In this document: piece after piece, positions 1 to 64,000 of the stretch
Layout of the letters: every line of letters begins with the position of its first letter
How positions within the stretch are numbered: position 1 is the first letter of the stretch
DNA from: an uncultured Prevotellaceae bacterium
GTDB taxonomy: Bacteria > Bacteroidota > Bacteroidia > Bacteroidales > Bacteroidaceae
NCBI GenBank assembly: GCA_900316445.1
Contig: ONCZ01000010.1
Span: 1 to 64,000 of the forward strand
Direction of reading: 5' to 3'
Length of the DNA stretch: 64,000 nucleotides
Translations under genes and position numbers: made by a program
Notes under the pieces: generated by a model
What the model saw: only the letters and a program-made list of their open reading frames with translations
Databases searched by the model: none
Told to the model about the DNA's origin: nothing

Positions 1-168
1 GGGAGTACCGTCGTTCAGGGCCTTCACACGGACAGTGATCTTACCACCGCGGGGGATACCGGCCATCTGGCCTTCTACGTCTGTTGCCTGATTGAACTCG
101 TAAGTCACCATCAGTACTTCTCTCTCTTTGTAACCATCAATGGTCATTGAAACTGGAGTCTTTGCCAT
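1..168 (-). CDS. hcp: Hcp/TssD tube protein, partial (5' end only)
   Basis: The first 56 codons of an Hcp-family (TssD) protein run off the left edge. Hcp hexamers stack into the inner tube of the type VI secretion system. The visible N-terminus matches the complete hcp at 61115-61507 at 52 of 56 residues, differing only at positions 8, 9, 12 and 26, and includes the conserved stretch GIPRGGKITVRVKALNDG. The start is the ATG at 166-168, preceded by an A/T-rich leader. It lies about 60 kb from the main T6SS operon and has its own promoter (281-313), so it is an orphan hcp or the first gene of another T6SS-related island to the left. Confidence 0.93.
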   Translation of the reverse strand, partial: MAKTPVSMTIDGYKEREVLMVTYEFNQATDVEGQMAGIPRGGKITVRVKALNDGTP

Positions 169-280
169 AATTAATTTCCTTTCTTTAATTTTAAATTGTT
201 AAACTTTAATTTATTTATCTCTTTTTTATTTTGTTCTTTTGTTCTTATGTCTAAGACTTGTTTTCTGTCTTTTGACGTTG

Positions 281-313
281 CAAAGATACGACAGTTTTTA
301 GTCTCATTCCAAA
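281..313 (-). promoter_or_regulatory. Promoter of orphan hcp
   Basis: On the minus strand a TATCTTTG -7 box (281-288) is preceded by TTTG (310-313) with a 21-base spacer. This fits the Bacteroidales sigma consensus TTTG-N19-21-TAnnTTTG. The leader to the hcp ATG would be about 105 bases. Confidence 0.7.
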
Positions 314-340
314 CTTTTTCGCTCTTTTTTTATCAAAAGC

Positions 341-401
341 TATGGACAAAGAACCCATTTATGGACAAATCGAAGAAATCCCCCCGATTCCTGTCCATAA
401 A
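341..401. repeat. Direct and inverted TATGGACAAA-type repeats
   Basis: TATGGACAAA occurs at 341-350 and again at about 360-369. TTTATGGACA (358-367) has a perfect inverted copy, TGTCCATAAA, at 392-401. The cluster lies between the divergently read hcp promoter and the hipB-like gene. It could be an operator or a structured element; the binding partner is unknown. Confidence 0.4.
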
Positions 402-562
402 AGGGTATCAGATCGTCACAAACAGATAGTTCAACCCCCAAAAATAATCGGGCTTTGTCCAGACAGGCGGCTATACGGGCGATTAATATATTAGAAATAA
501 TATAAAATGTTAATTAAACGATGATTTTATATACGAAAACATATAAATTCAAATTAATTGTG

Positions 563-570
563 TAATTTTG
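563..570 (+). promoter_or_regulatory. -7 box upstream of hipB-like gene
   Basis: TAATTTTG fits the Bacteroidales TAnnTTTG -7 motif and is followed by CATCC, as at other start sites in this window. It lies 23 bases before the ATG at 594. No clear -33 TTTG was found at the right distance. Confidence 0.45.
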
Positions 571-593
571 CATCCGAAATAATATAATTTCTT

Positions 594-797
594 ATGGGAA
601 AGACAAAATTATCGATGGTTGTAAAGGGCTTGCGTAAAGAATATGGCCTGACGCAGGAAGACCTCGCCATGAAGTCAGGCGTAGGTTTGTGCTTTGTGCG
701 AAATCTGGAACAAGGCAAGCAGTCACTGAGGATGGACAAGGTGAATCAACTCCTTGATTTGTTTAACTATGAACTTGTAGCAACGAAGAAGTCATGA
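594..797 (+). CDS. hipB: HipB-like XRE-family transcriptional regulator
   Basis: A 67-aa helix-turn-helix protein. The segment GLTQEDLAMKSGVGLCFVRNL has the XRE/Cro HTH pattern, and the short length and position before hipA fit HipB, the antitoxin and autorepressor of the HipBA toxin-antitoxin family. Its stop overlaps the ATG of the downstream hipA remnant (794-797), the usual coupling for this pair. The partner kinase is truncated, so this is probably a solo regulator now. It could still repress its own promoter. Confidence 0.8.
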   Translation: MGKTKLSMVVKGLRKEYGLTQEDLAMKSGVGLCFVRNLEQGKQSLRMDKVNQLLDLFNYELVATKKS

Positions 798-1186
798 GAC
801 AGGCGGAAATATACCGAAAGGACGTGCTTGCCGTGACGGGCAACAATGACATGCACCTGAAGAACTTCTCACTCTACAGGCCAGGTAGAGGTTACCTGCT
901 CACTCCTGCCTACGACCTGATTAATGTCGCCATTGCCAATCCGAAGGACAAGGAGGAGCTGGCTCTTCCTCTGTCAGGGCGCAAGTCGAAACTTCAGATG
1001 AACGATTTTCTGAAGTCAGCCACAGCGATGGGTCTGGAGCAGAACGTTGTGATAAACCTCATAGAGAATATGCATAAGGCTGTTCCAAAGTGGAGGTCGC
1101 TCATCCAGAGTTCTTTCCTCACCGCAGACATGAAAGAAAAATATGAGCAACTTGTCATGCTCAGGTTGGATCGTCTGCATGTGTAA
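794..1186 (+). pseudogene. hipA: hipA remnant with large internal deletion
   Basis: 130 codons. The first dozen residues (MRQAEIYRKDVLA) look like the start of a HipA N-terminal subdomain. They run straight into TGNNDMHLKNFSL, the catalytic loop of the HipA Ser/Thr kinase domain (NxDxHxKN), followed by the C-terminal part through LRLDRLHV. Full-length HipA is about 400-440 aa, or is split into two ORFs in Bacteroidetes, so roughly 250-300 residues are missing, including the ATP-binding lobe. The junction is in frame. The protein can hardly be an active kinase. The last 162 bases are repeated at 10125-10286. Confidence 0.8.
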
Positions 1187-1205
1187 TCAAATCCCTGGCG
1201 GGTCG
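1025..1205 (+). repeat. 181-bp direct repeat, copy 1 (hipA tail)
   Basis: The 3' end of hipA plus 19 bases after its stop recurs at 10125-10305, exactly 9100 bases away, with only about five substitutions. The copy ends where an IS-like end (GATCATGGGGTCGGTTCT, 1208-1225) begins. It therefore has lost the right half of the hipA terminator hairpin that is complete after copy 2. Confidence 0.9.
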
Positions 1206-1207
1206 GA

Positions 1208-1225
1208 GATCATGGGGTCGGTTCT
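1208..1225 (+). mobile_element. IS-like terminal sequence, isolated end
   Basis: GATCATGGGGTCGGTTCT is identical to one end of the inverted-repeat element at 9993-10123. It directly abuts hipA-tail copy 1, marking the left border of the 1206-10124 segment. No transposase is attached. Confidence 0.6.
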
Positions 1226-1250
1226 TCGTGTGTTTGCGTTAATACCATCA

Positions 1251-1643
1251 TCAATTCCCATCCCTACGACTCACCTTTATCTTTATACTTCTAGTACTCG
1301 CACTGACGGTGTATGTGCCTTCCTTAGTTATATCAAATGTCATGTTATCACCATCTTGAACTCCCAGGACTTCACTTCCATCTTCATAATACATAGAAAT
1401 CGCAGTTGGTTCATATAGTCCTTTGGGGCTTTTGTACGTTGCAATCAATTTCACTGGTTTGCCATTAGAAGGGAGTACGATATTTGTCTCGCTAACCTCT
1501 AACGTTCCCTCAGGATCCGTTACATCTAAACTACTACTATCTATGGACGGGGTGTCCTCCTTCGAACAGGAAATCATCATCACACTCGTCATGGCCATGC
1601 CCACTGCGAGAGTTGCCATCATAAGAAAATGCTTTGTCTTCAT
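1251..1643 (-). CDS. Small lipoprotein, Ig-like
   Basis: 130 aa. The N-terminus has a lipoprotein signal peptide with lipobox MISC (cysteine at about residue 26) followed by SKEDTPS, so the mature protein should be lipid-anchored. The rest is a short beta-rich domain that looks Ig-like, with segments such as GKPVKLIATYKSP and EGTYTVSAST. No catalytic motif is visible and I do not recognise a family. It stands alone behind its own promoter (1700-1730) and points away from the secreted-protein gene at 1974. The function is unknown; a surface or periplasmic role is inferred from the signal. Confidence 0.75.
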   Translation of the reverse strand: MKTKHFLMMATLAVGMAMTSVMMISCSKEDTPSIDSSSLDVTDPEGTLEVSETNIVLPSNGKPVKLIATYKSPKGLYEPTAISMYYEDGSEVLGVQDGDNMTFDITKEGTYTVSASTRSIKIKVSRRDGN

Positions 1644-1699
1644 AACCTTTATTATTTTAATGATTCGTTAATGTTTGAATTCGTTTGGAAGTATGGGTG

Positions 1700-1730
1700 C
1701 AAAGGTACAACATATTGCGTTAATATCAAA
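1700..1730 (-). promoter_or_regulatory. Promoter of the 1643 lipoprotein
   Basis: Minus strand TTTG (1727-1730), 19-base spacer, TACCTTTG (1700-1707), then CACCC. This is a close match to the Bacteroidales consensus, about 57 bases before the ATG. Confidence 0.75.
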
Positions 1731-1802
1731 AATAAAAGAATAAAGAAAGGTTAACGCCGTAAGTTTTCTTTTTTTCCCTCCTAAGTTCTTGGCAGAGCCA
1801 AA

Positions 1803-1817
1803 CGGCAGAGCCGAGCG
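1803..1817. repeat. Dispersed repeat CGGCAGAGCCGAGCG, copy 1
   Basis: An identical 15-base sequence occurs in reverse complement at 31511-31525, where it encodes a C-terminal extension of a surface protein. Here it lies in the gap between 1251-1643 and the 1974 gene, inside a GC-rich island flanked by CCCTCCT and AGGAGGGG. Confidence 0.5.
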
Positions 1818-1935
1818 AGGAGGGGAAGAAAGGGCGCCTTGCGCCCTTATTAATTATATTCAAGAAAAAGGAAATAGTGTAATCGTTTTCGTCGTTTTTA
1901 TAAATAAAAAATGCTTCTATTTGCAGAAATTATCA

Positions 1936-1943
1936 TACCTTTG
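1936..1943 (+). promoter_or_regulatory. -7 box of the 1974 gene
   Basis: TACCTTTG followed by CACCC. It lies downstream of the upstream in-frame ATG at 1911, which argues for the start at 1974. The preceding sequence CTATTTG..GAAATTATCA is shared with the promoter at 2827. Confidence 0.65.
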
Positions 1944-1973
1944 CACCCAAATATTTCTAAAGGCCAGGCAAAG

Positions 1974-2702
1974 ATGAATAAGTGTTTGATGATTGCTGCC
2001 ATTTTGCTACTTGGCATTAACCTAAGTGCATTGGCACAAGTGAAAATTTGTATGAGCTACGACGACTTCGTAGCGGGACAGTGGAAACCCTATGACGATT
2101 TGATACCGGACAAGGAGCCCGACTCGGTGCGCGTGAAGTACGACGGCATGGATTTCACCCTCAAGACTTCCGACAAGGAGGTGAATAAGGTCATCAAGAA
2201 GGATGTCTTCATGATGTCTATCGACAACCAGCTGTTCATCAACCAGCGTACGCTGCGCGATGACGACGGCGTGATACTGCCAGTTAACAATTTCCTGCGT
2301 GCGTTGCCCTACAAGGACGGTAAACTGTGCGTGGTGTGCTATCATTCCACGCTTGGCGACCTGCTCGACCTGGTGAACATCGGCCTCGACGTGGCGCTGC
2401 TGGCTACTGGTCACACCACATGGGGAACCATCTTCCTGGCCACCGACCTGCTGCTGACCAACGATGACCTCATGGAGAAGCACGTGCTCTATCTGTTAGA
2501 CAAGGGCCCAAACAATAAAGGCAAGATCCTGATGACTCGCATTAACGACCACTTCATGGAGAAGCTGCTGCGTGATGACCCTGTGACCTTCGAGCTGTAC
2601 TACGGCCGTGGCACGAAAGGCCAGCGCCAGTCGGCTTCAAACATCCTGCCCATTCTTGTGAAGAAGGGTCTTATTGGGGATTATCATCATCAGAAAGAAT
2701 AA
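1974..2702 (+). CDS. Secreted protein of unknown function
   Basis: 242 aa from the ATG at 1974. This start is chosen because the -7 box lies at 1936 and because it gives a clean signal peptide (MNKCLMIAAILLLGINLSALAQ). The mature part begins VKICMSYDDFVAG, is mixed alpha/beta and has a hydrophobic stretch near residues 130-160 (LDLVNIGLDVALLATGHTTWG). I recognise no catalytic motif or named family. Expression should be from its own promoter, which closely resembles the next gene's promoter, so the two may be co-regulated. Confidence 0.75.
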   Translation: MNKCLMIAAILLLGINLSALAQVKICMSYDDFVAGQWKPYDDLIPDKEPDSVRVKYDGMDFTLKTSDKEVNKVIKKDVFMMSIDNQLFINQRTLRDDDGVILPVNNFLRALPYKDGKLCVVCYHSTLGDLLDLVNIGLDVALLATGHTTWGTIFLATDLLLTNDDLMEKHVLYLLDKGPNNKGKILMTRINDHFMEKLLRDDPVTFELYYGRGTKGQRQSASNILPILVKKGLIGDYHHQKE

Positions 2703-2826
2703 GTGGGATAGGGTATTGAACCCGATTCCAGGCTGGGGCGGTGATGTATGTCAATAAAAGGGGAATGGCGCAAACGTTTACACCGTATTTTAAAATAAAT
2801 TATTCGTCTATTTGAGGAAATTATCA

Positions 2827-2834
2827 TACCTTTG
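2827..2834 (+). promoter_or_regulatory. -7 box of hydrolase/BspA operon
   Basis: TACCTTTG followed by TACCC. The upstream CTATTTG..GAAATTATCA matches the 1936 promoter almost base for base. The leader to the ATG at 2979 is about 140 bases. Confidence 0.6.
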
Positions 2835-2978
2835 TACCCAAAATGTAGATGTTGAGTGTGAATTTAACATTTATTGGTTCCTTTAAAGGCCTTGTGCCTT
2901 GTTTTTGCTAAACGGCGTGAAAAAGGAAGTTTGTTTGATATGGTAAAAGATTAAAACTTTGTGATTAAATAAACGGAT

Positions 2979-4613
2979 ATGAAACAGAAGAGTTTTCTCA
3001 TCATTGCCCTGCTGTTCATCGTAGCAGGGAGGGTAGGGGCACAGGGCGTGCCTGCTCCCGACGCAGAGATAAGCGCTGAGGATGCCAAGGTGACTGGCGG
3101 CATCTTGCGCACACCGCTGCTTAAGGACACGTTAGTAGTAAACCCAGAAACGGGCCAGGAGGAGATGGTTTCCATCGTCAAGGACCATATCGACATTCCC
3201 GTGGATGAACTGCACGGCGATGTGCAGGAGGCTGTTTCACGGGCAAGGGCAAGGGCGGCCACCCGTGCGTCAGACTACATGGAATATGCCAACTATTACT
3301 CCGGCGTGTCGTTCTATCTATACACCTTTAACTATCCTTCTATCGACAAGGAGGGCAAGACCGTGACACTCTCGTCGCTCTTCGCCTTCCCCTATTTCGA
3401 CGATGATGATCTGAAAAAAGACTACAAGTTCAATGGTGTCGTCATAGGCTGCCACTGCACCATCACCAGCAATAAGGAGTGCCCCAGTATGTATGTCGAG
3501 GACGGTTATTTCAAGTCTGATGTCAACATGATGCAGTATTATGCCTCTTTCGGTAAAGGTCGTCCCAAGAAGGATAATGACGACCCTGCCTATTATAACA
3601 TCGTGGTGATGCCCGATTATGAGGGTTATGGCGAAACCAAGTACAATCCGCACCCCTACCTCTACCAGGAACTGACGGCCAGGCAGGTCGTGGATGGCAC
3701 ACGCTATGGCCTGGCACTGTTCAAGGCGGGCAAGTTCGTTAGGAAGGATGACTATTCACAGACCACCGCTCAGAAGTGGCCCAACTGTATGCGCACGGAC
3801 TGGGGCGTCATCACCGTCGGTGCCTCACAGGGCGGCTCTGTGGCTATGGCCGTGCATCGCTATATCGAGCAGAACGGACTGGACGTCCGTGACGAATTGC
3901 CCATGAAAGGCTCGGTATGCTGCGACGGTCCCTACGACCCCGTTGCCACCCTGCGCTATTACATGAGCGAAGATAAAGCCAGCAAGCACCAGGCCGGATG
4001 GCTCACCATGCCCGTCGCCATTGCCCTCATCGTGAAGGGGATGCTCGATACCAACCCGCTGATGATGGGTCACAAGGCCACTGAATATTTTTCTGAAAAG
4101 TTTATACGGACAGGTTTGTTTGAGTGTATTGAAAACAAGTCGAATCCTTCAATGGAGAAGACCACCAGTGATATAACGGATCATCTGAAATCATTATACA
4201 GTAAAAATAAAGACCTTCGAGACCTGCTCGATAGTGATGGTCGCATGAACCTGAAGTACGCCTTGACACCCACAGCTTACGAATACTTCAGCAACTTCCC
4301 CACCGAGGTGCCCACCACTCGTGGTGTGATGGAGGACCTGCACCGGGCCTTGGACAGCAATAACCTGACTAAGAACTGGACGCCCAAGCATCCCATCTGC
4401 CTCTACCACTCGAAGCGTGACACCGTGGTGCCATGGGTCAACTACGAGAGTGCCGTCAATGCCTTCCGGGGACCCGGCATCACCCTCTATCTTGATGACA
4501 CCTCAAATGATAAGGACCATCAAGATGCGTGCGCAAGTTTCTATTTCGCATACTTCGACACGGCACCCGACATCAACTTCATCCGTAGATTGTGTGGATA
4601 TCCCACTGATTAA
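2979..4613 (+). CDS. Secreted alpha/beta hydrolase (lipase/esterase-like)
   Basis: 544 aa with a signal peptide ending near GRVGAQG. The nucleophile elbow GASQGGS places the serine at about residue 283. HSKRDTVVPW supplies the aspartate (about 481) and DHQDACASF the histidine (about 514), giving a full Ser-Asp-His triad in alpha/beta-hydrolase order. The layout resembles secretory lipases and prolyl-peptidase-like hydrolases of Bacteroidetes; the substrate cannot be read from the sequence. It probably acts in the periplasm or outside the cell. Its stop is 14 bases before the BspA-like gene, so the two form an operon. Confidence 0.85.
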   Translation: MKQKSFLIIALLFIVAGRVGAQGVPAPDAEISAEDAKVTGGILRTPLLKDTLVVNPETGQEEMVSIVKDHIDIPVDELHGDVQEAVSRARARAATRASDYMEYANYYSGVSFYLYTFNYPSIDKEGKTVTLSSLFAFPYFDDDDLKKDYKFNGVVIGCHCTITSNKECPSMYVEDGYFKSDVNMMQYYASFGKGRPKKDNDDPAYYNIVVMPDYEGYGETKYNPHPYLYQELTARQVVDGTRYGLALFKAGKFVRKDDYSQTTAQKWPNCMRTDWGVITVGASQGGSVAMAVHRYIEQNGLDVRDELPMKGSVCCDGPYDPVATLRYYMSEDKASKHQAGWLTMPVAIALIVKGMLDTNPLMMGHKATEYFSEKFIRTGLFECIENKSNPSMEKTTSDITDHLKSLYSKNKDLRDLLDSDGRMNLKYALTPTAYEYFSNFPTEVPTTRGVMEDLHRALDSNNLTKNWTPKHPICLYHSKRDTVVPWVNYESAVNAFRGPGITLYLDDTSNDKDHQDACASFYFAYFDTAPDINFIRRLCGYPTD

Positions 4614-4627
4614 AAACCTTATCAGGC

Positions 4628-7600
4628 ATGAATATGAAAAAGATATATATGCTATTGACCGCCTTGCTGCTGACTATGACCGCAGCAGGCCAAACCCAAC
4701 AGATCACAGTAGACGTGAACGGCTATCAGGCAACGGCCTTTGTCGACAGAGTGGCGAGGACTCTCACCTTGGGCAATGGACAGAACGCCTGCATACCCCA
4801 TTATGCTGTGGCTTCCGGTTTGAGCGATTTCGTCATCCCCGGCAAATATGATGGCTACGGGGACTACAATGTGATCATTGCACCCTTTGCATTCCGTTTC
4901 TGCAGCAATCTCGTACGCATCAAAGTCGGTGAGGGTGTCACTACCATCGGCGACTTCGCCTTTGTGGGCTGTGGCCAGACAACGGCGATTGATCTGCCCT
5001 CTACGCTGAAAACAGTTGGTTGTGGTGCCTTTGTTGGACTCTCTCTTCTGAAAGTGATAATCTGTCGTAGCGCTACACCTCCTGCCTGGGCTTACGGCGA
5101 CGTGTTCAGCTATGACGGGACGGCCAAGAGTACGGCTGTCGGTGCCGACAAGCGTATCCTTTATGTCCCAGAGGGCTCCGCCCCTGAAGGTATCGCCAGC
5201 GCATACCGCACCTATAAATATAATGATGTGGTGGGCTGGGGCGATGCCTTTGGCCTTATCTATGAAGGTGAGAGCCGAGTGGTGGAAATAAGTTCATACG
5301 ACGATCTTGTCGCTTTCCGCGATTATGTCAACGCCGGGAAGATTGGCACGAACGAAGCCTACGGCGCTGCTACCTCGTTCCTTCTTACGACCGACATCGA
5401 CCTAGCAGGCAAGGACTGGAAACCCATCGGCACCAATAAGGCAGACAACATCATCTTTGATGGTGGCGGTCATATCATCAAGGGCATGAGGAACTCAACT
5501 GTTGATGGGAATTATGTGGGCTTCTTCGCAGAGATTATCAATAGCACCGTGCGTAACCTGCATTTCCAGTACCCGGAGGTGAGTGCCAAGAATGATGCCG
5601 GCGTGGTGGCCGGCAAGGCTGTGAACAGCATTTTCAGCGACATCCTGATTATTGGCGGCGACTATCCTATCGTCCGTGCTGCCAGCAGTTCCTCTGTGGG
5701 CGGCATCATAGGCTATGGCAGCAATATCGAGCTGTCGCGCTGCTATGTGGAAGGCAAGGTAGATAGTGAAGGCGGTAACATCGGCGGCCTCGTCGGCTGT
5801 ATGTGGAAGGGCAGCATCACCGACTGCATCTTCGGCTGGCAAGTCTCGTCAACCAAGGCTGTCCCCACACGCGTAGGCGGCATTGTGGGCACAATAGGCA
5901 AGGAGGACAATCAGGACTGCAAGGTCAGCATCAACCGCACGGTCAGCTGGGCCAAAGTCTCCGCTGCCTCAGGAACCGGCAACTTGGCCATGGGTGGCCT
6001 CATTGGCTTGATAGATCCCGGCAACAAGGTTGACGTCACCAACTGTGGGTGGTATAATCCCAATAGTAAACTGTCGTTGGTAGGCAATGGAACAACAACA
6101 GACAGTAACTGTAGCAATTACACGAAGCGCAGTGACATGGTTGAGAGCAATCTGGTCAGCCTTTTGGAAGACGGCAAATGGGACTATTTCTACGATGTGG
6201 AAGAGCACTGGCAGAACTACCCCATCCCCATCAGTCTGAAGGAGATGTATATGAATGCCTACGTCAACCTGAAGGCCAGTGACAACGGACTGGTGTACCA
6301 GCAAAACAGCGGCGACATCGACTGGGAGAGCGACCTGCACACCACCAACCGTTCCGCCAGCAGCTATAACGTCATCGGCTACACGGGCAGCAGCGAGAGT
6401 CTCATCATTCCCGACAACTATCAGAAGAAGCCTGTGGTGAGGATTGGCAACGGTGCTTTCCGTAATGCCACCTTCAGCAGCGTTACACTCCCCGCCTCGC
6501 TCTATGCCATCGACAGCAATGCCTTCAGGGGCTGCAAGAACCTGACGAATGTCAGTGTGCCCGATGTCACAGAGCGCATAGAGGACATGGTCTTTGCCGA
6601 CTGCATCAGCCTGCAGAGCCTGAGCTTAGGCCAGAACGCGCAGTATTTCGGTGAGGGCTTCATTGCCAACTGTCCCAAACTGACCACACTGACTGTCAGT
6701 GACAAGAACACATATTGCAAAGTGGAAGACCTGGTGCTCTTCTCCTTGGGAGATGATGCTTCCATCGTTGCCTGCGCCGGCGGCAAGAAGGGCGAATACA
6801 CCGTGCCCCTGACGGTAGGCGGCAAGAATGTCAGGTATATCACAAGCCAGGCCTTTGCCTACTGCAACGGCCTGACGGGCATCACCTTCCAGCAGCGCAT
6901 GGACAACATTGGCAACAGCCACTCGTGGTTCATCGGATGCACCAAACTCAGCTATGTGGACTATTGCTCTGCGGGCAACAGCAATACGGGCGGCTTCTTT
7001 GATAAAGACGACAACCGCCTTACAGCCGGAAAGCCCTGCTATGGTCTGAACGACAAAACGCTGCTTTACCTCAGCTATGTCCAGAATCTGTGGGAAAAGC
7101 GCTTTACCCAGGGCACACCCGCCAACACCATTATCTCCTCGACCACGGAATACGATGTGGGCGAAGCCTCAAGCCTGTTGCTTACCGACGAGTTAGGCTT
7201 CATCCCCAAGATGAAGAAGATTGTGGTCAAGGACGGCGGTGTGACCTACAGACGCATTTTTGACTACAACAATGACCTGAACGAGCAGGTATCCACCGTC
7301 TGCCTGCCTTACGCCGTGAACATTCCGTCGGCGGGTATCAAGGTTTATCAGCCCAGTGGCGTGTTTACGACAGGCAATGTGCCCACGGTCATCTTCGAAG
7401 AGAAAGCGAAGACAGAAAAGGGTGAGTATGCGCTGCAGGCATACACACCTTATTACATAGTGGTCAGCGGAATCACCGAACTCGACTTCAGCAACAACTC
7501 GGAGAGCATCACTATCGATGTTGCCAATTCCACTTTCCCAATGACTGACTATCAGTTTGTCGGCACGGTGGCCATGGTACCTAATGCCTCGCTCATCGAT

Positions 7601-9298
7601 GCTGCCAAACCGGGCTATATCTTGGAGGACAACGCCACGTGGCGCAAGGCGGTGCAGGGCGATGATGACTATGTGCGGCCCTTCCGCGCCTATCTGGTGG
7701 CAACGGGCAGCCCAGCCGCAGAGAAGCTCATCGTCAGTTTGGAAGATCCCACTGACTTCACCAAGACTGGCGACGGCTCGGAGCTCTCACCTTATATCAT
7801 TTCTTCGCATGCTCAACTGATTGCCATGGCAATGGCCTTCAACGGCAGCGATGCTGAGAAGGTGAAGGGTAAGTACTTCAAGCAGGGTGCGAACATCATG
7901 TTCGACAGGAACGTGGTGAACAACTATACGCCCATCAAGAACTTTGATGGCCATTATGACGGTGCAGGCTACACCATCAGTGGCCTGAACATGGATCAGA
8001 CAGATAATAACAATGCCGCCCTGTTCCTCGATATGGCTGACGGCAGTCTGGTCAGCAATGTCATTATCATGAACAGCAGCATCACGGGCAGTACGGCTGC
8101 AGCCATTGCCTGTGTGCTCAGTACGACGGCAAGTATCGTGAACTGTCACGTGCTGAAGGATGTCACCATTGCGGGCAACTACTACTATGCTGGTAGTCTG
8201 GTGGCTCATATAAGGAGCGGCGCCACAGCCACTATTAAGGGATGCACCAGCCACGCGACAGTGAATGCATACAATTCGTATGCCAGTGGACTCGTTGGCG
8301 CGGCTGATAACGGCAGCATCATCGACTGCATCTATCTTGGCAACAGCGTCAACTCACAACGAGGTTTATCCAACTATGCCGTCTGCCAGAAGAATGGTAC
8401 CGTCACGATCAACAACTGCTACTTCACCGCTCCGACGCTCACCGACCTGAATGCGAAGCTGATGCCGATGGAGGCAGAGGATAACACTGACTTCCTCAAT
8501 CTGTTGCATAGTCGTGACGAGTACCTGCTGAAGTCTGGCCTGACCGAGGAGCAGATTGGGTACGACGTCACGATGAATGGACGTGTTCTATCTGCGATTC
8601 AACAGGCTGACGGTACGTGGACGAGTAAGGCTTACACAGTTTGTCTGCCGTTCGAAATGAGAATTGCTGAAGAGCTTTTGGAAGACGTGAAGGTGTACAG
8701 ACTCCACGAGATAGACCTCGAGAACAAGGTATTCCAGTTTACTAACGAATTCCCCATCTTAGTTGCTGGTGAGGCATACGTGATCGTAGTCAGCAAAGGC
8801 TCTCTAACTCTCAGTGCAAAGAATACCATGATAGTTTCCACGCCGAGAGAACCTCAGAAAGTTTTGACAAGCGACGAAACCAGGAGCGTCGGCAGTTGGG
8901 GAGGAACGTTCAAGAAACTTACCAACGAACAGTTGGTAGAGGAGAAGGCTTATATCATCCAGTCCGATGGTATGTTCAAGCGCGTCGTTAAGAAATACAG
9001 TAATGTGTATGTTTCTCCATTCCGCGGTTATTTCTCTGCTTCGGAGGAATTTTCCGCGCTAGACTATCAGATGAAATTTATCTGGACCGAGAATGGTACG
9101 GAGGTTGGCGACGTGACAGTATTCCCTGCTGATGAGTTCGACTTTGACTTCGAATTTGATGACGAGACGGGCATCAGCCATGTCATTATGAATATTGATG
9201 GTATGGATGCCTATTATGACCTGCAAGGCAGGAAACTGAGCGGCAAGCCCAATAAGGGTGTCTATATATATAAAGGTAAAAAGATTGTGATTAAATAA
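4628..9298 (+). CDS. BspA-like leucine-rich-repeat surface protein
   Basis: 1556 aa with signal peptide (MKKIYMLLTALLLTMTAAGQ). LRR_5/BspA-type repeats lie at about 60-180 and 600-780 (for example FRNATFSSVTLPASLYAID), and GLUG-like segments at about 280-480 and 1090-1260 (GGIIGYGSNIELSRCYVEG). The C-terminus YYDLQGRKL...KGVYIYKGKK matches the ends of the other large surface proteins in the window and looks like a C-terminal sorting or attachment signal. BspA proteins mediate binding to host or bacterial surfaces; the ligand here is unknown. It follows the hydrolase by 14 bases. Confidence 0.9.
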   Translation: MNMKKIYMLLTALLLTMTAAGQTQQITVDVNGYQATAFVDRVARTLTLGNGQNACIPHYAVASGLSDFVIPGKYDGYGDYNVIIAPFAFRFCSNLVRIKVGEGVTTIGDFAFVGCGQTTAIDLPSTLKTVGCGAFVGLSLLKVIICRSATPPAWAYGDVFSYDGTAKSTAVGADKRILYVPEGSAPEGIASAYRTYKYNDVVGWGDAFGLIYEGESRVVEISSYDDLVAFRDYVNAGKIGTNEAYGAATSFLLTTDIDLAGKDWKPIGTNKADNIIFDGGGHIIKGMRNSTVDGNYVGFFAEIINSTVRNLHFQYPEVSAKNDAGVVAGKAVNSIFSDILIIGGDYPIVRAASSSSVGGIIGYGSNIELSRCYVEGKVDSEGGNIGGLVGCMWKGSITDCIFGWQVSSTKAVPTRVGGIVGTIGKEDNQDCKVSINRTVSWAKVSAASGTGNLAMGGLIGLIDPGNKVDVTNCGWYNPNSKLSLVGNGTTTDSNCSNYTKRSDMVESNLVSLLEDGKWDYFYDVEEHWQNYPIPISLKEMYMNAYVNLKASDNGLVYQQNSGDIDWESDLHTTNRSASSYNVIGYTGSSESLIIPDNYQKKPVVRIGNGAFRNATFSSVTLPASLYAIDSNAFRGCKNLTNVSVPDVTERIEDMVFADCISLQSLSLGQNAQYFGEGFIANCPKLTTLTVSDKNTYCKVEDLVLFSLGDDASIVACAGGKKGEYTVPLTVGGKNVRYITSQAFAYCNGLTGITFQQRMDNIGNSHSWFIGCTKLSYVDYCSAGNSNTGGFFDKDDNRLTAGKPCYGLNDKTLLYLSYVQNLWEKRFTQGTPANTIISSTTEYDVGEASSLLLTDELGFIPKMKKIVVKDGGVTYRRIFDYNNDLNEQVSTVCLPYAVNIPSAGIKVYQPSGVFTTGNVPTVIFEEKAKTEKGEYALQAYTPYYIVVSGITELDFSNNSESITIDVANSTFPMTDYQFVGTVAMVPNASLIDAAKPGYILEDNATWRKAVQGDDDYVRPFRAYLVATGSPAAEKLIVSLEDPTDFTKTGDGSELSPYIISSHAQLIAMAMAFNGSDAEKVKGKYFKQGANIMFDRNVVNNYTPIKNFDGHYDGAGYTISGLNMDQTDNNNAALFLDMADGSLVSNVIIMNSSITGSTAAAIACVLSTTASIVNCHVLKDVTIAGNYYYAGSLVAHIRSGATATIKGCTSHATVNAYNSYASGLVGAADNGSIIDCIYLGNSVNSQRGLSNYAVCQKNGTVTINNCYFTAPTLTDLNAKLMPMEAEDNTDFLNLLHSRDEYLLKSGLTEEQIGYDVTMNGRVLSAIQQADGTWTSKAYTVCLPFEMRIAEELLEDVKVYRLHEIDLENKVFQFTNEFPILVAGEAYVIVVSKGSLTLSAKNTMIVSTPREPQKVLTSDETRSVGSWGGTFKKLTNEQLVEEKAYIIQSDGMFKRVVKKYSNVYVSPFRGYFSASEEFSALDYQMKFIWTENGTEVGDVTVFPADEFDFDFEFDDETGISHVIMNIDGMDAYYDLQGRKLSGKPNKGVYIYKGKKIVIK

Positions 9299-9318
9299 CC
9301 CAATAAATGATTAGAGTC

Positions 9319-9456
9319 ATGGATAAGAAACATTATGTAAAACCCTGTATGAAGGTTGTTAAGTTGAAGGGAAGGGTAGTCTTTCTGGGTGGCTCTGATG
9401 GCTCTGGTGGCTCTGGTGGCTCTGATGACCCTGGCGGCGCCACTGAACATGATTAA
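9319..9456 (+). CDS. 45-aa peptide with Gly/Ser/Asp-rich tail
   Basis: ATG at 9319, 20 bases after the BspA-like stop. The peptide has a basic N-terminal half (MDKKHYVKPCMKVVKLKGR) and a low-complexity tail built from GGSDGSGGS-type repeats. It resembles the many short Bacteroidales ORFs of pattern YxxPxxxVVxL followed by a Gly-rich tail. These are usually annotated as hypothetical; a precursor-peptide (RiPP-like) nature is a guess. A strong terminator follows at 9498-9543, so it ends the operon. Confidence 0.6.
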   Translation: MDKKHYVKPCMKVVKLKGRVVFLGGSDGSGGSGGSDDPGGATEHD

Positions 9457-9497
9457 GAGTAACACCTGGATGGTTCTTCTATGTTGCATATAATGTA

Positions 9498-9543
9498 ACA
9501 GCGGGACGGTTCTTTTGTTATAACATTAGAACTGTCCCGCTGT
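9498..9543 (+). terminator. Strong hairpin terminator
   Basis: ACAGCGGGACGGTTCT pairs with AGAACTGTCCCGCTGT with one G-T wobble around a short loop containing GTTATAAC. It lies 41 bases after the peptide gene and is followed by GTTTCG. A related hairpin lies at 36296-36332. Confidence 0.7.
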
Positions 9544-9613
9544 GTTTCGTCTTGTCTTGGAACTCACGAGGACAGGTCCCATGGGGCCTTGAACAGACTG
9601 GTAAATGATCTTA

Positions 9614-9641
9614 GCCTCACCGCCAATGATGGTGGTGAGGC
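9614..9641. terminator. Second hairpin, terminator-like
   Basis: GCCTCACC (9614-9621) pairs perfectly with GGTGAGGC (9634-9641). It lies in a region without genes (9457-9741) and may stop transcription from either side. Confidence 0.4.
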
Positions 9642-9741
9642 AATTAAAGAAAACGTATGCGCGAATATATTGGCTAAAAAGTTTGGATGATACAATTATT
9701 ATTCGTATTTTTGCACTAGGGTGTCCAATTTGATGTACCCG

Positions 9742-9996
9742 TTATGCAACAAGTAAATTTCTCCTTTTACTCATAGGATTAGTCTTGTCGTACACCTGTT
9801 TGAGGAATACTGCCAACGTGTGGCTTATATCCCGATGGTGCGGAAGATCCTGCAATTCAATGGCCTTCGAGAGGTTCTTCCCGTTGTCCGTAATGTAATA
9901 CTCCGGCTTATGGCCTTGTTCCTGTGTGATCTCCTCGCAGAACTCCTTCAATGCCAACAACCTCCTCATCGGCATGTGCGAGTGCCTTCCCTGGGA
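9742..9996 (-). pseudogene. Transposase fragment
   Basis: About 80 codons reading SQGRHSHMPMRRLLALKEF and on through YYITDNGKNLSKA to a HHRDISHTLAVFLKQVY segment. The TDNGKNL piece looks like the second aspartate region of a DDE transposase. The 5' part is missing: the frame stops inside the inverted-repeat element at 9993-10123, which seems to have inserted there or joined during a rearrangement. The IS family was not identified. Confidence 0.6.
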
Positions 9997-10123
9997 TCAT
10001 GGGGTCGGTTCTACTGATCACTTTTTGAAGTTTCTGTATTACACATCGTTCTTAACTCCCCATGATCCAACATCCAAATTTTCAACGTAAAAAATGATCA
10101 GTAGAACCGACCCCCATGATCCC
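9993..10123. mobile_element. 131-bp element with 28-bp inverted ends
   Basis: The left end GGGATCATGGGGTCGGTT (through CTACTGATCA at 10020) is matched in inverted orientation from 10095 to 10123, differing by one extra G. The interior is about 75 bases of A/T-rich DNA without an ORF. It has the form of a MITE or an IS reduced to its ends. An isolated copy of one end lies at 1208-1225. Confidence 0.7.
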
Positions 10124-10124
10124 T

Positions 10125-10305
10125 GCGATGGGTCTGGAGCAGAACGTTGTGATAAACCTCATAGAGAATATGCATAAGGCTGTTCCAAAGTGGAGGTCGC
10201 TCATTCAGAGATCTTTCCTCACCGCAGACATGAAAGAAAAATATGAGCAACTTGTCATGCATAGGTTGGATCGTCTGCATGTGTAATCAAATCCCTGGCG
10301 GGTCG
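10125..10305 (+). repeat. 181-bp direct repeat, copy 2 (hipA tail fragment)
   Basis: Repeats 1025-1205. The frame of the hipA C-terminus (AMGLEQNVV to LDRLHV, stop 10284-10286) is kept but no start is present. It directly abuts the right end of the inverted-repeat element. The downstream hairpin at 10290-10322 is intact here, suggesting that this side is the original 3' end of hipA. Confidence 0.88.
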
Positions 10306-10322
10306 TAAGACTGCCAGGGATT
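10290..10322 (+). terminator. hipA terminator hairpin
   Basis: AATCCCTGGC pairs perfectly with GCCAGGGATT, followed by TTTAAT. It lies between the hipA tail and the convergent amidase gene, so it could serve both strands. Confidence 0.65.
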
Positions 10323-10345
10323 TTAATACTATGATACTCCATTCT

Positions 10346-10771
10346 CTACCGGAGGTGATTGAAATAGTCGCGGTACTCTTGACAGGAGAAGCAGGGGCAG
10401 GCTTTGTGGACGCCCTCCAGTTCGCAATGTCCCACGATCTCGGCATTGGGGTAATCGACCTTCAGGGATCGGAGCAGGGCGATGAGGGCTGCACGCTGGG
10501 CAGGGGTACGGGTGTCTTCAGCACGACCTTTCTCGTCGAGACCACCCTCGTAGCAGATTCCGATGGAGTGGGCATTGTAATGCCGGGCGTGAGCACCGAC
10601 CATCTCCTCGGGGCGACCGAAGTGGAGTTGACCATCACGCGTAATATAATAGTGATAGCCACAGCCGTTCCAGCCTTTAGCACGGTGCATCTTGTCGAGT
10701 TGCTCGAAAGGAATGTGCTGATTCGGGCGCGATGCCGTACAGTGAATTACAATCAAATCTATTCTTCTCAT
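10346..10771 (-). CDS. N-acetylmuramoyl-L-alanine amidase (Amidase_2)
   Basis: 141 aa, the size of T7-lysozyme-type amidases. Zinc ligands can be assigned as His10 (VIHCTAS), His115 (VGHCELEG) and Cys125 in KACPCF, with Lys123 before it. The family cleaves the amide bond between muramic acid and L-alanine in peptidoglycan. No signal peptide is present, so export would need a phage-like or other route. It belongs to a conserved Bacteroidales accessory module together with the smalltalk peptide (10830-10928), the HU-like protein and VirE, all on the minus strand. Confidence 0.92.
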   Translation of the reverse strand: MRRIDLIVIHCTASRPNQHIPFEQLDKMHRAKGWNGCGYHYYITRDGQLHFGRPEEMVGAHARHYNAHSIGICYEGGLDEKGRAEDTRTPAQRAALIALLRSLKVDYPNAEIVGHCELEGVHKACPCFSCQEYRDYFNHLR

Positions 10772-10829
10772 TTTTCTTAGAAACGAATGTGAATAATATG
10801 AATAATTTGGGCCACAAATAGATTTGTGG

Positions 10830-10928
10830 TTAAGAGTTCATGCAACTCTGCATAAGGAATGTTGACACAAAGGCGGTTAGTACCGTCAGGATAAAATTCG
10901 CAATTTTATTAATCGTTTCGCGTTTCAT
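10830..10928 (-). CDS. Smalltalk family small protein
   Basis: 32 aa beginning MKRETINKIANFILTVLTA and ending near MQSCMNS. It has a basic start, one hydrophobic segment and a cysteine near the end. This is the form of the smalltalk protein family, which sits between HU-like and amidase genes in Bacteroides and Prevotella. A hairpin (CCACAAA/TTTGTGG, 10812-10829) follows the stop. Function is unknown; a membrane peptide or holin-like helper of the amidase is possible but unproven. Confidence 0.8.
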   Translation of the reverse strand: MKRETINKIANFILTVLTAFVSTFLMQSCMNS

Positions 10929-11521
10929 AAAACTAAAATTTTAAAAGTTACTTTTCTTTTGCAGGGTTGCACCCTGCCAGTAATCCTAACTTTCTCTGGC
11001 GCAGAGAAAGTAGCAAAGAGACATCCACCCCCTCCAAGGCCTCCCCCTATATGGGGAGGATGCAACACGGAAAATCGCAGCGCGCCGTCGATTTTCCTCC
11101 TCTTAAGTAAGCCGGGACACGGCTTGTGTTTTTATCGGCTGGCGCATTCTCTGTGCGCAGCCATCCCTTCCCTTCCAGGGGAGGGACAGAGGGAGAGGTG
11201 TAGACAACCATGGCGAACCCCGAAGGGGCACAGGCTTGAGAGCCATACCAAAACCCTGATGTAGGACGGCGTATGCCGCCGAAGTCAGTTACACCCTCTT
11301 GCCAACGATTGGCGAGAGGCTTGGAGAGTGGTTCGAGATCCTCCTTAGGACAAGGAGGATAAGGTGGTTGTGAAGTCTTTCAAAGATCGAGAGAAGAGAG
11401 AACGTGAGATGATCAGACAGGCTTGATGGCGGTGATGTGGACTTGTTGCAGTATAGTGACTGCCTGGTTTGCTATAGCACTGCCCCGGACTCAGAGCTCA
11501 CGACCTCTCAGAGGTTAAGGC
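10929..11521. other. 593-bp gap between smalltalk and HU-like genes
   Basis: I see no convincing gene. It contains a perfect hairpin ACTTTCTCTG-GCG-CAGAGAAAGT (10989-11011) and a stretch of dispersed-repeat-like sequence (CCCCTCC, CCTCCCC, GGGGAGG) at about 11025-11060. The remainder up to 11521 has several short inverted repeats such as CCTCTCAGAGG but nothing assignable. Confidence 0.5.
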
Positions 11522-12076
11522 TTAACCGTTGCCACCGGGAGTGGTATCGGGCTCGGCGGTGGCGATGCCGTAGGTCGAGATCGGCGTCTTCTCCTGATAG
11601 CGCTTCTCCTTGCCGCCGATCATCTTCTTGACCGACTTGATCACATAGCCCCACTCGAAGATGCAGGCCTCCTTGAGTGCCTTCGAGGTGAGCTTCTCAC
11701 CCTTCGTGTTCTCTGGCTGGAAATTCAGGTTGATACCGTTGATCATCGCGGCGGGACCGGTGGCGATGGCCGTCTCGACGTCGTTCTTGCCGAGCTTCTG
11801 GGCATCGACGGACGGATAGAACGTGCCGAGTCCGTCGATTTTCACCGGCTGGCCCTGGAGCACCAGCTCCTTCATGCACTCCACCATCTGTTTCACCACC
11901 AGCTCACACATCTGCCAGCTGGCCAGCTTGCCGTGTTCGGTCATGTGCTTGCAGAAGCCTTTCAGGTTGATGGGTTCCTTGCGCTCCGCCTCGGCGAACC
12001 ACTTGCCGAAGGCCGTGGAATCGTCATTGGTGTTCTGACGAAGATTGATCATCATGGGAATGTTTGAACGTGCCAT
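11522..12076 (-). CDS. HU-family DNA-binding protein (extended Bacteroidetes type)
   Basis: 184 aa. Residues about 35-125 fit the HU/IHF-like fold of the larger Bacteroidetes type: a helical start, then a beta arm region around GQPVKIDGLGTFYPSV. A C-terminal extension rich in charged and polar residues follows to TPGGNG. HU-like proteins bend and compact DNA. The gene lies upstream of the smalltalk and amidase genes in the same direction and downstream of virE, the usual order of this accessory cassette. Confidence 0.85.
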   Translation of the reverse strand: MARSNIPMMINLRQNTNDDSTAFGKWFAEAERKEPINLKGFCKHMTEHGKLASWQMCELVVKQMVECMKELVLQGQPVKIDGLGTFYPSVDAQKLGKNDVETAIATGPAAMINGINLNFQPENTKGEKLTSKALKEACIFEWGYVIKSVKKMIGGKEKRYQEKTPISTYGIATAEPDTTPGGNG

Positions 12077-12321
12077 AACTTTTTAATCTTTTAATTCTTT
12101 AATTTTTTAACTTTTTAATTTTTTAATTTTTCTCTCAGCGTCATCGGTGGCTTGTGCGGAGAAAGGTTTAGGGTTTCCCGGAGAAAGGTATAGCCTTTCT
12201 GCCGGAAAGGGTTAACCTTTCTTGGGCCCTCCCGCCTGGTCACTTCCGACATGACAAGTGAAGTGCAAGGCGAACGCAGAGTCGAACACGTTCGAACTTT
12301 GCTGAGCCGAAGCCTTCACTC

Positions 12322-12353
12322 GCCGTTGCAACTCAAATGCAACGGCAAAGTTA
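12322..12353 (-). promoter_or_regulatory. Promoter and leader hairpin of HU-like gene
   Basis: The minus strand carries TAACTTTG (12346-12353), a TAnnTTTG -7 box. Immediately downstream, GCCGTTGCA and TGCAACGGC (12322-12346) form a perfect 9-bp hairpin at the expected 5' end of the RNA. The leader to the ATG at 12076 is about 260 bases and ends in an A/T-rich tract made of TTTTTAA-like repeats (12078-12136). Confidence 0.45.
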
Positions 12354-12428
12354 CAACATTTTCAAAGGGCACTTTCGGTTTGATGCAGTTTGCGTCGGAT
12401 TCTTCAGTTTGCTACACAATAAAACAGT

Positions 12429-12555
12429 TTATGGCGGCACGTCGATGCATAACTTATGGATCAGGAACTTGACGATGTGCGGTTCCAACACCTTCGCCCT
12501 GGGCCGCAGCCCCATCTCTTCCAGTTTCTTTGCATAGGGGGAGGGATCCCGTCCA
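12429..12555 (-). pseudogene. DUF4248-like C-terminal remnant
   Basis: The open frame directly after the virE stop reads PSPYAKKLEEMGLRPRAKV and ends FLIHKLCIDVPP. It resembles the C-terminal half of DUF4248 proteins, which often lie beside virE and HU genes. No start codon is available in this frame downstream of virE and the N-terminal half is absent, so it is probably a relic. The match is by eye only. Confidence 0.4.
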
Positions 12556-13956
12556 TTAGGTGTCCCCCCTGCCCCCCTCACCGCCATTGTCCTCATCCTC
12601 CGGCCGTGCGTCACAGGCCAGCATGCGCCGGTTCATCTCGATCTCCTCGGGCTTATAGGCCACGAGACGGTAGCCCCGGCGGCCGTGCGACCGGTGCCGT
12701 TTGAAGCCCAGCGCCTTCATCGCACTGCCGATCTTCTCGATGGTCAGCCGCAGGGCCGGGTTGTAGCCGATCTTCCCCAGGATGTCCGTGGCCGTGTAGA
12801 AGTCCCCCCTCTCACCGTCCTTGGGCGGACGGAAGTGCGTCATGATGGCCTCCTGCTCCGGCTGGGGCGTCTCGAAGGTCTTGTTATGCTCCTTCAGCAC
12901 TTCCTCCTCCGCCTTGGAGAAATAGTGACGGAAGCCCTGCCGGTAGAGGGCGTAGGCCTGGGCGTAGATGCCATCGTAGTCAAAGGGCACCTCCCTGGGC
13001 GAGGTGATGCTCTCCACGATGAACGGCAGCCAGCGCCGGTTGCCGGTCACGTCGGTGAGGAACTGCACGTTGTTGCCCGTCCCGCAGAACGACGCCACAT
13101 GCGGCATGTGCTCCGTGTAGTGGCCGTAGGCAGGCCGTTCGTCTATCGACGGCATGGTCACCACCGACTTCAACGTGTTCACGTTGGAGGGCGTCATCAC
13201 GTCCAGCTCCTCGTAGCACACCAACCCGTACTGGGAGAGTGTGATCAGGTCGTCCTTCGACACGCGGCTTGAGTTGACCTTGATGCGGAAGTAGTCGCGC
13301 AGTTCCGGGGGAAGCAGATGCGAGAACCAGGTCGTCTTGTAAATGCCCTGGTCGCCGATGAACACCAGCACCGCCTGGTTCACCTCGTCATCATCGATCC
13401 AGCTCGCCACCATCGCCACGAGCCACTTCTTCAGGTATTCGTAGAAGAGCATCTGCTTCTCCGTGCCGCCCCTGACCATCACCGACACCGACAGTCCGAG
13501 GATATGGTCCTGGCCGTCCCAGGGCGGGAGGCGGTTCAGGTAATAGAGGAAGGGATGGAACGCCTTGACGTAGCCGGAGTTGATGACCTCTTCAAGACTG
13601 CTCTTCCGTGTGGGCTTGACATCCTGGAGGGCATTCAGCAGGGTGTTGCTCAGGCGGTCGCTCATCGGCTGGTAGTCGTCGCTGACGAACGGCGCCAGCT
13701 CGCTGTTCTGGCAGAAGGCGTCCTCCGCCGGCAGTCGGGCCTCTACCCGGTGCTTCACCGAGTTCCACCGCAGGTAGATGTGGTCACTCAGGAATGCCTT
13801 GATCTCCTTCGGCGTGGCGTACTTCTCCTGCCACGGCACCTTGTGTTCCTTTTCCCCTCCTGAGTAGGCGATTGCGTCTTCATGGAGCAATCTTCTGTCA
13901 GGGGTGGTCTGATCACCCTTCTTCTTCCGTTTCTTCTTGTTGTCTTTGTTGTCCAT
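12556..13956 (-). CDS. VirE/VapE family P-loop ATPase
   Basis: 466 aa. A P-loop-like GDQGIYKTTW lies at residues 201-210, an acidic segment LVCYEELDVM near 253 fits Walker B, and TGNRRWLPF near 316 supplies the conserved arginines of the VirE/SF3-like helicase family. The N-terminus is Lys-rich. VapE/VirE proteins are primase-helicase-like and occur on phages and mobile islands. Here it heads the VirE-HU-smalltalk-amidase cassette. Codons about 16-35 (QTTPDRRLL to YSGGE) coincide with a dispersed DNA repeat also found in the gene at 36435. Confidence 0.88.
   Translation of the reverse strand: MDNKDNKKKRKKKGDQTTPDRRLLHEDAIAYSGGEKEHKVPWQEKYATPKEIKAFLSDHIYLRWNSVKHRVEARLPAEDAFCQNSELAPFVSDDYQPMSDRLSNTLLNALQDVKPTRKSSLEEVINSGYVKAFHPFLYYLNRLPPWDGQDHILGLSVSVMVRGGTEKQMLFYEYLKKWLVAMVASWIDDDEVNQAVLVFIGDQGIYKTTWFSHLLPPELRDYFRIKVNSSRVSKDDLITLSQYGLVCYEELDVMTPSNVNTLKSVVTMPSIDERPAYGHYTEHMPHVASFCGTGNNVQFLTDVTGNRRWLPFIVESITSPREVPFDYDGIYAQAYALYRQGFRHYFSKAEEEVLKEHNKTFETPQPEQEAIMTHFRPPKDGERGDFYTATDILGKIGYNPALRLTIEKIGSAMKALGFKRHRSHGRRGYRLVAYKPEEIEMNRRMLACDARPEDEDNGGEGGRGDT
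13852..13912. repeat. In-frame dispersed repeat inside virE
   Basis: On the minus strand TCAGACCACCCCTG and CCTACTCAGGAGGGGAA are separated by 30 bases. The same two modules occur at 37511-37546 with a 5-base spacer, inside another gene and in the opposite orientation relative to coding. Confidence 0.65.
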
Positions 13957-14154
13957 GTTGTCGTTTATATCTCACCGCAAAGTTACAGATAAAAAGCAAG
14001 GCAACCAAAGGAAAATCCCGTTCAGCCAAAAGATGCGACATCCCGCCCTTTATGAACGCCGATAGACAAAGGACTTCCGAAGGAAATAGAATATATAGGA
14101 TGCGACAACGAAGCTAAGTAAAAAATGTGCGGAAATAAAAAATATCGCATATAA

Positions 14155-14186
14155 TTTGGAACTTTCGGATAATAGTCGTATCTTTG
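14155..14186 (+). promoter_or_regulatory. Promoter of 46-aa ORF and DUF6169 gene
   Basis: TTTG (14155-14158), 20-base spacer, TATCTTTG (14179-14186), then CACCC. An excellent Bacteroidales promoter, 32 bases before the ATG at 14219. The region 13957-14154 otherwise holds nothing I can assign. Confidence 0.75.
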
Positions 14187-14218
14187 CACCCGTAGAGACC
14201 AATTAATATTTTAAAAAC

Positions 14219-14359
14219 ATGTACAAAAGAGTGATTTACAAGAACAGGGAAGATGCTGTAACGGCATTCCGCAAAATGGTTGAGCGAAAGCGCGAATGGG
14301 TAAGACAAGCCGAAAAGGAATTGGATGAGTTGTCCTTGAAACGAAATCTTGCAGTATAG
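14219..14359 (+). CDS. 46-aa basic/acidic helical protein
   Basis: ATG at 14219, 32 bases after a strong promoter. The peptide begins MYKRVIYKNREDAVTAF and continues with charged helix-forming residues (VERKREWVRQAEKELDEL). No signal or membrane segment. It precedes the DUF6169 gene by 25 bases in the same direction, so the two are likely co-transcribed. The family and role are unknown. Confidence 0.6.
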   Translation: MYKRVIYKNREDAVTAFRKMVERKREWVRQAEKELDELSLKRNLAV

Positions 14360-14384
14360 AAACACAACTTAAATCTGATCTCCT

Positions 14385-14906
14385 ATGAACGCACTTAATC
14401 TTACAAGAATCAACAACCAATCGCCATATAACGTATGGCAGACCTCAGAGGAAGATTTTAACTTTGAGTCGGATTTCGGGGTGTTATACCGTGTCAGTTT
14501 CCGCATCGAGCAGACTATCTGGCAAGATGGGGCCTACGAGTTCAGCATCATCAATCAGAACCACAGGGCTTCTCCCAACGACAGGAAACTAAGGGAAACG
14601 ATCTTCTGTATCATTGAAGAGTTCTTCACGAGCAATCCTGAGATTTTGCTTTACCAGTGTGAGACGGGTGACAACCGCCAAGCCATGAGGGAACGCCTTT
14701 TCCTTCGCTGGTTCAAGGAATATGAACATAGCGACAAGTATTACATCAAAGTATCCGAGATCATCGCGGAGGAAGTCGCCAATTATACTGCCATGATTGT
14801 CCAGAAAGACAATCCGAATCTTGAAGCAATCATACAAGACTTTGATGAGTTTGTCGGATTCTTCCAAAATAAACCAACAGAGAATAACGGTCAAGGGAAT
14901 GGCTGA
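14385..14906 (+). CDS. DUF6169 family protein
   Basis: 173 aa. The core YEFSIINQNHRASPNDRKL, followed by FTSNPEILLYQCETGDNRQ and MRERLFLRWF, matches my recollection of DUF6169, a Bacteroidetes family of cytoplasmic proteins. No signal peptide is seen. The C-terminus (residues about 165-173) is polar. Its function is not known. It is probably expressed with the 46-aa ORF before it. The convergent gene at 14946 ends 39 bases downstream. Confidence 0.75.
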   Translation: MNALNLTRINNQSPYNVWQTSEEDFNFESDFGVLYRVSFRIEQTIWQDGAYEFSIINQNHRASPNDRKLRETIFCIIEEFFTSNPEILLYQCETGDNRQAMRERLFLRWFKEYEHSDKYYIKVSEIIAEEVANYTAMIVQKDNPNLEAIIQDFDEFVGFFQNKPTENNGQGNG

Positions 14907-14945
14907 ATAGAAATCGGAAAAACATCCGAGATGCCTTAGTGATGA

Positions 14946-15539
14946 TTATTCTTGCCCTTTTATTTGTAGAATGGCACGACAGACGGCACGGTCGAAGCTG
15001 CGCTCATCAGATGGACTGACGCAGAATACCTGATGCAGGCGGTGGAAGAACTCCCGGCGTTCGGGCGGCGGGTAGTTGCCATTCAACTTCAGGAAACGGG
15101 GTCGGACGTGGGTGATGACGGCAGCGAGGACTTTCGTCTGGGCACCGCTCTTGTTGCCTAAGAGAATCGTCTGGAGGTTGTCAACGGACGGGAACACTTG
15201 CCTGATGCTGCCGTCGCTGACCAAAGCGAGGATGGCTTTCTTGAAAGCTGCTTCCTGCGTGGGACTGATATAGGCATTGAGCGGTGTACGCTTCCTGATG
15301 TCATCGAAGGCATAACGCTGCCAAGCATTGTCACGGACATACTGGCAGAATCGCTCCAGTTTGTTACTCTCGGCTATGCGCTTCAGAGCTGTGAGATCAC
15401 CCGTAATGGCGATGTCCATCAAAGCTTGCCAGATTTTCTCGCCTATAACGGGATGAAACTTGAAGATGTCGATGTACTCACCATTGGAGTACACACGGAA
15501 TTCTATCTCCTTTTCGGAGTCGTTGTTTGTTGTTTGCAT
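14946..15539 (-). CDS. Hypothetical protein
   Basis: 197 aa, soluble, no signal peptide. The N-terminal segment EIEFRVYSNGEYIDIFKF looks beta-rich; the middle and C-terminal parts are helical with many Arg and Phe (RPRFLKLNGNYPPPERREF). I recognise no family. It converges with the DUF6169 gene and diverges from the gene at 15846. No clear -7 box was seen upstream. Confidence 0.65.
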   Translation of the reverse strand: MQTTNNDSEKEIEFRVYSNGEYIDIFKFHPVIGEKIWQALMDIAITGDLTALKRIAESNKLERFCQYVRDNAWQRYAFDDIRKRTPLNAYISPTQEAAFKKAILALVSDGSIRQVFPSVDNLQTILLGNKSGAQTKVLAAVITHVRPRFLKLNGNYPPPERREFFHRLHQVFCVSPSDERSFDRAVCRAILQIKGQE

Positions 15540-15600
15540 TTTTTTCTTTGTCTATTTGAAAATATTATGCATCTCCGTATGTTTTTCCGAATAATTGTTG

Positions 15601-15608
15601 TATCTTTG
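15601..15608 (+). promoter_or_regulatory. -7 box upstream of the hairpin leader
   Basis: TATCTTTG followed by CACCCG. The sequence resembles the 14179 promoter over about 30 bases, including a CCGAATAAT/CGGATAAT stretch. It would give a leader of about 230 bases containing the inverted repeat at 15676-15780. Confidence 0.6.
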
Positions 15609-15675
15609 CACCCGACGATGCATCATGCACCGCCGACTTATTGGTAATGAAATAGGCGCTATACGCCCTTCATGG

Positions 15676-15780
15676 CTCTACCTATCGCAAAAAAGAGAAG
15701 CCTTGATTGGGAATGTAGCTCCACGCATAAAGTGTGGACTACAGCTTCCCTTGGCTTTCTCACAAATGCGATAGGTAGAG
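15676..15780 (+). repeat. 105-base inverted-repeat element / structured leader
   Basis: CTCTACCTATCGCA (15676-15689) pairs perfectly with TGCGATAGGTAGAG (15767-15780). Inside, GAGAAGCC/GGCTTTCTC, GGGAA/TTCCC, GTAG/CTAC and CCAC/GTGG continue the pairing, so the whole element folds into one long imperfect hairpin. It may be a structured 5' leader RNA, a small RNA or a MITE-like insertion. Confidence 0.65.
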
Positions 15781-15845
15781 GTCAAGGAAGAACTGAGCCC
15801 ACACTGTTTTTTATGATGTGTCGTGGCTATAGAACAGATAGAGCA

Positions 15846-16121
15846 ATGAAGAAAGAAGAAGTTGAGCCATATGTTAGGAAGTCGTTACGGGAGTCATTTG
15901 ACTTCGTGATGCAACAGAATGCTGATCTTTGCGATACCGATCCTGTCCGATATAAGGAATTGGTATGCAAAGGTATCGACTGGATGGCAGGGAAAGCACG
16001 TAATGACGAGGCCCTGCAAGCCATGTGCATGGTCGCCTCTATCAGTCTGAATGCGCTGATAGATTCAGAGGAGAAGGCCGCATACGCCCGCATTGATACA
16101 TCAAAGCAAATCACAAACTAA
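15846..16121 (+). CDS. Hypothetical 91-aa protein
   Basis: The open frame extends back to 15672, but that part lies in the inverted repeat and is unlikely to be coding. I choose the ATG at 15846 (MKKEEVEPYVRKSLRESF). The protein is helical and charged, with WMAGKARNDEALQAMCMVA in the middle. No family recognised. Gene order is promoter 15601, hairpin leader, this gene, terminator 16145-16181. Confidence 0.6.
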   Translation: MKKEEVEPYVRKSLRESFDFVMQQNADLCDTDPVRYKELVCKGIDWMAGKARNDEALQAMCMVASISLNALIDSEEKAAYARIDTSKQITN

Positions 16122-16144
16122 CAATTCTCTCATTTCTTAACAAA

Positions 16145-16181
16145 TAGCCCCACTGCCCTTGGGAGAGAAGCAGTGAGGCTA
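16145..16181 (+). terminator. Hairpin after the 15846 gene
   Basis: TAGCCCCACTGC (16145-16156) pairs with GCAGTGAGGCTA (16170-16181) with one mismatch. It separates this gene from the convergent lipoprotein gene ending at 16230. Confidence 0.55.
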
Positions 16182-16229
16182 AAGTGATGGATTACTTGTC
16201 TGTTAACAATGGGATGTTCCCGCTTTCCT

Positions 16230-18143
16230 CTATCGGCTCGCCTTATAAGCTGCGATGCGCTTTGCTACGTTGTCCTTGATGTTGTTATAGAAGATGGAGT
16301 AGTCGTCCTGGTGGTAGCACTGCGGTCCGGCGAGTTCTGTCATTTCATTGGGTGTGGCTTTGGCGTTCGTCACGACTGTGCCACGGGTGATGCACACCTG
16401 CGCGTCACCGTCGATGTCACGGATTTCAGCCTTGTCCTGATCGACACCGTCATCATTGACGTTGACCGCACCAGCAGACACCTTCAGTGAATAGGTGGCC
16501 TTAGCTCCCTGAACCGTTGTCAGCGTCACTGTCACGCTGCCCTCTGTCATCAGAGCCAGCCAGCCTTGACTGTCGATGACGGCTACATTCTTGTTGTCGG
16601 TTGTCCAGCTCTTCACGGCATCGCCGGTCATTATCTCTGCCAGCAGTTGCATGCCTTTGCCGGCACCGACCGTCGCACCCGAAGCCGTACCGTCAGCCGC
16701 CTTGATGTTGGCTGTGGGGTTGCTCATCTTCACCCAAACGGGTGTATAGTCCGTCATATAGTCGCTCGTGCCGTCACTGAAGCAGAGAGCAACAGCATAG
16801 CCGTCGGCAGCCGAGAAGCCAGACGAGGTCACGGTCAGCGTAACGATACCTGTGCCATCCGACACAGCGCTCTTCACACCCGTAATGCTCAAACTCGCTG
16901 ATGCAGCACGGGTGACGGTCAGGCCGCTGAGTACTGAGATAGACAACTGTTCCTGATGGTTTGCCATATAAGCAGCAATTGCAGCCGGTCTCACTGCATA
17001 GCGCAGGCTAACAGTACCGTTGCCATCAGGGATGGTCATCTTGCCATCACTATAGTCGGGCATATAGACCAGGCTCTGCAGCCGGTTGCGCACAGCCTTG
17101 AACGAGTCGAAATAGGGCACGGCAATACTAGTACCGTCAGTCAGGTTGAACGTGACGGTTCCAGCTTTCTCGTCTACCACAGGAGCGCCTTTGAAGAAGG
17201 AATCAGATACAGTTCCATCCTTACCGTCCTTACCTTTAGCAGAAAATGCCTGACCATCAGCACCTTTCATCTCTGTCCATGTTACTCCGTTGTCCAGCGA
17301 CATTTCCCAGTTGTAGGTTGTTGGGTTAATGCGGATCATCGGCGTTACGCCGTCTTTACCATTAACGCCGTCCTTGCCATTAACACCATCCTTACCGTCC
17401 TGACCAAGGGCCTTTACACTGGTGGTTTCGCCATTGATAATCCAATAACCATCCTCGGTTAAACCGATGTTTACGATCGTCGCTTCACCGTCCACGGTGA
17501 TGATAGTCGTAGTTCCGTCTTTTCCATCCTTTCCGTCTTTGCCGTCAACGCCATCTTTACCATCCTTTCCGTCTTTACCATCCTGGCCTACAGCCTTCAC
17601 ACCTATGTTCACACCATTGATTACCCAGTAGCCTTCTTCGTTCACGGTGATGTCTACATTGATCTCCTCACCGTCAACGGTGATATACGCCGTCTTACCG
17701 TCAGCACCATCCTTGCCGTCAAGGCCATTGGCACGTATCGGGTTGCCGTCGGCATCCTTCAGCAATTCACCATTCACCGTCCAGTAATAGTTGCCGTCAC
17801 TTTCCTGACCGACACCAATCACAGGGGAATTGCCGGGGAAACCGTCCGTACCGTCGGCACCGTTATGGATGTCTGCCTCCGTGCCGTCACTGAAAGAGAT
17901 ACGGTAGCCATCGTCACTATCCTTGACAGACTTAATGTAGATACGTCCATCTAACGCCTTCGTCAGTTTGTTCAAAGCGAAGATTTCATCATTCACTTCC
18001 TGTTGGAACTCCTCTAAATCAGCAACACGATCCTCCAGAAGGTCCACACGATTTTTCACGGTGTCGATCTTCGAGTCATAGTCCGTACATGCTGACACCG
18101 TCAGTCCCAGTAAGGCACACATTACAATTGTCTTTGTTTTCAT
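16230..18143 (-). CDS. Collagen-like surface lipoprotein (DUF4988-like N-terminus)
   Basis: 637 aa. A lipoprotein signal (LTVSAC, cysteine at about 19) is followed by a coiled coil (DTVKNRVDLLEDRVADLEEF) as in DUF4988 proteins. Residues about 95-325 hold several collagen-like GxD/GKDGKDG tracts alternating with short beta units containing YWVINGVNI or YWIINGETT. The C-terminal half contains Ig-like segments, including a Big_2-like region near 520-580 (VAVIDSQGWLALMTEGSVTVTL). It should be a surface-exposed, rod-like adhesin or stalk. It starts 36 bases after the stop of the 2410-aa gene, so they form an operon. Confidence 0.85.
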   Translation of the reverse strand: MKTKTIVMCALLGLTVSACTDYDSKIDTVKNRVDLLEDRVADLEEFQQEVNDEIFALNKLTKALDGRIYIKSVKDSDDGYRISFSDGTEADIHNGADGTDGFPGNSPVIGVGQESDGNYYWTVNGELLKDADGNPIRANGLDGKDGADGKTAYITVDGEEINVDITVNEEGYWVINGVNIGVKAVGQDGKDGKDGKDGVDGKDGKDGKDGTTTIITVDGEATIVNIGLTEDGYWIINGETTSVKALGQDGKDGVNGKDGVNGKDGVTPMIRINPTTYNWEMSLDNGVTWTEMKGADGQAFSAKGKDGKDGTVSDSFFKGAPVVDEKAGTVTFNLTDGTSIAVPYFDSFKAVRNRLQSLVYMPDYSDGKMTIPDGNGTVSLRYAVRPAAIAAYMANHQEQLSISVLSGLTVTRAASASLSITGVKSAVSDGTGIVTLTVTSSGFSAADGYAVALCFSDGTSDYMTDYTPVWVKMSNPTANIKAADGTASGATVGAGKGMQLLAEIMTGDAVKSWTTDNKNVAVIDSQGWLALMTEGSVTVTLTTVQGAKATYSLKVSAGAVNVNDDGVDQDKAEIRDIDGDAQVCITRGTVVTNAKATPNEMTELAGPQCYHQDDYSIFYNNIKDNVAKRIAAYKASR

Positions 18144-18179
18144 TGTCTATATCTTTTTTTATTATTTGTTCATCACTTT

Positions 18180-21100
18180 TCACTTCACCACAGTCTTCCG
18201 TCCATTGAGGATATACACGCCTTTGCGGGCAGGCTTCTCGATGCGGTTGCCCATCAGGTCGAACCAGCACTCACTTTCCCGTGCGCTGTTGACAGAACCG
18301 ATACCTGTCTCATCGCCTGCAAGCTGCAATCGCGCTGGTGCGGCTTGATAGGTGGCAGGGTCTGGCCACTGGAGGTAGGCCTTGCCGTCGGGGATGCTGT
18401 TGTTCAGGTTCATCTTATGGAACTCGTTCATGGTCAGCAGGTAGGCAAGGCTTACCTCACTGATATGCTCGCTTTCCATCACAGGTCTCAGCTCGTTGCC
18501 CTCATAGAGCGAAGCCGGAGTGGTGCGTGTCGTTGCCACGAAGATGTGTGTTCCCGGCTTGGCGGTGAGCAGGACGCCCGTTTCACGGTTAATGACATCC
18601 GATTTCACCTCATACTTGTGAACCTGATTGTCAACTACCCGGCAGATGTGCTGTCTGACACCCTCCGGCAGTATGGTGTTGAATGCATTCGAGAAGGTGA
18701 ACATATCGTTCTGGCTGACAATGTCCGTCACCAGCAGGCCATAGGCCACCAGATCCTTGAGCTGACCGTCAGCATAGGTCTTCAGCAGTGTCTGATAGAC
18801 ATGTACACGGGCCCCCTTCTCCGGCGTACACCAGCCATTGAATGTCGGGTCTTCTATCTCGAGCTCGAAATGCTGCGGGATGTAGATGTCGTGGATGTCC
18901 TCTTTGTCTTCGAAAGCATCGGCATCGATCTTCGTAACGGGAATCTCTTCCCCATCAGGTCCGATAACGGTCTCTGGGATGTTCACGACAGGTTTGTCCT
19001 CCACTTCGGTCACGCGGCCTGTCGGCTTTCCGTCCTCATCTTCCTCAATGATGACCGTCACATCGCCGTCTTCCACATCCTTAGAGATGATGGTCAGCAG
19101 GCTGCCTGTGTATGTAATGTCGTAATTGGCGGTCACATTCGTTCCTTGACCATCAGTAATCACAGCGGCTGAAGGTGTAAGCGTGCCATCAGTGGTCGGC
19201 ATGGTCGTCGACGGTGTCAGGATTACGGCGGTCAGTTGATGTTCCGGGAGTAATCCCTCTACAGTGACATCACCAGGCAGGCTGCTCACGGCGGCACCAT
19301 AGTCCACGGTCTGTGGCTTGGCCGTCACGGTCAGGTCAAGCTTTGTGATGTTGAAGGTCTGTGAGAGTGAGCCGCTGTAATTGCCCTTCATCGAAATGAC
19401 TGCCTGTGCCAGACCGGCGTTGGTGTTGTTTCGGTAGCTGACATCATAGTCGATTTTTACCTTGAGCACCTTTTTTCCGTCACGCACAGTCACCGCCGGT
19501 TCGATGGCCTTGCCGGTGTAAGGCGTGTCGCTAATGGCATCTACGGTCAGGCCGTTGTCAGCCTTCGCCAGGATGACCAGCTTCCCTGATTCGTAGGCAA
19601 TAACGTAGTTAGAAGTGACATCTTTATCACCGAACTTGATGACGGCCCCAGAAGCAGTGATGCCGTCGTCAAAGGTGCCGGCTTCCGTCTTGTAGGCTGT
19701 CAGAGTCACATCAGCCAGCAAGTGGCCTGCAACCTGTCCGCTCAGTTCTGCCCAGCTTACGCCACCGATGATAGATTCACCAAAGACGACTTCCTGATCC
19801 TTGGCCTTGACGGTCACGGCCACTGGCGCGATGTCGAAACGACAGACGATGGAACCGTCGTAGTTGCCCTTCATAGTGATGACAGCCTCCGCTGTACCGG
19901 CATCCGTATTGTTCTCATATTTCACGTCATAGTCGGAACCCAGCACCAGCAATTTGTCCCTGTCCTTCACGGTGACGGCCGGCGTACATGCTTGTCCGTT
20001 GTAAATGAATGAAGTCGGAGTCAGTGTGGCCGTCAGGTTATCTGCTGCTTTTTGTAAAATGGTCAGCTTACCAGTATTGTACGTGATGTCATAATTGACG
20101 GTCACATCATTACCCTCGGCATCACTGACTGCAGCCACCGACGGTGTCAGCATTCCCTCGCCAACCTCGGTGATTGAGGGCGTCAGCGTAATGGCGGTCA
20201 GTATCTGTTCGCCAGCAAGTCCTGTCACGGTCACGTCACCCGTTCCATCGCCTGGTGCGTCGCCAAAGGTGACAGTCTGATCCTTGGCCGTCACCGTCAG
20301 GGCAAGCTTCGTGATGTTGAAGTGCTGTGTGATCGCCCCGCTGTAGTTGCCCTTCAAAGTGATGACAGCATTGGCCGGTCCGGCGTTGATATTGTTCTCA
20401 TAGCTGACATCGTATTCCGTGCCCGACTCCAGTACCTTCGTACCGTCCATCACGATGACAGAGGGCTCGATAGCCTTGCCAGTATAAGGGAAGTCTGTGA
20501 TAGTTTCCGTTGTCAGGTTCTCGCTGGCCTTCTGTAGCACAGTCAGTTTGCCGCTGACATAACTGATATTATAATTGGTGGTCACGTCGGTCGTGCCTGC
20601 CAATATTTTCGCATTGTTTACAGTAATGGCACCCTCATGGACACCTGCCTGAGTGGCATCGGTGGCAATGACCACACTGCCGAGCGTATGTCCGGCGGCT
20701 TGGTCTGTCAGCGTCGCCCAGTTCACGGCGGTGCTGATCTCTTCACCAAAGACAATGCTCTGGTCCACAGCCGTCACCGTCACATCCTTCTGAACGATGC
20801 GGAAGGTGGTCGTGGCCGTACCGCTGTAGTTACCCATGAAACTGACGTTGGCTGTGGCGGTACCCACGTTGGTGTTGGCCACATATCCTGTCACGGCATA
20901 ATCAGTGCCGAGTACCATGTTGACGCCCTTGTCCTTAGCTACGACATCTGGCGTTATGACCGTACCTGTATAGGTCTGGTCGGCTATGGCGGTGAAAGTA
21001 ATGTCTCCGCCGTTGGGATAGGCTTTCTGCACGATGGTCAGCTTGCCGTAGCCGGTCACCACTTCATAGTTGTCGCTCACGTCGGTCGTACCGCTCATGA

Positions 21101-24100
21101 CGGCGGCAGCCGTGGCATAGATGCCACTGGGATAGATACCCACGTTCCTCTTGTCACTGGTCAGCGTCACGCCGCTGAGTGCATGGCCATCCAGCAGGCC
21201 GTCGATGGCGACGAGGGTGCTGAGGTCAGCGGCCGTCGTCTTCGGGCCGCCGGTGTTATAGGTGATGGCCTGTTCCTTGGGAGTGACGGTCACACGACGC
21301 TTTGTGATGGTGAAGTTGGCTGTGGCGCTTCCGCTGTAGTTGCCCTTGAAGGTGACGGTCACCGTGGCTTTGGCCGTCTCAGTACTGGCATCCTCATTAT
21401 TGCTATAGGCCACATCGTAGTCTGTGCCGACGGCCAGCGTCTTGCCGTTGTCCTTCACAATCACGGCGGGCTCATAGGCTGCAGCCTTGTAGGGGAAGCT
21501 GTTGCCACCGTCAAGGTCGATGGTGAAGGTCGTTTCACTATAGGGCTTGCCTAAGATGGTCAGGTCGCCATCTGCTCCGTATGAGATGCTGTAGTTGGCT
21601 GTGGCATCTACACCATTTGCGTCCACGATACAAGCGTTACTGGCCGTGATGGCACTGGCATAGGTGCCAGGAGCCGTCTTATCGGTAGTAAGCATAATGC
21701 TGCCTAAACGGTGCCCGGGGATCAGGTTCGTGGCCGTGGCCTGGCTAATATCAGAACTGATGCTGTTGCCGAAGGCGATTTCCTGTGCCGACGCTGTCAC
21801 CGTGGTAGGACGCGGGATAATCTCAAAGCCGGCAGACAAGGCTGTGTTGTCGCTGAACTGCGCGATGACAAGACCCTTGCCCACCTCAATATTACCCTGA
21901 TACAACAAGGTGTAAGTGCCGCCACCTGTGACAGTGACAGCTGGTTCGATAGGCGCACCCGTATAATCATAGGTACCACCACCTGTGAGGCTCATCGTTG
22001 CCGTAGCGTTCTTCTCTAACACCGTCAGAGTTCCTGCCTGTATTTCCAGATTATAGTTTGTAGTCACGACGTTGTTCTTACCGTCAACAATCTTAATATT
22101 GCTGACCTGTATGGCACCTACGAAATCACCGTGCTGGACGGTATTGAGCTGATTATCGATGTCCGTATCGTAAGCTACCGTTGCACTGCTCAGCACATGG
22201 CCTGACACTTGACCGCTCAACTCGATGAAGTTCATCGAGTTCAGGATGGACAGCGGATTACTGTAAACCGCCGTCTGGTCAATCGCCATCACATAAGCCG
22301 TGCGCTGTGTAACATCATACGTCTTAGTGAACGTGCCTTCATAGTTGCCTCTGCTGCCTCCGAGGGTGATGGTGATGGTCTTAGTGCCCACGTCAGTGGT
22401 GTTGGCAGTGTAACTCAATGTATAGTCCAGACCTTCTTCCAATACCGTCGAAACATCCTTCACCACAGGCACAAGCTTCTGAGACTGGCCATTATAAACG
22501 ACATTGCTGACGTTATCGACAGTGAAAGCTGCCGGATGTTCACTATATTTCTTCCTGTTGATGGTGATAGTGCCGTCCGTATAGGTGATGGCATAGTTGC
22601 GCGTCACATCGTTGCCGGAGCCGTCGCTGACAGCAGCCAGCGAAGGTGTCAGGGCAATATCCGTACCTGCATTGGTCGATGCCGGCGTCAGGGTGACACT
22701 GCTCAGGACATGCGTTGCTACCAGACCGTCGACTGATACCTTGTCGGTCGTTGAACTGACGGCCTGACCATAGGTGATGGTCTGGGCATTAGCCGTCACG
22801 GTCAGGGGCTTTGGTGTGATGGTGAAGTTCTGCACCATGTAACCGCTGTAGTCGCCTTTCAGCACGATGAGTGCCCGCGCCGTGTTGGTACCGGCCTCCA
22901 CGTTATTCTCATAGCTGACTTCATAGTCGGAGCCTGCCAGAGACGTGCCGCTGTTATTCACAGTGACGGCGGGAGTCTTCGCCGTGCCGTCATAGGCTTG
23001 GTCGGCAATGGCCTCCACGGTGATGTTTGGATTGGTGTTCGGAGCCGCGATGGTCAGCGCACCGGTCTGGTAGGTAATATTGTAGTTCGCCGTCATGTCG
23101 GTCTCGCCAGCCACGATCCAGGCCCCACTGACAGTAATGCCCGTCGGATAGTTGCCCGCTGCCGTATAGGAAGTGCTCACCGAGGCACTCTTCAGCGTAT
23201 GTCCGCTGACGAGACCTGTGACGGTGGCCGTACCTTCACCGGTACGGATGACCTCACCCACGAGGATGGTCTGGTCCTTGGCCTTCACCGTGACAGCCTT
23301 GGGAAGGATGGTATAGTTACGCACCACCGTTCCTTCGTAGTTACCCATCATGGTGAGTGTCACACGGGCCTCATTGCCGGCGTTCACATTATTACTATAG
23401 GTGGCGGTATAGTCCGTTGCGGCCACCGTCAGCGTACCGTCCTTCACCGTCAGGCTTGTCGGATCCTTCGGTGTGCCGTCGTAGGTCGGATATCCTGCCT
23501 CGATGGTGATTTCCGTAGAGGCAGAGGTCACAACCTTGGGATTGATGGTCAGGGTACCGATTTCCTTTTCACCGCTGACGCTGCCATTCTCCGTGGCACG
23601 CACGATAACTGTGTACGTCCCGGCCTGGACTGCCTCCGTGAGTTCTGTGTCTGCTCCTTCTCTCCTATACACCAACGTATAGTTTCCGGCAGAAGGAATC
23701 GTGATACCGTTGCCCGTAATGACAACGGTGGGAGTCTGTGCCTGCCCTGTATATTCCTTCACGTTGCCTGACAAGCTGGCGGTCGCATACTGGAGGGGAA
23801 GCTGGAGGACTGTCAACGTTCCCACCTTGGTGTTCACCTGAATTGGAGTCCCGTTATTGTTAACCAGCGTATAGTTAGAACTGACGGTCGGCAGGGCGCT
23901 GAATGAAATGTCATAGATACCGACGGGCGACTCCCTGGTGGCAGTCGTCGTCAGCGTACCCAACCCAGTGACGGCGGTGTACTGGTCGGCCTCCAGATAG
24001 CCATTGACGGTAGCGGTCAGCGCAGGCAGGTCGTCGGTATAGAACTTAGATGCATCGTATGCCTTGGCCAGTATCGGCATCGGTTTGATGGTCAGTGTAC

Positions 24101-25412
24101 CCACATTGGATTGACTGCCCGTTACATCAGCAGCGGTCTTGGCCTCAACACTGACGGCATAGGTACCGGCGTCCTTGGGCTGTGTGGTACTCTTTGCATA
24201 GCTCGTAGTACCGGTTCCGGTATAATAGACATCATACTGGTCGGGGCCGATGAAGCCGCCGCCTGATGCTGCATCTTGCGTCACACGGACAGTTGCTCCG
24301 TGCTGTTCACCGTCGTAGGTGTATTCATTTTCATCCACGACCACAGCAGCACCAGTGATATCATAGCCGACAATGGTCAGATCGCCCGCCAAACCATTAG
24401 TGGGAGCCTCAGCAGTGGCCGTGGTCACTGTCACGTCATAGTTAGCACTCACATCCTTACCGTCTGCGTCCTGGATGACCACCGAATTGGGTGTCACCTG
24501 TAGAACCTTCCCATAGGTGTCACTGGAGGGATATTTCTTGCCGCCTGTACCCGTGGTGGTACCTTCCACGGCAATACACTCAATGGATATGCCAGTCATG
24601 GTATGACCTGAAATCAGTGAGCCGGATGCGATGACGGCATGATCCACCGTGCTGGTGATGACACCGCCATAGGGGATCTCCTGAGACTTGGCTTCTACCG
24701 ATATGGGCAGTCGGGTGATCCTGTAGGTGCCCCGGGCCTTACCCTTATATTGCCCGCGCAGGGTAAAGTCCACATTCTTCGTTCCGGCATTGACGTAGTC
24801 GGCAGAGGAATAGACAGGCGTGGCATCGTACTCGCGCAGGCCATTGGTAGATTTGCGGGTAGTCTGGCCTCCAGTGGCCTCATCATCGGTGCCGTATAGC
24901 TTGTGCGTTCCGTATTTTACACCACCGTCATCTCCGCCGGTGACCAATGTAGCCTTTTGACCTTCAGCATTAGCATTATAAGGCGTGTCAGTAAGACTGA
25001 GCTTGACCGTACCAGTAGGAGTGGCGGCTGTCCATGCTGCACTGATATCCGTCCGTTCATGGAACGTGGCAGTGATAGTGACATTCGACTTAGGCATCAC
25101 AAAGGTGAAGTTACCCTGACCTTCAGGCGTAATCTGTCCCTTGACGGCTTGAACGGCAACAGCAATAATCGGCGGATCCGTTCGAGTCTGCGCCACATCA
25201 CCTGTGGGTGTCACGATGATGTCCTTGGCCTCAATGTAGTAGCCATCAGCAGGCGTCACACTCAACGTCACTGTCGTACCTTCTGCCACGGTAGTCTGTT
25301 CTGTCATAATACTACCGTTGGTCATCGCACTGATATTCACCTTATAAGAAGCGGCATTTGCCGCTGTCACTACCGACAGCAGCAAAGCCAGAAGCATTAT
25401 CCTATTCCTCAT
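18180..25412 (-). CDS. 2410-aa MBG/Ig-like repeat adhesin
   Basis: Signal peptide ending TAANAA. About eleven tandem units of roughly 160-180 aa follow. Each pairs an Ig-like half (YTGKAIEPAVTV, then YENN.NAG and a GNYSG motif) with an MBG-type half (LTVTAKDQT...G). The end contains a short LRR-like stretch (DADAFEDKEDIHDIYIP) and the C-terminus WFDLMGNRIEKPARKGVYIL, a sorting-type motif shared with its neighbours. Such proteins are long fibrous adhesins; the ligand is unknown. Repeats are diverged rather than identical, so the assembly is plausible. It lies in an operon with the flanking surface proteins. Confidence 0.88.
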   Translation of the reverse strand: MRNRIMLLALLLSVVTAANAASYKVNISAMTNGSIMTEQTTVAEGTTVTLSVTPADGYYIEAKDIIVTPTGDVAQTRTDPPIIAVAVQAVKGQITPEGQGNFTFVMPKSNVTITATFHERTDISAAWTAATPTGTVKLSLTDTPYNANAEGQKATLVTGGDDGGVKYGTHKLYGTDDEATGGQTTRKSTNGLREYDATPVYSSADYVNAGTKNVDFTLRGQYKGKARGTYRITRLPISVEAKSQEIPYGGVITSTVDHAVIASGSLISGHTMTGISIECIAVEGTTTGTGGKKYPSSDTYGKVLQVTPNSVVIQDADGKDVSANYDVTVTTATAEAPTNGLAGDLTIVGYDITGAAVVVDENEYTYDGEQHGATVRVTQDAASGGGFIGPDQYDVYYTGTGTTSYAKSTTQPKDAGTYAVSVEAKTAADVTGSQSNVGTLTIKPMPILAKAYDASKFYTDDLPALTATVNGYLEADQYTAVTGLGTLTTTATRESPVGIYDISFSALPTVSSNYTLVNNNGTPIQVNTKVGTLTVLQLPLQYATASLSGNVKEYTGQAQTPTVVITGNGITIPSAGNYTLVYRREGADTELTEAVQAGTYTVIVRATENGSVSGEKEIGTLTINPKVVTSASTEITIEAGYPTYDGTPKDPTSLTVKDGTLTVAATDYTATYSNNVNAGNEARVTLTMMGNYEGTVVRNYTILPKAVTVKAKDQTILVGEVIRTGEGTATVTGLVSGHTLKSASVSTSYTAAGNYPTGITVSGAWIVAGETDMTANYNITYQTGALTIAAPNTNPNITVEAIADQAYDGTAKTPAVTVNNSGTSLAGSDYEVSYENNVEAGTNTARALIVLKGDYSGYMVQNFTITPKPLTVTANAQTITYGQAVSSTTDKVSVDGLVATHVLSSVTLTPASTNAGTDIALTPSLAAVSDGSGNDVTRNYAITYTDGTITINRKKYSEHPAAFTVDNVSNVVYNGQSQKLVPVVKDVSTVLEEGLDYTLSYTANTTDVGTKTITITLGGSRGNYEGTFTKTYDVTQRTAYVMAIDQTAVYSNPLSILNSMNFIELSGQVSGHVLSSATVAYDTDIDNQLNTVQHGDFVGAIQVSNIKIVDGKNNVVTTNYNLEIQAGTLTVLEKNATATMSLTGGGTYDYTGAPIEPAVTVTGGGTYTLLYQGNIEVGKGLVIAQFSDNTALSAGFEIIPRPTTVTASAQEIAFGNSISSDISQATATNLIPGHRLGSIMLTTDKTAPGTYASAITASNACIVDANGVDATANYSISYGADGDLTILGKPYSETTFTIDLDGGNSFPYKAAAYEPAVIVKDNGKTLAVGTDYDVAYSNNEDASTETAKATVTVTFKGNYSGSATANFTITKRRVTVTPKEQAITYNTGGPKTTAADLSTLVAIDGLLDGHALSGVTLTSDKRNVGIYPSGIYATAAAVMSGTTDVSDNYEVVTGYGKLTIVQKAYPNGGDITFTAIADQTYTGTVITPDVVAKDKGVNMVLGTDYAVTGYVANTNVGTATANVSFMGNYSGTATTTFRIVQKDVTVTAVDQSIVFGEEISTAVNWATLTDQAAGHTLGSVVIATDATQAGVHEGAITVNNAKILAGTTDVTTNYNISYVSGKLTVLQKASENLTTETITDFPYTGKAIEPSVIVMDGTKVLESGTEYDVSYENNINAGPANAVITLKGNYSGAITQHFNITKLALTVTAKDQTVTFGDAPGDGTGDVTVTGLAGEQILTAITLTPSITEVGEGMLTPSVAAVSDAEGNDVTVNYDITYNTGKLTILQKAADNLTATLTPTSFIYNGQACTPAVTVKDRDKLLVLGSDYDVKYENNTDAGTAEAVITMKGNYDGSIVCRFDIAPVAVTVKAKDQEVVFGESIIGGVSWAELSGQVAGHLLADVTLTAYKTEAGTFDDGITASGAVIKFGDKDVTSNYVIAYESGKLVILAKADNGLTVDAISDTPYTGKAIEPAVTVRDGKKVLKVKIDYDVSYRNNTNAGLAQAVISMKGNYSGSLSQTFNITKLDLTVTAKPQTVDYGAAVSSLPGDVTVEGLLPEHQLTAVILTPSTTMPTTDGTLTPSAAVITDGQGTNVTANYDITYTGSLLTIISKDVEDGDVTVIIEEDEDGKPTGRVTEVEDKPVVNIPETVIGPDGEEIPVTKIDADAFEDKEDIHDIYIPQHFELEIEDPTFNGWCTPEKGARVHVYQTLLKTYADGQLKDLVAYGLLVTDIVSQNDMFTFSNAFNTILPEGVRQHICRVVDNQVHKYEVKSDVINRETGVLLTAKPGTHIFVATTRTTPASLYEGNELRPVMESEHISEVSLAYLLTMNEFHKMNLNNSIPDGKAYLQWPDPATYQAAPARLQLAGDETGIGSVNSARESECWFDLMGNRIEKPARKGVYILNGRKTVVK

Positions 25413-25477
25413 GAATTAATTACAATTTCTGGATAAAATATACTAACTATTTTTTTTCTAAAACCGCTTGCGGCCCG

Positions 25478-28400
25478 TCATTTCACTATGACTTTTTCAC
25501 CATTGCGTATATAGAGACCCTTCCTTGTGGGCTTGTTGATGCGGTTACCCATCAGGTCGTACCACACATCCTCCGTCTTACCACCAACATCTTCCGTCGG
25601 AATGAGAGCCGTGGCGTCGTCCCCGATGTTCAGCAGCAGACGGGCACCACCGACAACAGCAGGTGTCGTCAGGAAGGCACGGTGGGCACCGATGTCTGTA
25701 CCCGTCTCGCAGCCCACAAAGGCATTGTTCATCAGGATGTAGGTAGGTACGCCCGCTGGCATCACGCCCGTCGAGGGTACGCCGACAAACGATGCATAGT
25801 TCTCGGAAACAACTGCGGGAGAAGTTTCCTCCTCCAGTTCGAAGGTTGTGTCTGTATTGCCGTCAGGACGCTCCAACAGTACTGGCACTCCCTGCGGGAC
25901 ATGGTCCATTTCAGCCGATAGGTTTACAGTGGCATCTGTGGTTGATGTGGCGGCGGTAATGCCCGTCACATAATAGGCTTTGAAGCCCGTCGGGAGCTTC
26001 AGGCTGAAGCGCTCGTCGTAGTAGGTCGTCCATGTTCGGTTGGCCAGAGTCACGGCCAGCTTTACATTCACCGTAAGGTCTGTCGTCACAGAATAGCTGG
26101 TCGTGTTGGTAGTCTCTGTTGTAGTGTTTGTCTTACCCTTGACCACCACCTTATACACACCGATGGCATTGGCCGGGATGCTGGCTATCGGATCCTCAGT
26201 GTCTTTCTGGAAGTAGACATCGTAGTCATCTGGCGACAAGGCGGTAGTGTTTGCAGAGCCGCCAGGAAGCTTCAGTTTCACCACGAGACTATTTGAAGCC
26301 AGCGAGACGGTCTGACCGTTTATCAACGTAGTGCTTACCTCAGTCTTCCTGCCGTTGAGCTTCAACTGATGAGTGTCGGTAGAACTACCGGCCATCACAT
26401 AGTCGGCATACGCCACACTTGCGGTCTGGCTGCTCAGGTCGGCCGCCACGATATTGAACGTCACCGTCCTGTCGCCCTTGAAATACGCACTGGCATCCTT
26501 CGCGCGGATGGTCAGCGTACCGCTGCCCACATTGACATTCTGGCCATAGGAGATGATCTCGTAGTCAGCAGCATCTAAAGCCATCCCGCCACCAGTGCCG
26601 TTATCCATCTTCAGCGCACTGAACGTCGTCGGACGAAGCTGGCTGCCCGTGTACGTCTGGTCGATAATGGTGGCAGTCACCTTGCCGCCGCTAAGGTCGT
26701 ACTTGCCGATTACCAATGGTGTCTCGGCGGTGGCGGTACCCGTCACGTTGGTGCTCTTTGCCACAGCGGTGATGGTATAAGTTCCGGGATTGGTCTGGCT
26801 GGCTTCACCGGCATACTTCACATCATAGTCGGTAGCGGGCAGCGTCCAGTAGGTGTCACCCTCGATATGCTTCTTCACGGCCACTGATTCTGGAGTCTTG
26901 GCATTGACGCCGTCATAGCCCTGCTCTGCACCTGTCACCTCCACCGTAGCCTGGGTAAGGTCATACTGCGTGATGGTCAGGTCACCTTCTGCATAGGCAA
27001 TAGTATAGTTGGTAGAGGCTGTCGCTCCCGAGAGTGTCAGCTTATAAGCACCGGCAGCTGTGCCCTGTTGTAAGGTCACGGTGGTGGAGCCTTGCTTGAC
27101 GCTGTAGCCAGTCGGACCTGCCGTAAGCGATTCGCCGTAAGCCAAGCCGTCTACAGTATAGAGAGCCGTCAGTGCGTTCTCGCCCGTTGGCAAGGCATCG
27201 CCATATTCAAGTGTGCGGGCTATCGGTGTGATGGTCAATGCCTTTTGAGTAATGGTCAAGTCACCTTTGACGTAAGTGATGTCATAGTTCGAGGTCATGT
27301 CATTGCCACTTCCGTCCTTAATCTTCGCGCCAGTCACTTCAATGTCACCAGTATGAGTACCGACATCTTTATGTGTTTGGGCGAAGTTGGCAGAAACCAG
27401 CGAATGGCTGTCCACCAGCGTTGCCGCCGTGGCCTGACTGGCTGCCGTCACGATGCTTTCGCCGTAGGCTACCGTCTGAGTTTTGGCTGTCACGGTGATG
27501 GGTTTCGGCTTGATGTTAAAGTTACGGATCAGCGTACCGCCGCCATCACCGTTGATGGTAATCTTGCAGGTCGCCGTTCCGGCATTCACGTTGTTCTCAT
27601 ATGCGACACTGTACTCTCCTGCGCCCGAACCGGCAGTCACTTCAGACTTGTCACCGCTCACTTCCTTATATACCTTCAGGTCTGTCAGCGTCTTTGCAGA
27701 ACCATCGTAAGTGAAATTGGGAGAATAGTCGGCCGAATAGTCTCCTGTAGGCGCCTGGATGATGTCGAATACATCGTTGAGCGTGACGGAGCCAGTGAAC
27801 AGCTCGTTGGTTGCTGCAGCCGTTATCTTGGCACTTGCTTTCCCTACAGCTGTATTATTGCTCCACTCGATGGTGTACTCGCTGCCTTCTGTCTGGGGAA
27901 TATTGGCAGTCCCGTTGTGGAACGTCACCGAGTAGCTTCCGCTGGCCGGAGTGATGGCACTGCCCGTATACTGCTGGGCACCAGGACCTATCAGTGTCAC
28001 ATAACCTTCTGACGACGCACTGGTGTTCTGTAGGGGTATCTTCTGCTGGAACTCACCGTCCATATAGATGTCGCTGTCAACACCGGTAATCCTAGCCACA
28101 TACTCACCCGTCTCGGTGCTGTAGGTCACGTTGGTGCCGTCGTAGGTCAGCGTATTCCAGCCTTCGACCTCAACGTCAGTTTCACCCGCCGAACGTGTGC
28201 GCATCACACCGGCATCGGTCACCTTGCGCCAGCGGATCTGTTTCAGGCGATAGTTGTCTTCGGGGTTTGCCACCGTATTAACGCGTGAACCTACCTTCGG
28301 ACGCTCAATCGCCGTGATGGACACACCGCCTATGGTGATGTCTCCGTGCTCAATGGTCGGAGGTGTGGAAGTACCCACGCCTTCCTTCCTGGCATCATAC

Positions 28401-31400
28401 GTGCCACCGAAGGTAGCATAGACGTGTACGTTGCCGGAGGGCATCTGGAAGGCTGAATTGACTATCACATGGGCGGTCTTCTCCTCATTGTCCTGATAGT
28501 AGTATAGCTTCGGATTGCTGTAGCCTTCATAGGCGGTACAGCTGACAGTCACTGTGGCATTCTTCTCGGCCGTGGTGGTGTTGACACTTACCTGGCCGCC
28601 GTTGATGCCGGGATAGACGTCGACCGAATACTCCGTATTCTTCCATACGGCATAGAGCGTCACCACATCCTGATGGTGTACGCCGTTCAGTTCCGAACCG
28701 GCTGTGGCACCAGAGGAGTAGGCTATCTTCTTGTTCTGTGCATCCGTCTCTGATTTGGCCCACCCCATGAACGTGCAGTCGGCCTTGGTGGGCACGGTCG
28801 TACTCAGTGCCAGGCTCTCGAAGTGCTTCTTGGTCTGACTGTCGACAGTCGAGCCGCCTTGAGCATCGTATCGGATTGTATATTGATTCTCTGTAAAAGC
28901 ACCTGCCACCGTCACATCGTTGTCGGGCATGGAGAATGTCATGCTGGCCGATTCCAAAGTTCTGGTGACTTCGGTCGGCGTACCACCGTTGGTCAAGGGG
29001 AACAGCTCGGCAATGGCCTTGCTGGTATCGAAGTGCCAACCCGCAGTGGGCGTAGCGGTCACGGTGACGACATCACCCAAGTGAGCCGTCAGCGCTGCAT
29101 TGCCGGCGGTAGGAGAAGTGGTGACGTCACCGCTGCTGGTCCCGTAGGTGCCCGTCATGGTGATGGTACCCCGTTCCGTCTTCCCGCCCACCGTGACGGT
29201 ACGGTTTGCCAGGAAGATAGCGTCGACGGTCACGTTCTGGCCTAACATCCTCAGGGCACTGGTAGTATAGGTATCAGCCTTTCCATTAAAGAGAGAGTGC
29301 CGACCGGTCTCACTGGCAAACGTATACTCTATCGAACGCAACTTATAAGCGGACGTCGCTGTAGCAATGACTTTCACCTCATCATTCTCCATGGCCTGGG
29401 GATTGGCTGTGCTGGCTACGGCAGAACCCTCCGTGCCATTGTGTTTCACACGGTATGACACGCTACCCGTACCGGATATGGTGGACGTAATATTATACTG
29501 TTGGTTATGCTTGAATACGGCGATTACCGTGGTTGGCGCAGCATGATTCATTGTAAAGCTCTTGATAACGCTGCTGTAGCCGTTCCAGTCGGTGATGTTG
29601 ACGGTCTGCTCCGTACCGTCGGTGTAGCTGTACCTGAGTTCCTGCAGATGGTAGTCGGTAGCGTTGGTGGTTGTGATCTTCACAAGGTCCTTATACTGCG
29701 CAACGGTGTTAGAGGCCGTCCAGGTGTCTGGTGATATCTGCAACGCACGCGCCAAGGTCACCGTACCGCCAGTGCCTGTGACGGAGTTGGTGCCTGTTTT
29801 GGAGTCCGTCTGAGCACCTGTGTAGTCCTGGGTGATCACATTGATATTCAAGTTATAGTTTACCTTCTGCCAGACGGCATAGAGCGTCAACACGTTCTGG
29901 TCGGAAACGGCAGAGCTGAGTACACCCTTGGCGGAAGTGGGATCACTTGTTGTGTTGTCTGCAACAGTGCTGCCCGCAGTATAGGTTGCCGTTGTGGCAT
30001 CTTTGTTCGTCGACCAGCCCAAGAAGGTATAACCCTTGCGGACAGGGGTCTCTGAAGGGAAGGTAAAAGCATCTGAAAAGTACTTATATTTCATACTGGT
30101 AGCTGTCGGCATACCCGTCACTTCCTCTGTAGTTGTCACACCGCCCACCGTCATGTAGCTGTTCTGGTCATAGGCGACTGTATATTCGCGCTCAGCGAAC
30201 GTGGCGAAGGTGTAATAGTTGTCATCAAAGTTTGTCAAAGTATAGCTCTTTTCTCCTGGGGCATCTGTTGCTGCTCCTGTCAAAACAGAGGTTGTAGCTC
30301 CAGTGGTTTTATCCAAAAAGAGTTCTGACATATAGTAGCCCGTATTTGGCACGGCGGTGAGGACGATATCCACTCCAGATGACATAATGATACCACTAGA
30401 AGTTACGTTCTGACCACTGCTTGATCCATCCACCTTTGCTGTTATTTTTCCATTTGACAGTGAAGCACCAGATCTCAAATACAACTGTTTGACATTACCA
30501 CTTTGAATAATCTGCACGTTTCGGATATAGCCACAAAGATAACCGTCACTAGTTGCTGAATTTGCACTATTATAGCCTGATCTACCTAAGAATACATTTT
30601 TGAACTGTCCTATAGAATTGAGCAAACCATTAAAAATCGTTGTGGATTCTGATAACGTTTTTGTATTTTGGCTTGCATCTGTAAGATTCGTATCGATTTC
30701 TCTTCCGTCAATATATATCACCGGAATAGCAGATGGCGCCATAACAATGGTGAGGTGATGCCAACTATCAGTCCAAATGGCATTAACATCGCTTTGATTT
30801 TTAAAGCGTTTATATCGAGCATCATCAGTCGATGTACTGAACTTTGCCATCGTTGTGGTTGGTTCTGCATTTACCCAACCACCTCCATCTTTATTACCTC
30901 CAACGGTGAAATTAAACATGGCTTGGGATGATTCTACAAACTGTCCTTTAGTGGCATTATTGTTAACATCAATTAGGCGTGCATATGAACCTGTACCTTT
31001 ACCTGTATATCCACTCGCAGAGGTATGCGCACTCTGATAAATTTTAAAATCCATAGAAATGGAAAGACCTGAACCAGCCGTTACTTTGCTAAAAGGCTCA
31101 TCATTAATAAATAAAAAGGGTCTGTTTTCATCTCCTCTACCACCAGGAAACCAAACGGCATTTTCATTGTCATCCCATTTCACAAGATTGCTGTTACCAT
31201 TTACAATTCGCGTCTCAGTATTATTATTAAGTGTCTTCACTGTTGTATCATGGATGAAATCATCTTTACTCGTCAGATAATTCTGTACCAACTGTCCCGA
31301 TGCCGAGGTACAGAGGCCCGTCATCAGCACCATCGTCATTACCCGGCGAGCTGTCGCTGCCATATATTGTAATCCACTCCGTTTCATAAGCTTTCTTTTT

Positions 31401-31408
31401 TTATTCAT
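25478..31408 (-). CDS. 1976-aa LamG/InlB-repeat/MBG surface protein
   Basis: The frame opens at 31453, but the ATG at 31408 (MNKKRKLMKRSGLQYMAA) is preferred because a normal signal peptide (to TSASGQ) follows and the upstream sequence is A-rich. A LamG/concanavalin-like domain lies at about 60-330 (SWHHLTIVMAPSAIPVIYIDG). InlB/Listeria-Bacteroides repeats follow (YTFLGWSTNKDATTATY, LTLYAVW). MBG and Ig-like repeats occupy the second half. The C-terminal motif is VWYDLMGNRINKPTRKGLYI. It is probably a surface adhesin or glycan-binding protein. Gaps to both neighbours are under 110 bases, in one direction. Confidence 0.87.
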   Translation of the reverse strand: MNKKRKLMKRSGLQYMAATARRVMTMVLMTGLCTSASGQLVQNYLTSKDDFIHDTTVKTLNNNTETRIVNGNSNLVKWDDNENAVWFPGGRGDENRPFLFINDEPFSKVTAGSGLSISMDFKIYQSAHTSASGYTGKGTGSYARLIDVNNNATKGQFVESSQAMFNFTVGGNKDGGGWVNAEPTTTMAKFSTSTDDARYKRFKNQSDVNAIWTDSWHHLTIVMAPSAIPVIYIDGREIDTNLTDASQNTKTLSESTTIFNGLLNSIGQFKNVFLGRSGYNSANSATSDGYLCGYIRNVQIIQSGNVKQLYLRSGASLSNGKITAKVDGSSSGQNVTSSGIIMSSGVDIVLTAVPNTGYYMSELFLDKTTGATTSVLTGAATDAPGEKSYTLTNFDDNYYTFATFAEREYTVAYDQNSYMTVGGVTTTEEVTGMPTATSMKYKYFSDAFTFPSETPVRKGYTFLGWSTNKDATTATYTAGSTVADNTTSDPTSAKGVLSSAVSDQNVLTLYAVWQKVNYNLNINVITQDYTGAQTDSKTGTNSVTGTGGTVTLARALQISPDTWTASNTVAQYKDLVKITTTNATDYHLQELRYSYTDGTEQTVNITDWNGYSSVIKSFTMNHAAPTTVIAVFKHNQQYNITSTISGTGSVSYRVKHNGTEGSAVASTANPQAMENDEVKVIATATSAYKLRSIEYTFASETGRHSLFNGKADTYTTSALRMLGQNVTVDAIFLANRTVTVGGKTERGTITMTGTYGTSSGDVTTSPTAGNAALTAHLGDVVTVTATPTAGWHFDTSKAIAELFPLTNGGTPTEVTRTLESASMTFSMPDNDVTVAGAFTENQYTIRYDAQGGSTVDSQTKKHFESLALSTTVPTKADCTFMGWAKSETDAQNKKIAYSSGATAGSELNGVHHQDVVTLYAVWKNTEYSVDVYPGINGGQVSVNTTTAEKNATVTVSCTAYEGYSNPKLYYYQDNEEKTAHVIVNSAFQMPSGNVHVYATFGGTYDARKEGVGTSTPPTIEHGDITIGGVSITAIERPKVGSRVNTVANPEDNYRLKQIRWRKVTDAGVMRTRSAGETDVEVEGWNTLTYDGTNVTYSTETGEYVARITGVDSDIYMDGEFQQKIPLQNTSASSEGYVTLIGPGAQQYTGSAITPASGSYSVTFHNGTANIPQTEGSEYTIEWSNNTAVGKASAKITAAATNELFTGSVTLNDVFDIIQAPTGDYSADYSPNFTYDGSAKTLTDLKVYKEVSGDKSEVTAGSGAGEYSVAYENNVNAGTATCKITINGDGGGTLIRNFNIKPKPITVTAKTQTVAYGESIVTAASQATAATLVDSHSLVSANFAQTHKDVGTHTGDIEVTGAKIKDGSGNDMTSNYDITYVKGDLTITQKALTITPIARTLEYGDALPTGENALTALYTVDGLAYGESLTAGPTGYSVKQGSTTVTLQQGTAAGAYKLTLSGATASTNYTIAYAEGDLTITQYDLTQATVEVTGAEQGYDGVNAKTPESVAVKKHIEGDTYWTLPATDYDVKYAGEASQTNPGTYTITAVAKSTNVTGTATAETPLVIGKYDLSGGKVTATIIDQTYTGSQLRPTTFSALKMDNGTGGGMALDAADYEIISYGQNVNVGSGTLTIRAKDASAYFKGDRTVTFNIVAADLSSQTASVAYADYVMAGSSTDTHQLKLNGRKTEVSTTLINGQTVSLASNSLVVKLKLPGGSANTTALSPDDYDVYFQKDTEDPIASIPANAIGVYKVVVKGKTNTTTETTNTTSYSVTTDLTVNVKLAVTLANRTWTTYYDERFSLKLPTGFKAYYVTGITAATSTTDATVNLSAEMDHVPQGVPVLLERPDGNTDTTFELEEETSPAVVSENYASFVGVPSTGVMPAGVPTYILMNNAFVGCETGTDIGAHRAFLTTPAVVGGARLLLNIGDDATALIPTEDVGGKTEDVWYDLMGNRINKPTRKGLYIRNGEKVIVK

Positions 31409-31506
31409 TGTTTTATTCTTTATATCGTTATTTTTCTTTCGTTTCCACCACATGACATGACTGGTACGAAAGAAGAATTATCCAGCCAGACTGTTCACTC
31501 ACTTCA

Positions 31507-34029
31507 TCAGCGCTCGGCTCTGCCGCTTGTCTTGACAAGAACCTTTTTCCCATTCTTGATATAGAGACCCTTACGGGTAGGCTTGTTGATGCGGTTACCC
31601 ATCAGGTCGTACCACACATCCTCCATCTTATCTCCAACATCTTCCGTCGGGATCAGGCCCGTTGTCTCGTCATCGCCGTACACGATGTAGATACGGGAGA
31701 AGCTAAAACCAATGCCATTGATGAAGGCCTTATGCTTTACCAAATGGCCACTGGTTGCCCAGACGAAGCTCTCGCCATCGAAGATAAAGATCTTGTCGGA
31801 GGATGTCACCGACTTACCTACCGAGTAGGCTTCTGACGATCCTACACCCGTCAGGGCATTCGTTCCAGAATATGTCTCATCAGCAGCGTCAGTAGCATAG
31901 AGTTTCACCGCCTTGGAGGTAGAGGACGTGCGCAACATCACAGGCACGCCAACGTTGATCACGTTGGAGGTAACTGGTGTCAGCACCACATCGGTCTTGG
32001 TATCGTTCAGCGTGCAGAAGAACACATCTCCGCCGACAGCCTTCAACTTCTCTGAAGGATGATAGTAGGTACAGTAATTATAGGCGGGAGTGGCCGAACG
32101 GCTGAAAGTCTCTGCCACGTAGTAGATGGTAAAGTTTTTAGTGGTCGTACCGCTATAGTTACCCTGGAAGGCGAATGTTGCGGTTGCTGTACCAGCCAAA
32201 ATGTTGTTAGTATATTCAACAGTGTAGTCAGTACCCTTAATCAGTTTGGTGGCACCGTCATAGACAGCGATGTCACCATCGGGGGCCACCGCTGTAACAC
32301 CGTCGCCTTCATACTCAGCGTTCAGGCCGGAGATGGTGAAGCCAGTACCGGCCTTCGCCGTGATGGTCAGCTTGCCACGATTGTTTTCAGGATAGGTGAT
32401 GGCATAGTTGTCTGTGACATCATTGTCGGAGCCGTCCTTGATGTGTACGTCGCTGGCCACGATGGCGTTCACATGGTCACCTATACCCAGTGTATGATCT
32501 GCCGTCAGCGTTACCGACGAGATAGTATGGCCTGTGATGGCACCTATCAGCCCGGCTTTCTCTACGCTGCTATTGAGGGCATCGCCGTATGTGATAACCT
32601 GATCCACAGTACTCACCTGTATGGATTTTCTCAGGATCGTGAACTTCACAGCCGTCGAACCAGTATAGTTTCCGTTATTACCGTTGGCATAGAGTGTCGC
32701 CGAAGCAGTTTTCACGCCCGCGTTTATATTATTTAAATAGGTGATGTTATATGCAGAAGTGGGAATCTCGATTCCGTCGATTTTCACTTTTAACGCTGGC
32801 GATGCGGGCGTGATGGCCTCGGCAGTGTATGTCTGATCGGCAATGGTAGAAGCGACATAGGCATTCTGTAGGTTGAAGGGCTGAATGGTCAGCGTGGTGC
32901 TGACAGGTGCAGGTGCCGCATAGTTCGGATTGGTGGACGTCAGATGGGCAGTAAGAGTATAAGTACCTGCATTGACGGCCTCTGTCGCATCCGCATTACT
33001 ACCATCCTTCAGGGTGTACGATGTGATTGCGACTCCCGCCGGCAGTGAACTTTCGATGAGTGTCAACTCGCTTTGGTGGTCCAGTCCGTCATAGATGACA
33101 GTGGAAGCCCCCTGCCACTTCAAGGTGTTCATATTGTATTCTGCCGGCGTGATATGGGCGGTAAAAGAACCGTAAGGCTCACTCTCGCTACCCATATCAT
33201 AGTGGTTGTTGTCGCCCACCACGTACCAATAGATCTCATAGTCGCCCATGGGCATAGCCTTGGGTACTTCTTCCAGCCATTCCCCATCGGTACCGAGACG
33301 GTAGCGCAGTGTGCCGCCAGTGGCCGAACCGGCACTCACCAATGGTTGCTCGACACCGTTGAACACCTTTGTCAACGGTGTGGGAGCCGTATAGGCAGGA
33401 ATATTCACCTTGCTGATGGTTACTGTTATCGGACCCTTGCGCGTATCCTCACCTGCACCACCGTAGTCGTTATAGGCTTTCTGAGTGGACTTCAGATACC
33501 AGTACACCTTATACGTTCCAGCATCGGTTTTCTCAGGAATCGCGTCAGAGTATCCTGCATCGCCTGGTATCCAATACATTGCCGTTCCACGCGACGACGT
33601 GGCCGCAGTCACCAAGGCTTGCGGCTCGCCGGTATAAACCAGTTCCTTGGCGGTGGGAGCCACCACGTCGGTCATCTGATAGCCAATAATCTCAGAGGTG
33701 ATAGTACCTACGGGATTGTCTGCACTGCCAAATCCCAGACCATACATCCAGTCGAGACCGCTCTTACTCTTACTGTAGTTGGTGAAACCGCTATATTCCT
33801 CTACATACCAGTGCAAGGTGTAAGAACCTTTATCTGTGGCAGAGGTCGTCTCTTTAAACTTAAGATTACAAAGCGCACCACCCCATTGACCGTAAGGGCA
33901 GACATTAGGAGTGGAATTATATTTATAGAGAGTCTGGCTCCAGCCCGTATAAGTTTTCGTCACTCCCTCAGGACCAACAAAGTCGTCAGGACCCAAGCAC
34001 CAGTTCAGGAAAACCTGCTCAATCTTCAT
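31507..34029 (-). CDS. MBG-repeat surface protein, body of a frameshifted gene
   Basis: 840 aa from an internal ATG, without a signal peptide. The same frame stays open upstream to about 34353 and reads sensible sequence (DWYNCFLRFKNKGNVTITF), while the signal peptide lies in another frame at 34260-34481. The gene has therefore suffered a one-base frameshift near 34270-34310, or a sequencing error did. Domains: several YTG-type Ig-like units and MBG halves, then the C-terminal VWYDLMGNRINKPTRKGLYI motif. After VLVK there is an extra TSGRAER encoded by the dispersed repeat at 31511-31525. Confidence 0.75.
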   Translation of the reverse strand: MKIEQVFLNWCLGPDDFVGPEGVTKTYTGWSQTLYKYNSTPNVCPYGQWGGALCNLKFKETTSATDKGSYTLHWYVEEYSGFTNYSKSKSGLDWMYGLGFGSADNPVGTITSEIIGYQMTDVVAPTAKELVYTGEPQALVTAATSSRGTAMYWIPGDAGYSDAIPEKTDAGTYKVYWYLKSTQKAYNDYGGAGEDTRKGPITVTISKVNIPAYTAPTPLTKVFNGVEQPLVSAGSATGGTLRYRLGTDGEWLEEVPKAMPMGDYEIYWYVVGDNNHYDMGSESEPYGSFTAHITPAEYNMNTLKWQGASTVIYDGLDHQSELTLIESSLPAGVAITSYTLKDGSNADATEAVNAGTYTLTAHLTSTNPNYAAPAPVSTTLTIQPFNLQNAYVASTIADQTYTAEAITPASPALKVKIDGIEIPTSAYNITYLNNINAGVKTASATLYANGNNGNYTGSTAVKFTILRKSIQVSTVDQVITYGDALNSSVEKAGLIGAITGHTISSVTLTADHTLGIGDHVNAIVASDVHIKDGSDNDVTDNYAITYPENNRGKLTITAKAGTGFTISGLNAEYEGDGVTAVAPDGDIAVYDGATKLIKGTDYTVEYTNNILAGTATATFAFQGNYSGTTTKNFTIYYVAETFSRSATPAYNYCTYYHPSEKLKAVGGDVFFCTLNDTKTDVVLTPVTSNVINVGVPVMLRTSSTSKAVKLYATDAADETYSGTNALTGVGSSEAYSVGKSVTSSDKIFIFDGESFVWATSGHLVKHKAFINGIGFSFSRIYIVYGDDETTGLIPTEDVGDKMEDVWYDLMGNRINKPTRKGLYIKNGKKVLVKTSGRAER
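31511..31525. repeat. Dispersed repeat CGGCAGAGCCGAGCG, copy 2
   Basis: Reverse complement of 1803-1817. It spans the stop region of the surface-protein gene and encodes its unusual last residues. Confidence 0.5.
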
Positions 34030-34259
34030 ATTGTCGCAGCCGCTGAACGTAAAGCTGTATGTGTTCTCCTGTCCTGCAACTGGCGTGAAGGTCGCATTGT
34101 TGAGAGCCTTGGTATTACCCGAACCAGAGCCCCACTTGGTTAATCCCGTATTGGTCTCACCATCTATACCTCTGTACGTCAGATGACTGTTGGGAAACTT
34201 GAAGGTGATGGTGACGTTGCCTTTGTTCTTGAAACGCAGAAAGCAGTTGTACCAATCAC

Positions 34260-34481
34260 CTATCGATGCATTATAATTACGTACGAGGCATTGGTCACTG
34301 TCATTACTGTACCTGTAGATGCATCTGTCACGGTGAAAACACCATTGACGATCTTACCTTTATCGAAATCAAAGTCGCTATCCCAAAGGTTTTCACGCGC
34401 GTATGAACCTATGGACACAAACAACATAACGTTTAGTACTAAAAGCCGTACTGCCAACCGATTAAAAGATATAATATTCAT
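34260..34481 (-). pseudogene. Signal-peptide fragment of the frameshifted surface protein
   Basis: From the ATG at 34481 (MNIISFNRLAVRLLVLNV) a signal peptide ends at GSYA, followed by RENLWDSDFDFDKGKIVNG. The frame stops at 34260 and overlaps the body frame that opens at 34353. Joining the two frames gives a normal secreted protein of about 990 aa. Confidence 0.75.
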
Positions 34482-34513
34482 CTGTTTAAATTGTATTGTC
34501 TTTATGTTGGGCA

Positions 34514-34521
34514 CAAATATA
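34514..34521 (-). promoter_or_regulatory. -7 box of the surface-protein operon
   Basis: Minus-strand TATATTTG followed by GTGCCC, 33 bases before the ATG at 34481. It is the only promoter-like site I see ahead of the four large genes down to 16230. Confidence 0.55.
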
Positions 34522-34635
34522 CGACAAAAGATGCAAACAAAAAAAAAAAAAGGTGAATAAACGTTAATAGAGCGCAGAAAGTGCGAAAAAGTGTGTTATT
34601 AGGCCATTAAATGTTCCAATTTTGCCATTTTTTTA

Positions 34636-34643
34636 TATATTTG
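34636..34643 (+). promoter_or_regulatory. -7 box of the 34673 gene
   Basis: TATATTTG followed by CACC, 30 bases before the ATG. It is back to back with the 34514 promoter. Confidence 0.6.
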
Positions 34644-34672
34644 CACCATCAAATTAAACTTTTAAAACCAAC

Positions 34673-34978
34673 ATGACAATGAAAAAGATAATCCTTTCGG
34701 TGGCAATCGCCATCATGGCAGGCGGAGCCACATCGGCTTTCGCACAGACTCCAGTGAAGAAAACTGCAGACAAGAAGACTGCTACAGCCCCAAAAAAGAG
34801 CGAAGACAAAACCACGGATAAGACCGCTAAGGTCACTGGCACCCTCTCCGAACAAGAGGAGGCCGAAATGAAAGCCTACGAAGAGAAAGAGGTGGCTCGC
34901 AGAAATGCAGTTGCCAAGAAAGGAAAGGAAATGCAACAGCAGATGGAACAGGAAACCAAGGATAATGAGTCAAAATAA
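34673..34978 (+). CDS. Small secreted Lys/Glu-rich protein
   Basis: 101 aa. Signal peptide MTMKKIILSVAIAIMAGG to AFAQ, then a Lys/Thr-rich, probably disordered stretch (about 26-55) and a charged helical C-terminus (EQEEAEMKAYEEKEVARR). Either of the first two ATGs could be the start. No family recognised. Periplasmic or secreted location is inferred from the signal. A hairpin at 35007-35032 follows. Confidence 0.75.
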   Translation: MTMKKIILSVAIAIMAGGATSAFAQTPVKKTADKKTATAPKKSEDKTTDKTAKVTGTLSEQEEAEMKAYEEKEVARRNAVAKKGKEMQQQMEQETKDNESK

Positions 34979-35006
34979 ACCCTACCCTCCCGCATTGCAT
35001 TGATTT

Positions 35007-35032
35007 GGAGGTGGTGGCGAAGTCACACCTCC
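35007..35032. terminator. Hairpin between convergent genes
   Basis: GGAGGTG (35007-35013) pairs with CACCTCC (35026-35032). It lies between the plus-strand gene ending at 34978 and the minus-strand remnant ending at 35023. Confidence 0.45.
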
Positions 35033-35246
35033 ATCAGCCACTTCCACACCGGCACCACGGGTATTCCATCTTCCGTACCCTCCTCATCATAAATAATCAG
35101 CAGGCACTTCCAGTCGTCGTGCACCTTGGCAGGCGCATTGGGGTCAGGCACCTTTGCGCCCGTTGATAACTCCTTCATCCCACAGCTTGTCGATGGCCTG
35201 TACGGCATTCAAGAACCGTGCTATAAGGTCATCAGTTGAGACGCGA
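35023..35246 (-). pseudogene. Frameshifted remnant of an unknown small gene
   Basis: One frame reads DDLIARFLNAVQAIDKLWDE and stops at GRKGA. The next frame continues KVPDPNAPAKVHDDWKCLL to VWKWLMEV. Together they suggest a protein of about 70-75 residues broken by one frameshift, directly downstream of the 35247 gene. No start codon is evident. Confidence 0.35.
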
Positions 35247-35468
35247 TTACGAAACCTTGGCGGTCTTTAGTTCGTTCTGGAGAAAACTATAGACATAGCC
35301 GGGACTCTGATAGTAGAGACCGGTGGTATCACGTTGCAGGCGCTGGTAGGTTTCGCTGTTGATGACGGTGGCGAGTGCCTGCTCCATCGTGAGGTCGGGT
35401 TGGTCGGCAACAAGGCGCAGGGCGAGGTGCTTCACCATGTCGAGTTTCATCTGTTCTTTCTCGTTCAT
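35247..35468 (-). CDS. Small protein of the DUF3990 cassette
   Basis: 73 aa, soluble and helical (MNEKEQMKLDMVKHLALRL). Its ATG overlaps the DUF3990 stop (ATGA, 35465-35468), so translation is coupled. I do not recognise a named family. By position it is the third member of a DUF3791-DUF3990 cassette and could be an antitoxin or helper. Confidence 0.7.
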   Translation of the reverse strand: MNEKEQMKLDMVKHLALRLVADQPDLTMEQALATVINSETYQRLQRDTTGLYYQSPGYVYSFLQNELKTAKVS

Positions 35469-35938
35469 AGTCGTTTCAGGATTTTGATGGCACGCTCGGT
35501 GCCGAAGAAGTACTGGAAGGTGATGCCCTTCATGTTGCGCAGGTTGTGTACGAGCGTCGGCAGGTCAATGCTATTGTTCTCGTATTTCCAGAGCTGCACG
35601 CCCACGCGGTCGTTGGCGATGGGGCCGATGACGATGTCGTAGTCGTGGGCTGGCTCCGGGCTGTCGTTGTTGCGGTTCAGCAGGATGAACTTGGCCCACT
35701 CCTCTGAGTAGTCATCGAAGCGGAGGACCTTTAATTCGGCCATCGCCTCGTCGTCGGCTTCGAAAGTGAGGACGGTGGGGATGCCTGTTTCCAGTTGCTC
35801 CACCTTGATCTTAGCCATGTCCATAGCCTGTGCATACTCGCGGCTGAGGTAAAAGCCCTGGCCAAAGTCCTTGTTGGGCTTCGACTTGCGGAGGTCAATC
35901 TCGTCGAAGTCGGCATTGGTGCCGTGGTAGAGTATCAT
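35465..35938 (-). CDS. DUF3990 family protein (ADP-ribosyltransferase-like)
   Basis: 157 aa from the ATG at 35938, which overlaps the stop of the DUF3791 gene (ATGA). That is better than the longer frame to 35965. The N-terminal MILYHGTNADFDEIDLRKSK and DFGQGFYLSREYAQA are the hallmarks of DUF3990, which belongs to the ADP-ribosyltransferase superfamily by known classification. An NAD-dependent modifying or toxin activity is possible but not shown here. It lies in the middle of a three-gene overlapping cassette. Confidence 0.85.
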   Translation of the reverse strand: MILYHGTNADFDEIDLRKSKPNKDFGQGFYLSREYAQAMDMAKIKVEQLETGIPTVLTFEADDEAMAELKVLRFDDYSEEWAKFILLNRNNDSPEPAHDYDIVIGPIANDRVGVQLWKYENNSIDLPTLVHNLRNMKGITFQYFFGTERAIKILKRL

Positions 35939-36159
35939 ACGAGCGCCCCTCCTTTCCTGTGGCAATATTCAGCCATGTCGCTGACCATCGACTGGAACGA
36001 CTGCGTGTGGCAGTAGTCGTAGTGCTCGTCAACGAACTTAATGGCACCGAAGCGGCTCAGATAGTTGAACGCCTGCTTGAGAGTCAGCCCGAAGCGCCGC
36101 CCGAACTCAGTGGCGAAGATGAGTGTCCATTCTATCTTGTCTGTAAAACTGTATGCCAT
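35935..36159 (-). CDS. DUF3791 family protein
   Basis: 74 aa. The pattern ..FGRRFGLTLKQAFNYLSRFG..FVDEHYDYCHTQSFQSMV fits DUF3791, the usual upstream partner of DUF3990. It is the first gene after the promoter at 36207-36238. A toxin-antitoxin relation with DUF3990 is inferred from the conserved pairing and overlaps only. Confidence 0.82.
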   Translation of the reverse strand: MAYSFTDKIEWTLIFATEFGRRFGLTLKQAFNYLSRFGAIKFVDEHYDYCHTQSFQSMVSDMAEYCHRKGGALV

Positions 36160-36206
36160 AATCTGTTGTTATGAAATATGCGATCTTCTTCTATAATATC
36201 CGCCTG

Positions 36207-36238
36207 CAAAGATAGGTACTATTATTGAGATTTCCAAA
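36207..36238 (-). promoter_or_regulatory. Promoter of the DUF3791-DUF3990 cassette
   Basis: Minus-strand TTTG (36235-36238), 20-base spacer, TATCTTTG (36207-36214). The leader to the ATG is about 45 bases. Confidence 0.75.
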
Positions 36239-36295
36239 TCTTTTGGGCGAAATCTTCATCTCCCATTGCTTTTCGGAGCATTAAGCATAACAAAA

Positions 36296-36332
36296 GGACG
36301 GCTCTTCCGTTGTAACAACTTCAGAACCATCC
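36296..36332 (-). terminator. Terminator of the T6SS/BACON transcript
   Basis: On the minus strand GGATGGTTCT pairs with AGAGCCGTCC (two G-U pairs) followed by TTTT. It lies about 100 bases after the 36435 gene and before the DUF3791 promoter. The hairpin resembles that at 9498-9543, including GTTGTAAC/GTTATAAC in the loop. Confidence 0.6.
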
Positions 36333-36434
36333 CCTGTGTTACAGATGCCGAGGATTTACCTGGGGCCCATGCGGCCGGGACCACCTATGCCGCCCATTGG
36401 ACGACCGGCAGGACGACCGCCCTTGTAAGGTTTG

Positions 36435-38999
36435 TCATCTTCGGATTCTACTGCGCGTCCTCGCACCGGAACTCTTATCGGAACCACTGACATCTTTCGA
36501 GCCATCGGCAGATTCATCTTTAGTTTCTTCTTTGGCTTCGTCTTTGGTTTCCTCTTTGGCTTCTTCGGTTGATTCCTCAATCTCGACGGTGATGTTACAG
36601 GTGTCGGAATACTTACCGTCGGAAGACTTCACGGTGACGGTACACGTGCCATTGGCAACGGCTCTCACTTTGCCCGCGTTGACGGTGGCGACACTCTTGT
36701 CGGAAGACGACCAGGATACAGTCCTTCCCTCCGTGTTCGTGACGGTCAGCGCAGAGTCTTTTCCAACCTTGGTCAGCATGACGTCCGACTCCTTGATGTA
36801 GAGCGTCCGTTTCTGTGTCACGGTGACAGTCTTCGACTCGTTGCCGGCGGCATAGAGGAACTTCACCTTGCCCTGGCGCTGATCGGTCTTGTTGGAGAAC
36901 GACGACACGTTGATATTCTGGGTCCAGTAACCGTCGCCTACGTCGGTCTTACCACCTACGGTCAGCCAGCTAACCTGTGGTTGGACACTGACGCTGACGT
37001 TGGACACCACATTGACGCCAAAGGTTCCACCCAGTTCGTCTACCTCTATCGCCGTGGTGTCGACGGAGAATGTGGATTCAAACTTCTGCTTGAAGGAGAT
37101 CGCCTTGCTGACGTTCAAGCTGCTGTTGCCGATGGTGACGGTGGCGCTGCGTTCTTTTCCAGTGGTGTTCTTTGAGATCTTGAAGAGCAGTGCCGTGGTC
37201 TTCGAGGAACGTGTCCTGGCCCTGCTGTTGCTCTGCAGGGTTATCCAGTCGCAGTCGCTCGGGATCGACACGTTGTAGCTGATGTTACTCTCCACGTTGA
37301 CCGTTTTCGTGCCTCCTTCCATTGCCACTTCGAAAGAGGTGGAATCGACATTAAAGGTGGTCGTGAACGGCTGGTGGACGTAGATCTTGGCTTCGGCACC
37401 GGCGTCCTTATTGCTGATGGTGATGGTGGCCTCACGTTCCTGCTCAGTGGTATTCTCACTGGCCCGGAACACGATGGCTGTGGTATCTATGCCTTTGGTA
37501 GAGCCGCGGGTCAGACCACCCCTGTCCCTCCTACTCAGGAGGGGAAGCCTACGGCTGGTGGCCTTACGGGTTCCTGTGGCCTGAGAGAGCCAGTCGCAGT
37601 CTTTCGGGATCGACACAACATAGCCGATGTTATGCCTCAGGTTGACGGTGAAGGTGGCTCCACTCATCGAGACTTCATGAGAGGTTGAGTCGACACTGAA
37701 CACCAAGTTGAAGGGCTGGCTGATAGTGATGGACTCGGAGACACCGGCTTCCTCGTTGCCGACTTTTATGACGGCCTCGCGAGCCTTATAGGTCGTGTTC
37801 TCTGCCACCCTCAGCAAGATGGAGGAGGTTTCCACACCCCTGGTATTCCGGGTAGCGGCACGCGATATCCAATTGCAGTCATCGGGAATCATCACATCGT
37901 AACTGACATTACTTGTCATCTTGATAGTAACCGTATCGCCATATTGTGACGCCTCGACATATTTCTTGTCGGGAGTGAACACTGCTGTGAACGGCTGATG
38001 AATATTGATGCCGATGCTGACACCTGCGTCTTTGTTGCTGAGCATGACGACACCGTCGCGATCGTGATAGGACTTATTCTCCTTGATGAAGAAAGTGAGC
38101 GTCTTGGTATCCGTCCCACGGGTAAGCGCCGACTGTCCTCTGGCGGCTGGCGATGATTTCTTGCTGATCCAGCTGCAGGTGTCGGGGATGATGACATCGT
38201 AGGAGATGTTGGTTGTCAGGTTGACGGTGATGGTATCACCATACTGGTTCACCTCGAAGTTGGTGGAGTCTGCCTTGAACTCGGTCTTGAACGGCTGATG
38301 GATTGTCAGCTTGTCTGTGAGCTTCTCGTCTTTGTTGAAAACGGTAATAACGGCGTCACGGTCCTTATAGGTCTTGTTCTCCTTGACATAGAACGTGATG
38401 GTAGTCGTATCCAAGCCTCTGGTCTTACTGGTTTGGGCCTGCGTCACCCAGTTACAGGTGTCGGGAATCTGCACCTCGTAGGAGACGTTGTGCTTCAGCT
38501 TGGTGGAGATGGTATCGCCATACATCGACGCCTCGGCGTAGGTCTTGTCGAGGAACAATCCAGTATTGCGGGCCTGCTTGACGGTGAGGTAGCGCGACGA
38601 CTTGGAGATGGTGTCGGTGAGCGTGACAGTGTCTGTACGGGCATCGTAGGTATTGTTGGCCTTCACAGAGACAACCAGCTTACAGTTGTTGACATCAAGG
38701 GTGGATGTACACCATGACTCTTTGTTCGACACTTTGTATACCGACAGGTCCTCATGACGGTACACCTGTTCCTGCGTACCCCCCTCGCACGTGAAGGACA
38801 TATCCTCCATGAGCAGTTCCTTCAGACGACTCTGATAGCCATCGTCGTCGCTACTACAGGACGTGAGGAAAGGAGTCAGGAGAAGAGGAGTAAGGAGAAA
38901 AGGAGTAAGGAGAGAAGGAGTAAGGAGAGAAGGAGTAAGGAGTAAGTAGAATACCCTCACCACAGAAAAACTCCTCATTTTTGACACTATATTTACCAT
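36435..38999 (-). CDS. BACON-repeat lipoprotein
   Basis: 854 aa; a start at Met8 (38978) is also possible. The lipoprotein signal is made of LLTPS/LLTPF repeats ending FLTSC. Six or seven BACON-like units follow; each has FxxDxxxxEVxxxGDT, then SYDVxIPDxCxW and KENKxYxDRDA. A Big_2-like Ig domain lies near 720-800, then a Glu/Lys-rich tail ending RTRSRIRR. BACON domains bind carbohydrate or mucin in Bacteroidetes. It lies 81 bases after the RING/FHA gene without a visible promoter, so it may be the last gene of the T6SS transcript. Unit five contains the dispersed repeat at 37511-37546 in frame. Confidence 0.85.
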   Translation of the reverse strand: MVNIVSKMRSFSVVRVFYLLLTPSLLTPSLLTPFLLTPLLLTPFLTSCSSDDDGYQSRLKELLMEDMSFTCEGGTQEQVYRHEDLSVYKVSNKESWCTSTLDVNNCKLVVSVKANNTYDARTDTVTLTDTISKSSRYLTVKQARNTGLFLDKTYAEASMYGDTISTKLKHNVSYEVQIPDTCNWVTQAQTSKTRGLDTTTITFYVKENKTYKDRDAVITVFNKDEKLTDKLTIHQPFKTEFKADSTNFEVNQYGDTITVNLTTNISYDVIIPDTCSWISKKSSPAARGQSALTRGTDTKTLTFFIKENKSYHDRDGVVMLSNKDAGVSIGINIHQPFTAVFTPDKKYVEASQYGDTVTIKMTSNVSYDVMIPDDCNWISRAATRNTRGVETSSILLRVAENTTYKAREAVIKVGNEEAGVSESITISQPFNLVFSVDSTSHEVSMSGATFTVNLRHNIGYVVSIPKDCDWLSQATGTRKATSRRLPLLSRRDRGGLTRGSTKGIDTTAIVFRASENTTEQEREATITISNKDAGAEAKIYVHQPFTTTFNVDSTSFEVAMEGGTKTVNVESNISYNVSIPSDCDWITLQSNSRARTRSSKTTALLFKISKNTTGKERSATVTIGNSSLNVSKAISFKQKFESTFSVDTTAIEVDELGGTFGVNVVSNVSVSVQPQVSWLTVGGKTDVGDGYWTQNINVSSFSNKTDQRQGKVKFLYAAGNESKTVTVTQKRTLYIKESDVMLTKVGKDSALTVTNTEGRTVSWSSSDKSVATVNAGKVRAVANGTCTVTVKSSDGKYSDTCNITVEIEESTEEAKEETKDEAKEETKDESADGSKDVSGSDKSSGARTRSRIRR
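37511..37546. repeat. In-frame dispersed repeat inside the BACON gene
   Basis: TCAGACCACCCCTG, 5 bases, CCTACTCAGGAGGGGAA: the same modules as at 13852-13912. It encodes RRLPLLSRRDRGGLTRG, a basic insert unlike the surrounding BACON sequence. Confidence 0.65.
38875..38946. repeat. 15-bp tandem repeat in a signal-peptide region
   Basis: A period of 15 bases (GTAAGGAGAGAAGGA and variants) is present nearly five times. On the coding strand it gives LLTPS/LLTPF units that build the hydrophobic core of the lipoprotein signal peptide. Changes in copy number keep the frame. Confidence 0.75.
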
Positions 39000-39080
39000 A
39001 TTATTTTTTAAAACAACGAATTACACGAATTTCACGAATTATCTATTTTTTCACTTTTTCACCTTTACACCTTTTCACCT

Positions 39081-41531
39081 TTACAAGTCTTTTTCTATAT
39101 AGGTGAATGTCGTATGGCCGATGGTGAAGCTCTTGCCGTGATAGAGCCACACCTCCTTGCCGACAGGCAGGGGCTTGCCCTCATCAACCGTCACGCCCTC
39201 TTCCAATGCCTTGAGACGCAAAGAATCGATATGGCGCTTGATCTCAGCATGCACAGGAGATACCTGGCCCATGACATCCCACGACAGTTGGATGCTGCAG
39301 TCGACCGACTTTCCAAGGGTGACAGCCTCGGTCGGAGAGGCCTTGAACCACTTATAGAGTGCAATGTCCATCTCCTTGATGGCACCCTCCACATGCAGGA
39401 AGAACCGTTCCGAACGCGGTGTGACATGGGCAATGCACAGGGCGATGGCCACGGCATAGACGATGAAGCCGATCAGCAGCGACACCCGGTAGTCGAATAC
39501 CGTGTTATAATAGACAAATGCCCACATAAACATGGTGAATACGGATATCAGGCATGCCAGGATGAGGAACGTGCGGCGGATGGGTGTGCGCGTCTTGAAG
39601 GTGACGGCCAGCATAATGAAACCACTCAGCAGCGCCCAAGGAATCCATTCGGTGAGGAACGTGCTGTATTCGAAATGGAGGAGGATGGAGACAAGACAAC
39701 CCAACAGGCAGAGGATGCTTCCTACTGCTCCGGCAATGATGGCACGGAGCAATATCTCGGCGATGCGATAGAACCACTCACGGTGACGGACGGTGAAGTT
39801 CGACAGGAAGAGTGTCAGCAGGAAGCCTACGGCCTGACCAAAGGCCGGCAGGTCGTTCAGGCCTGAGCCATACTCGAATTCAAAGTTCTCCGCATCGACA
39901 GTATTATGGTGGAACACCGTTTGCAGGTACTCGATGATCGATGTCGACATCGGATGGTCACGAGAGACGAATACAATCCAGGCAGTAAAGCCCGCCAAGA
40001 TGGCGACAAGAATCCACTTCATATAGTACAGCGGATTACGCTGGTCCAACAGATTATGGCTATTATAATAATGTGAACCTTCCTGGCAATGACGACCATG
40101 TTCGGGACAGTGGTACTCGTTGTCGTCCCAACATTCCTTGTGCATCGTATGCTTACATTTCACAACAATCTCATCACCTTCCTTGAAAGGAGCCTTGCAG
40201 AGATAACACGACTCGGATACCGGTTCCCCCCGGAAACTCATCTTACTGCCCAAGTACTTAATGACATACTTACGCTCGAAGAAACGATAGCGGATGTAGG
40301 GTTCCAAGAACTGGAAAATGCCCCATACCAACAGGATAATGATCAGGGTGATCACGATGCCGATGGTGATGAACTCAATCATGGGGCCGTCGTCTATGAT
40401 GAGAGGACTATAGACCGAACCGAGTGAGAATTCCGTCTGTCCCTTGGCTATCAGGTCGCCGGTTTTCTTGTCGTTGAAGGAGATCTCGAGAATATGACGA
40501 TCGCCACGGAAGACCTTATGGTCTGGCTGTTCCAAGGTAATCTTGTAGTTGGAGAGGTCGATATGGTAGTCATGAAGGATGTCTTCCTCCATCTCCTGCC
40601 AGTTGAACGAAGGCTGGTACAGACCTCCCAACGACTTACAGAAATACTGCAGAATGTTGCTGTCGCTGGTATTGTCTGACAGAGCCATGAGTTCCAGACT
40701 TTCGGGAGTGCTGGGAGAGAAGTTTGCATAGTAGGCCTGTATCATGCCCTGATAAAGCTGTGACTTGTCTTTCAGCAACTGCTGAAGTTCAAAGTGTTTG
40801 GGATCTACAGGCTGTTCACCATCATAGGTCTTTCCTCCAGAGAGGATCACCATCACCTTGTGGCGTGCGCCTCCTATCGTCGTACTCTCATCCTGCATCT
40901 CCGCCAATTTTGTCACGACCGAACGGTAGAGATAGATGGTCGCCGGATCCTGGTGGACGAAATAGTTATCAATGACGTAGTCCGTTGCCTCATAGGTCTC
41001 TGTGACGTTGTCGTTCTGCATGAAGGCAACAAAGAGGTTTTGTCCGCCAAAGAGAGCCTTGATATCCTTGACAGCCTTACGCTCAGCGTCCACCTGCTGC
41101 TGGGGTAGACTCAGGTCGACCAGGGCAAGCAGTTTGATATCCAGCTTATTGAAGATCTCCCTGCTGGCATTGCTTACCTTCGTAATCTTTGGCTGACTCT
41201 CCCGGCCCAGTCGGTTCAGTATGCGCTTGATATGCTGATAGGGTGTGGCGACCACAACTGAGGAGTCCGTCAGGTCTTGACCTCCTACTTCATGCATCAG
41301 GCGTGCGGACAGTTCCATCACCTTATAATCGTCGGAGAATTCGATGCTCGTGATCTGCAGGGCATCCCCAACCACTTCCTCCTTATCGTCAGACGACAAG
41401 ATGTCGTCAATATCCGGAGCTGTCTCCTCATCACAAGAAGTCATTAACAGTGAAAAGGTGAAAAGGTGAAAAAGTAAACAACTCATCACCAACCACCTGG
41501 TCCGCATTGTCGTATATCTCTTTGTCATCAT
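39081..41531 (-). CDS. RING-FHA membrane protein with periplasmic vWA-like domain (E3-like candidate)
   Basis: 816 aa. Lipoprotein-type signal (LLMTSC, Cys33). Residues about 60-300 look like a vWA domain (VDLSLP near 139, VMVILSGG near 230). A first membrane helix lies at 385-406. It is followed by a RING-like cluster: Cys442, Cys445, Cys459, His461, His464, Cys467, Cys475, His478. About six further helices lie between 503 and 703. An FHA-like domain occupies 735-812 (GKSVDCSIQL, SPVHAEI, FTIGHTTF). The topology puts RING and FHA in the cytoplasm and the vWA domain in the periplasm. With E1, E2 and ubiquitin-like genes in the same operon, an E3 ligase role is the natural inference. It is the last clearly T6SS-linked gene. 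Confidence 0.85.
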   Translation of the reverse strand: MMTKRYTTMRTRWLVMSCLLFHLFTFSLLMTSCDEETAPDIDDILSSDDKEEVVGDALQITSIEFSDDYKVMELSARLMHEVGGQDLTDSSVVVATPYQHIKRILNRLGRESQPKITKVSNASREIFNKLDIKLLALVDLSLPQQQVDAERKAVKDIKALFGGQNLFVAFMQNDNVTETYEATDYVIDNYFVHQDPATIYLYRSVVTKLAEMQDESTTIGGARHKVMVILSGGKTYDGEQPVDPKHFELQQLLKDKSQLYQGMIQAYYANFSPSTPESLELMALSDNTSDSNILQYFCKSLGGLYQPSFNWQEMEEDILHDYHIDLSNYKITLEQPDHKVFRGDRHILEISFNDKKTGDLIAKGQTEFSLGSVYSPLIIDDGPMIEFITIGIVITLIIILLVWGIFQFLEPYIRYRFFERKYVIKYLGSKMSFRGEPVSESCYLCKAPFKEGDEIVVKCKHTMHKECWDDNEYHCPEHGRHCQEGSHYYNSHNLLDQRNPLYYMKWILVAILAGFTAWIVFVSRDHPMSTSIIEYLQTVFHHNTVDAENFEFEYGSGLNDLPAFGQAVGFLLTLFLSNFTVRHREWFYRIAEILLRAIIAGAVGSILCLLGCLVSILLHFEYSTFLTEWIPWALLSGFIMLAVTFKTRTPIRRTFLILACLISVFTMFMWAFVYYNTVFDYRVSLLIGFIVYAVAIALCIAHVTPRSERFFLHVEGAIKEMDIALYKWFKASPTEAVTLGKSVDCSIQLSWDVMGQVSPVHAEIKRHIDSLRLKALEEGVTVDEGKPLPVGKEVWLYHGKSFTIGHTTFTYIEKDL

Positions 41532-41547
41532 AATTTCTAATTGCTCA

Positions 41548-42426
41548 TTATATCGTGGGATAATTATGTTGTCCTTTCATCATTTCCTTCATCTTCTTGG
41601 CCTGGTCACGAGCCTGCTTGACCTGTGCGAGCTTCGACTTCAGCAGGTTCAGTCCCATCAGCAAGATAGCCACACAAGCCAGACCCATCAGATAATCCTT
41701 AACACGCTGGATAAAGGGTTTATAGGCCATCTCCTGAATCTTCGCGGAGACGGTCTGCAGTTCGAAGACTTTATTCTCCATCGCCGTCATCCGGAGTTCG
41801 AGGCCTGGAAATGCCGTCGCCGCGTCCTTGGCCTGACCGTAGTATTTATTGACGTCAGCCGTCAGTGCCTGTTCCGTCGCCTTGACTTTCTCCAACTGGG
41901 CCGCCAGTTTCGGCGACATCGAGTATTGTATGGCTTTTTTGTATAACTGACGGTAGTTCTTGTCCTGACCCCAGATGAACTTCTCTGCCGTAGAGAAAGC
42001 CACCAGCTGGTCGCGCTGCTGCTGACGGAGAGCGAGCGTGTCGGTGACGGCCTGCCGCATCTGTTGGATGATAGCCACCCGGTTGAGAAGACTGTCGTCG
42101 TCGGCAATATACACTTGCTGGGCGGCAGAATAGGTGTCCCAACGAGTGGAGAAGGAGGTCAAGGCCGATGACAATGACTTGAGGCGCTCGGAGACCACAT
42201 CAAGGAGCGGTTCGTTCAACGGCATATCCATGTCGATGTCCACACGGAACTTACAAAGGGCATTCAACTGTATCAGTTCCTCCTGAAACAGCTCTATGTG
42301 CTCATTGATGTCTGTAAAGGTGGAATCGAGTTCCTCCTCAGCAGACATCCCCCCCTGTGCCCATGCCACCGAAGGCAGCATGCACACGAAGATGATGAGT
42401 CGCCATAAGTTCCTTTTTATGTTCAT
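41548..42426 (-). CDS. Periplasmic coiled-coil protein with C-terminal membrane helix
   Basis: 292 aa from the ATG at 42426, which overlaps the preceding stop (TAATG). Signal peptide MNIKRNLWRLIIFVCML to AWAQ, then a long helical, coiled-coil-like domain (about 25-235). One membrane helix follows near 245-262 (LMGLACVAILLMGLNLL), then a basic cytoplasmic tail (KQARDQAKKMKEMMKG). The layout suits an envelope-spanning assembly factor. No named T6SS subunit was recognised; it could stand in for a TssN-R membrane-complex protein. Confidence 0.75.
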   Translation of the reverse strand: MNIKRNLWRLIIFVCMLPSVAWAQGGMSAEEELDSTFTDINEHIELFQEELIQLNALCKFRVDIDMDMPLNEPLLDVVSERLKSLSSALTSFSTRWDTYSAAQQVYIADDDSLLNRVAIIQQMRQAVTDTLALRQQQRDQLVAFSTAEKFIWGQDKNYRQLYKKAIQYSMSPKLAAQLEKVKATEQALTADVNKYYGQAKDAATAFPGLELRMTAMENKVFELQTVSAKIQEMAYKPFIQRVKDYLMGLACVAILLMGLNLLKSKLAQVKQARDQAKKMKEMMKGQHNYPTI

Positions 42427-43616
42427 TATCTGTTGCAATTGTTTCTAAAATAACGTTCCGCCTCACGGAATACCTGCACAGCCTGTTTCTGCTCTGTGGT
42501 ATAGACACCCTGACTATGGATGGTTTCATTACAGGTCTTGATAAGAGTCTCCGTCTGGAAGATGATGTCACGACGCTCGACAGGATCATTCGACAGCAGA
42601 TAACGCGACACTGCTGCATCTATCTGACGGGCTTTTGTCAACAGCGACCTGGAATTCAGACCTTCGCTGCCTGAGAAGATGGACTTAGCTGCAGCGACGA
42701 CCTTACAGTTCATTCTACTGATGGAGTCGGTGTAGGCGTTATAGGCGTCCCAAGCCGCCTGGATATCCGGACAGAGACTTTGTTCGTTCTTACGAGGATA
42801 CTGTTCTGTGAGCTGACTCTTCAGATCCTGGAAGGTCTTCAGACTCTCCTCGCTATCGACAGTACCGCTGCCAAAGCTCTTACGCAAGCTGTTATAACTC
42901 TTGCGGACGCCTTCGAGAGCCGCCTTTGCCGAGGCAATGTCTTCATCCAGTCCGAAGCAGGGATTGCGCTGGATTTCCACATGATACTCCGTGTAGAGAT
43001 CACGGCCGAAGGGGATCTCAAACCGCCGTTTGTTGATATGCTTGCTGACATCGTTCATCAGCATCACGTCACGAAGACGGACAACGACGGAATTGCTTTT
43101 CTTCAAAATGTCGAAGGTCTGGGTGATGTAGTCGTTCACCATGGCATACTCCTGCGGTGCAGGCTGCAACCCCTCGTAGTCAATCCAGCGGTGGAAGACA
43201 TACTTTTTAGTGGGTCTGGGCACCGTGTTCTTGAAGAGCTTGGAGATGCGGTACTGATCCTTTGGTTCATAGGTGACCACGTAAGGCAACTGGTCGGGAC
43301 GGAGCTTGCGGCCCTTGATGAGCGGTTTGAAGCGTACATCCTCCCTGAACACGAAGATCATGCGATGGGAGATCAGCGTCACCGTCAGTTGGTTGGCCGC
43401 CTCGTCGAAGACGAACTTCACCATAATGTCCTTGTCGGTGACATCGCCTTCCAGGCTGATATGATCGGTATAGGATTGCTCCTGGCTGACCGCAATGCTC
43501 TTTACTGTCTGGGCAGATAGAGGTAAATAGGTGAAAAGGTGAAAAAGCAAAACACTTATCACCAACCTTTTACCAATACTCTTATTATATAATTTCATAT
43601 TCATTTGTATATTCAC
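42426..43616 (-). CDS. Periplasmic protein of the T6SS/ubiquitin-like operon
   Basis: 396 aa. The signal peptide includes VLLFHLFTYLPLSAQ, part of which is encoded by a GGTGAAAA repeat. The first half is beta-rich (about 35-215), the second helical (about 225-396, SAKAALEGVRKSYNSLRK). No known motif or family was recognised. It is coupled to the next gene (TAATG) and lies 26 bases after the E2 gene. It is probably part of an envelope complex with the coiled-coil protein and the RING/FHA protein. Confidence 0.75.
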   Translation of the reverse strand: MNIQMNMKLYNKSIGKRLVISVLLFHLFTYLPLSAQTVKSIAVSQEQSYTDHISLEGDVTDKDIMVKFVFDEAANQLTVTLISHRMIFVFREDVRFKPLIKGRKLRPDQLPYVVTYEPKDQYRISKLFKNTVPRPTKKYVFHRWIDYEGLQPAPQEYAMVNDYITQTFDILKKSNSVVVRLRDVMLMNDVSKHINKRRFEIPFGRDLYTEYHVEIQRNPCFGLDEDIASAKAALEGVRKSYNSLRKSFGSGTVDSEESLKTFQDLKSQLTEQYPRKNEQSLCPDIQAAWDAYNAYTDSISRMNCKVVAAAKSIFSGSEGLNSRSLLTKARQIDAAVSRYLLSNDPVERRDIIFQTETLIKTCNETIHSQGVYTTEQKQAVQVFREAERYFRNNCNR

Positions 43617-43642
43617 CTTTTCACATTTTCACCCTTTCACCT

Positions 43643-44218
43643 TCAAAAAACCGTCCATTCCTTCGGTTCTCCCTGACGGACAACCCAAGCAGCAACCTTG
43701 AGATCCTCGGGATACGGTGGTTCGGAAATGGCATGATAGACCTCATAGCGCAGATAGTGCGCCACCCGTTCCACGGCCCAGGCAAGATCGGTATAGGTGT
43801 CGGGCATGTTGATGCACACCCTTCCGGCAAAGTCGCCGAAATACCGGATGTTGGGATGCCAGGGATGAGGAATGGGTTGTCCCTGCTCATCGTGGGTCAG
43901 AAAACGGAATGCCGGAGCCGCGTCGACCGACGGGTAACCATCTGGCAGATCTATCCGCATCTGGAAACCAGTGGAAAAGACCGGTGGATTCTCTGCGCCG
44001 GGTTCTCCGAAATGCTCCAGGTTCTCAACCCCACTGATGCTCCTCAGCTGATAGTCGACCAGATAGGCCGTGGGCAGTCCGTCCTTGTTACGGCGGACGG
44101 GCTGACACGTGATGTCATGCCGATGCTCCAGCCGTTGGTCTAACTGCTGCCACTCATACAACAGGCGCCGGCTGCGCCCCTTGTACCGGCTTATCTCATA
44201 TCGGTCGCTCTCTCTCAT
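43643..44218 (-). CDS. E2-like ubiquitin-conjugating enzyme
   Basis: 191 aa. The UBC fold can be followed: a beta segment FQMRIDLPDGYP (86-96), AAPAFRFLT (100-108), the HPN motif at 121-123 (WHPNIRYFG) and the predicted catalytic cysteine Cys135 in GRVCINMPD. The C-terminal helix is AWAVERVAHYLRYEV and PPYPEDLKVAAW follows. E2 enzymes carry ubiquitin or a relative as a thioester on this cysteine. Its ATG overlaps the stop of the ubiquitin-like gene (ATGA), which argues that the two products work together. The length is close to that of a plain E2 with an N-terminal extension. Confidence 0.9.
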   Translation of the reverse strand: MRESDRYEISRYKGRSRRLLYEWQQLDQRLEHRHDITCQPVRRNKDGLPTAYLVDYQLRSISGVENLEHFGEPGAENPPVFSTGFQMRIDLPDGYPSVDAAPAFRFLTHDEQGQPIPHPWHPNIRYFGDFAGRVCINMPDTYTDLAWAVERVAHYLRYEVYHAISEPPYPEDLKVAAWVVRQGEPKEWTVF

Positions 44219-44532
44219 CCTGGGAATGGGTCTGGCATCAGGAACACTTTATCGCCACTCTGCACACCGTAGTCGAGCAGCGTCTGGTCTGTACGTCCGA
44301 TTCTCGGACGGAGCACACGTATCTCGTGCACGTCAGGATCCTCACGCCCGAAGAAATAGTCAAGGGGCGCTCCCGTTCCGTCGATGGACGGGAAGTCGAA
44401 GATCAGTTTGCCGTCTTCGCCGATGGCATGCGTCAGGTTAGTCATCAGCGTGCTCAGCGGAGCTTCTGGATTTACTACCCTGAAACGCACGGTCTTGTTC
44501 TTATACACAATGTCTAAAAAGAAATCTTCCAT
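44215..44532 (-). CDS. Ubiquitin-like (beta-grasp) protein
   Basis: 105 aa. The pattern DIVYKNKTVRFRVVNPE, a helix (LSTLMTNLTHAIG), and LLDYGVQSGDKVFLMPD fits a ubiquitin/YukD-like beta-grasp fold. The last residues are PFPG, so a glycine is already exposed at the C-terminus and no processing protease is needed. Its stop overlaps the E2 start. It starts 36 bases after tssF. It should be activated by the E1-like protein (48777-49958) and passed to the E2. A role as a non-conjugated YukD/EsaB-type subunit is the main alternative. Confidence 0.82.
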   Translation of the reverse strand: MEDFFLDIVYKNKTVRFRVVNPEAPLSTLMTNLTHAIGEDGKLIFDFPSIDGTGAPLDYFFGREDPDVHEIRVLRPRIGRTDQTLLDYGVQSGDKVFLMPDPFPG

Positions 44533-44568
44533 CTATAAACTATAAACTAAAAAACTATAAACTCTAAA

Positions 44569-46278
44569 CTATTTCTTCTCAATATTCAATGTGACGATCA
44601 CCGGATAGATGTTGGTGCTCCTCACTTCGATCATCTTCTGCATGAGGATTCCCACCCGCGAGGCCTTCTCCGCAAAGCTGCGCTTGACGAACGGATTGTC
44701 GGCCAGCACGATCTCCACCACAATCTCATAGCCGCAACCACGACGGTCCAGCTGTTGGCGACGGTTGACCGTCAGGCTCTTCACCATATCCCGGACGATG
44801 CCATAACGGGTCAGCAACTCGTTGTAACAGAACAGTTTGATGTCTGCCAGCGTCACGATGCGGTCGCTCGTGGCGATATAGTACCGTGAGAGGCTGGCCA
44901 GGGCGGCCTCTTCCGTCATCTCGTCCTTACCCATGACGGGGTTGGCTATCTGTCGTGTCTGGGCGGCACTCAGTCCTCCTGGTACGGTGAAGGTGCTGTC
45001 AGCATTCAGCGAAGCATTGACACCTGCCCCTGCTGTCGTGAGATAGCTCACATCGACACTTCCCTTTCCACTCTCAATGAGGTGGGGATTTCGCAGCAAC
45101 AGGTAGACGCCTGGCACCTGTCGCAGCTGATCTTTCTTAGATATCTCCATCAGTCGTGTCAGTGTCTCCTGCAGTGACTGCATGGTCTTATCGCCCGAGA
45201 AGCCCTGCAGTCCCTGGAAAGCATAGAAGTCTGAGTGATATCTGGCGATGAGGGCGTTGAGCAGACGCACAAGCCGTCCTTGGTTGAAACGGTCGGCTGC
45301 CACCTTGCGCACCTCGATCAGGCTGTTGCCGTAGAGTTGTTCCTCTGAAGGACGCACAGCATGGAGGAACTGCAGGTTCACATGATCCTCGTCCTTGTCA
45401 TAGCCTGCCACACGCGCGATGGGTGTCTGACCGCTCAAAGTTGTCTGATGCAGCTGGGCATTCACCAGCACCACCGGATTCAGGGATAGATGCTGCTTGT
45501 CGAAGACAAACTGGTCGGAGACTCCTGAGAACTCGAAGATGAGGTCAATGACGTCTGTCTCTGTAGAGAGGTACCGCACCGGGCCGTGATGACGGAGGAT
45601 GAACAATCGGATGTTCTGGCGGGCAAACAGGTCGAGACAGGTGGCGGAGGCCTCATAGGTCTGCGACCGGTTGTAGAGTATCGTGTCCAGTCCGAAACAG
45701 TCCTGGAGGGGGAGTTCGGAATAGTCCCACGGTCTGATGAGGGGCAGCTGATGGTCCTTGATACTGACGGTGAGATCCTGGAAGTCCAGGCTGTCCACCG
45801 CAAAGGCAAATCCCGACAGATCCTTGATGGGTGTGCTGAAATGGAAGGTCACCTTGAAGCGACGACCGTCCATCCTTATGATAGATTTGATCTTTGCATT
45901 CAACAGACGGGTTTTCAGCAGGGGAATGAATGCATAACCGGTGCCGTTGAGCATGAAGTTACTTTGGGCATTCATCTCCAACTCCGGCACAGAGTCCTGC
46001 AAGGTTGTCTCCACCACGGCTGTGGCAGGTACGGCATGTCCCACCTCGAAGGGTGTCAGCAACTGGGCAAAGTCCTCCATCACCTCTGTCTTCATGGCCT
46101 CCAGGTCGCTGGCACTCTCATTCGCCTGATAGGCCATGGCTGTGATCATCAGCTTGAGAACGGGGTCACTCTCAAGTCCTTCAAGCTTGTCGTTGTCATC
46201 GCTCTGCCGCCAGATGTTGAAAGCCTCGCGCAACAACTCCTCTGCCCTCTGTTTGGTTTCAAATATCGTCTGTTTCAT
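44569..46278 (-). CDS. tssF: TssF baseplate subunit
   Basis: 569 aa, the usual TssF size. It begins MKQTIFETKQRAEELLREAF and has the TssF-typical early segment with PVLKLMITAMAYQANES, then EDFAQLLTPFEVGHAVPATA. TssF is the main wedge protein of the T6SS baseplate and works with TssE, TssG and TssK. It follows tssE by 19 bases and precedes the ubiquitin-like gene. Confidence 0.88.
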   Translation of the reverse strand: MKQTIFETKQRAEELLREAFNIWRQSDDNDKLEGLESDPVLKLMITAMAYQANESASDLEAMKTEVMEDFAQLLTPFEVGHAVPATAVVETTLQDSVPELEMNAQSNFMLNGTGYAFIPLLKTRLLNAKIKSIIRMDGRRFKVTFHFSTPIKDLSGFAFAVDSLDFQDLTVSIKDHQLPLIRPWDYSELPLQDCFGLDTILYNRSQTYEASATCLDLFARQNIRLFILRHHGPVRYLSTETDVIDLIFEFSGVSDQFVFDKQHLSLNPVVLVNAQLHQTTLSGQTPIARVAGYDKDEDHVNLQFLHAVRPSEEQLYGNSLIEVRKVAADRFNQGRLVRLLNALIARYHSDFYAFQGLQGFSGDKTMQSLQETLTRLMEISKKDQLRQVPGVYLLLRNPHLIESGKGSVDVSYLTTAGAGVNASLNADSTFTVPGGLSAAQTRQIANPVMGKDEMTEEAALASLSRYYIATSDRIVTLADIKLFCYNELLTRYGIVRDMVKSLTVNRRQQLDRRGCGYEIVVEIVLADNPFVKRSFAEKASRVGILMQKMIEVRSTNIYPVIVTLNIEKK

Positions 46279-46297
46279 TCAATTCTCAATTTCTTGA

Positions 46298-46753
46298 TCA
46301 ATTCCACACTTTGATAACTTGGTCGTAGATGTAATCCTCTTTCGTGCTTATGATGACACCTTTTACAGTAATATAGATCAGTCGCTCCTCACGGATATAA
46401 GTCATCGACACTGTGATCTTCTCAAGCCGATCCTCATATTTGGTGATGGCGGTCTTCAGTTCTGCGGCAAAGGTATTGATACTCTTTGAAGAACCGGAGA
46501 TCTTCTTGTCGTATGCCCCTTGGATATTGCTCATCGAATCGGTGTCGCCAGAGTCGAAGACGACGCCCTCGTTCTCATTGAACATCTCAAACCGCAGGTT
46601 ATTGAACACGAAGCCAAACTGCGGGTCGGCCGGCGTACTGAAACGCTCGGTCGTGATGATGAGGTACATATTCGCGTCGATCGATCTTTTCAGACTGTCT
46701 TCACGCTGCAGTCCCTTGGGGGTCAGTAGGAGTGGTATGCTGATGCTGGTCAT
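46298..46753 (-). CDS. tssE: TssE (gp25-like) baseplate subunit
   Basis: 151 aa. Near residues 103-115 it has TKYEDRLEKITVSM, which corresponds to the EPR-type motif region of gp25-like proteins, and a beta-rich end (ERLIYITVKGVIIS). TssE links baseplate and sheath. Gene order tssG-K-E-F with gaps of 12-20 bases supports the call. Confidence 0.82.
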   Translation of the reverse strand: MTSISIPLLLTPKGLQREDSLKRSIDANMYLIITTERFSTPADPQFGFVFNNLRFEMFNENEGVVFDSGDTDSMSNIQGAYDKKISGSSKSINTFAAELKTAITKYEDRLEKITVSMTYIREERLIYITVKGVIISTKEDYIYDQVIKVWN

Positions 46754-46765
46754 CTTATTTACAAA

Positions 46766-47971
46766 TCAGATTAGCGGCACGAATTTCTCTTCTTCCGGTT
46801 CCGGCACGTAGAGTGCCTTGAACAGGTTCTCGAACAGGTCGAAGTACAATTTCTCATAGAGAGACTCATTGAGTTGCTTGCCAAGCTCGTCGAACTTCGC
46901 TGTCAGCATCTCGCTCATCTTGGTCTGACGGTCGTTCATCTCCGTTGTCAGCTGTTCAAGGATGGCCGTCTTCAGGGTCTCGTTGATATAGGTGGTCAGC
47001 TGCTCCGTCTGCTGCCTCATCTCCTCGCGCAGTTCTTCCTTCAGGTCAGCCAGCAGCTTCTCGATCAACTCCGGATGCAGTTTCTCGTACAGTTCTTTCT
47101 TAGCCTGGGCGAGCAACGCCTCATAGTCGATGGTGTTGTCTTCGAGCACCACTCCGTCGAGGATGATGGCGGCTCCCTTCATGTAATCCTCAAGCCATTG
47201 CAACCAAGCCTGTATATCTATCTGCTGGGGTTGTGGTATGTCGAGGGGCTGGTCCCTGTTGGGTGTCACGACATAGTAGTCAATGGCCTGGGCCATCTCC
47301 TGAGTGAGCAGGATGAAGTTCTGCATGGAGTTCTTTATGTTATAGTTCTTGAGCTGGAAGACATAACGCAGGAAAGCCCGTTTGCCTTCTCCCTCGGCCA
47401 GGTTGGGATGAGTCGACAGAATGGTCATCTGTTCTAAGTAGCTGTTAAGATACTCCTTAAAGCGGATATTCTCTGTCAGCAGCAGACAGGGAGGCATATA
47501 ACTGGTATCAGCAGAGAAGATGCCCTCGGCCACATGGAAGCGCAACAGGGGGAACAGATCATTCGCCTCTATCTCTTCCCTGGTATGGATACCATAGACG
47601 TAGTGAGGTCTGACGAATGCCACGCCCTTCTTCTCAAACTCCACCTGATCATTGCCGAATCCTACCGTCAGATAGTATTTGTCGCCGAAAAGCATAGGTA
47701 TGGTCACCTCTATGTCCTCGTCGGCATCGATCACTCTTCCTGACGGCAGCACAGCCTGACAGCGGAAGCCTGACACTTCGAAGCGGTTCTTGACGAAGAT
47801 ACCGTTACAGTTGAAAGGAGAGCCCGGCACCAGTCCCATACGGCTGTTGCCTACTGCCGCACGGATGGCCAGCATCTGACGGAAATCCCACTGTTCTGAG
47901 ATTCCTGAGAATGTCTCGGCCGTCAGCTCCATGCCTGGCACCCAGTTGATTCTTGAATTAATATCGACCAT
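46766..47971 (-). CDS. tssK: TssK baseplate-to-membrane connector
   Basis: 401 aa. The start INWVPGMELTAETFSGI is the T6SSiii version of the conserved TssK N-terminus (the WxxGMxLxxxxF pattern). The C-terminal third is a long coiled coil (KELYEKLHPELIEKLLADL). TssK trimers join the baseplate to the membrane complex. The coiled coil here is longer than I would expect for proteobacterial TssK. Confidence 0.85.
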   Translation of the reverse strand: MVDINSRINWVPGMELTAETFSGISEQWDFRQMLAIRAAVGNSRMGLVPGSPFNCNGIFVKNRFEVSGFRCQAVLPSGRVIDADEDIEVTIPMLFGDKYYLTVGFGNDQVEFEKKGVAFVRPHYVYGIHTREEIEANDLFPLLRFHVAEGIFSADTSYMPPCLLLTENIRFKEYLNSYLEQMTILSTHPNLAEGEGKRAFLRYVFQLKNYNIKNSMQNFILLTQEMAQAIDYYVVTPNRDQPLDIPQPQQIDIQAWLQWLEDYMKGAAIILDGVVLEDNTIDYEALLAQAKKELYEKLHPELIEKLLADLKEELREEMRQQTEQLTTYINETLKTAILEQLTTEMNDRQTKMSEMLTAKFDELGKQLNESLYEKLYFDLFENLFKALYVPEPEEEKFVPLI

Positions 47972-47991
47972 TATATTTATGATTTACTATT

Positions 47992-48780
47992 TTACGATTT
48001 GCTTACCTCTGTATTATACCCTAATGTCAAGCGGGTGTCGGTCTGCGGGGGAACATCATACTCTTTGATGACAATCTCGCACCACACCTCGAGAGGAATC
48101 ATCCACTCACACAGGAACTCCCGCAGCGGCTGAATCTCTTTGTCTTTCGCCTGAAACTCTTCTGGTGTCAGACCGGGGATGACCAGATCATATCTCACCA
48201 TAGGCAACCAACTTCTGGTCGTGTCGCTATGGCTATAACGACCAGTCGTCATGTTGACCTCACATTTGATCAGTGTCCGAAGCAGATTGGCGATAAAGCC
48301 GAAGTCTCCCCTGCGACGGTTCACATATGGGAGCAGAATGGCTGCCTCACGGACATAGGGGTTCTCAATCTTGTCGAGATCGACACCGAAATAGGTGTTC
48401 AGGATATAGGCCAACTTACCCTGAAGCAGACTGTCCATCTGATGCTCCACGTAGAGACTCTCACGGAAGCGGTAAGTGTCGATGGGTTTGAAGGTCTCGC
48501 GGAGGAGTCTGAGTTTCAACTCCAACTGCTTGAACTTCTCTGCAGCGTCCTCACCCTTCAGGTCTGTCTCGTGGGTGAGCAGTCCCTGCGGCAACAGCTT
48601 AATGAAGCTGTCACGTGCCGTCTGTGCCACCATCTTCTCTTCGTCGATGGTGAGCAGGTCGCTGTTATAGTTACGGAAAAATGTTCCCTCATTCTGGGTA
48701 GTCCACTGGTTGTACATCTCCGGATAGAGATAGTTCAGCAGTAGTTCTGCACGGATTTCGGGTATACTATTCTTTATCAT
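47992..48780 (-). CDS. tssG: TssG baseplate subunit (divergent)
   Basis: 262 aa. Position between the E1-like gene and tssK, size and segments such as EIRAELLLNYLYPE and FGVDLDKIENPYVREAA fit T6SSiii TssG. Its ATG overlaps the stop of the E1-like gene (48777-48780), so baseplate and E1 production are translationally coupled. The call rests partly on gene order. Confidence 0.72.
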   Translation of the reverse strand: MIKNSIPEIRAELLLNYLYPEMYNQWTTQNEGTFFRNYNSDLLTIDEEKMVAQTARDSFIKLLPQGLLTHETDLKGEDAAEKFKQLELKLRLLRETFKPIDTYRFRESLYVEHQMDSLLQGKLAYILNTYFGVDLDKIENPYVREAAILLPYVNRRRGDFGFIANLLRTLIKCEVNMTTGRYSHSDTTRSWLPMVRYDLVIPGLTPEEFQAKDKEIQPLREFLCEWMIPLEVWCEIVIKEYDVPPQTDTRLTLGYNTEVSKS

Positions 48781-49958
48781 TCTTCACGTCTTATTTCAAA
48801 ATAAAAACTTTCGTCGTCTGCTGTCACCTGCACGATGTCGTGCTGTGGAATGCCGAGCTGTGCCAATGTCAGTGACGGATAGGGGAATCCAGCGTCGATA
48901 TGACGATACTCATGCTGGTAGAGTGCACTCAGAGGCTGTCCGTCCAAGGACTTCTCACCAGCCACCTTGTCAGCCACCGAACGACCGGGAACCATCATCG
49001 TCACCCGCTCGTCGTTATCGCGCCTCGAGACATAGTCTACGAAACAGTCATTCGTCAAACAGAGTGTGATCCCCAATTGTCCACTTCTCAAGAATCCCAT
49101 TCTCTTTAATTCCCGGGTCCAGCACTGAAGGGCTTCGCCGACGGGTGTGGCATCACTGACCGCCGTCTGACAGACAGGTGTCCACAATTCATGTTCGGGA
49201 CACTCGTCATCGTAGGCCTGATAGTCCGCGATGCGGACCGTCGTATGCTCCCCGTCGTAATACAACATCTTTCCACACAGCGACGTCATTTCCCCGTTTC
49301 CTTCTCTCCTTCTCTCCTTCTCTCCTTCTCTCCTTATTATTATCTTCAGCGTCTCCTGAACCTCGATGGCTCCGATGATGGAGGCGATGACGGAAGTCGT
49401 AGGGGCAGAGCCTGTCTGTTCCTGCCTCCGGATGATACCGGAGCAGGGCATCCGTCTCGCCAAATCCTTTAGTCCTTCGGGACCTAGATTACAGGCATAG
49501 CAGTTCTTTCCCGGTGCGAACACGCGCACTGTTCCTTCCAGTCCGTCGATACCGCCGTCCACCCAGGGGATGCCAGCCCGCATACAGAGACGATTGATGC
49601 AGAACCGTGCCCAACGGCTGTCCACACATCCAATGACGACATTCATCTGACGGATGAGTCCCAAGCCGACATCATAGGCGATATCACCACAGATGGCTGT
49701 CACTTCTACGGCATCGTTCATCTGCTGCAGTCGTTCTGCCACCACTTCCACTTTCAGCCGTTTCCTCTCGGCATCGCTCTTTGAGAAGAGGACGGAACGG
49801 GTGAGGTTACCCATCTCCACGATGTCGAAGTCAACGACCACGATATGAGTGACACCCATCAGCACCAGGTTCTTGAGCACCTCGTTACCCAAGGCGCCAC
49901 AGCCAACCACCATCACATGGGCGGCACTTACCTGATTCTGTCTGATGTCCATACTCAT
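48777..49958 (-). CDS. E1-like ubiquitin-activating adenylyltransferase (ThiF/MoeB fold)
   Basis: 393 aa. The Rossmann ATP-binding motif is GCGALGNE (19-26). VDFDIVEMGNLTRS (42-55) supplies the Asp and Arg of the E1 family. ACNLG/CYAC at 153-156 and Cys172 (MPCSGI) give candidate zinc or thioester cysteines. APTTSVIASIIGAIEVQE (185-202) is typical of E1/ThiF. The last 35 residues (LTLAQLGIPQHDIVQVTA) resemble a beta-grasp end. E1 enzymes adenylate the C-terminal glycine of a ubiquitin-like protein. Codons about 209-220 are made of an 8-bp repeat (49300-49335). It overlaps tssG by four bases. Confidence 0.9.
   Translation of the reverse strand: MSMDIRQNQVSAAHVMVVGCGALGNEVLKNLVLMGVTHIVVVDFDIVEMGNLTRSVLFSKSDAERKRLKVEVVAERLQQMNDAVEVTAICGDIAYDVGLGLIRQMNVVIGCVDSRWARFCINRLCMRAGIPWVDGGIDGLEGTVRVFAPGKNCYACNLGPEGLKDLARRMPCSGIIRRQEQTGSAPTTSVIASIIGAIEVQETLKIIIRREGEKERRREGNGEMTSLCGKMLYYDGEHTTVRIADYQAYDDECPEHELWTPVCQTAVSDATPVGEALQCWTRELKRMGFLRSGQLGITLCLTNDCFVDYVSRRDNDERVTMMVPGRSVADKVAGEKSLDGQPLSALYQHEYRHIDAGFPYPSLTLAQLGIPQHDIVQVTADDESFYFEIRREE
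49300..49335. repeat. 8-bp tandem repeat in the E1-like gene
   Basis: CCTTCTCT is present four times with a partial fifth copy (CCTT). On the coding strand it gives the charged segment REGEKERRREG. Gain or loss of one unit would shift the frame of the E1-like gene. Confidence 0.85.
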
Positions 49959-49992
49959 AACTTATAAACTCAAGAACTCTTAACTTATAAAC

Positions 49993-51417
49993 TCACTTAT
50001 GTTTTCTTTTTTTCAATTCCAGTTTAACGTAAGTCAGGTCATTCCCGACCACTTTGACCGTCTTCACAGCTCGAGAGAAACCGGCTTTCTCCAGCCTCAC
50101 TTCACAACGGCTGTCTCCAGGCAGGTCTTTGATCACACAGGGCGTCGTGCCGACAAGCTTGTCATTAATATAGACGTTTGCGCCTATCTCATTGCACTGT
50201 ACGTTGAGCATCCCGTAGTTGTCCATCGGGGGGAGGAGCTCCAATTTCACAGGTGTCGCATCGTAGACCCAAAGTGGCTTTGACTTCGACTCCAGACCGT
50301 CTTTCTCGGTGCTGACCAGGTAAAATCCCGGTTCCAGTTCCCCTTCCCAACTGCCATAGCCTTTCAGTTCCCTGTTGACCCAGATGCTCGTGAAGTCATC
50401 GACTGCCTTAATCGACACCGGAGCCTTGATCGCAACGTTGGGAGACTGGAGACAGGAGTCAGGAGTCTGTAGATTACCGTGGAGGGATGAATCCGCCGAC
50501 AGCGAATCTGTCTTCACCGAATCCCTCGCCAACTGCGCATAGTACCATTCCAAGCTCTTCTTGGTGCTGACAGGATGCAAGTCGGCGGCGGTCAGCTCTA
50601 TCGTCTTCTTCTCCTTCCAGCCGATATCGAAATCGGCATCGTAATAGCACAGGCTGTCCTTCATGACGATGAGCCGGTGACTGCCTTCCCGCAGATGACC
50701 GCTGGTACCCTGTGTCTTGCCGATCCACTGACCGTCGACTATGATATCACAACCTTCCAACTCGGTCTTGACGGTCAGATACGAGTAGACCGGCTGTAAG
50801 GCGATCTTCACGATCTTCCGTTCTTCGTCCGTCAGTTCGACAGTGTCCTTTTCCTCCTGATGGAAAGGAGCCTCTGCCAACCACGCATGTTTGCCGATGG
50901 GCAGGTACATCTGTTTCCGTCCACCATGAATCGTCGTCATGGTACTGTCAACAGTCAGGATGGCATCCTGAGGCTGTATTTCAAAGATCACCCACTGCTC
51001 TTTCAGCTTATATTCCTTATCAGGACTGAATGTCTGCAGGGTTGCCGAATAATGCTTCTTCCTGCGCAGTCCTTTTTTCTGAGGCACTTTCCACGTCAGC
51101 TGACCATAGTCGGCATGCTTCACCACGATGAAGGCTGTCTTGTCGGGCACCTTGAGAGTGAGGATCCCCTCCCCTTCTTCGGCCGCGACCTCCTGTTTCC
51201 CGTCAGCCATAAACGAGAATCCCTTCTCGCTGGTCTTCAGGTCCAGGATGGCCTCCTTCTTGCTGGTCACCACGTGGTTCATATTCAACGGCCCTTTCTT
51301 GAGTTTCTTGAACTCAACGATATGCATCTCCTGGGCCGTAGAAGTGAGAAGGTGAAAAGGTGAAAAGGTGAAGAGTAGCAGTAACATTCGATGCCACCAC
51401 TTACTGTAACCTCTCAT
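49993..51417 (-). CDS. Secreted PEGA-domain protein
   Basis: The frame opens at 51438, but the ATG at 51417 (MRGYSKWWHRMLLLLFTFS) is a better start. The signal peptide ends at STAQ and is partly encoded by a GGTGAAAA repeat. PEGA-type units lie at about 200-260 (LEGCDIIVDGQWIGKTQG) and 390-460 (GANVYINDKLVGTTPCVI). PEGA domains bind envelope or surface components; the exact role here is unknown. It lies between the PAAR-like gene and the E1-like gene with gaps of about 30-50 bases, so it belongs to the T6SS operon. Confidence 0.8.
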   Translation of the reverse strand: MRGYSKWWHRMLLLLFTFSPFHLLTSTAQEMHIVEFKKLKKGPLNMNHVVTSKKEAILDLKTSEKGFSFMADGKQEVAAEEGEGILTLKVPDKTAFIVVKHADYGQLTWKVPQKKGLRRKKHYSATLQTFSPDKEYKLKEQWVIFEIQPQDAILTVDSTMTTIHGGRKQMYLPIGKHAWLAEAPFHQEEKDTVELTDEERKIVKIALQPVYSYLTVKTELEGCDIIVDGQWIGKTQGTSGHLREGSHRLIVMKDSLCYYDADFDIGWKEKKTIELTAADLHPVSTKKSLEWYYAQLARDSVKTDSLSADSSLHGNLQTPDSCLQSPNVAIKAPVSIKAVDDFTSIWVNRELKGYGSWEGELEPGFYLVSTEKDGLESKSKPLWVYDATPVKLELLPPMDNYGMLNVQCNEIGANVYINDKLVGTTPCVIKDLPGDSRCEVRLEKAGFSRAVKTVKVVGNDLTYVKLELKKRKHK

Positions 51418-51468
51418 CTTATGACGATCATCTCTCACCTTTTCACTTTCTCACCTTTTCACCTTTAA

Positions 51469-51858
51469 TCACTTTCCCTGAGTCGTCATACTTCCACTGG
51501 GATTGGTGACAGAGATATTGCCACCCCAGGTACACATACATTTGGCGTTGTTGATGAGTGCAGGCATATTCATGACCTTCACCTGTCCACCGGGACTCCA
51601 CGGTGCCGGAATCACAGGGACACAAGGCATCGGTGTGAGTACACCCATAGCAGCGGCAGTGGCTGAGGCAACCGTCGGATTAGCCATCGACTGACACATG
51701 CCGAAAGGCATAATGTTTACCATCGGAGCAAAGTCGGTGATGTTGGCCATCAGCATGTTACCACATTTGGGGCGCAGCGGCACAATCACGTTCAACGTGG
51801 ACGGTGCCATACCGAAACTACATTGGAGCATCGCTCCCTGACATACAAAATTTCCCAT
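51469..51858 (-). CDS. PAAR-like protein (DUF4280)
   Basis: 129 aa, many cysteines and glycines: CQGAMLQCSFG at the start, PMPCVPVIPAPW in the middle and CMCTWGGNISV near the end. This is the DUF4280/PAAR-like pattern. Such proteins cap the VgrG spike and may carry effectors. No effector domain is attached. It lies downstream of vgrG in the T6SS operon. Confidence 0.87.
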   Translation of the reverse strand: MGNFVCQGAMLQCSFGMAPSTLNVIVPLRPKCGNMLMANITDFAPMVNIMPFGMCQSMANPTVASATAAAMGVLTPMPCVPVIPAPWSPGGQVKVMNMPALINNAKCMCTWGGNISVTNPSGSMTTQGK

Positions 51859-51881
51859 ATACCTTATTATATTATAAATGA

Positions 51882-52844
51882 TTAAAAAATAGTCTTTGCA
51901 AATCTGACACTTAATACCGGATACACCTTCAAATAATTGATCACCTTGACATAGTTTCCCAAGGCGCCGGGGATATTGGAAAGGTCCGACATGCTGGTGC
52001 CGTCGTGCATCCGCTGTTTGGGAGCACCGCCCCAGATCCAGAATCCCAACTCTGCCGACACCTTCCAGTCATCGCGGGAACTGATCAGCCTACCTGTGTA
52101 GCCAAAACCAAGATAGGGCTTGATGGCATTCGTCTTGACACTGATAGAGACCGAACCGTCATCTGCAGGATCCACCAAACAAGGCTTTCCGTTCTTGTCT
52201 CCCGGATAGAGCGTCAGTCGTCCATAGCTCTTGATGGCATCGCTGGAACTGGCTTCTTCATAATCCTGGTTATACATTTCCATCAGCGAGAACGTGGTGG
52301 ACGACTCGTTGTCATCTTCCGCCTTCGCTACCTGCTCAGGACCATAATAGACACCCGCCGTGAAATGCCAATGCTTGTTGTATTTAAAGGGATATATGTC
52401 CACCAGTGCTTTCAGGTTGTGCATGTTCAGCTGACCAGTCAGCAGGATATGGTCATCAATCTCCATTCCAGTTTCCTCATACAGATACTGCTGGATCTTG
52501 TCGAACTTCGTCTTGATACGGTTGCCCTGACCGTTATACTGCCTGGCAGCCTCACCGCCGCCAGCCAGATTCATGCGGAACTGCTTCTTGAACCTGGGCA
52601 TGTAATCATAGCCCAGTCTGACCTGCACGATCTGACTGACAGGAACAGCCACATCAAGGCCGACACCCGAAGTTCCAAGCGTCAGTGATACCTCCAGATG
52701 CTTGAACAATTTGTCTTTTTTCCAGTAGTCTGTTCCTGGGTCTTTCCAAATGGCAGAATCCGTCCGGAAGGCCGGTATATACTGGGCTTTCGTCAATCCT
52801 GCAAAGCAGGCCATCAGGCAACATATAATGATCCGTTTTATCAT
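51882..52844 (-). CDS. Outer-membrane beta-barrel-like protein
   Basis: 320 aa. Signal peptide MIKRIIICCLMACFAGLT to KAQ, then alternating amphipathic strands (VQVRLGYDYMPRF, HFTAGVYYGPEQ, KPYLGFGYTGRL) and the C-terminal VLSVRFAKTIF ending in phenylalanine, as in outer-membrane barrels. It lies 17 bases after the 52862 gene. It may help the system cross or anchor in the outer membrane; no family was recognised. Confidence 0.72.
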   Translation of the reverse strand: MIKRIIICCLMACFAGLTKAQYIPAFRTDSAIWKDPGTDYWKKDKLFKHLEVSLTLGTSGVGLDVAVPVSQIVQVRLGYDYMPRFKKQFRMNLAGGGEAARQYNGQGNRIKTKFDKIQQYLYEETGMEIDDHILLTGQLNMHNLKALVDIYPFKYNKHWHFTAGVYYGPEQVAKAEDDNESSTTFSLMEMYNQDYEEASSSDAIKSYGRLTLYPGDKNGKPCLVDPADDGSVSISVKTNAIKPYLGFGYTGRLISSRDDWKVSAELGFWIWGGAPKQRMHDGTSMSDLSNIPGALGNYVKVINYLKVYPVLSVRFAKTIF

Positions 52845-52861
52845 TTATCATTCATCATTTA

Positions 52862-53581
52862 TCATTCAGGGCTCTGCCCGCCTTCACTCTGATTAACACG
52901 ATACTGCGTTTTGGCGTTGTCTCCCCGGGCAGCAGCACGCTCATCGGCAGCATCCTGCCTCTGTTTCTGTTCGTTCAGGTAACGCTGATAGGCCTCTTCT
53001 ATCTCCTTGACCTTCGCTTCCTTGTATTGCAGACATGTGTCATCGTGCATCTTGTAGACCTGCTCCAGTTCGTCTTCTGCCTCCTGGATGTCGCTCTCTG
53101 AAGCACCTACCAATTTAGCCGTCAGACGGGTTTTATAGGTAGCATGGTTAGCGTCAAGCTTCGCCTTACACTGGTCGTAGAGTGTATCCACACCGTCGAT
53201 CAGAACATCATGGCGATCCTTATTCACCTCTGGCATGGTGCAGACAATGACCACTTGGTTCTCTTCTGACTCCTCATCACTTTCCTCCGTCCTGGTATCC
53301 ATCTTAAACTCCGGATGAGCCGTTTTGATGCCCTTACAGATGGCAAAGACCATCTTCGGGTCATGGGGGTAGATTTCAAACTGATAGTCGTTGGCCAGAC
53401 TTGCCGAAGCCACCTCCTCCAGATTAGTTTCCTCCCCCTCGTCATCGGTGACCGTGAAGGACAAGAGAGCAGCTGGTTCTGCCTTCACACAAAGATTCAT
53501 ATACCGATATTGCAACATGACGGCGTAACCGCTCATCTTGGACTTCATCTCATTAATCAGTGCTCCTATACTCTTTCTCAT
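52862..53581 (-). CDS. T6SS-associated cytoplasmic protein
   Basis: 239 aa, no signal. A mixed N-terminal half with AVMLQYRYMNLCVKAEP and KMVFAICKGIK is followed by a charged coiled coil (about 165-215) and a Gln/Arg-rich tail. Its start overlaps the stop of the 53578 gene (ATGA), so the two are coupled. No family recognised; an adaptor or chaperone for the spike proteins is a reasonable guess from position. Confidence 0.7.
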   Translation of the reverse strand: MRKSIGALINEMKSKMSGYAVMLQYRYMNLCVKAEPAALLSFTVTDDEGEETNLEEVASASLANDYQFEIYPHDPKMVFAICKGIKTAHPEFKMDTRTEESDEESEENQVVIVCTMPEVNKDRHDVLIDGVDTLYDQCKAKLDANHATYKTRLTAKLVGASESDIQEAEDELEQVYKMHDDTCLQYKEAKVKEIEEAYQRYLNEQKQRQDAADERAAARGDNAKTQYRVNQSEGGQSPE

Positions 53582-55593
53582 GATTCACTATCATTATTAT
53601 CTTCTTCATCTTTAGGCAGTTCCACATCCTTCGCCTTAGGCGCATCCGCCTCTTTCAGTTTGGCAGAGAGAGAGCCGCCACCAGCGGCAGGAGCGGCGGG
53701 CATGCCGTCCTTGATGTTCGGCGACTTAAACTCGGACTTGGCCTGGAGACTGTCAATGGCAGCCTTCGGAGCCGTAATCTCGCCTTTGAATGTTGTCTTG
53801 CCGTTGACGGTATTGTCGCCATAGAACTCGGCCTTCGAACCACTGACGGCTACGTTGCCGCCGGTGAGCTGTACCACAGCCTTGGCCTCGCCCTGCTGCA
53901 TCTCGGCAGTCGTCTTACCATAGATGCCCGTCTCTTCCGACGACAGTGTCAGCTCTTTGGCCTGGTTGTCTGCATCCATACGACCCACGTACATCTTCTC
54001 GGCCAGCAGCGTCAACGAGCTGCCTGCGGCCATATTCTGGTCGGTCAGTTTGGCAGCATCCACATCGGTGGCCTTCACGTAGATATCCTTAGCATCGAGA
54101 CTGATCTGGCCCTTCGCCTTACCGTCCTTGTCGATAGCAGCCACACTGGCCAATTCTGTGACGAGGGTAAACTGTCCCGTGGCGTTCTTGTCCTTATCGT
54201 AAGAAGAGAGCGCCATGTTGTTGACCTGCACGCCAAACGTTCCCGTCGTATTCTTATCCTTATCAGCAGAGCTGAACTTGGTGTCGGCAGCATTCACAGA
54301 GAATGTTCCTGTGCTGTTACCTTCCTTGTCAATGGAGGCCATCACGATATTCTCTGCACGGAAAGTGATACTACTCTCAGCAGCCTGGTCTTTCTCCTCG
54401 GGGCTGCCATCCGAGATATCATAATCTACAGCAGCTACAGAGAAATCCTTGGTCATAATAGCCACCGAACCTCCTGAGGTGATACTGCCGGTCGTATCGT
54501 CAGTCATCTCGATATTCGTCGTAGAGAGCGCTATCGCACCTGATGCAAGCGAGATATTACTGTCATCGATCAGAGTACCGTCGGCATTCAAGGTATCTGC
54601 CACAAGATGACGGGCACGCAGACGGATAGCCGACTCGTCGTTGGTACGGATATTCCCGTCGCCATCGACAGAAGAGAAGAACATCTGCTCGGCCTCAACT
54701 GTCAGGCTTGAGCCTGTGGTCTTGTCCGTAAAGTCGGTCTTGGCGTTGCTAATCCTATCCTGTTCTGCCTCGAGGGCTGTGATACGCCTGTTGGTCTCTG
54801 CTAAGCGAGAAAGGGTGTCTATACAGTTCTGCACGGCTCCATAAAGAGCTGGTATCATACCTTCATACTGATTCTGCAGATCTATAAGATCGACAATGTT
54901 GGTGCGGACATCCATCAGTCCTCCGTTCAAGTCTGCCTCAGCGTCAAAGATATCTTGGATGTCGGAAATAACATCATTGACCTGTGACATCTTTTTGGAG
55001 GCCTCCGAAGTCAGGTCTGACTTGACACTATTCAGCGCACTCAGCCTGTCAGATATGATACTGTCGAGTTTCTCGACAGAGCGGGTAGCACTGATCTCAA
55101 TCGTCTCGTCGGCATGGATACGCACGCCGGCACCTCCTGTGGTTGGAGGCTCAGAGAAGAAGTCGGTGGAGTCGTTGCTCTGGATGGCTATCTGACGGGC
55201 CTGACTGACAATCTGGGAGTTTGGCCATACCACCTCTTCCACGCCGTCTGGGCCTGGATCGGCAGCTATCTGGGAGATGAGCGAAGCATGCGTATCCACC
55301 TTGCCAGACTGTCCGACACCTTGAAGGCTCACATTGTTGCCCCTGACCACGACAGCACCGCCATCGCCCCAGAGGGCACCGCTCTTATCTACGTCGCCGA
55401 TGATGATTTCCGGCGCAGAGATCACGATGCGTTTGTCATCGCGGAAGTATTTTCCTTCAGCCAAACGGTTGAAGATGTCTACCTTAATCTGCTGCACCTC
55501 AGCCTTCTGCTTGCGTATCTCTTCCAGATCCTTCGAGACACAGTCCTGCAGATTCTGAAGGGCTTCTTTCCAATCGTCGAATACTATATCCAT
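53578..55593 (-). CDS. Beta-repeat spike- or baseplate-associated protein
   Basis: 671 aa, no signal. It has a helical N-terminus (1-55), a beta section (KRIVISAPEIIIGDVDKSG), a long coiled coil at about 175-290, then repeated beta units at about 300-600 of the type LTLLAEKMYVGRMD and FSVNAADTKFSS. The end is Ala/Lys/Glu/Asp rich. The repeats resemble the gp5-like needle region of VgrG and phage tail spikes. It starts 3 bases after the vgrG stop, so it probably associates with the spike. Not a recognised named family. Confidence 0.72.
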   Translation of the reverse strand: MDIVFDDWKEALQNLQDCVSKDLEEIRKQKAEVQQIKVDIFNRLAEGKYFRDDKRIVISAPEIIIGDVDKSGALWGDGGAVVVRGNNVSLQGVGQSGKVDTHASLISQIAADPGPDGVEEVVWPNSQIVSQARQIAIQSNDSTDFFSEPPTTGGAGVRIHADETIEISATRSVEKLDSIISDRLSALNSVKSDLTSEASKKMSQVNDVISDIQDIFDAEADLNGGLMDVRTNIVDLIDLQNQYEGMIPALYGAVQNCIDTLSRLAETNRRITALEAEQDRISNAKTDFTDKTTGSSLTVEAEQMFFSSVDGDGNIRTNDESAIRLRARHLVADTLNADGTLIDDSNISLASGAIALSTTNIEMTDDTTGSITSGGSVAIMTKDFSVAAVDYDISDGSPEEKDQAAESSITFRAENIVMASIDKEGNSTGTFSVNAADTKFSSADKDKNTTGTFGVQVNNMALSSYDKDKNATGQFTLVTELASVAAIDKDGKAKGQISLDAKDIYVKATDVDAAKLTDQNMAAGSSLTLLAEKMYVGRMDADNQAKELTLSSEETGIYGKTTAEMQQGEAKAVVQLTGGNVAVSGSKAEFYGDNTVNGKTTFKGEITAPKAAIDSLQAKSEFKSPNIKDGMPAAPAAGGGSLSAKLKEADAPKAKDVELPKDEEDNNDSES

Positions 55594-55596
55594 AAA

Positions 55597-58500
55597 CTAT
55601 ACACTATTTACCTTCTTCTGTAACGCTATCGGATAAGCGGAGATAACTCCAGCTATATTATCTTTCTGCTCCAGCACACCTCCGTTAAAATGGATCGTCG
55701 CACCAGGTGTGTCAGACAGCAGGATGCGACCTTTCTCGGCTGATCTCCATCGATTCGTGATGGAAATGGCATCAATCCACGGATTGACATATCCATCAAT
55801 AAAGTAGTTCTTCGCCCACTTAACGAAAGAGTTCTTTATTGTCAAGAAATTCTTGTCAAGATTGTCAGCCGGTTTTATTCTCTTGGAAAAATTCGCCCAA
55901 TCAGTATCATTTGCGTAATCTGGTTCTGCACCAGCTTCAAGTTTAATCAGCTTTTTAAAGTTATCATCAGTTTTGATTTCATTTATTAATTTATAGACAA
56001 TCTTTCTGTGGAGGATGGTCATCTCTCGGGCAAAATTAGTCAAATCGGTAGTTTCTGATACAGTTCCTGCATTGATCTTTGCTATTAATCCGTCATTCCC
56101 ATTATTCATAAAGATGTCAAGTCCGCGGATTGCAGTTTGAAGGCCATCTGAATAATAGCAGTCCCACTTATCCACTTTAGAAAGTGTGAACTCATTCCAT
56201 GCTTTTGCAGCATCGAATAGAGCTTTCAGGTCAACACCAACTTTCTGAGCACCAGAAACGATATCAGCTCTTTTCTTTTGAATATCCTCATTCTGATTGA
56301 CCATATTTCCTTGTAGATTCACCTGCACAAGAGCTTGATTATGAATTTGTAAAATTACAACGTCGTCATTTCGCTGGTTCTCATTTTGCTGGTTCTCATT
56401 TTGCCCACCGCCATTATGAAGCGTAAAAGCAGGAATATTATCAAAATCGAAACTATTTACATCGATAATATCTTCTATCTTAAACTTTTTCTCATTACAG
56501 TTGTCAAATATTTTCTTTATAAGTCCATTTTCTCCTGCGACAAACTTCAGTTTTTGTAAATTATCATAGCCTGAAAGAGCTTTGTATTTGGTGGCGGAAG
56601 CCTTTACATTCTCATAAGCAGTCTTGATATTATTACAAATCTTATCGGCATTTGAGGTCAGCATATCGATAGACCTAAACACATCACCCAAAGTGTGACC
56701 TGCCCTGTCGAAACTCTTAACCATCTCCCTTCCAGGATGTTCAAGGTTTTCGAACGGTGCCTCGGCCTTACCCTTGCCAGCCTCTATCATGACGTAACTG
56801 TTAGACTTGATCTTCAGCGTGCCATCAACAGGACGGGTGAACACCTCCAATATAGTACGGAAAAACGACAGGTCAAGCCATTTGCCAACCGTCCTATTCA
56901 ACACATCTTCACCCATGGTACCTAATCCCCACTTCGCCCAGGATCCCAAGGACTTCACATTATCTGGCGGATTCACAAAATGGTCGCCGGCTGCTGTACC
57001 CGAGATCAACGAGAGCTTGTTGCTGGCAGAGATCGACACATTCTTGCCTTCTATCTTGACATTGCCATTCGGCGCGGAAATGGTGATGCCTGTAAAGGCA
57101 TTCAAACTGACGTTACCCAGGGGGGAAGCGATATTCACCGAACGTTTGTCTGACGACATATTAATCTGATACAGACCATAGCGGTCAGTGATATTGATGC
57201 CGCCAGTAAGATCGACCATGTCCTGGTTAGTGATTAGCGGTTTGTAAAGAGGGATTACGCTCCTGATAAACGAGGCCGCAGGAGACAGCCCGATCAGGAA
57301 ATCTACGCCGTCAGTTTTATCATTAAAGGTAATGGAATGACCATTTTTCGACCGGATGACACGGTCGGGCAGAGGCAGCCACGGATCCGTGACATATCTT
57401 GACTGCAAGGAGCCAACAATATAGGGCCGTTCGATATTACCGTCCTCATAGTTGAGCAACACCTCATCCCCAGTACAAGGTCTGAAGGTGACACCACCGC
57501 CGGCAGTGGCAAAGGGTGTCGCCATACGGACCCAAGGCGACTTGTCGCCGTCCTCTGGCTGCCAAGGATACCTCACACGTACCCGTCCAAAACGGTTCGG
57601 GTCGAGATTGTCCTCCACAAAGGCCACCTGAGCCTCCGCTGTCCTGACGGTCGGGATCTCCGGCATCAGCGGCGGACACGGGATGGCTTTCTGTATTTTG
57701 TCAGAACTCACTTCCTTATACAAAGGAGGTATGGCTTCAACGATATAGTTTCCGCTCTCATCCAGTTCCACCTTGATGACAATGTAGAAGCCTCCCCCCA
57801 CCTTGATCACGTCACCTAAGCACAGGCCTTGATCATCTGCTCCGTAGTTCAATCTGACAAGTAACTGACTGACTGTCTGAGAGGCACGACGCATCTTGGA
57901 ATAGAAAGCGGCCGTCAGCAATGACACAACATTACCTTTTTGGTTGACGGTCAGGCTGCTGTCAGAAATGAGGGATTTTAGGGTAGAGAACAGATTGAAC
58001 GTTGTGCCGTCGGTCTGGTCGGAGTTTTCATCCTTGTCCAGAGTCAGGTTCTTGTCATTGTTTTGGTCGTTCTTTTTCTTCATGGACACGCCAGCATCCT
58101 TCGCCGTTTGAGCGACAGACCAGGCGAGATCTGAAATGATGTCGTAAAGACTGGTATCATTCAAGACCGTATAAAAGAGATTGAGCAACATTAACCTGTA
58201 ATCGAACGACTCATCGGAAAAATTGGTGTAGCCGTTCTTTTCAAGTTCCACGAAATTGGCATCGTTAGCCTCCGGCTGGTTATAAACAGCCTTGAATCCC
58301 TGACCTGTAAGCACCTTAGTCGTTTTGGGTGTTGAGACAAGTTTACCGTCTTGCTTCTTATACTTTGTAGAGCCGTCTTTATCTTTTGCTACATTGCCAT
58401 CTGTATCTTTTTCCTTTTCATATTCGTAAACTACTGTTTCCGTCAGCTTCCATAATTCCTCATTCTCGCTGTTGGTAATCGTAGTTGTTGTCACGACCTT

Positions 58501-59562
58501 ACTGATCTCACCCTTCAGCTTAACTACTTCTTTGTCATCACTGTTATAGAAAGAGGTCTCAACGATGACCGTCTTTTTTCCTTTCTCATAATTAAAGATT
58601 GTTGTTTCCTTCACCAAACCCTCTTCTTTACCTGTCGTAGTTGGACCATCCTTCGACTTATATTCACCAAGTAGCGACGTGGGAGAATCGACATAACGGT
58701 TGTCGTTTTCCGATGAACGCATGGTAAAATCATAGTGACAACCTTCCACATCGAGCACATGATCGACAGATTCCTCATAGTCCACAGAGTCGGCCACACC
58801 CGACTGGTCTTTTGATGCCTTCTCAAGATCTGGTTTCATGCCTAAGTTCAGTGATCCCCCCTCAAAATACAACATCTCGCCACAACGGATGGCACTACGA
58901 GCCAGGAAGTCATAGAAACTTTCATTATATTGCACAAGATACGGCTGTCGGATTTCTACCGTATTGTCCTTATTATAGTTCAGGAACTGAAGATTCACCT
59001 TGCCCTGAAGCTGCGCTGGGTTTGGAGTGAGAATGAATTTCTTGATGCCTTCAGTGAAGATCTCACCGCCCAATTTACGTGCTGTATAGGCGTAACAGTA
59101 CTTGTCGATGGTTGCCAATTTGTCCATGCTATAGCAGAACAGTTCCACATAAAGGCTTGTTGCAGTAGAACTCTTTTTTTGGATAGGCTTCATCTTATAG
59201 ACGAAGTAATTCTCTGCCACTTTAAGATCTTCTGTATCATTATTATACACAAGGGTCACCAACTGTCTGGAAAATTTCTCCTGCAAAGCAGAGAAATTAG
59301 GAAATACACTAGAACTATCTGTATCACCGGAACTACCAGAACTACCGGAACCACTGGAACCATCTGTGCCACCAGAATTATCTGTTTTACTCACTTTAGT
59401 CAAGTCCAACTTTACATGTATATAACCTGGCGCAAAGATTCTTTTTTGATAGTCCAGTTTATCAATTGACACGTTATATTCGACAGAACCGATGGCGACT
59501 ACAGTGTTATCTTCCGCCTTAATATCACTAATAGAACCAACTGTCAATTTATATTTTCCCAT
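55597..59562 (-). CDS. vgrG: VgrG/TssI spike protein with long C-terminal extension
   Basis: 1321 aa, about twice the usual length of Bacteroidales VgrG. Residues about 1-620 are the gp27-like part with a low-complexity insert (GSSGSGSSGSSGD, about 70-85) and a Lys-rich insert near 380-420. The gp5 OB fold lies at about 640-730 (DPNRFGRVRVRYPWQPEDG). A beta-helix needle follows at about 780-860 (GNVSLNAFTGITISAPNGN). Residues 880-1321 are mostly helical with a QNENQQNENQRN stretch and no recognised domain; this could be an effector or a docking region. VgrG trimers form the puncturing tip. Confidence 0.9.
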   Translation of the reverse strand: MGKYKLTVGSISDIKAEDNTVVAIGSVEYNVSIDKLDYQKRIFAPGYIHVKLDLTKVSKTDNSGGTDGSSGSGSSGSSGDTDSSSVFPNFSALQEKFSRQLVTLVYNNDTEDLKVAENYFVYKMKPIQKKSSTATSLYVELFCYSMDKLATIDKYCYAYTARKLGGEIFTEGIKKFILTPNPAQLQGKVNLQFLNYNKDNTVEIRQPYLVQYNESFYDFLARSAIRCGEMLYFEGGSLNLGMKPDLEKASKDQSGVADSVDYEESVDHVLDVEGCHYDFTMRSSENDNRYVDSPTSLLGEYKSKDGPTTTGKEEGLVKETTIFNYEKGKKTVIVETSFYNSDDKEVVKLKGEISKVVTTTTITNSENEELWKLTETVVYEYEKEKDTDGNVAKDKDGSTKYKKQDGKLVSTPKTTKVLTGQGFKAVYNQPEANDANFVELEKNGYTNFSDESFDYRLMLLNLFYTVLNDTSLYDIISDLAWSVAQTAKDAGVSMKKKNDQNNDKNLTLDKDENSDQTDGTTFNLFSTLKSLISDSSLTVNQKGNVVSLLTAAFYSKMRRASQTVSQLLVRLNYGADDQGLCLGDVIKVGGGFYIVIKVELDESGNYIVEAIPPLYKEVSSDKIQKAIPCPPLMPEIPTVRTAEAQVAFVEDNLDPNRFGRVRVRYPWQPEDGDKSPWVRMATPFATAGGGVTFRPCTGDEVLLNYEDGNIERPYIVGSLQSRYVTDPWLPLPDRVIRSKNGHSITFNDKTDGVDFLIGLSPAASFIRSVIPLYKPLITNQDMVDLTGGINITDRYGLYQINMSSDKRSVNIASPLGNVSLNAFTGITISAPNGNVKIEGKNVSISASNKLSLISGTAAGDHFVNPPDNVKSLGSWAKWGLGTMGEDVLNRTVGKWLDLSFFRTILEVFTRPVDGTLKIKSNSYVMIEAGKGKAEAPFENLEHPGREMVKSFDRAGHTLGDVFRSIDMLTSNADKICNNIKTAYENVKASATKYKALSGYDNLQKLKFVAGENGLIKKIFDNCNEKKFKIEDIIDVNSFDFDNIPAFTLHNGGGQNENQQNENQRNDDVVILQIHNQALVQVNLQGNMVNQNEDIQKKRADIVSGAQKVGVDLKALFDAAKAWNEFTLSKVDKWDCYYSDGLQTAIRGLDIFMNNGNDGLIAKINAGTVSETTDLTNFAREMTILHRKIVYKLINEIKTDDNFKKLIKLEAGAEPDYANDTDWANFSKRIKPADNLDKNFLTIKNSFVKWAKNYFIDGYVNPWIDAISITNRWRSAEKGRILLSDTPGATIHFNGGVLEQKDNIAGVISAYPIALQKKVNSV

Positions 59563-59576
59563 ATCTTTCCTCTTTA

Positions 59577-60077
59577 TTATCTGGATACTTTCCTCGAAAT
59601 CTCAATATAGCGGTCACCATTCACACCTATGTAGGTGATGTTGGCCACCAGCAGCTTCACGTGGATCAGCATCTGCTCCGTACTACCTTCAGAGGTTGGC
59701 GCATTTGTAAAATCATCCTCCACGTCGATCACGTAGCCATTGACGACCATCGCGTCTTCATAGCCTGTCACGTACTGCCTGTTGAATAAGGTGGCATTAA
59801 AGAGGAATGTGAAGAATTCCGGCTCGTTCTGTTGCATCTGATGATAGAACGGCTTGCCATCCTCCGGACTCATCAGGCGAATGGTGAAATCAAGGATGGT
59901 GGAGGTGGTATTGCCGAACGGGTAGCCCGACTTGTTACGTTCACGCTTGCACTCATAGCCGAAATGCAGCACCGTAAAGCACCTGTCACATGGAATCCTG
60001 AACCTCTTCTCGTCTATCGAGCGGATATCTTCAGGATAGAGCATGGCCTTGAGATGATTGGAAACAGTTATTGCCAT
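59577..60077 (-). CDS. Hcp-like/T6SSiii accessory protein
   Basis: 166 aa. It contains CDRCFTVLHFGYECKRERNK and YVTGYEDAMVVNGYVIDVE, which I associate with a T6SSiii family of Hcp-related size located before vgrG. It lies 14 bases after the 60092 gene and 14 before vgrG. A role as a tube-to-spike adaptor or special tube subunit is inferred from position. Confidence 0.7.
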   Translation of the reverse strand: MAITVSNHLKAMLYPEDIRSIDEKRFRIPCDRCFTVLHFGYECKRERNKSGYPFGNTTSTILDFTIRLMSPEDGKPFYHQMQQNEPEFFTFLFNATLFNRQYVTGYEDAMVVNGYVIDVEDDFTNAPTSEGSTEQMLIHVKLLVANITYIGVNGDRYIEISRKVSR

Positions 60078-60091
60078 AGTCGTCGGAGGAT

Positions 60092-60511
60092 TTATTTAGG
60101 GGTATTCTTATAGACGACGCCATCCACAATGACGCGCTCTGCCATCAGCGAGAGCTTGAGATAGCGACGGTTGGAACTGTCAATATGATAGTCCTCGGCC
60201 AAGGAGAAACAGTAGGCATCTTCGAACAGCAGCTCTGACGAGGCAGTGAGATCACCGCCATTCGCGACCATCAGGTCGAACAGCACACGTCCGTTAATCG
60301 GCTCGCCACTGATATACCAGTCATACAGGTTCAGGTTCTCTTTGCCTGGAGCCACGACAACAATTTCCACCTGCTCACACCGGGCATCGGCATCTGGACG
60401 GAACTGGTTGTGGTGACGTGAAAAATGACAATGGCAGTCTGCGACGAGATACTCGGACGAATAGACCTTGGATTCGTTATTGCCAAACTGAAGACGAGCT
60501 ACTAATGCCAT
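60092..60511 (-). CDS. TssD/Hcp-family protein, divergent
   Basis: 139 aa. It begins MALVARLQFGNNESKVYSS and contains APGKENLNLYDWYISGEPI and SLAEDYHIDSSNRRYLKL, the pattern of the divergent Bacteroidetes TssD (tube) family. It follows a 158-base gap with a strong hairpin (60564-60601) after the two conventional hcp genes. It may be a tube variant or cap. Confidence 0.75.
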   Translation of the reverse strand: MALVARLQFGNNESKVYSSEYLVADCHCHFSRHHNQFRPDADARCEQVEIVVVAPGKENLNLYDWYISGEPINGRVLFDLMVANGGDLTASSELLFEDAYCFSLAEDYHIDSSNRRYLKLSLMAERVIVDGVVYKNTPK

Positions 60512-60563
60512 AAGAAATGCTTCTAAAATATAAACAGTTCGTGAGGTTCGTATTTACACGGTT

Positions 60564-60601
60564 AATCAATTGACCCAGTCCGAAGACTGAATCAATTGAT
60601 T
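60564..60601 (-). ncRNA. Intra-operon hairpin with UUCG loop
   Basis: On the minus strand a 17-bp stem, including two G-U pairs, closes a UUCG tetraloop (AATCAATTGA..CAGTC TTCG GACTG..TCAATTGATT). No T-run follows, so it is more likely an RNA-stability or processing element than a full terminator. Two smaller hairpins (GTAGG/CCTAC and GATGC/GCATC) lie just before it, at the hcp stop. Confidence 0.6.
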
Positions 60602-60669
60602 GATAGAGTGGAACAATTCTCGAATATTCAAATTCATTTACTTGATGCTTCGCATCGAGTAGGAATCGC

Positions 60670-61068
60670 CTACTTCCAAGGATTGTCGTAGCTGACGGCA
60701 CCGTTCTCGAGTTTCTGGCACACAATCTCGATTTCCTCGTAGTGCTGCTGGCCATCCTCCCACTTCTCAACATAGTTGATACAGTAGCAGTTGGTACCTT
60801 TCAACTCCTTCATGGCTGCGCCGTCGACGGTGTTCACAAACTTCACTGACACGTTCTTCGGGCTCGTCGGATCGAGCATCCAAGCAATCAGCTCATTGTT
60901 GCCGTCATTCATGGCCTTCACACGGATGGTGACCTTACCACCACGGGGGATACCTGCAATCTGGCCCTCACGGTCGGTAGCCTGATCGAACTTATAGTCA
61001 ACCATCATTACTTCTCTCGCTGCGAACCCATCAATTTCGAGGGTTACCGGGGTTACATTCTCTGCCAT
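60670..61068 (-). CDS. hcp: Hcp/TssD tube protein, paralogue 2
   Basis: 132 aa. It shares the core GIPRGGKVTIRVKAMNDG, the YCINYVEKWEDG segment and the end VSYDNPWK with the hcp at 61115, but is clearly diverged. Two adjacent Hcps of this kind occur in other T6SSiii loci. Tube subunit or effector-carrying variant. No catalytic extension. Confidence 0.9.
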   Translation of the reverse strand: MAENVTPVTLEIDGFAAREVMMVDYKFDQATDREGQIAGIPRGGKVTIRVKAMNDGNNELIAWMLDPTSPKNVSVKFVNTVDGAAMKELKGTNCYCINYVEKWEDGQQHYEEIEIVCQKLENGAVSYDNPWK

Positions 61069-61114
61069 AATATTTAAATTTTATGGTTCAACTTACTTCT
61101 TAACTCTCAATTGA

Positions 61115-61507
61115 TTAAGCCCACTCGTTCTCATAAACCACGTTACCGAACTCGATCTTTTTGCAGGTGATGACAATCTCCTCGAAGTGACCCATCTTGT
61201 CCTCCCACTTCTCCTCGAAGTTGATACAGTAGCCGTTGGTGAACTTGATGGTCTTCATCTCCTTGTTCGTCTTCGTCTCGAGGAACTTGATTGTACCGTT
61301 CTTCGGCAGGCTGCGCTCGCACATCCAGGCCATCAGGTCGGGCGTACCATCGTTGAGAGCCTTTACACGGACAGTAATCTTACCACCACGGGGGATACCG
61401 GCCATCTGACCTTCTACGTCTGTTGCCTGAGTGAACTCATAGGTCACCATCAGGACTTCTCTCTCCTTGTAATCGTCAATCGCGATACTTACAGGTGTTT
61501 TAGCCAT
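61115..61507 (-). CDS. hcp: Hcp/TssD tube protein, paralogue 1
   Basis: 130 aa, standard Hcp length. Conserved segments: REVLMVTYEFTQATDVEGQ, GIPRGGKITVRVKALNDG and YCINFEEKWEDK. It follows tssC by 34 bases, as expected for the main tube gene. The orphan gene at 1-168 is almost identical over the visible part. Confidence 0.95.
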   Translation of the reverse strand: MAKTPVSIAIDDYKEREVLMVTYEFTQATDVEGQMAGIPRGGKITVRVKALNDGTPDLMAWMCERSLPKNGTIKFLETKTNKEMKTIKFTNGYCINFEEKWEDKMGHFEEIVITCKKIEFGNVVYENEWA

Positions 61508-61541
61508 AATAATTTGTTTTTAATTGTTGATATAAAAAAAT

Positions 61542-62906
61542 TTAAGCACTTGCCATTGCAGCTTCCTTAGCCTTCTTGTCGGCAGCCACCTTGATGATGA
61601 AGTTCTTGGCGGCATAGAACGGCGTCAGCGTGATATCGCAGGTGATCTGCTTGGTGACAGGATCCTGACGGGGCTCACCGATCTCGTAGTTCTGGAACAG
61701 GTTGCCATAACCCTTGTACTGATTGAGGAACTCCTGGATCTTGGCCTTCAGGTTCTTCGGGCTGTTGTACGGATCCCAGTTCTCGAGGGCCACTTCATGT
61801 ACGAAGTTCATCAGCACCTTCTTCACCCAGTCAAACACACGCACGATAGGATACTCCTTCATGGCGTCGAGGTCACCGTTGTAGAGCGTAGTGTTGTTGA
61901 ATGCCATCACACGACCTTCAGAGTAGACCATCGGGATGACCTGGTTGTCCATCAGGGCAGCAATCTCCGACTTCAGCAGGTCGCTCTTCACGCCCTTCAC
62001 GCCGTCGAGGGTACCATACTTCTTACCGCCGGCACCCTGTGCCATGTTAGCGGTCTCGTCGTAGAGTTTACCGCAGAGGGCAGCAGACGGGGCGATATAG
62101 AAGGCCTTCTGATCCTCCTCGTCGCTCGACATCTTCTCTGCCTCACGACCTACGATCCAGTTGGCGGTCATCACCACGTTCATCAGGCACTGGTCGCTGT
62201 CGCGGTAGCCCTCGGTGTTAGCCTGCAGGTCGTCGAACGAATACTCATCGGCATGGTCAGTCAGCAGCATCACCTTATACTTGAATGCCATCTTGGCCCA
62301 CTGCAGCAAATCTACCTTATCAGTGAACACAGCACCAGGCACACAGACGAGGCTGTAGGCATCCTTCAGGCTCAGACGGTCGAAGCCGTTGCGCAGGATG
62401 TTCTCCACCTCACCGGCGAAACCGGAGTCTGCATCGGCGATATCTTCCTTCAGCACGTTGATGATACGCAGGTTCTTCACCTTGTCGGTACCACAGGTCT
62501 TGAAGAAGGAGTCGAGCTGACGATAGCTGCGCTCCAGGTTCTGTGTGGCATAGAGGGCGTCGGTGATACCCTGCTTCAGCACGTTGGTATATTTCTCCTC
62601 TTCCTTCTTACAGGCGTCGGCATAACCCGTTGCACTGTCGATGTCTGCCTGATCGAGCAGTTCCAGCCAGCGGCTGATCTCACGCTTCAGGTTCTCTCTC
62701 TTGTCCTTGAAACGCTTGTCCTTCAGGAACACATCCTTGGCGGCCTTGCGGGCGGGGTTCATATTGTCTGCGTCGGGCATGAAGCCACGGATGGCGTTGA
62801 AACCACCAAACTGAGACAGCAACTTACTGACGTCTTTACCTTTTTCTTGAAGCTCGGCACCAGCCTGCTGGGCCTCTTGAGCTTTCTGTAATTCTACATC
62901 TGCCAT
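61542..62906 (-). CDS. tssC: TssC contractile sheath large subunit
   Basis: 454 aa. The N-terminal helical part (about 1-130) is followed by a conserved core with NVVMTANWIVGREAEKMSS and a C-terminus DPVTKQITCDITLTPFYAA, typical of TssC. It pairs with TssB (38 bases upstream) to form the sheath, which ClpV disassembles. Confidence 0.93.
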   Translation of the reverse strand: MADVELQKAQEAQQAGAELQEKGKDVSKLLSQFGGFNAIRGFMPDADNMNPARKAAKDVFLKDKRFKDKRENLKREISRWLELLDQADIDSATGYADACKKEEEKYTNVLKQGITDALYATQNLERSYRQLDSFFKTCGTDKVKNLRIINVLKEDIADADSGFAGEVENILRNGFDRLSLKDAYSLVCVPGAVFTDKVDLLQWAKMAFKYKVMLLTDHADEYSFDDLQANTEGYRDSDQCLMNVVMTANWIVGREAEKMSSDEEDQKAFYIAPSAALCGKLYDETANMAQGAGGKKYGTLDGVKGVKSDLLKSEIAALMDNQVIPMVYSEGRVMAFNNTTLYNGDLDAMKEYPIVRVFDWVKKVLMNFVHEVALENWDPYNSPKNLKAKIQEFLNQYKGYGNLFQNYEIGEPRQDPVTKQITCDITLTPFYAAKNFIIKVAADKKAKEAAMASA

Positions 62907-62943
62907 TTTATTTACGATTTACTAATATACGATTTACAAAAAA

Positions 62944-63408
62944 TTACTCTGCAGCATTGAGTTCATCGAGCATCGACTGGAGCATGGTCTTCATCTCCTC
63001 ACGGCTGCCGGCCTCCTTCAGGATGTCACGCAGCTTACGGTTCTGCTCAATACTCTTGCGAATCTTCTGATTGGTCTCAATCTTCATCTTCGTGCCGGAG
63101 AGGAACGGGCTGTTCTCCACCAGACGACCCTTGCCGCCATTGGCCTCAAAGTCGCGCAGCTCACCGAACTTCAGGGTCTCTTCCACTGAACCGCCTTCTT
63201 CGTCAGTGAAGGTGACACCCACCTTCGGCTTGAAGTGCTGGAATGCATCGTCGATGTTCTGGATATCCTCCACGAACTCAGGATTACCTGCTTCCACATC
63301 TGTTGTGTACTGGTCGATCATCAGAGTCTTGTTCTGGTCGATCAAACTAACTTTCGCATTGCTCTCCTCATCGGGAGCCATCGAAATGAAATTCTCTTTC
63401 ATTGCCAT
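62944..63408 (-). CDS. tssB: TssB contractile sheath small subunit
   Basis: 154 aa, the usual TssB length. It contains FKPKVGVTFTDEEGG and LKFGELRDFEANGGKGRLV and a helical C-terminus (REEMKTMLQSMLDEL). It lies directly before tssC and 47 bases after clpV. Confidence 0.92.
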   Translation of the reverse strand: MAMKENFISMAPDEESNAKVSLIDQNKTLMIDQYTTDVEAGNPEFVEDIQNIDDAFQHFKPKVGVTFTDEEGGSVEETLKFGELRDFEANGGKGRLVENSPFLSGTKMKIETNQKIRKSIEQNRKLRDILKEAGSREEMKTMLQSMLDELNAAE

Positions 63409-63455
63409 AGTCGTAATGGTTTTTTAGTGAATACTTAATTTATTATAACTCGTTT

Positions 63456-64000
63456 TTACTTTTTCTTTGCAGCCTTCTTTTCCTCTGCGGGCTCGGACTT
63501 CTGCTCTGCGGGCTTTTCCAGATGCTCGCCGTTGACCACGAATACGGCCTGACCGTCCTTGTCGGCCTCGACCAGGATCTTGTCGCCGGTCTTCACCTTG
63601 CCGGCAATCATCATCTTCGAGATCGGGTGACGCAGTTCCTTACGGATGATACCGAGCACCGGACGCGCACCGTACTGCTGGTTGTAGCCGCGCAGGGCGA
63701 TCTTCTCGCGAGCCTCGGGGGTCAGCGTCAGTTCGATGTTCTGCTCCTCCAACAGCTTCAACAGACCCTTCAGGTGGATGTCGAAGATCCTGGTCACCGT
63801 CTTGTCGGTGATCGGCGAGAACGGCACGATCTCCGTCAGACGAGCAAGGAACTCCGGCCGGAAGTAACCCTGCATGATGTCCATCAGCTCGTTGTTCTCG
63901 GGAATGATTCCAGCGTTGAACTTCTCCACGATGGTCTGTGCACCGATGTTCGAGGTGAAGAGGATGAGGGCGTTCGAGAAATCACCCACACGTCCCAGAC
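63456..64000 (-). CDS. clpV: TssH/ClpV AAA+ ATPase, partial (3' end)
   Basis: The last 181 codons of a Clp/HSP100-type ATPase; the gene continues past the right edge. LILFTSNIGAQ is the sensor-1 type region of the second AAA module and RGYNQQYGARPVLGII matches the GAR/sensor-2 region of the C-terminal small domain. The end is Lys/Glu/Ala rich. ClpV pulls TssC to recycle contracted sheaths. Confidence 0.9.
   Translation of the reverse strand, partial: LGRVGDFSNALILFTSNIGAQTIVEKFNAGIIPENNELMDIMQGYFRPEFLARLTEIVPFSPITDKTVTRIFDIHLKGLLKLLEEQNIELTLTPEAREKIALRGYNQQYGARPVLGIIRKELRHPISKMMIAGKVKTGDKILVEADKDGQAVFVVNGEHLEKPAEQKSEPAEEKKAAKKK

Follow-up and report, generated by a model that had tools for sequence, protein, structure and literature searches.

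A 64,000-nt stretch of DNA, referred to here as the window, was analysed. On its minus strand, genes for an E1-like adenylating enzyme, a ubiquitin-like protein (Ubl), an E2-like conjugating enzyme and a membrane RING protein were interspersed with the type VI secretion system (T6SS) genes tssG, tssK, tssE and tssF, and these formed one run with clpV, tssB, tssC, hcp and vgrG (Table 1). An earlier note on this DNA had placed the four cascade proteins on one strand amid the tss genes, and all four were found to be encoded there. The overlaps of 1–4 bases that it had listed between neighbouring genes were likewise found: 4 nt for E1/TssG, 4 nt for Ubl/E2, and 1 nt for the partner genes P45 and P33 if P33 starts at ATG (the alternative listed start being TTG). 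The Ubl/E2 overlap of 4 nt was conserved in only 11 of 80 related loci.

Table 1. Features of the T6SS and conjugation genes in the window
Feature	Positions	Strand	Basis of assignment
Membrane RING protein	39081..41531	-	FHA over cut-off; RING models below cut-off; conserved ligands
P33, conserved partner	41548..42438	-	Membrane segment ~250-271; N-terminus signal-like by eye
P45, conserved partner	42426..43616	-	Hydrophobic residues 18-36 at the N-terminus, signal-like by eye
E2-like conjugating enzyme	43643..44218	-	HPN 121-123, Cys135; UQ_con 5.3e-4, below cut-off; family profile
Ubl, C-terminus PFPG	44215..44532	-	Modelled beta-grasp
TssF	44569..46278	-	Similarity and place; no Pfam match
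TssE (gp25-like baseplate wedge)	46298..46753	-	Pfam GPW_gp25 5.3e-7, over cut-off
TssK	46766..47971	-	hhalign 97.8% against TssK-place genes of TssN-type loci; profile coverage; NCBIfam 1.1e-3, below cut-off
TssG	47992..48780	-	Family profile matches TssG-place gene of L109 (2e-16); chain to Pfam-confirmed TssG
E1-like adenylating enzyme	48777..49958	-	Pfam ThiF 1.2e-50, residues 7-254; ThiF fold plus extra C-terminal ~130 residues
PEGA-domain protein, operon neighbour	49993..51438	-	Pfam PEGA 1.2e-17
PAAR-like DUF4280 protein	51469..51858	-	Pfam 2.3e-30; NCBIfam IglG 3.7e-9, below cut-off
VgrG-like spike	55597..59562	-	Phage_base_V 3.3e-17
Divergent Hcp/TssD gene	59577..60077	-	Pfam TssD 0.012, below cut-off
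Divergent Hcp/TssD gene	60092..60511	-	Pfam TssD 5.6e-11
Two Hcp/TssD genes	60670..61507	-	60670-61068: Pfam TssD (PF17642) 2.5e-23; 61115-61507: similarity
TssC sheath	61542..62906	-	PF17541 5.7e-101
TssB sheath	62944..63408	-	Place beside TssC; homologues in relatives
ClpV ATPase, C-terminal part, cut by window end	63456..63998	-	Place; homologues

Among the T6SS-iii components, the Bacteroidota-type TssC sheath and the TssD tube were found, together with a baseplate set in which TssE was identified by Pfam, TssK and TssG by profile comparison, and TssF solely through its resemblance to genes at the TssF place. The TssK match to TssN-type loci covered residues ~6-238, and the C-terminal part differed. 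For TssG, the Pfam-confirmed protein of L108 matched TssG of genome G178, which was matched in turn by the window family (188 bits). No Pfam match was obtained for TssF in the window, nor for the two L108 genes compared; the TssF family profile matched TssF-place genes of TssN-type loci (L108, 4e-14 and 1e-12; L109, 3e-23), and the gene adjoins tssE. There was no space for TssN between tssG and tssK, and no Pfam match to TssO was found among the window genes scanned.

The E1 protein, with its ThiF-type adenylation fold, gave a profile match to UBA7 (1.5e-35). It also matched BubCD in the PDB, and its best NCBIfam match was ThiF (1.2e-39, below cut-off). Residues C153, C156, C172, C253 and H256 were invariant in 71/71 sequences, C172 being the putative catalytic cysteine. 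The Ubl was predicted to adopt a beta-grasp structure resembling the Ubl domain of EccD; its Pfam ubiquitin match was only 0.26, and its C-terminus was PG in 80/80 loci, leaving a free C-terminal glycine. The HPN motif and the cysteine of E2 were invariant (71/71), and its family profile matched human E2-K (1.4e-4 to 4e-4), the alignment bringing WHPN and Cys into register.

The RING protein had a hydrophobic N-terminus with a conserved Cys33, lipobox-like by eye, followed by a vWA domain (~121-325), a transmembrane segment (~387-405), the RING (442-482), a membrane bundle (504-703) and an FHA domain (737-805; Pfam 2.1e-5, over cut-off). Prok-RING_1 (3e-4) and zf-RING_2 (5e-4) were below cut-off and the family profile matched RNF165 RINGs weakly (4e-3); all eight RING ligand positions were invariant in 71/71. 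These results bear out the earlier description of a beta-grasp protein ending in PFPG, an E2-like protein with HPN and Cys135, and a RING-like membrane protein. Judged from their sequences, the E1, E2, Ubl and RING parts look active. In hhalign comparisons, no sequence relation was found between the RING protein and TssN (4%) or TssR (0.1%), or between the Ubl and TssN (0.1%), the TssN and TssR profiles having 3 rows each.

The gene order E1-G-K-E-F-Ubl-E2-P45-P33-RING was observed in 80/80 Bacteroidales loci, as far as each contig reaches, in a sample of 80 related genome pieces from Prevotella-like gut and rumen bacteria. Seventy loci were complete, with all ten genes in one order; the other ten, cut by a contig end and/or having P33 fused to RING, showed no contrary order. 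P33 and RING were in one frame in L010, L012 and L014. This T6SS operon thus always includes the full predicted set of E1, E2, Ubl and RING in the loci examined. One carrier of the block is a cultured commensal, Xylanibacter ruminicola D31d (L003). Complete but rearranged cascade sets were present in G046 and G454.

A motif search detected no JAMM motif in the window or in the 80 loci, so that the earlier note's "no JAB" holds for the window and its close relatives; it does not hold generally, as three more distant T6SS-linked cascades (G046, G178 and G454) carry a JAB/JAMM gene. The absence of JAB is therefore a local feature of the window clade. The same module was also found without T6SS in three genomes, and a vWA-RING-JAB module was among the T6SS-free occurrences.

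Among 18 sampled TssC-positive genomes, 5 had the cascade without TssN, 11 had TssN without the cascade, and 2 had neither. TssN (PF17555) was thus undetected in the window genome (G000) and in the four other cascade genomes (G046, G178, G242 and G454), and was present in 11 of the 13 cascade-free genomes. TssR (PF17643) was not found in the five E2-positive genomes of the order sample, where it is a weak marker because 7 of 10 TssR-positive genomes lacked TssC and TssN-positive G100 lacked TssR. TssN is near-universal in T6SS-iii, and at least part of the membrane complex was reported in all 443 T6SS-iii detected, Prevotella included (PMC10781749); diverged TssO, TssP, TssQ or TssR may therefore be hidden in the cascade loci. 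The cascade is no precondition for losing TssN: G394, a member of the same family as the window, carries a T6SS that lacks TssN and in which no E2 was found, with FHA proteins and a kinase nearby. Nor is the change in TssK strictly coupled to the cascade, since G046 has kept a near full-length TssN-type TssK despite having the cascade and no TssN.

The earlier note had proposed that the cascade modifies T6SS parts or effectors and controls firing or assembly. Its place in the T6SS operon stands; because the cascade occurs where the usual TssN is missing, the role is better directed toward anchoring or assembly than toward firing control only. The explanation we favour, at about even chances, is that the window encodes a subtype of T6SS-iii that relies on a membrane-bound module for Ubl conjugation, rather than on TssNQOPR, to assemble its baseplate or dock it at the inner membrane. 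What the analysis shows directly is which genes are present and in what order, that the catalytic and zinc residues are conserved, the folds predicted for the proteins, that no TssN was found in five cascade genomes, and that there is no room for one between tssG and tssK; conjugation, its target, the topology and the substitution for TssNQOPR are inferred. E1 would activate the Ubl by adenylating its exposed C-terminal glycine and would then hand it to Cys135 of E2. The vWA-TM-RING-TM-FHA protein, P45 and P33 would make up a membrane platform; the RING would recruit E2~Ubl, and the Ubl would be attached to a baseplate or platform protein, serving as the docking element, a role normally filled by TssN. 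The cytoplasmic domain of TssN is reported to have a fold similar to the EccD Ubl domain (PMC10781749). Tentatively, a non-covalent TssN beta-grasp hub may have been replaced by a free Ubl, attached by a membrane vWA-RING-FHA ligase to the baseplate or platform, so that tagging would be a structural assembly step. The membrane anchoring of a contractile weapon would then be built by ubiquitin-like conjugation. A JAB-less, seemingly irreversible cascade is odd for a regulator, and this counts against the favoured explanation, as do the cases of G394 and G046, the lack of sequence relation of the RING protein to TssN or TssR and of the Ubl to TssN, the membrane-complex proteins that may be hidden in these loci, and the Ubl/E2 overlap kept in so few of them.

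The cascade might instead act post-translationally to switch firing or the loading of effectors, by modifying Hcp, VgrG, PAAR or the effectors themselves, with P45-P33-RING only a membrane-bound E3 and an unrecognised protein making the membrane complex. The Pseudomonas T6SS is controlled by threonine phosphorylation through PpkA-Fha-PppA, and the FHA domain of the RING protein is reminiscent of such phospho-switches, as are a kinase gene close to the cascade-bearing T6SS in G454 and the kinase and FHA genes of TssN-less G394. In the window, the FHA domain is fused to the RING protein, unlike in PpkA-Fha-PppA, and no kinase or phosphatase was found among the operon proteins scanned. As the vWA-RING-JAB module also occurs without T6SS, the module need not be structural. 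The lack of TssN where the cascade is present and the P33-RING fusions favour a structural membrane role, however, and the ten-gene block contains no other membrane candidate; we regard a switch as rather unlikely.

A defence system, antiphage or giving immunity to incoming attack, that hitchhikes in the T6SS operon is improbable. Bil and Bub are antiphage ubiquitination-like operons of bacteria with E1, E2, Ubl and JAB, all of which occur in the window or, for JAB, its relatives; BubCD is a PDB match of E1, and PADLOC E1-E2 models matched E1 (best 2.9e-16). However, the cascade genes are interleaved with tssG, tssK, tssE and tssF in all 80 loci rather than appended. The window also differs from Bil and Bub in that its E1 and E2 are separate proteins and that it has a membrane vWA-RING-FHA protein. 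Only E1 was matched by PADLOC (2023) at E 0.01, with no model for E2, Ubl, RING, P33 or P45, and E2 had no plasmid match. It is more improbable still that E1 and Ubl are a sulfur-carrier pair (ThiF/ThiS-like) with the E2 and RING folds as non-catalytic scaffolds: E1 is of ThiF type, but the HPN, Cys and RING ligands are invariant, and the window genome has a separate ThiS/MoeB/JAB-like set (names assigned by reading). Insertion of a Ub operon beside T6SS genes by chance or in a single strain, which the earlier note had named as a refuting outcome, has next to no probability, as nothing was found in its favour and it is refuted by the fixed block in 80/80 loci and the complete sets of G046 and G454.

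Compared with the Bacteroidota T6SS-iii (GA1-GA3; PMC10781749, PMC4714493), the window shares TssC, Hcp/TssD, VgrG, TssE and the phylum, and TssB, ClpV, TssF, TssG and TssK by similarity; those systems have the TssNQOPR membrane complex, whereas in the window genome and four other cascade genomes TssN was not detected and E1, E2, Ubl, RING, P45 and P33 are there instead. No account of a T6SS-Ubl cascade pairing was found in the open-access literature searched; 'ubiquitin' and 'ThiF' are absent from the main text of the 2016 T6SS-iii paper (PMC4714493), and the 2024 paper (PMC10781749) uses 'ubiquitin' twice, both for the TssN/EccD fold. The locus also brings to light a kind of T6SS in which TssN is not detectable. 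Bacterial ubiquitin-like cascades have so far been known mainly from antiphage defence and cofactor synthesis; a cascade fixed in a secretion-machine operon offers a defined, purifiable set of likely substrates (TssK, TssF, TssG, TssE, TssB, TssC, Hcp, P45 and P33) together with a membrane RING protein. Because some relatives have JAB or T6SS and others lack them, they outline how the weapon could have recruited a conjugation module. Operons of Prok-RING_1, YukD-like Ubl, E1, E2 and JAB were reportedly described by Burroughs and co-workers in 2011. The window resembles these in having E1, E2 and a RING protein of the membrane whose motif is like Prok-RING_1, and differs in the T6SS linkage, the FHA domain and the lack of JAB in its clade. 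The Ubls of T6SS-free relatives matched YukD, over the cut-off in G259 (1e-7) and below it in G457 (1.3e-5) and G016 (4.6e-4).

The T6SS run on the minus strand of the window contained genes for ClpV, TssB, TssC, Hcp, VgrG, a PAAR-like protein and a PEGA protein, followed by a ten-gene block in the order E1-TssG-TssK-TssE-TssF-Ubl-E2-P45-P33-RING, in which P45 and P33 are conserved partner proteins and RING is a membrane protein. ClpV and TssB were named from their place and homologues, and TssF from similarity and place. The E1, Ubl, E2 and RING genes that the earlier note had described among tssG, tssK, tssE and tssF were present, and so were its overlaps of 1–4 bases, with 4 nt shared by E1 and tssG, 4 nt by Ubl and E2, and 1 nt by P45 and P33, provided that P33 starts at its ATG. 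Bacterial ubiquitin-like modules and T6SS-iii, the Bacteroidota type, are each of an already known kind; no description of their fixed pairing was found in the open-access literature searched. The features located are listed in the table.

Features located in the window and in other loci
Feature	Sequence	Position	Strand	Remark
T6SS run	window	64000 to 39081	-	ClpV to RING
Divergent Hcp/TssD-like genes (two)	window	59577-60511	-	5.6e-11 and 0.012; in addition to two standard ones
Ribosome-recycling-factor-like protein	window	52862-53581	-	within T6SS operon; Pfam RRF 2.2e-11
Small protein	window	35465-35965	-	LYHG close to N-terminal start
Very large repeat-domain proteins	window	25478-38999	-	beyond operon end; BACON- and InlB-repeat-like by eye
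Small protein	L113	13371-14120	-	LYHG close to N-terminal start
P33 and RING in one reading frame	L010	5648-8977
P33 and RING in one reading frame	L012	11725-14925
P33 and RING in one reading frame	L014	11812-15081

An E2-profile scan of genome contigs produced 120 pattern matches; 113 were confirmed as relatives, and 80 of these were analyzed as loci; in the protein database, 709 E2 relatives were found at E 0.01. According to record titles, all 80 loci were from Bacteroidales or Bacteroidia, including Prevotella, Xylanibacter, Alistipes, Parabacteroides, Bacteroides, Mediterranea, Millionella, Paludibacteraceae, Candidatus Physcousia, and others. The block was complete, in the same order and on a single strand in 70 of them; among the other 10, 8 were truncated by the contig end and 3 had P33 and RING fused (L010 showing both). 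None of the 80 had a differing order, and the co-occurrence with T6SS genes that the earlier note had left to a genome survey was borne out in these loci. With starts assigned mechanically, the 4-nt overlap was retained in 43/76 loci for E1/TssG and in 11/80 for Ubl/E2. An additional PEGA-matching frame between TssF and Ubl in L067 was the sole interruption noted. The ribosome-recycling-factor-like gene was present in 55 of 81 sequences, counting the window; a PDB sequence search with its product returned zero matches.

The cascade was compared with TssN, a component of the usual T6SS-iii membrane complex, TssNQOPR. TssC was detected in 8 and E2 in 5 genomes of an order-wide sample (n = 247), where TssN was checked genome by genome, and a class-wide sample (n = 267) had TssC in 11, E2 in 4 and TssN in 12 (9 over the cut-off). 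Among the 18 TssC-positive genomes of the two samples combined, five carried E2 without TssN (G000, G046, G178, G242, and G454), eleven TssN without E2 (G019, G100, G144, G279, G357, G365, G430, G449, G485, G496, and G502), and two neither (G239, 65% complete, and G394), giving a Fisher p of 0.0025, uncorrected for kinship. In twelve more cascade genomes, reached via their loci, TssN gave no match in ten and a sub-cut-off match in G247, and belonged in G251 to a TssN-type T6SS locus (TssR, TssP, TssO, TssK, TssN, TssG, ClpV, TssF, and TssE by profile matches) on a contig differing in length from that of the cascade. TssR is a poorer marker than TssN.

A membrane-anchored conjugation module may have taken over the place of TssNQOPR. 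E1 would charge Ubl, E2 would carry it, and the RING protein would deliver it to a platform of RING protein, P33 and P45, with a baseplate or platform protein as the putative tagged target. The P33-RING fusions support a physical platform. Since a 2024 survey reports that the cytoplasmic domain of TssN has a ubiquitin-like fold, proposed to dock the baseplate (PMC10781749), conjugated Ubl is a plausible stand-in for TssN. The survey places the TssN gene of T6SS-iii between tssK and tssG (PMC10781749); this gap was at most 102 nt in 76/76 cascade loci. TssK of the window type aligned with TssN-type TssK over its first three fifths alone (hhalign, residues 6–238 of 401).

Several observations stand against this proposal or limit it. 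Profile comparison found no sequence relation of RING or Ubl to TssN, and the survey has a membrane complex, whole or in part, in every T6SS-iii detected (PMC10781749); TssO/P/Q/R homologues may be hidden in cascade loci. TssK of G046 aligned with TssN-type TssK over almost its full length, showing that a change in TssK is not required for the cascade. G394 (L129, L130), of the same family as the window, has a T6SS with TssC and with neither TssN nor cascade, showing that a TssN-free T6SS of this family can also dispense with the cascade; it is perhaps a third way of running such a system. The genes nearby include three for FHA proteins and one each for a Ser/Thr kinase and an M23 peptidase, together with WG-repeat genes.

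More distant sets had cascade parts and tss genes in rearranged order (G046 and G454) or spread over two neighbouring stretches (G178), and the contig of G242 stops short of where E1 and RING would come. G016, G259 and G457 encode E1, Ubl, E2, a JAB protein and a RING protein, and gave no TssC match in the sample searches. Against Pfam YukD, their Ubls scored 1e-7 (G259, over the cut-off), 1.3e-5 (G457) and 4.6e-4 (G016; both below). The absence of a JAB peptidase reported earlier held for the window and 80 close relatives, which have no JAMM motif, but not for G046, G178 and G454, where the module is located in the T6SS with a JAMM-bearing protein alongside. The trees fit an order from module alone, through module and T6SS with JAB, to module and T6SS without JAB, a fit weakened by long branches and rooting. 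The only Prok-JAB match of the window's own genome (L137, C47) adjoins MoeB-like, ThiS-like and CysE-like genes, assigned by eye, and therefore probably serves sulfur metabolism.

Next to its T6SS-free module (L114, L118), G016 encodes SrfB (1e-213) and a SrfC-like Virul_Fac protein (1.8e-139). It also has a second JAB protein and, by eye, a subtilisin-like gene near the module and an open frame that holds two Ubl-like units and continues past the glycine. The small LYHG proteins, located near or inside two cascade-type T6SS loci, look by eye like members of the DUF3990/ADP-ribosyltransferase-like kind.
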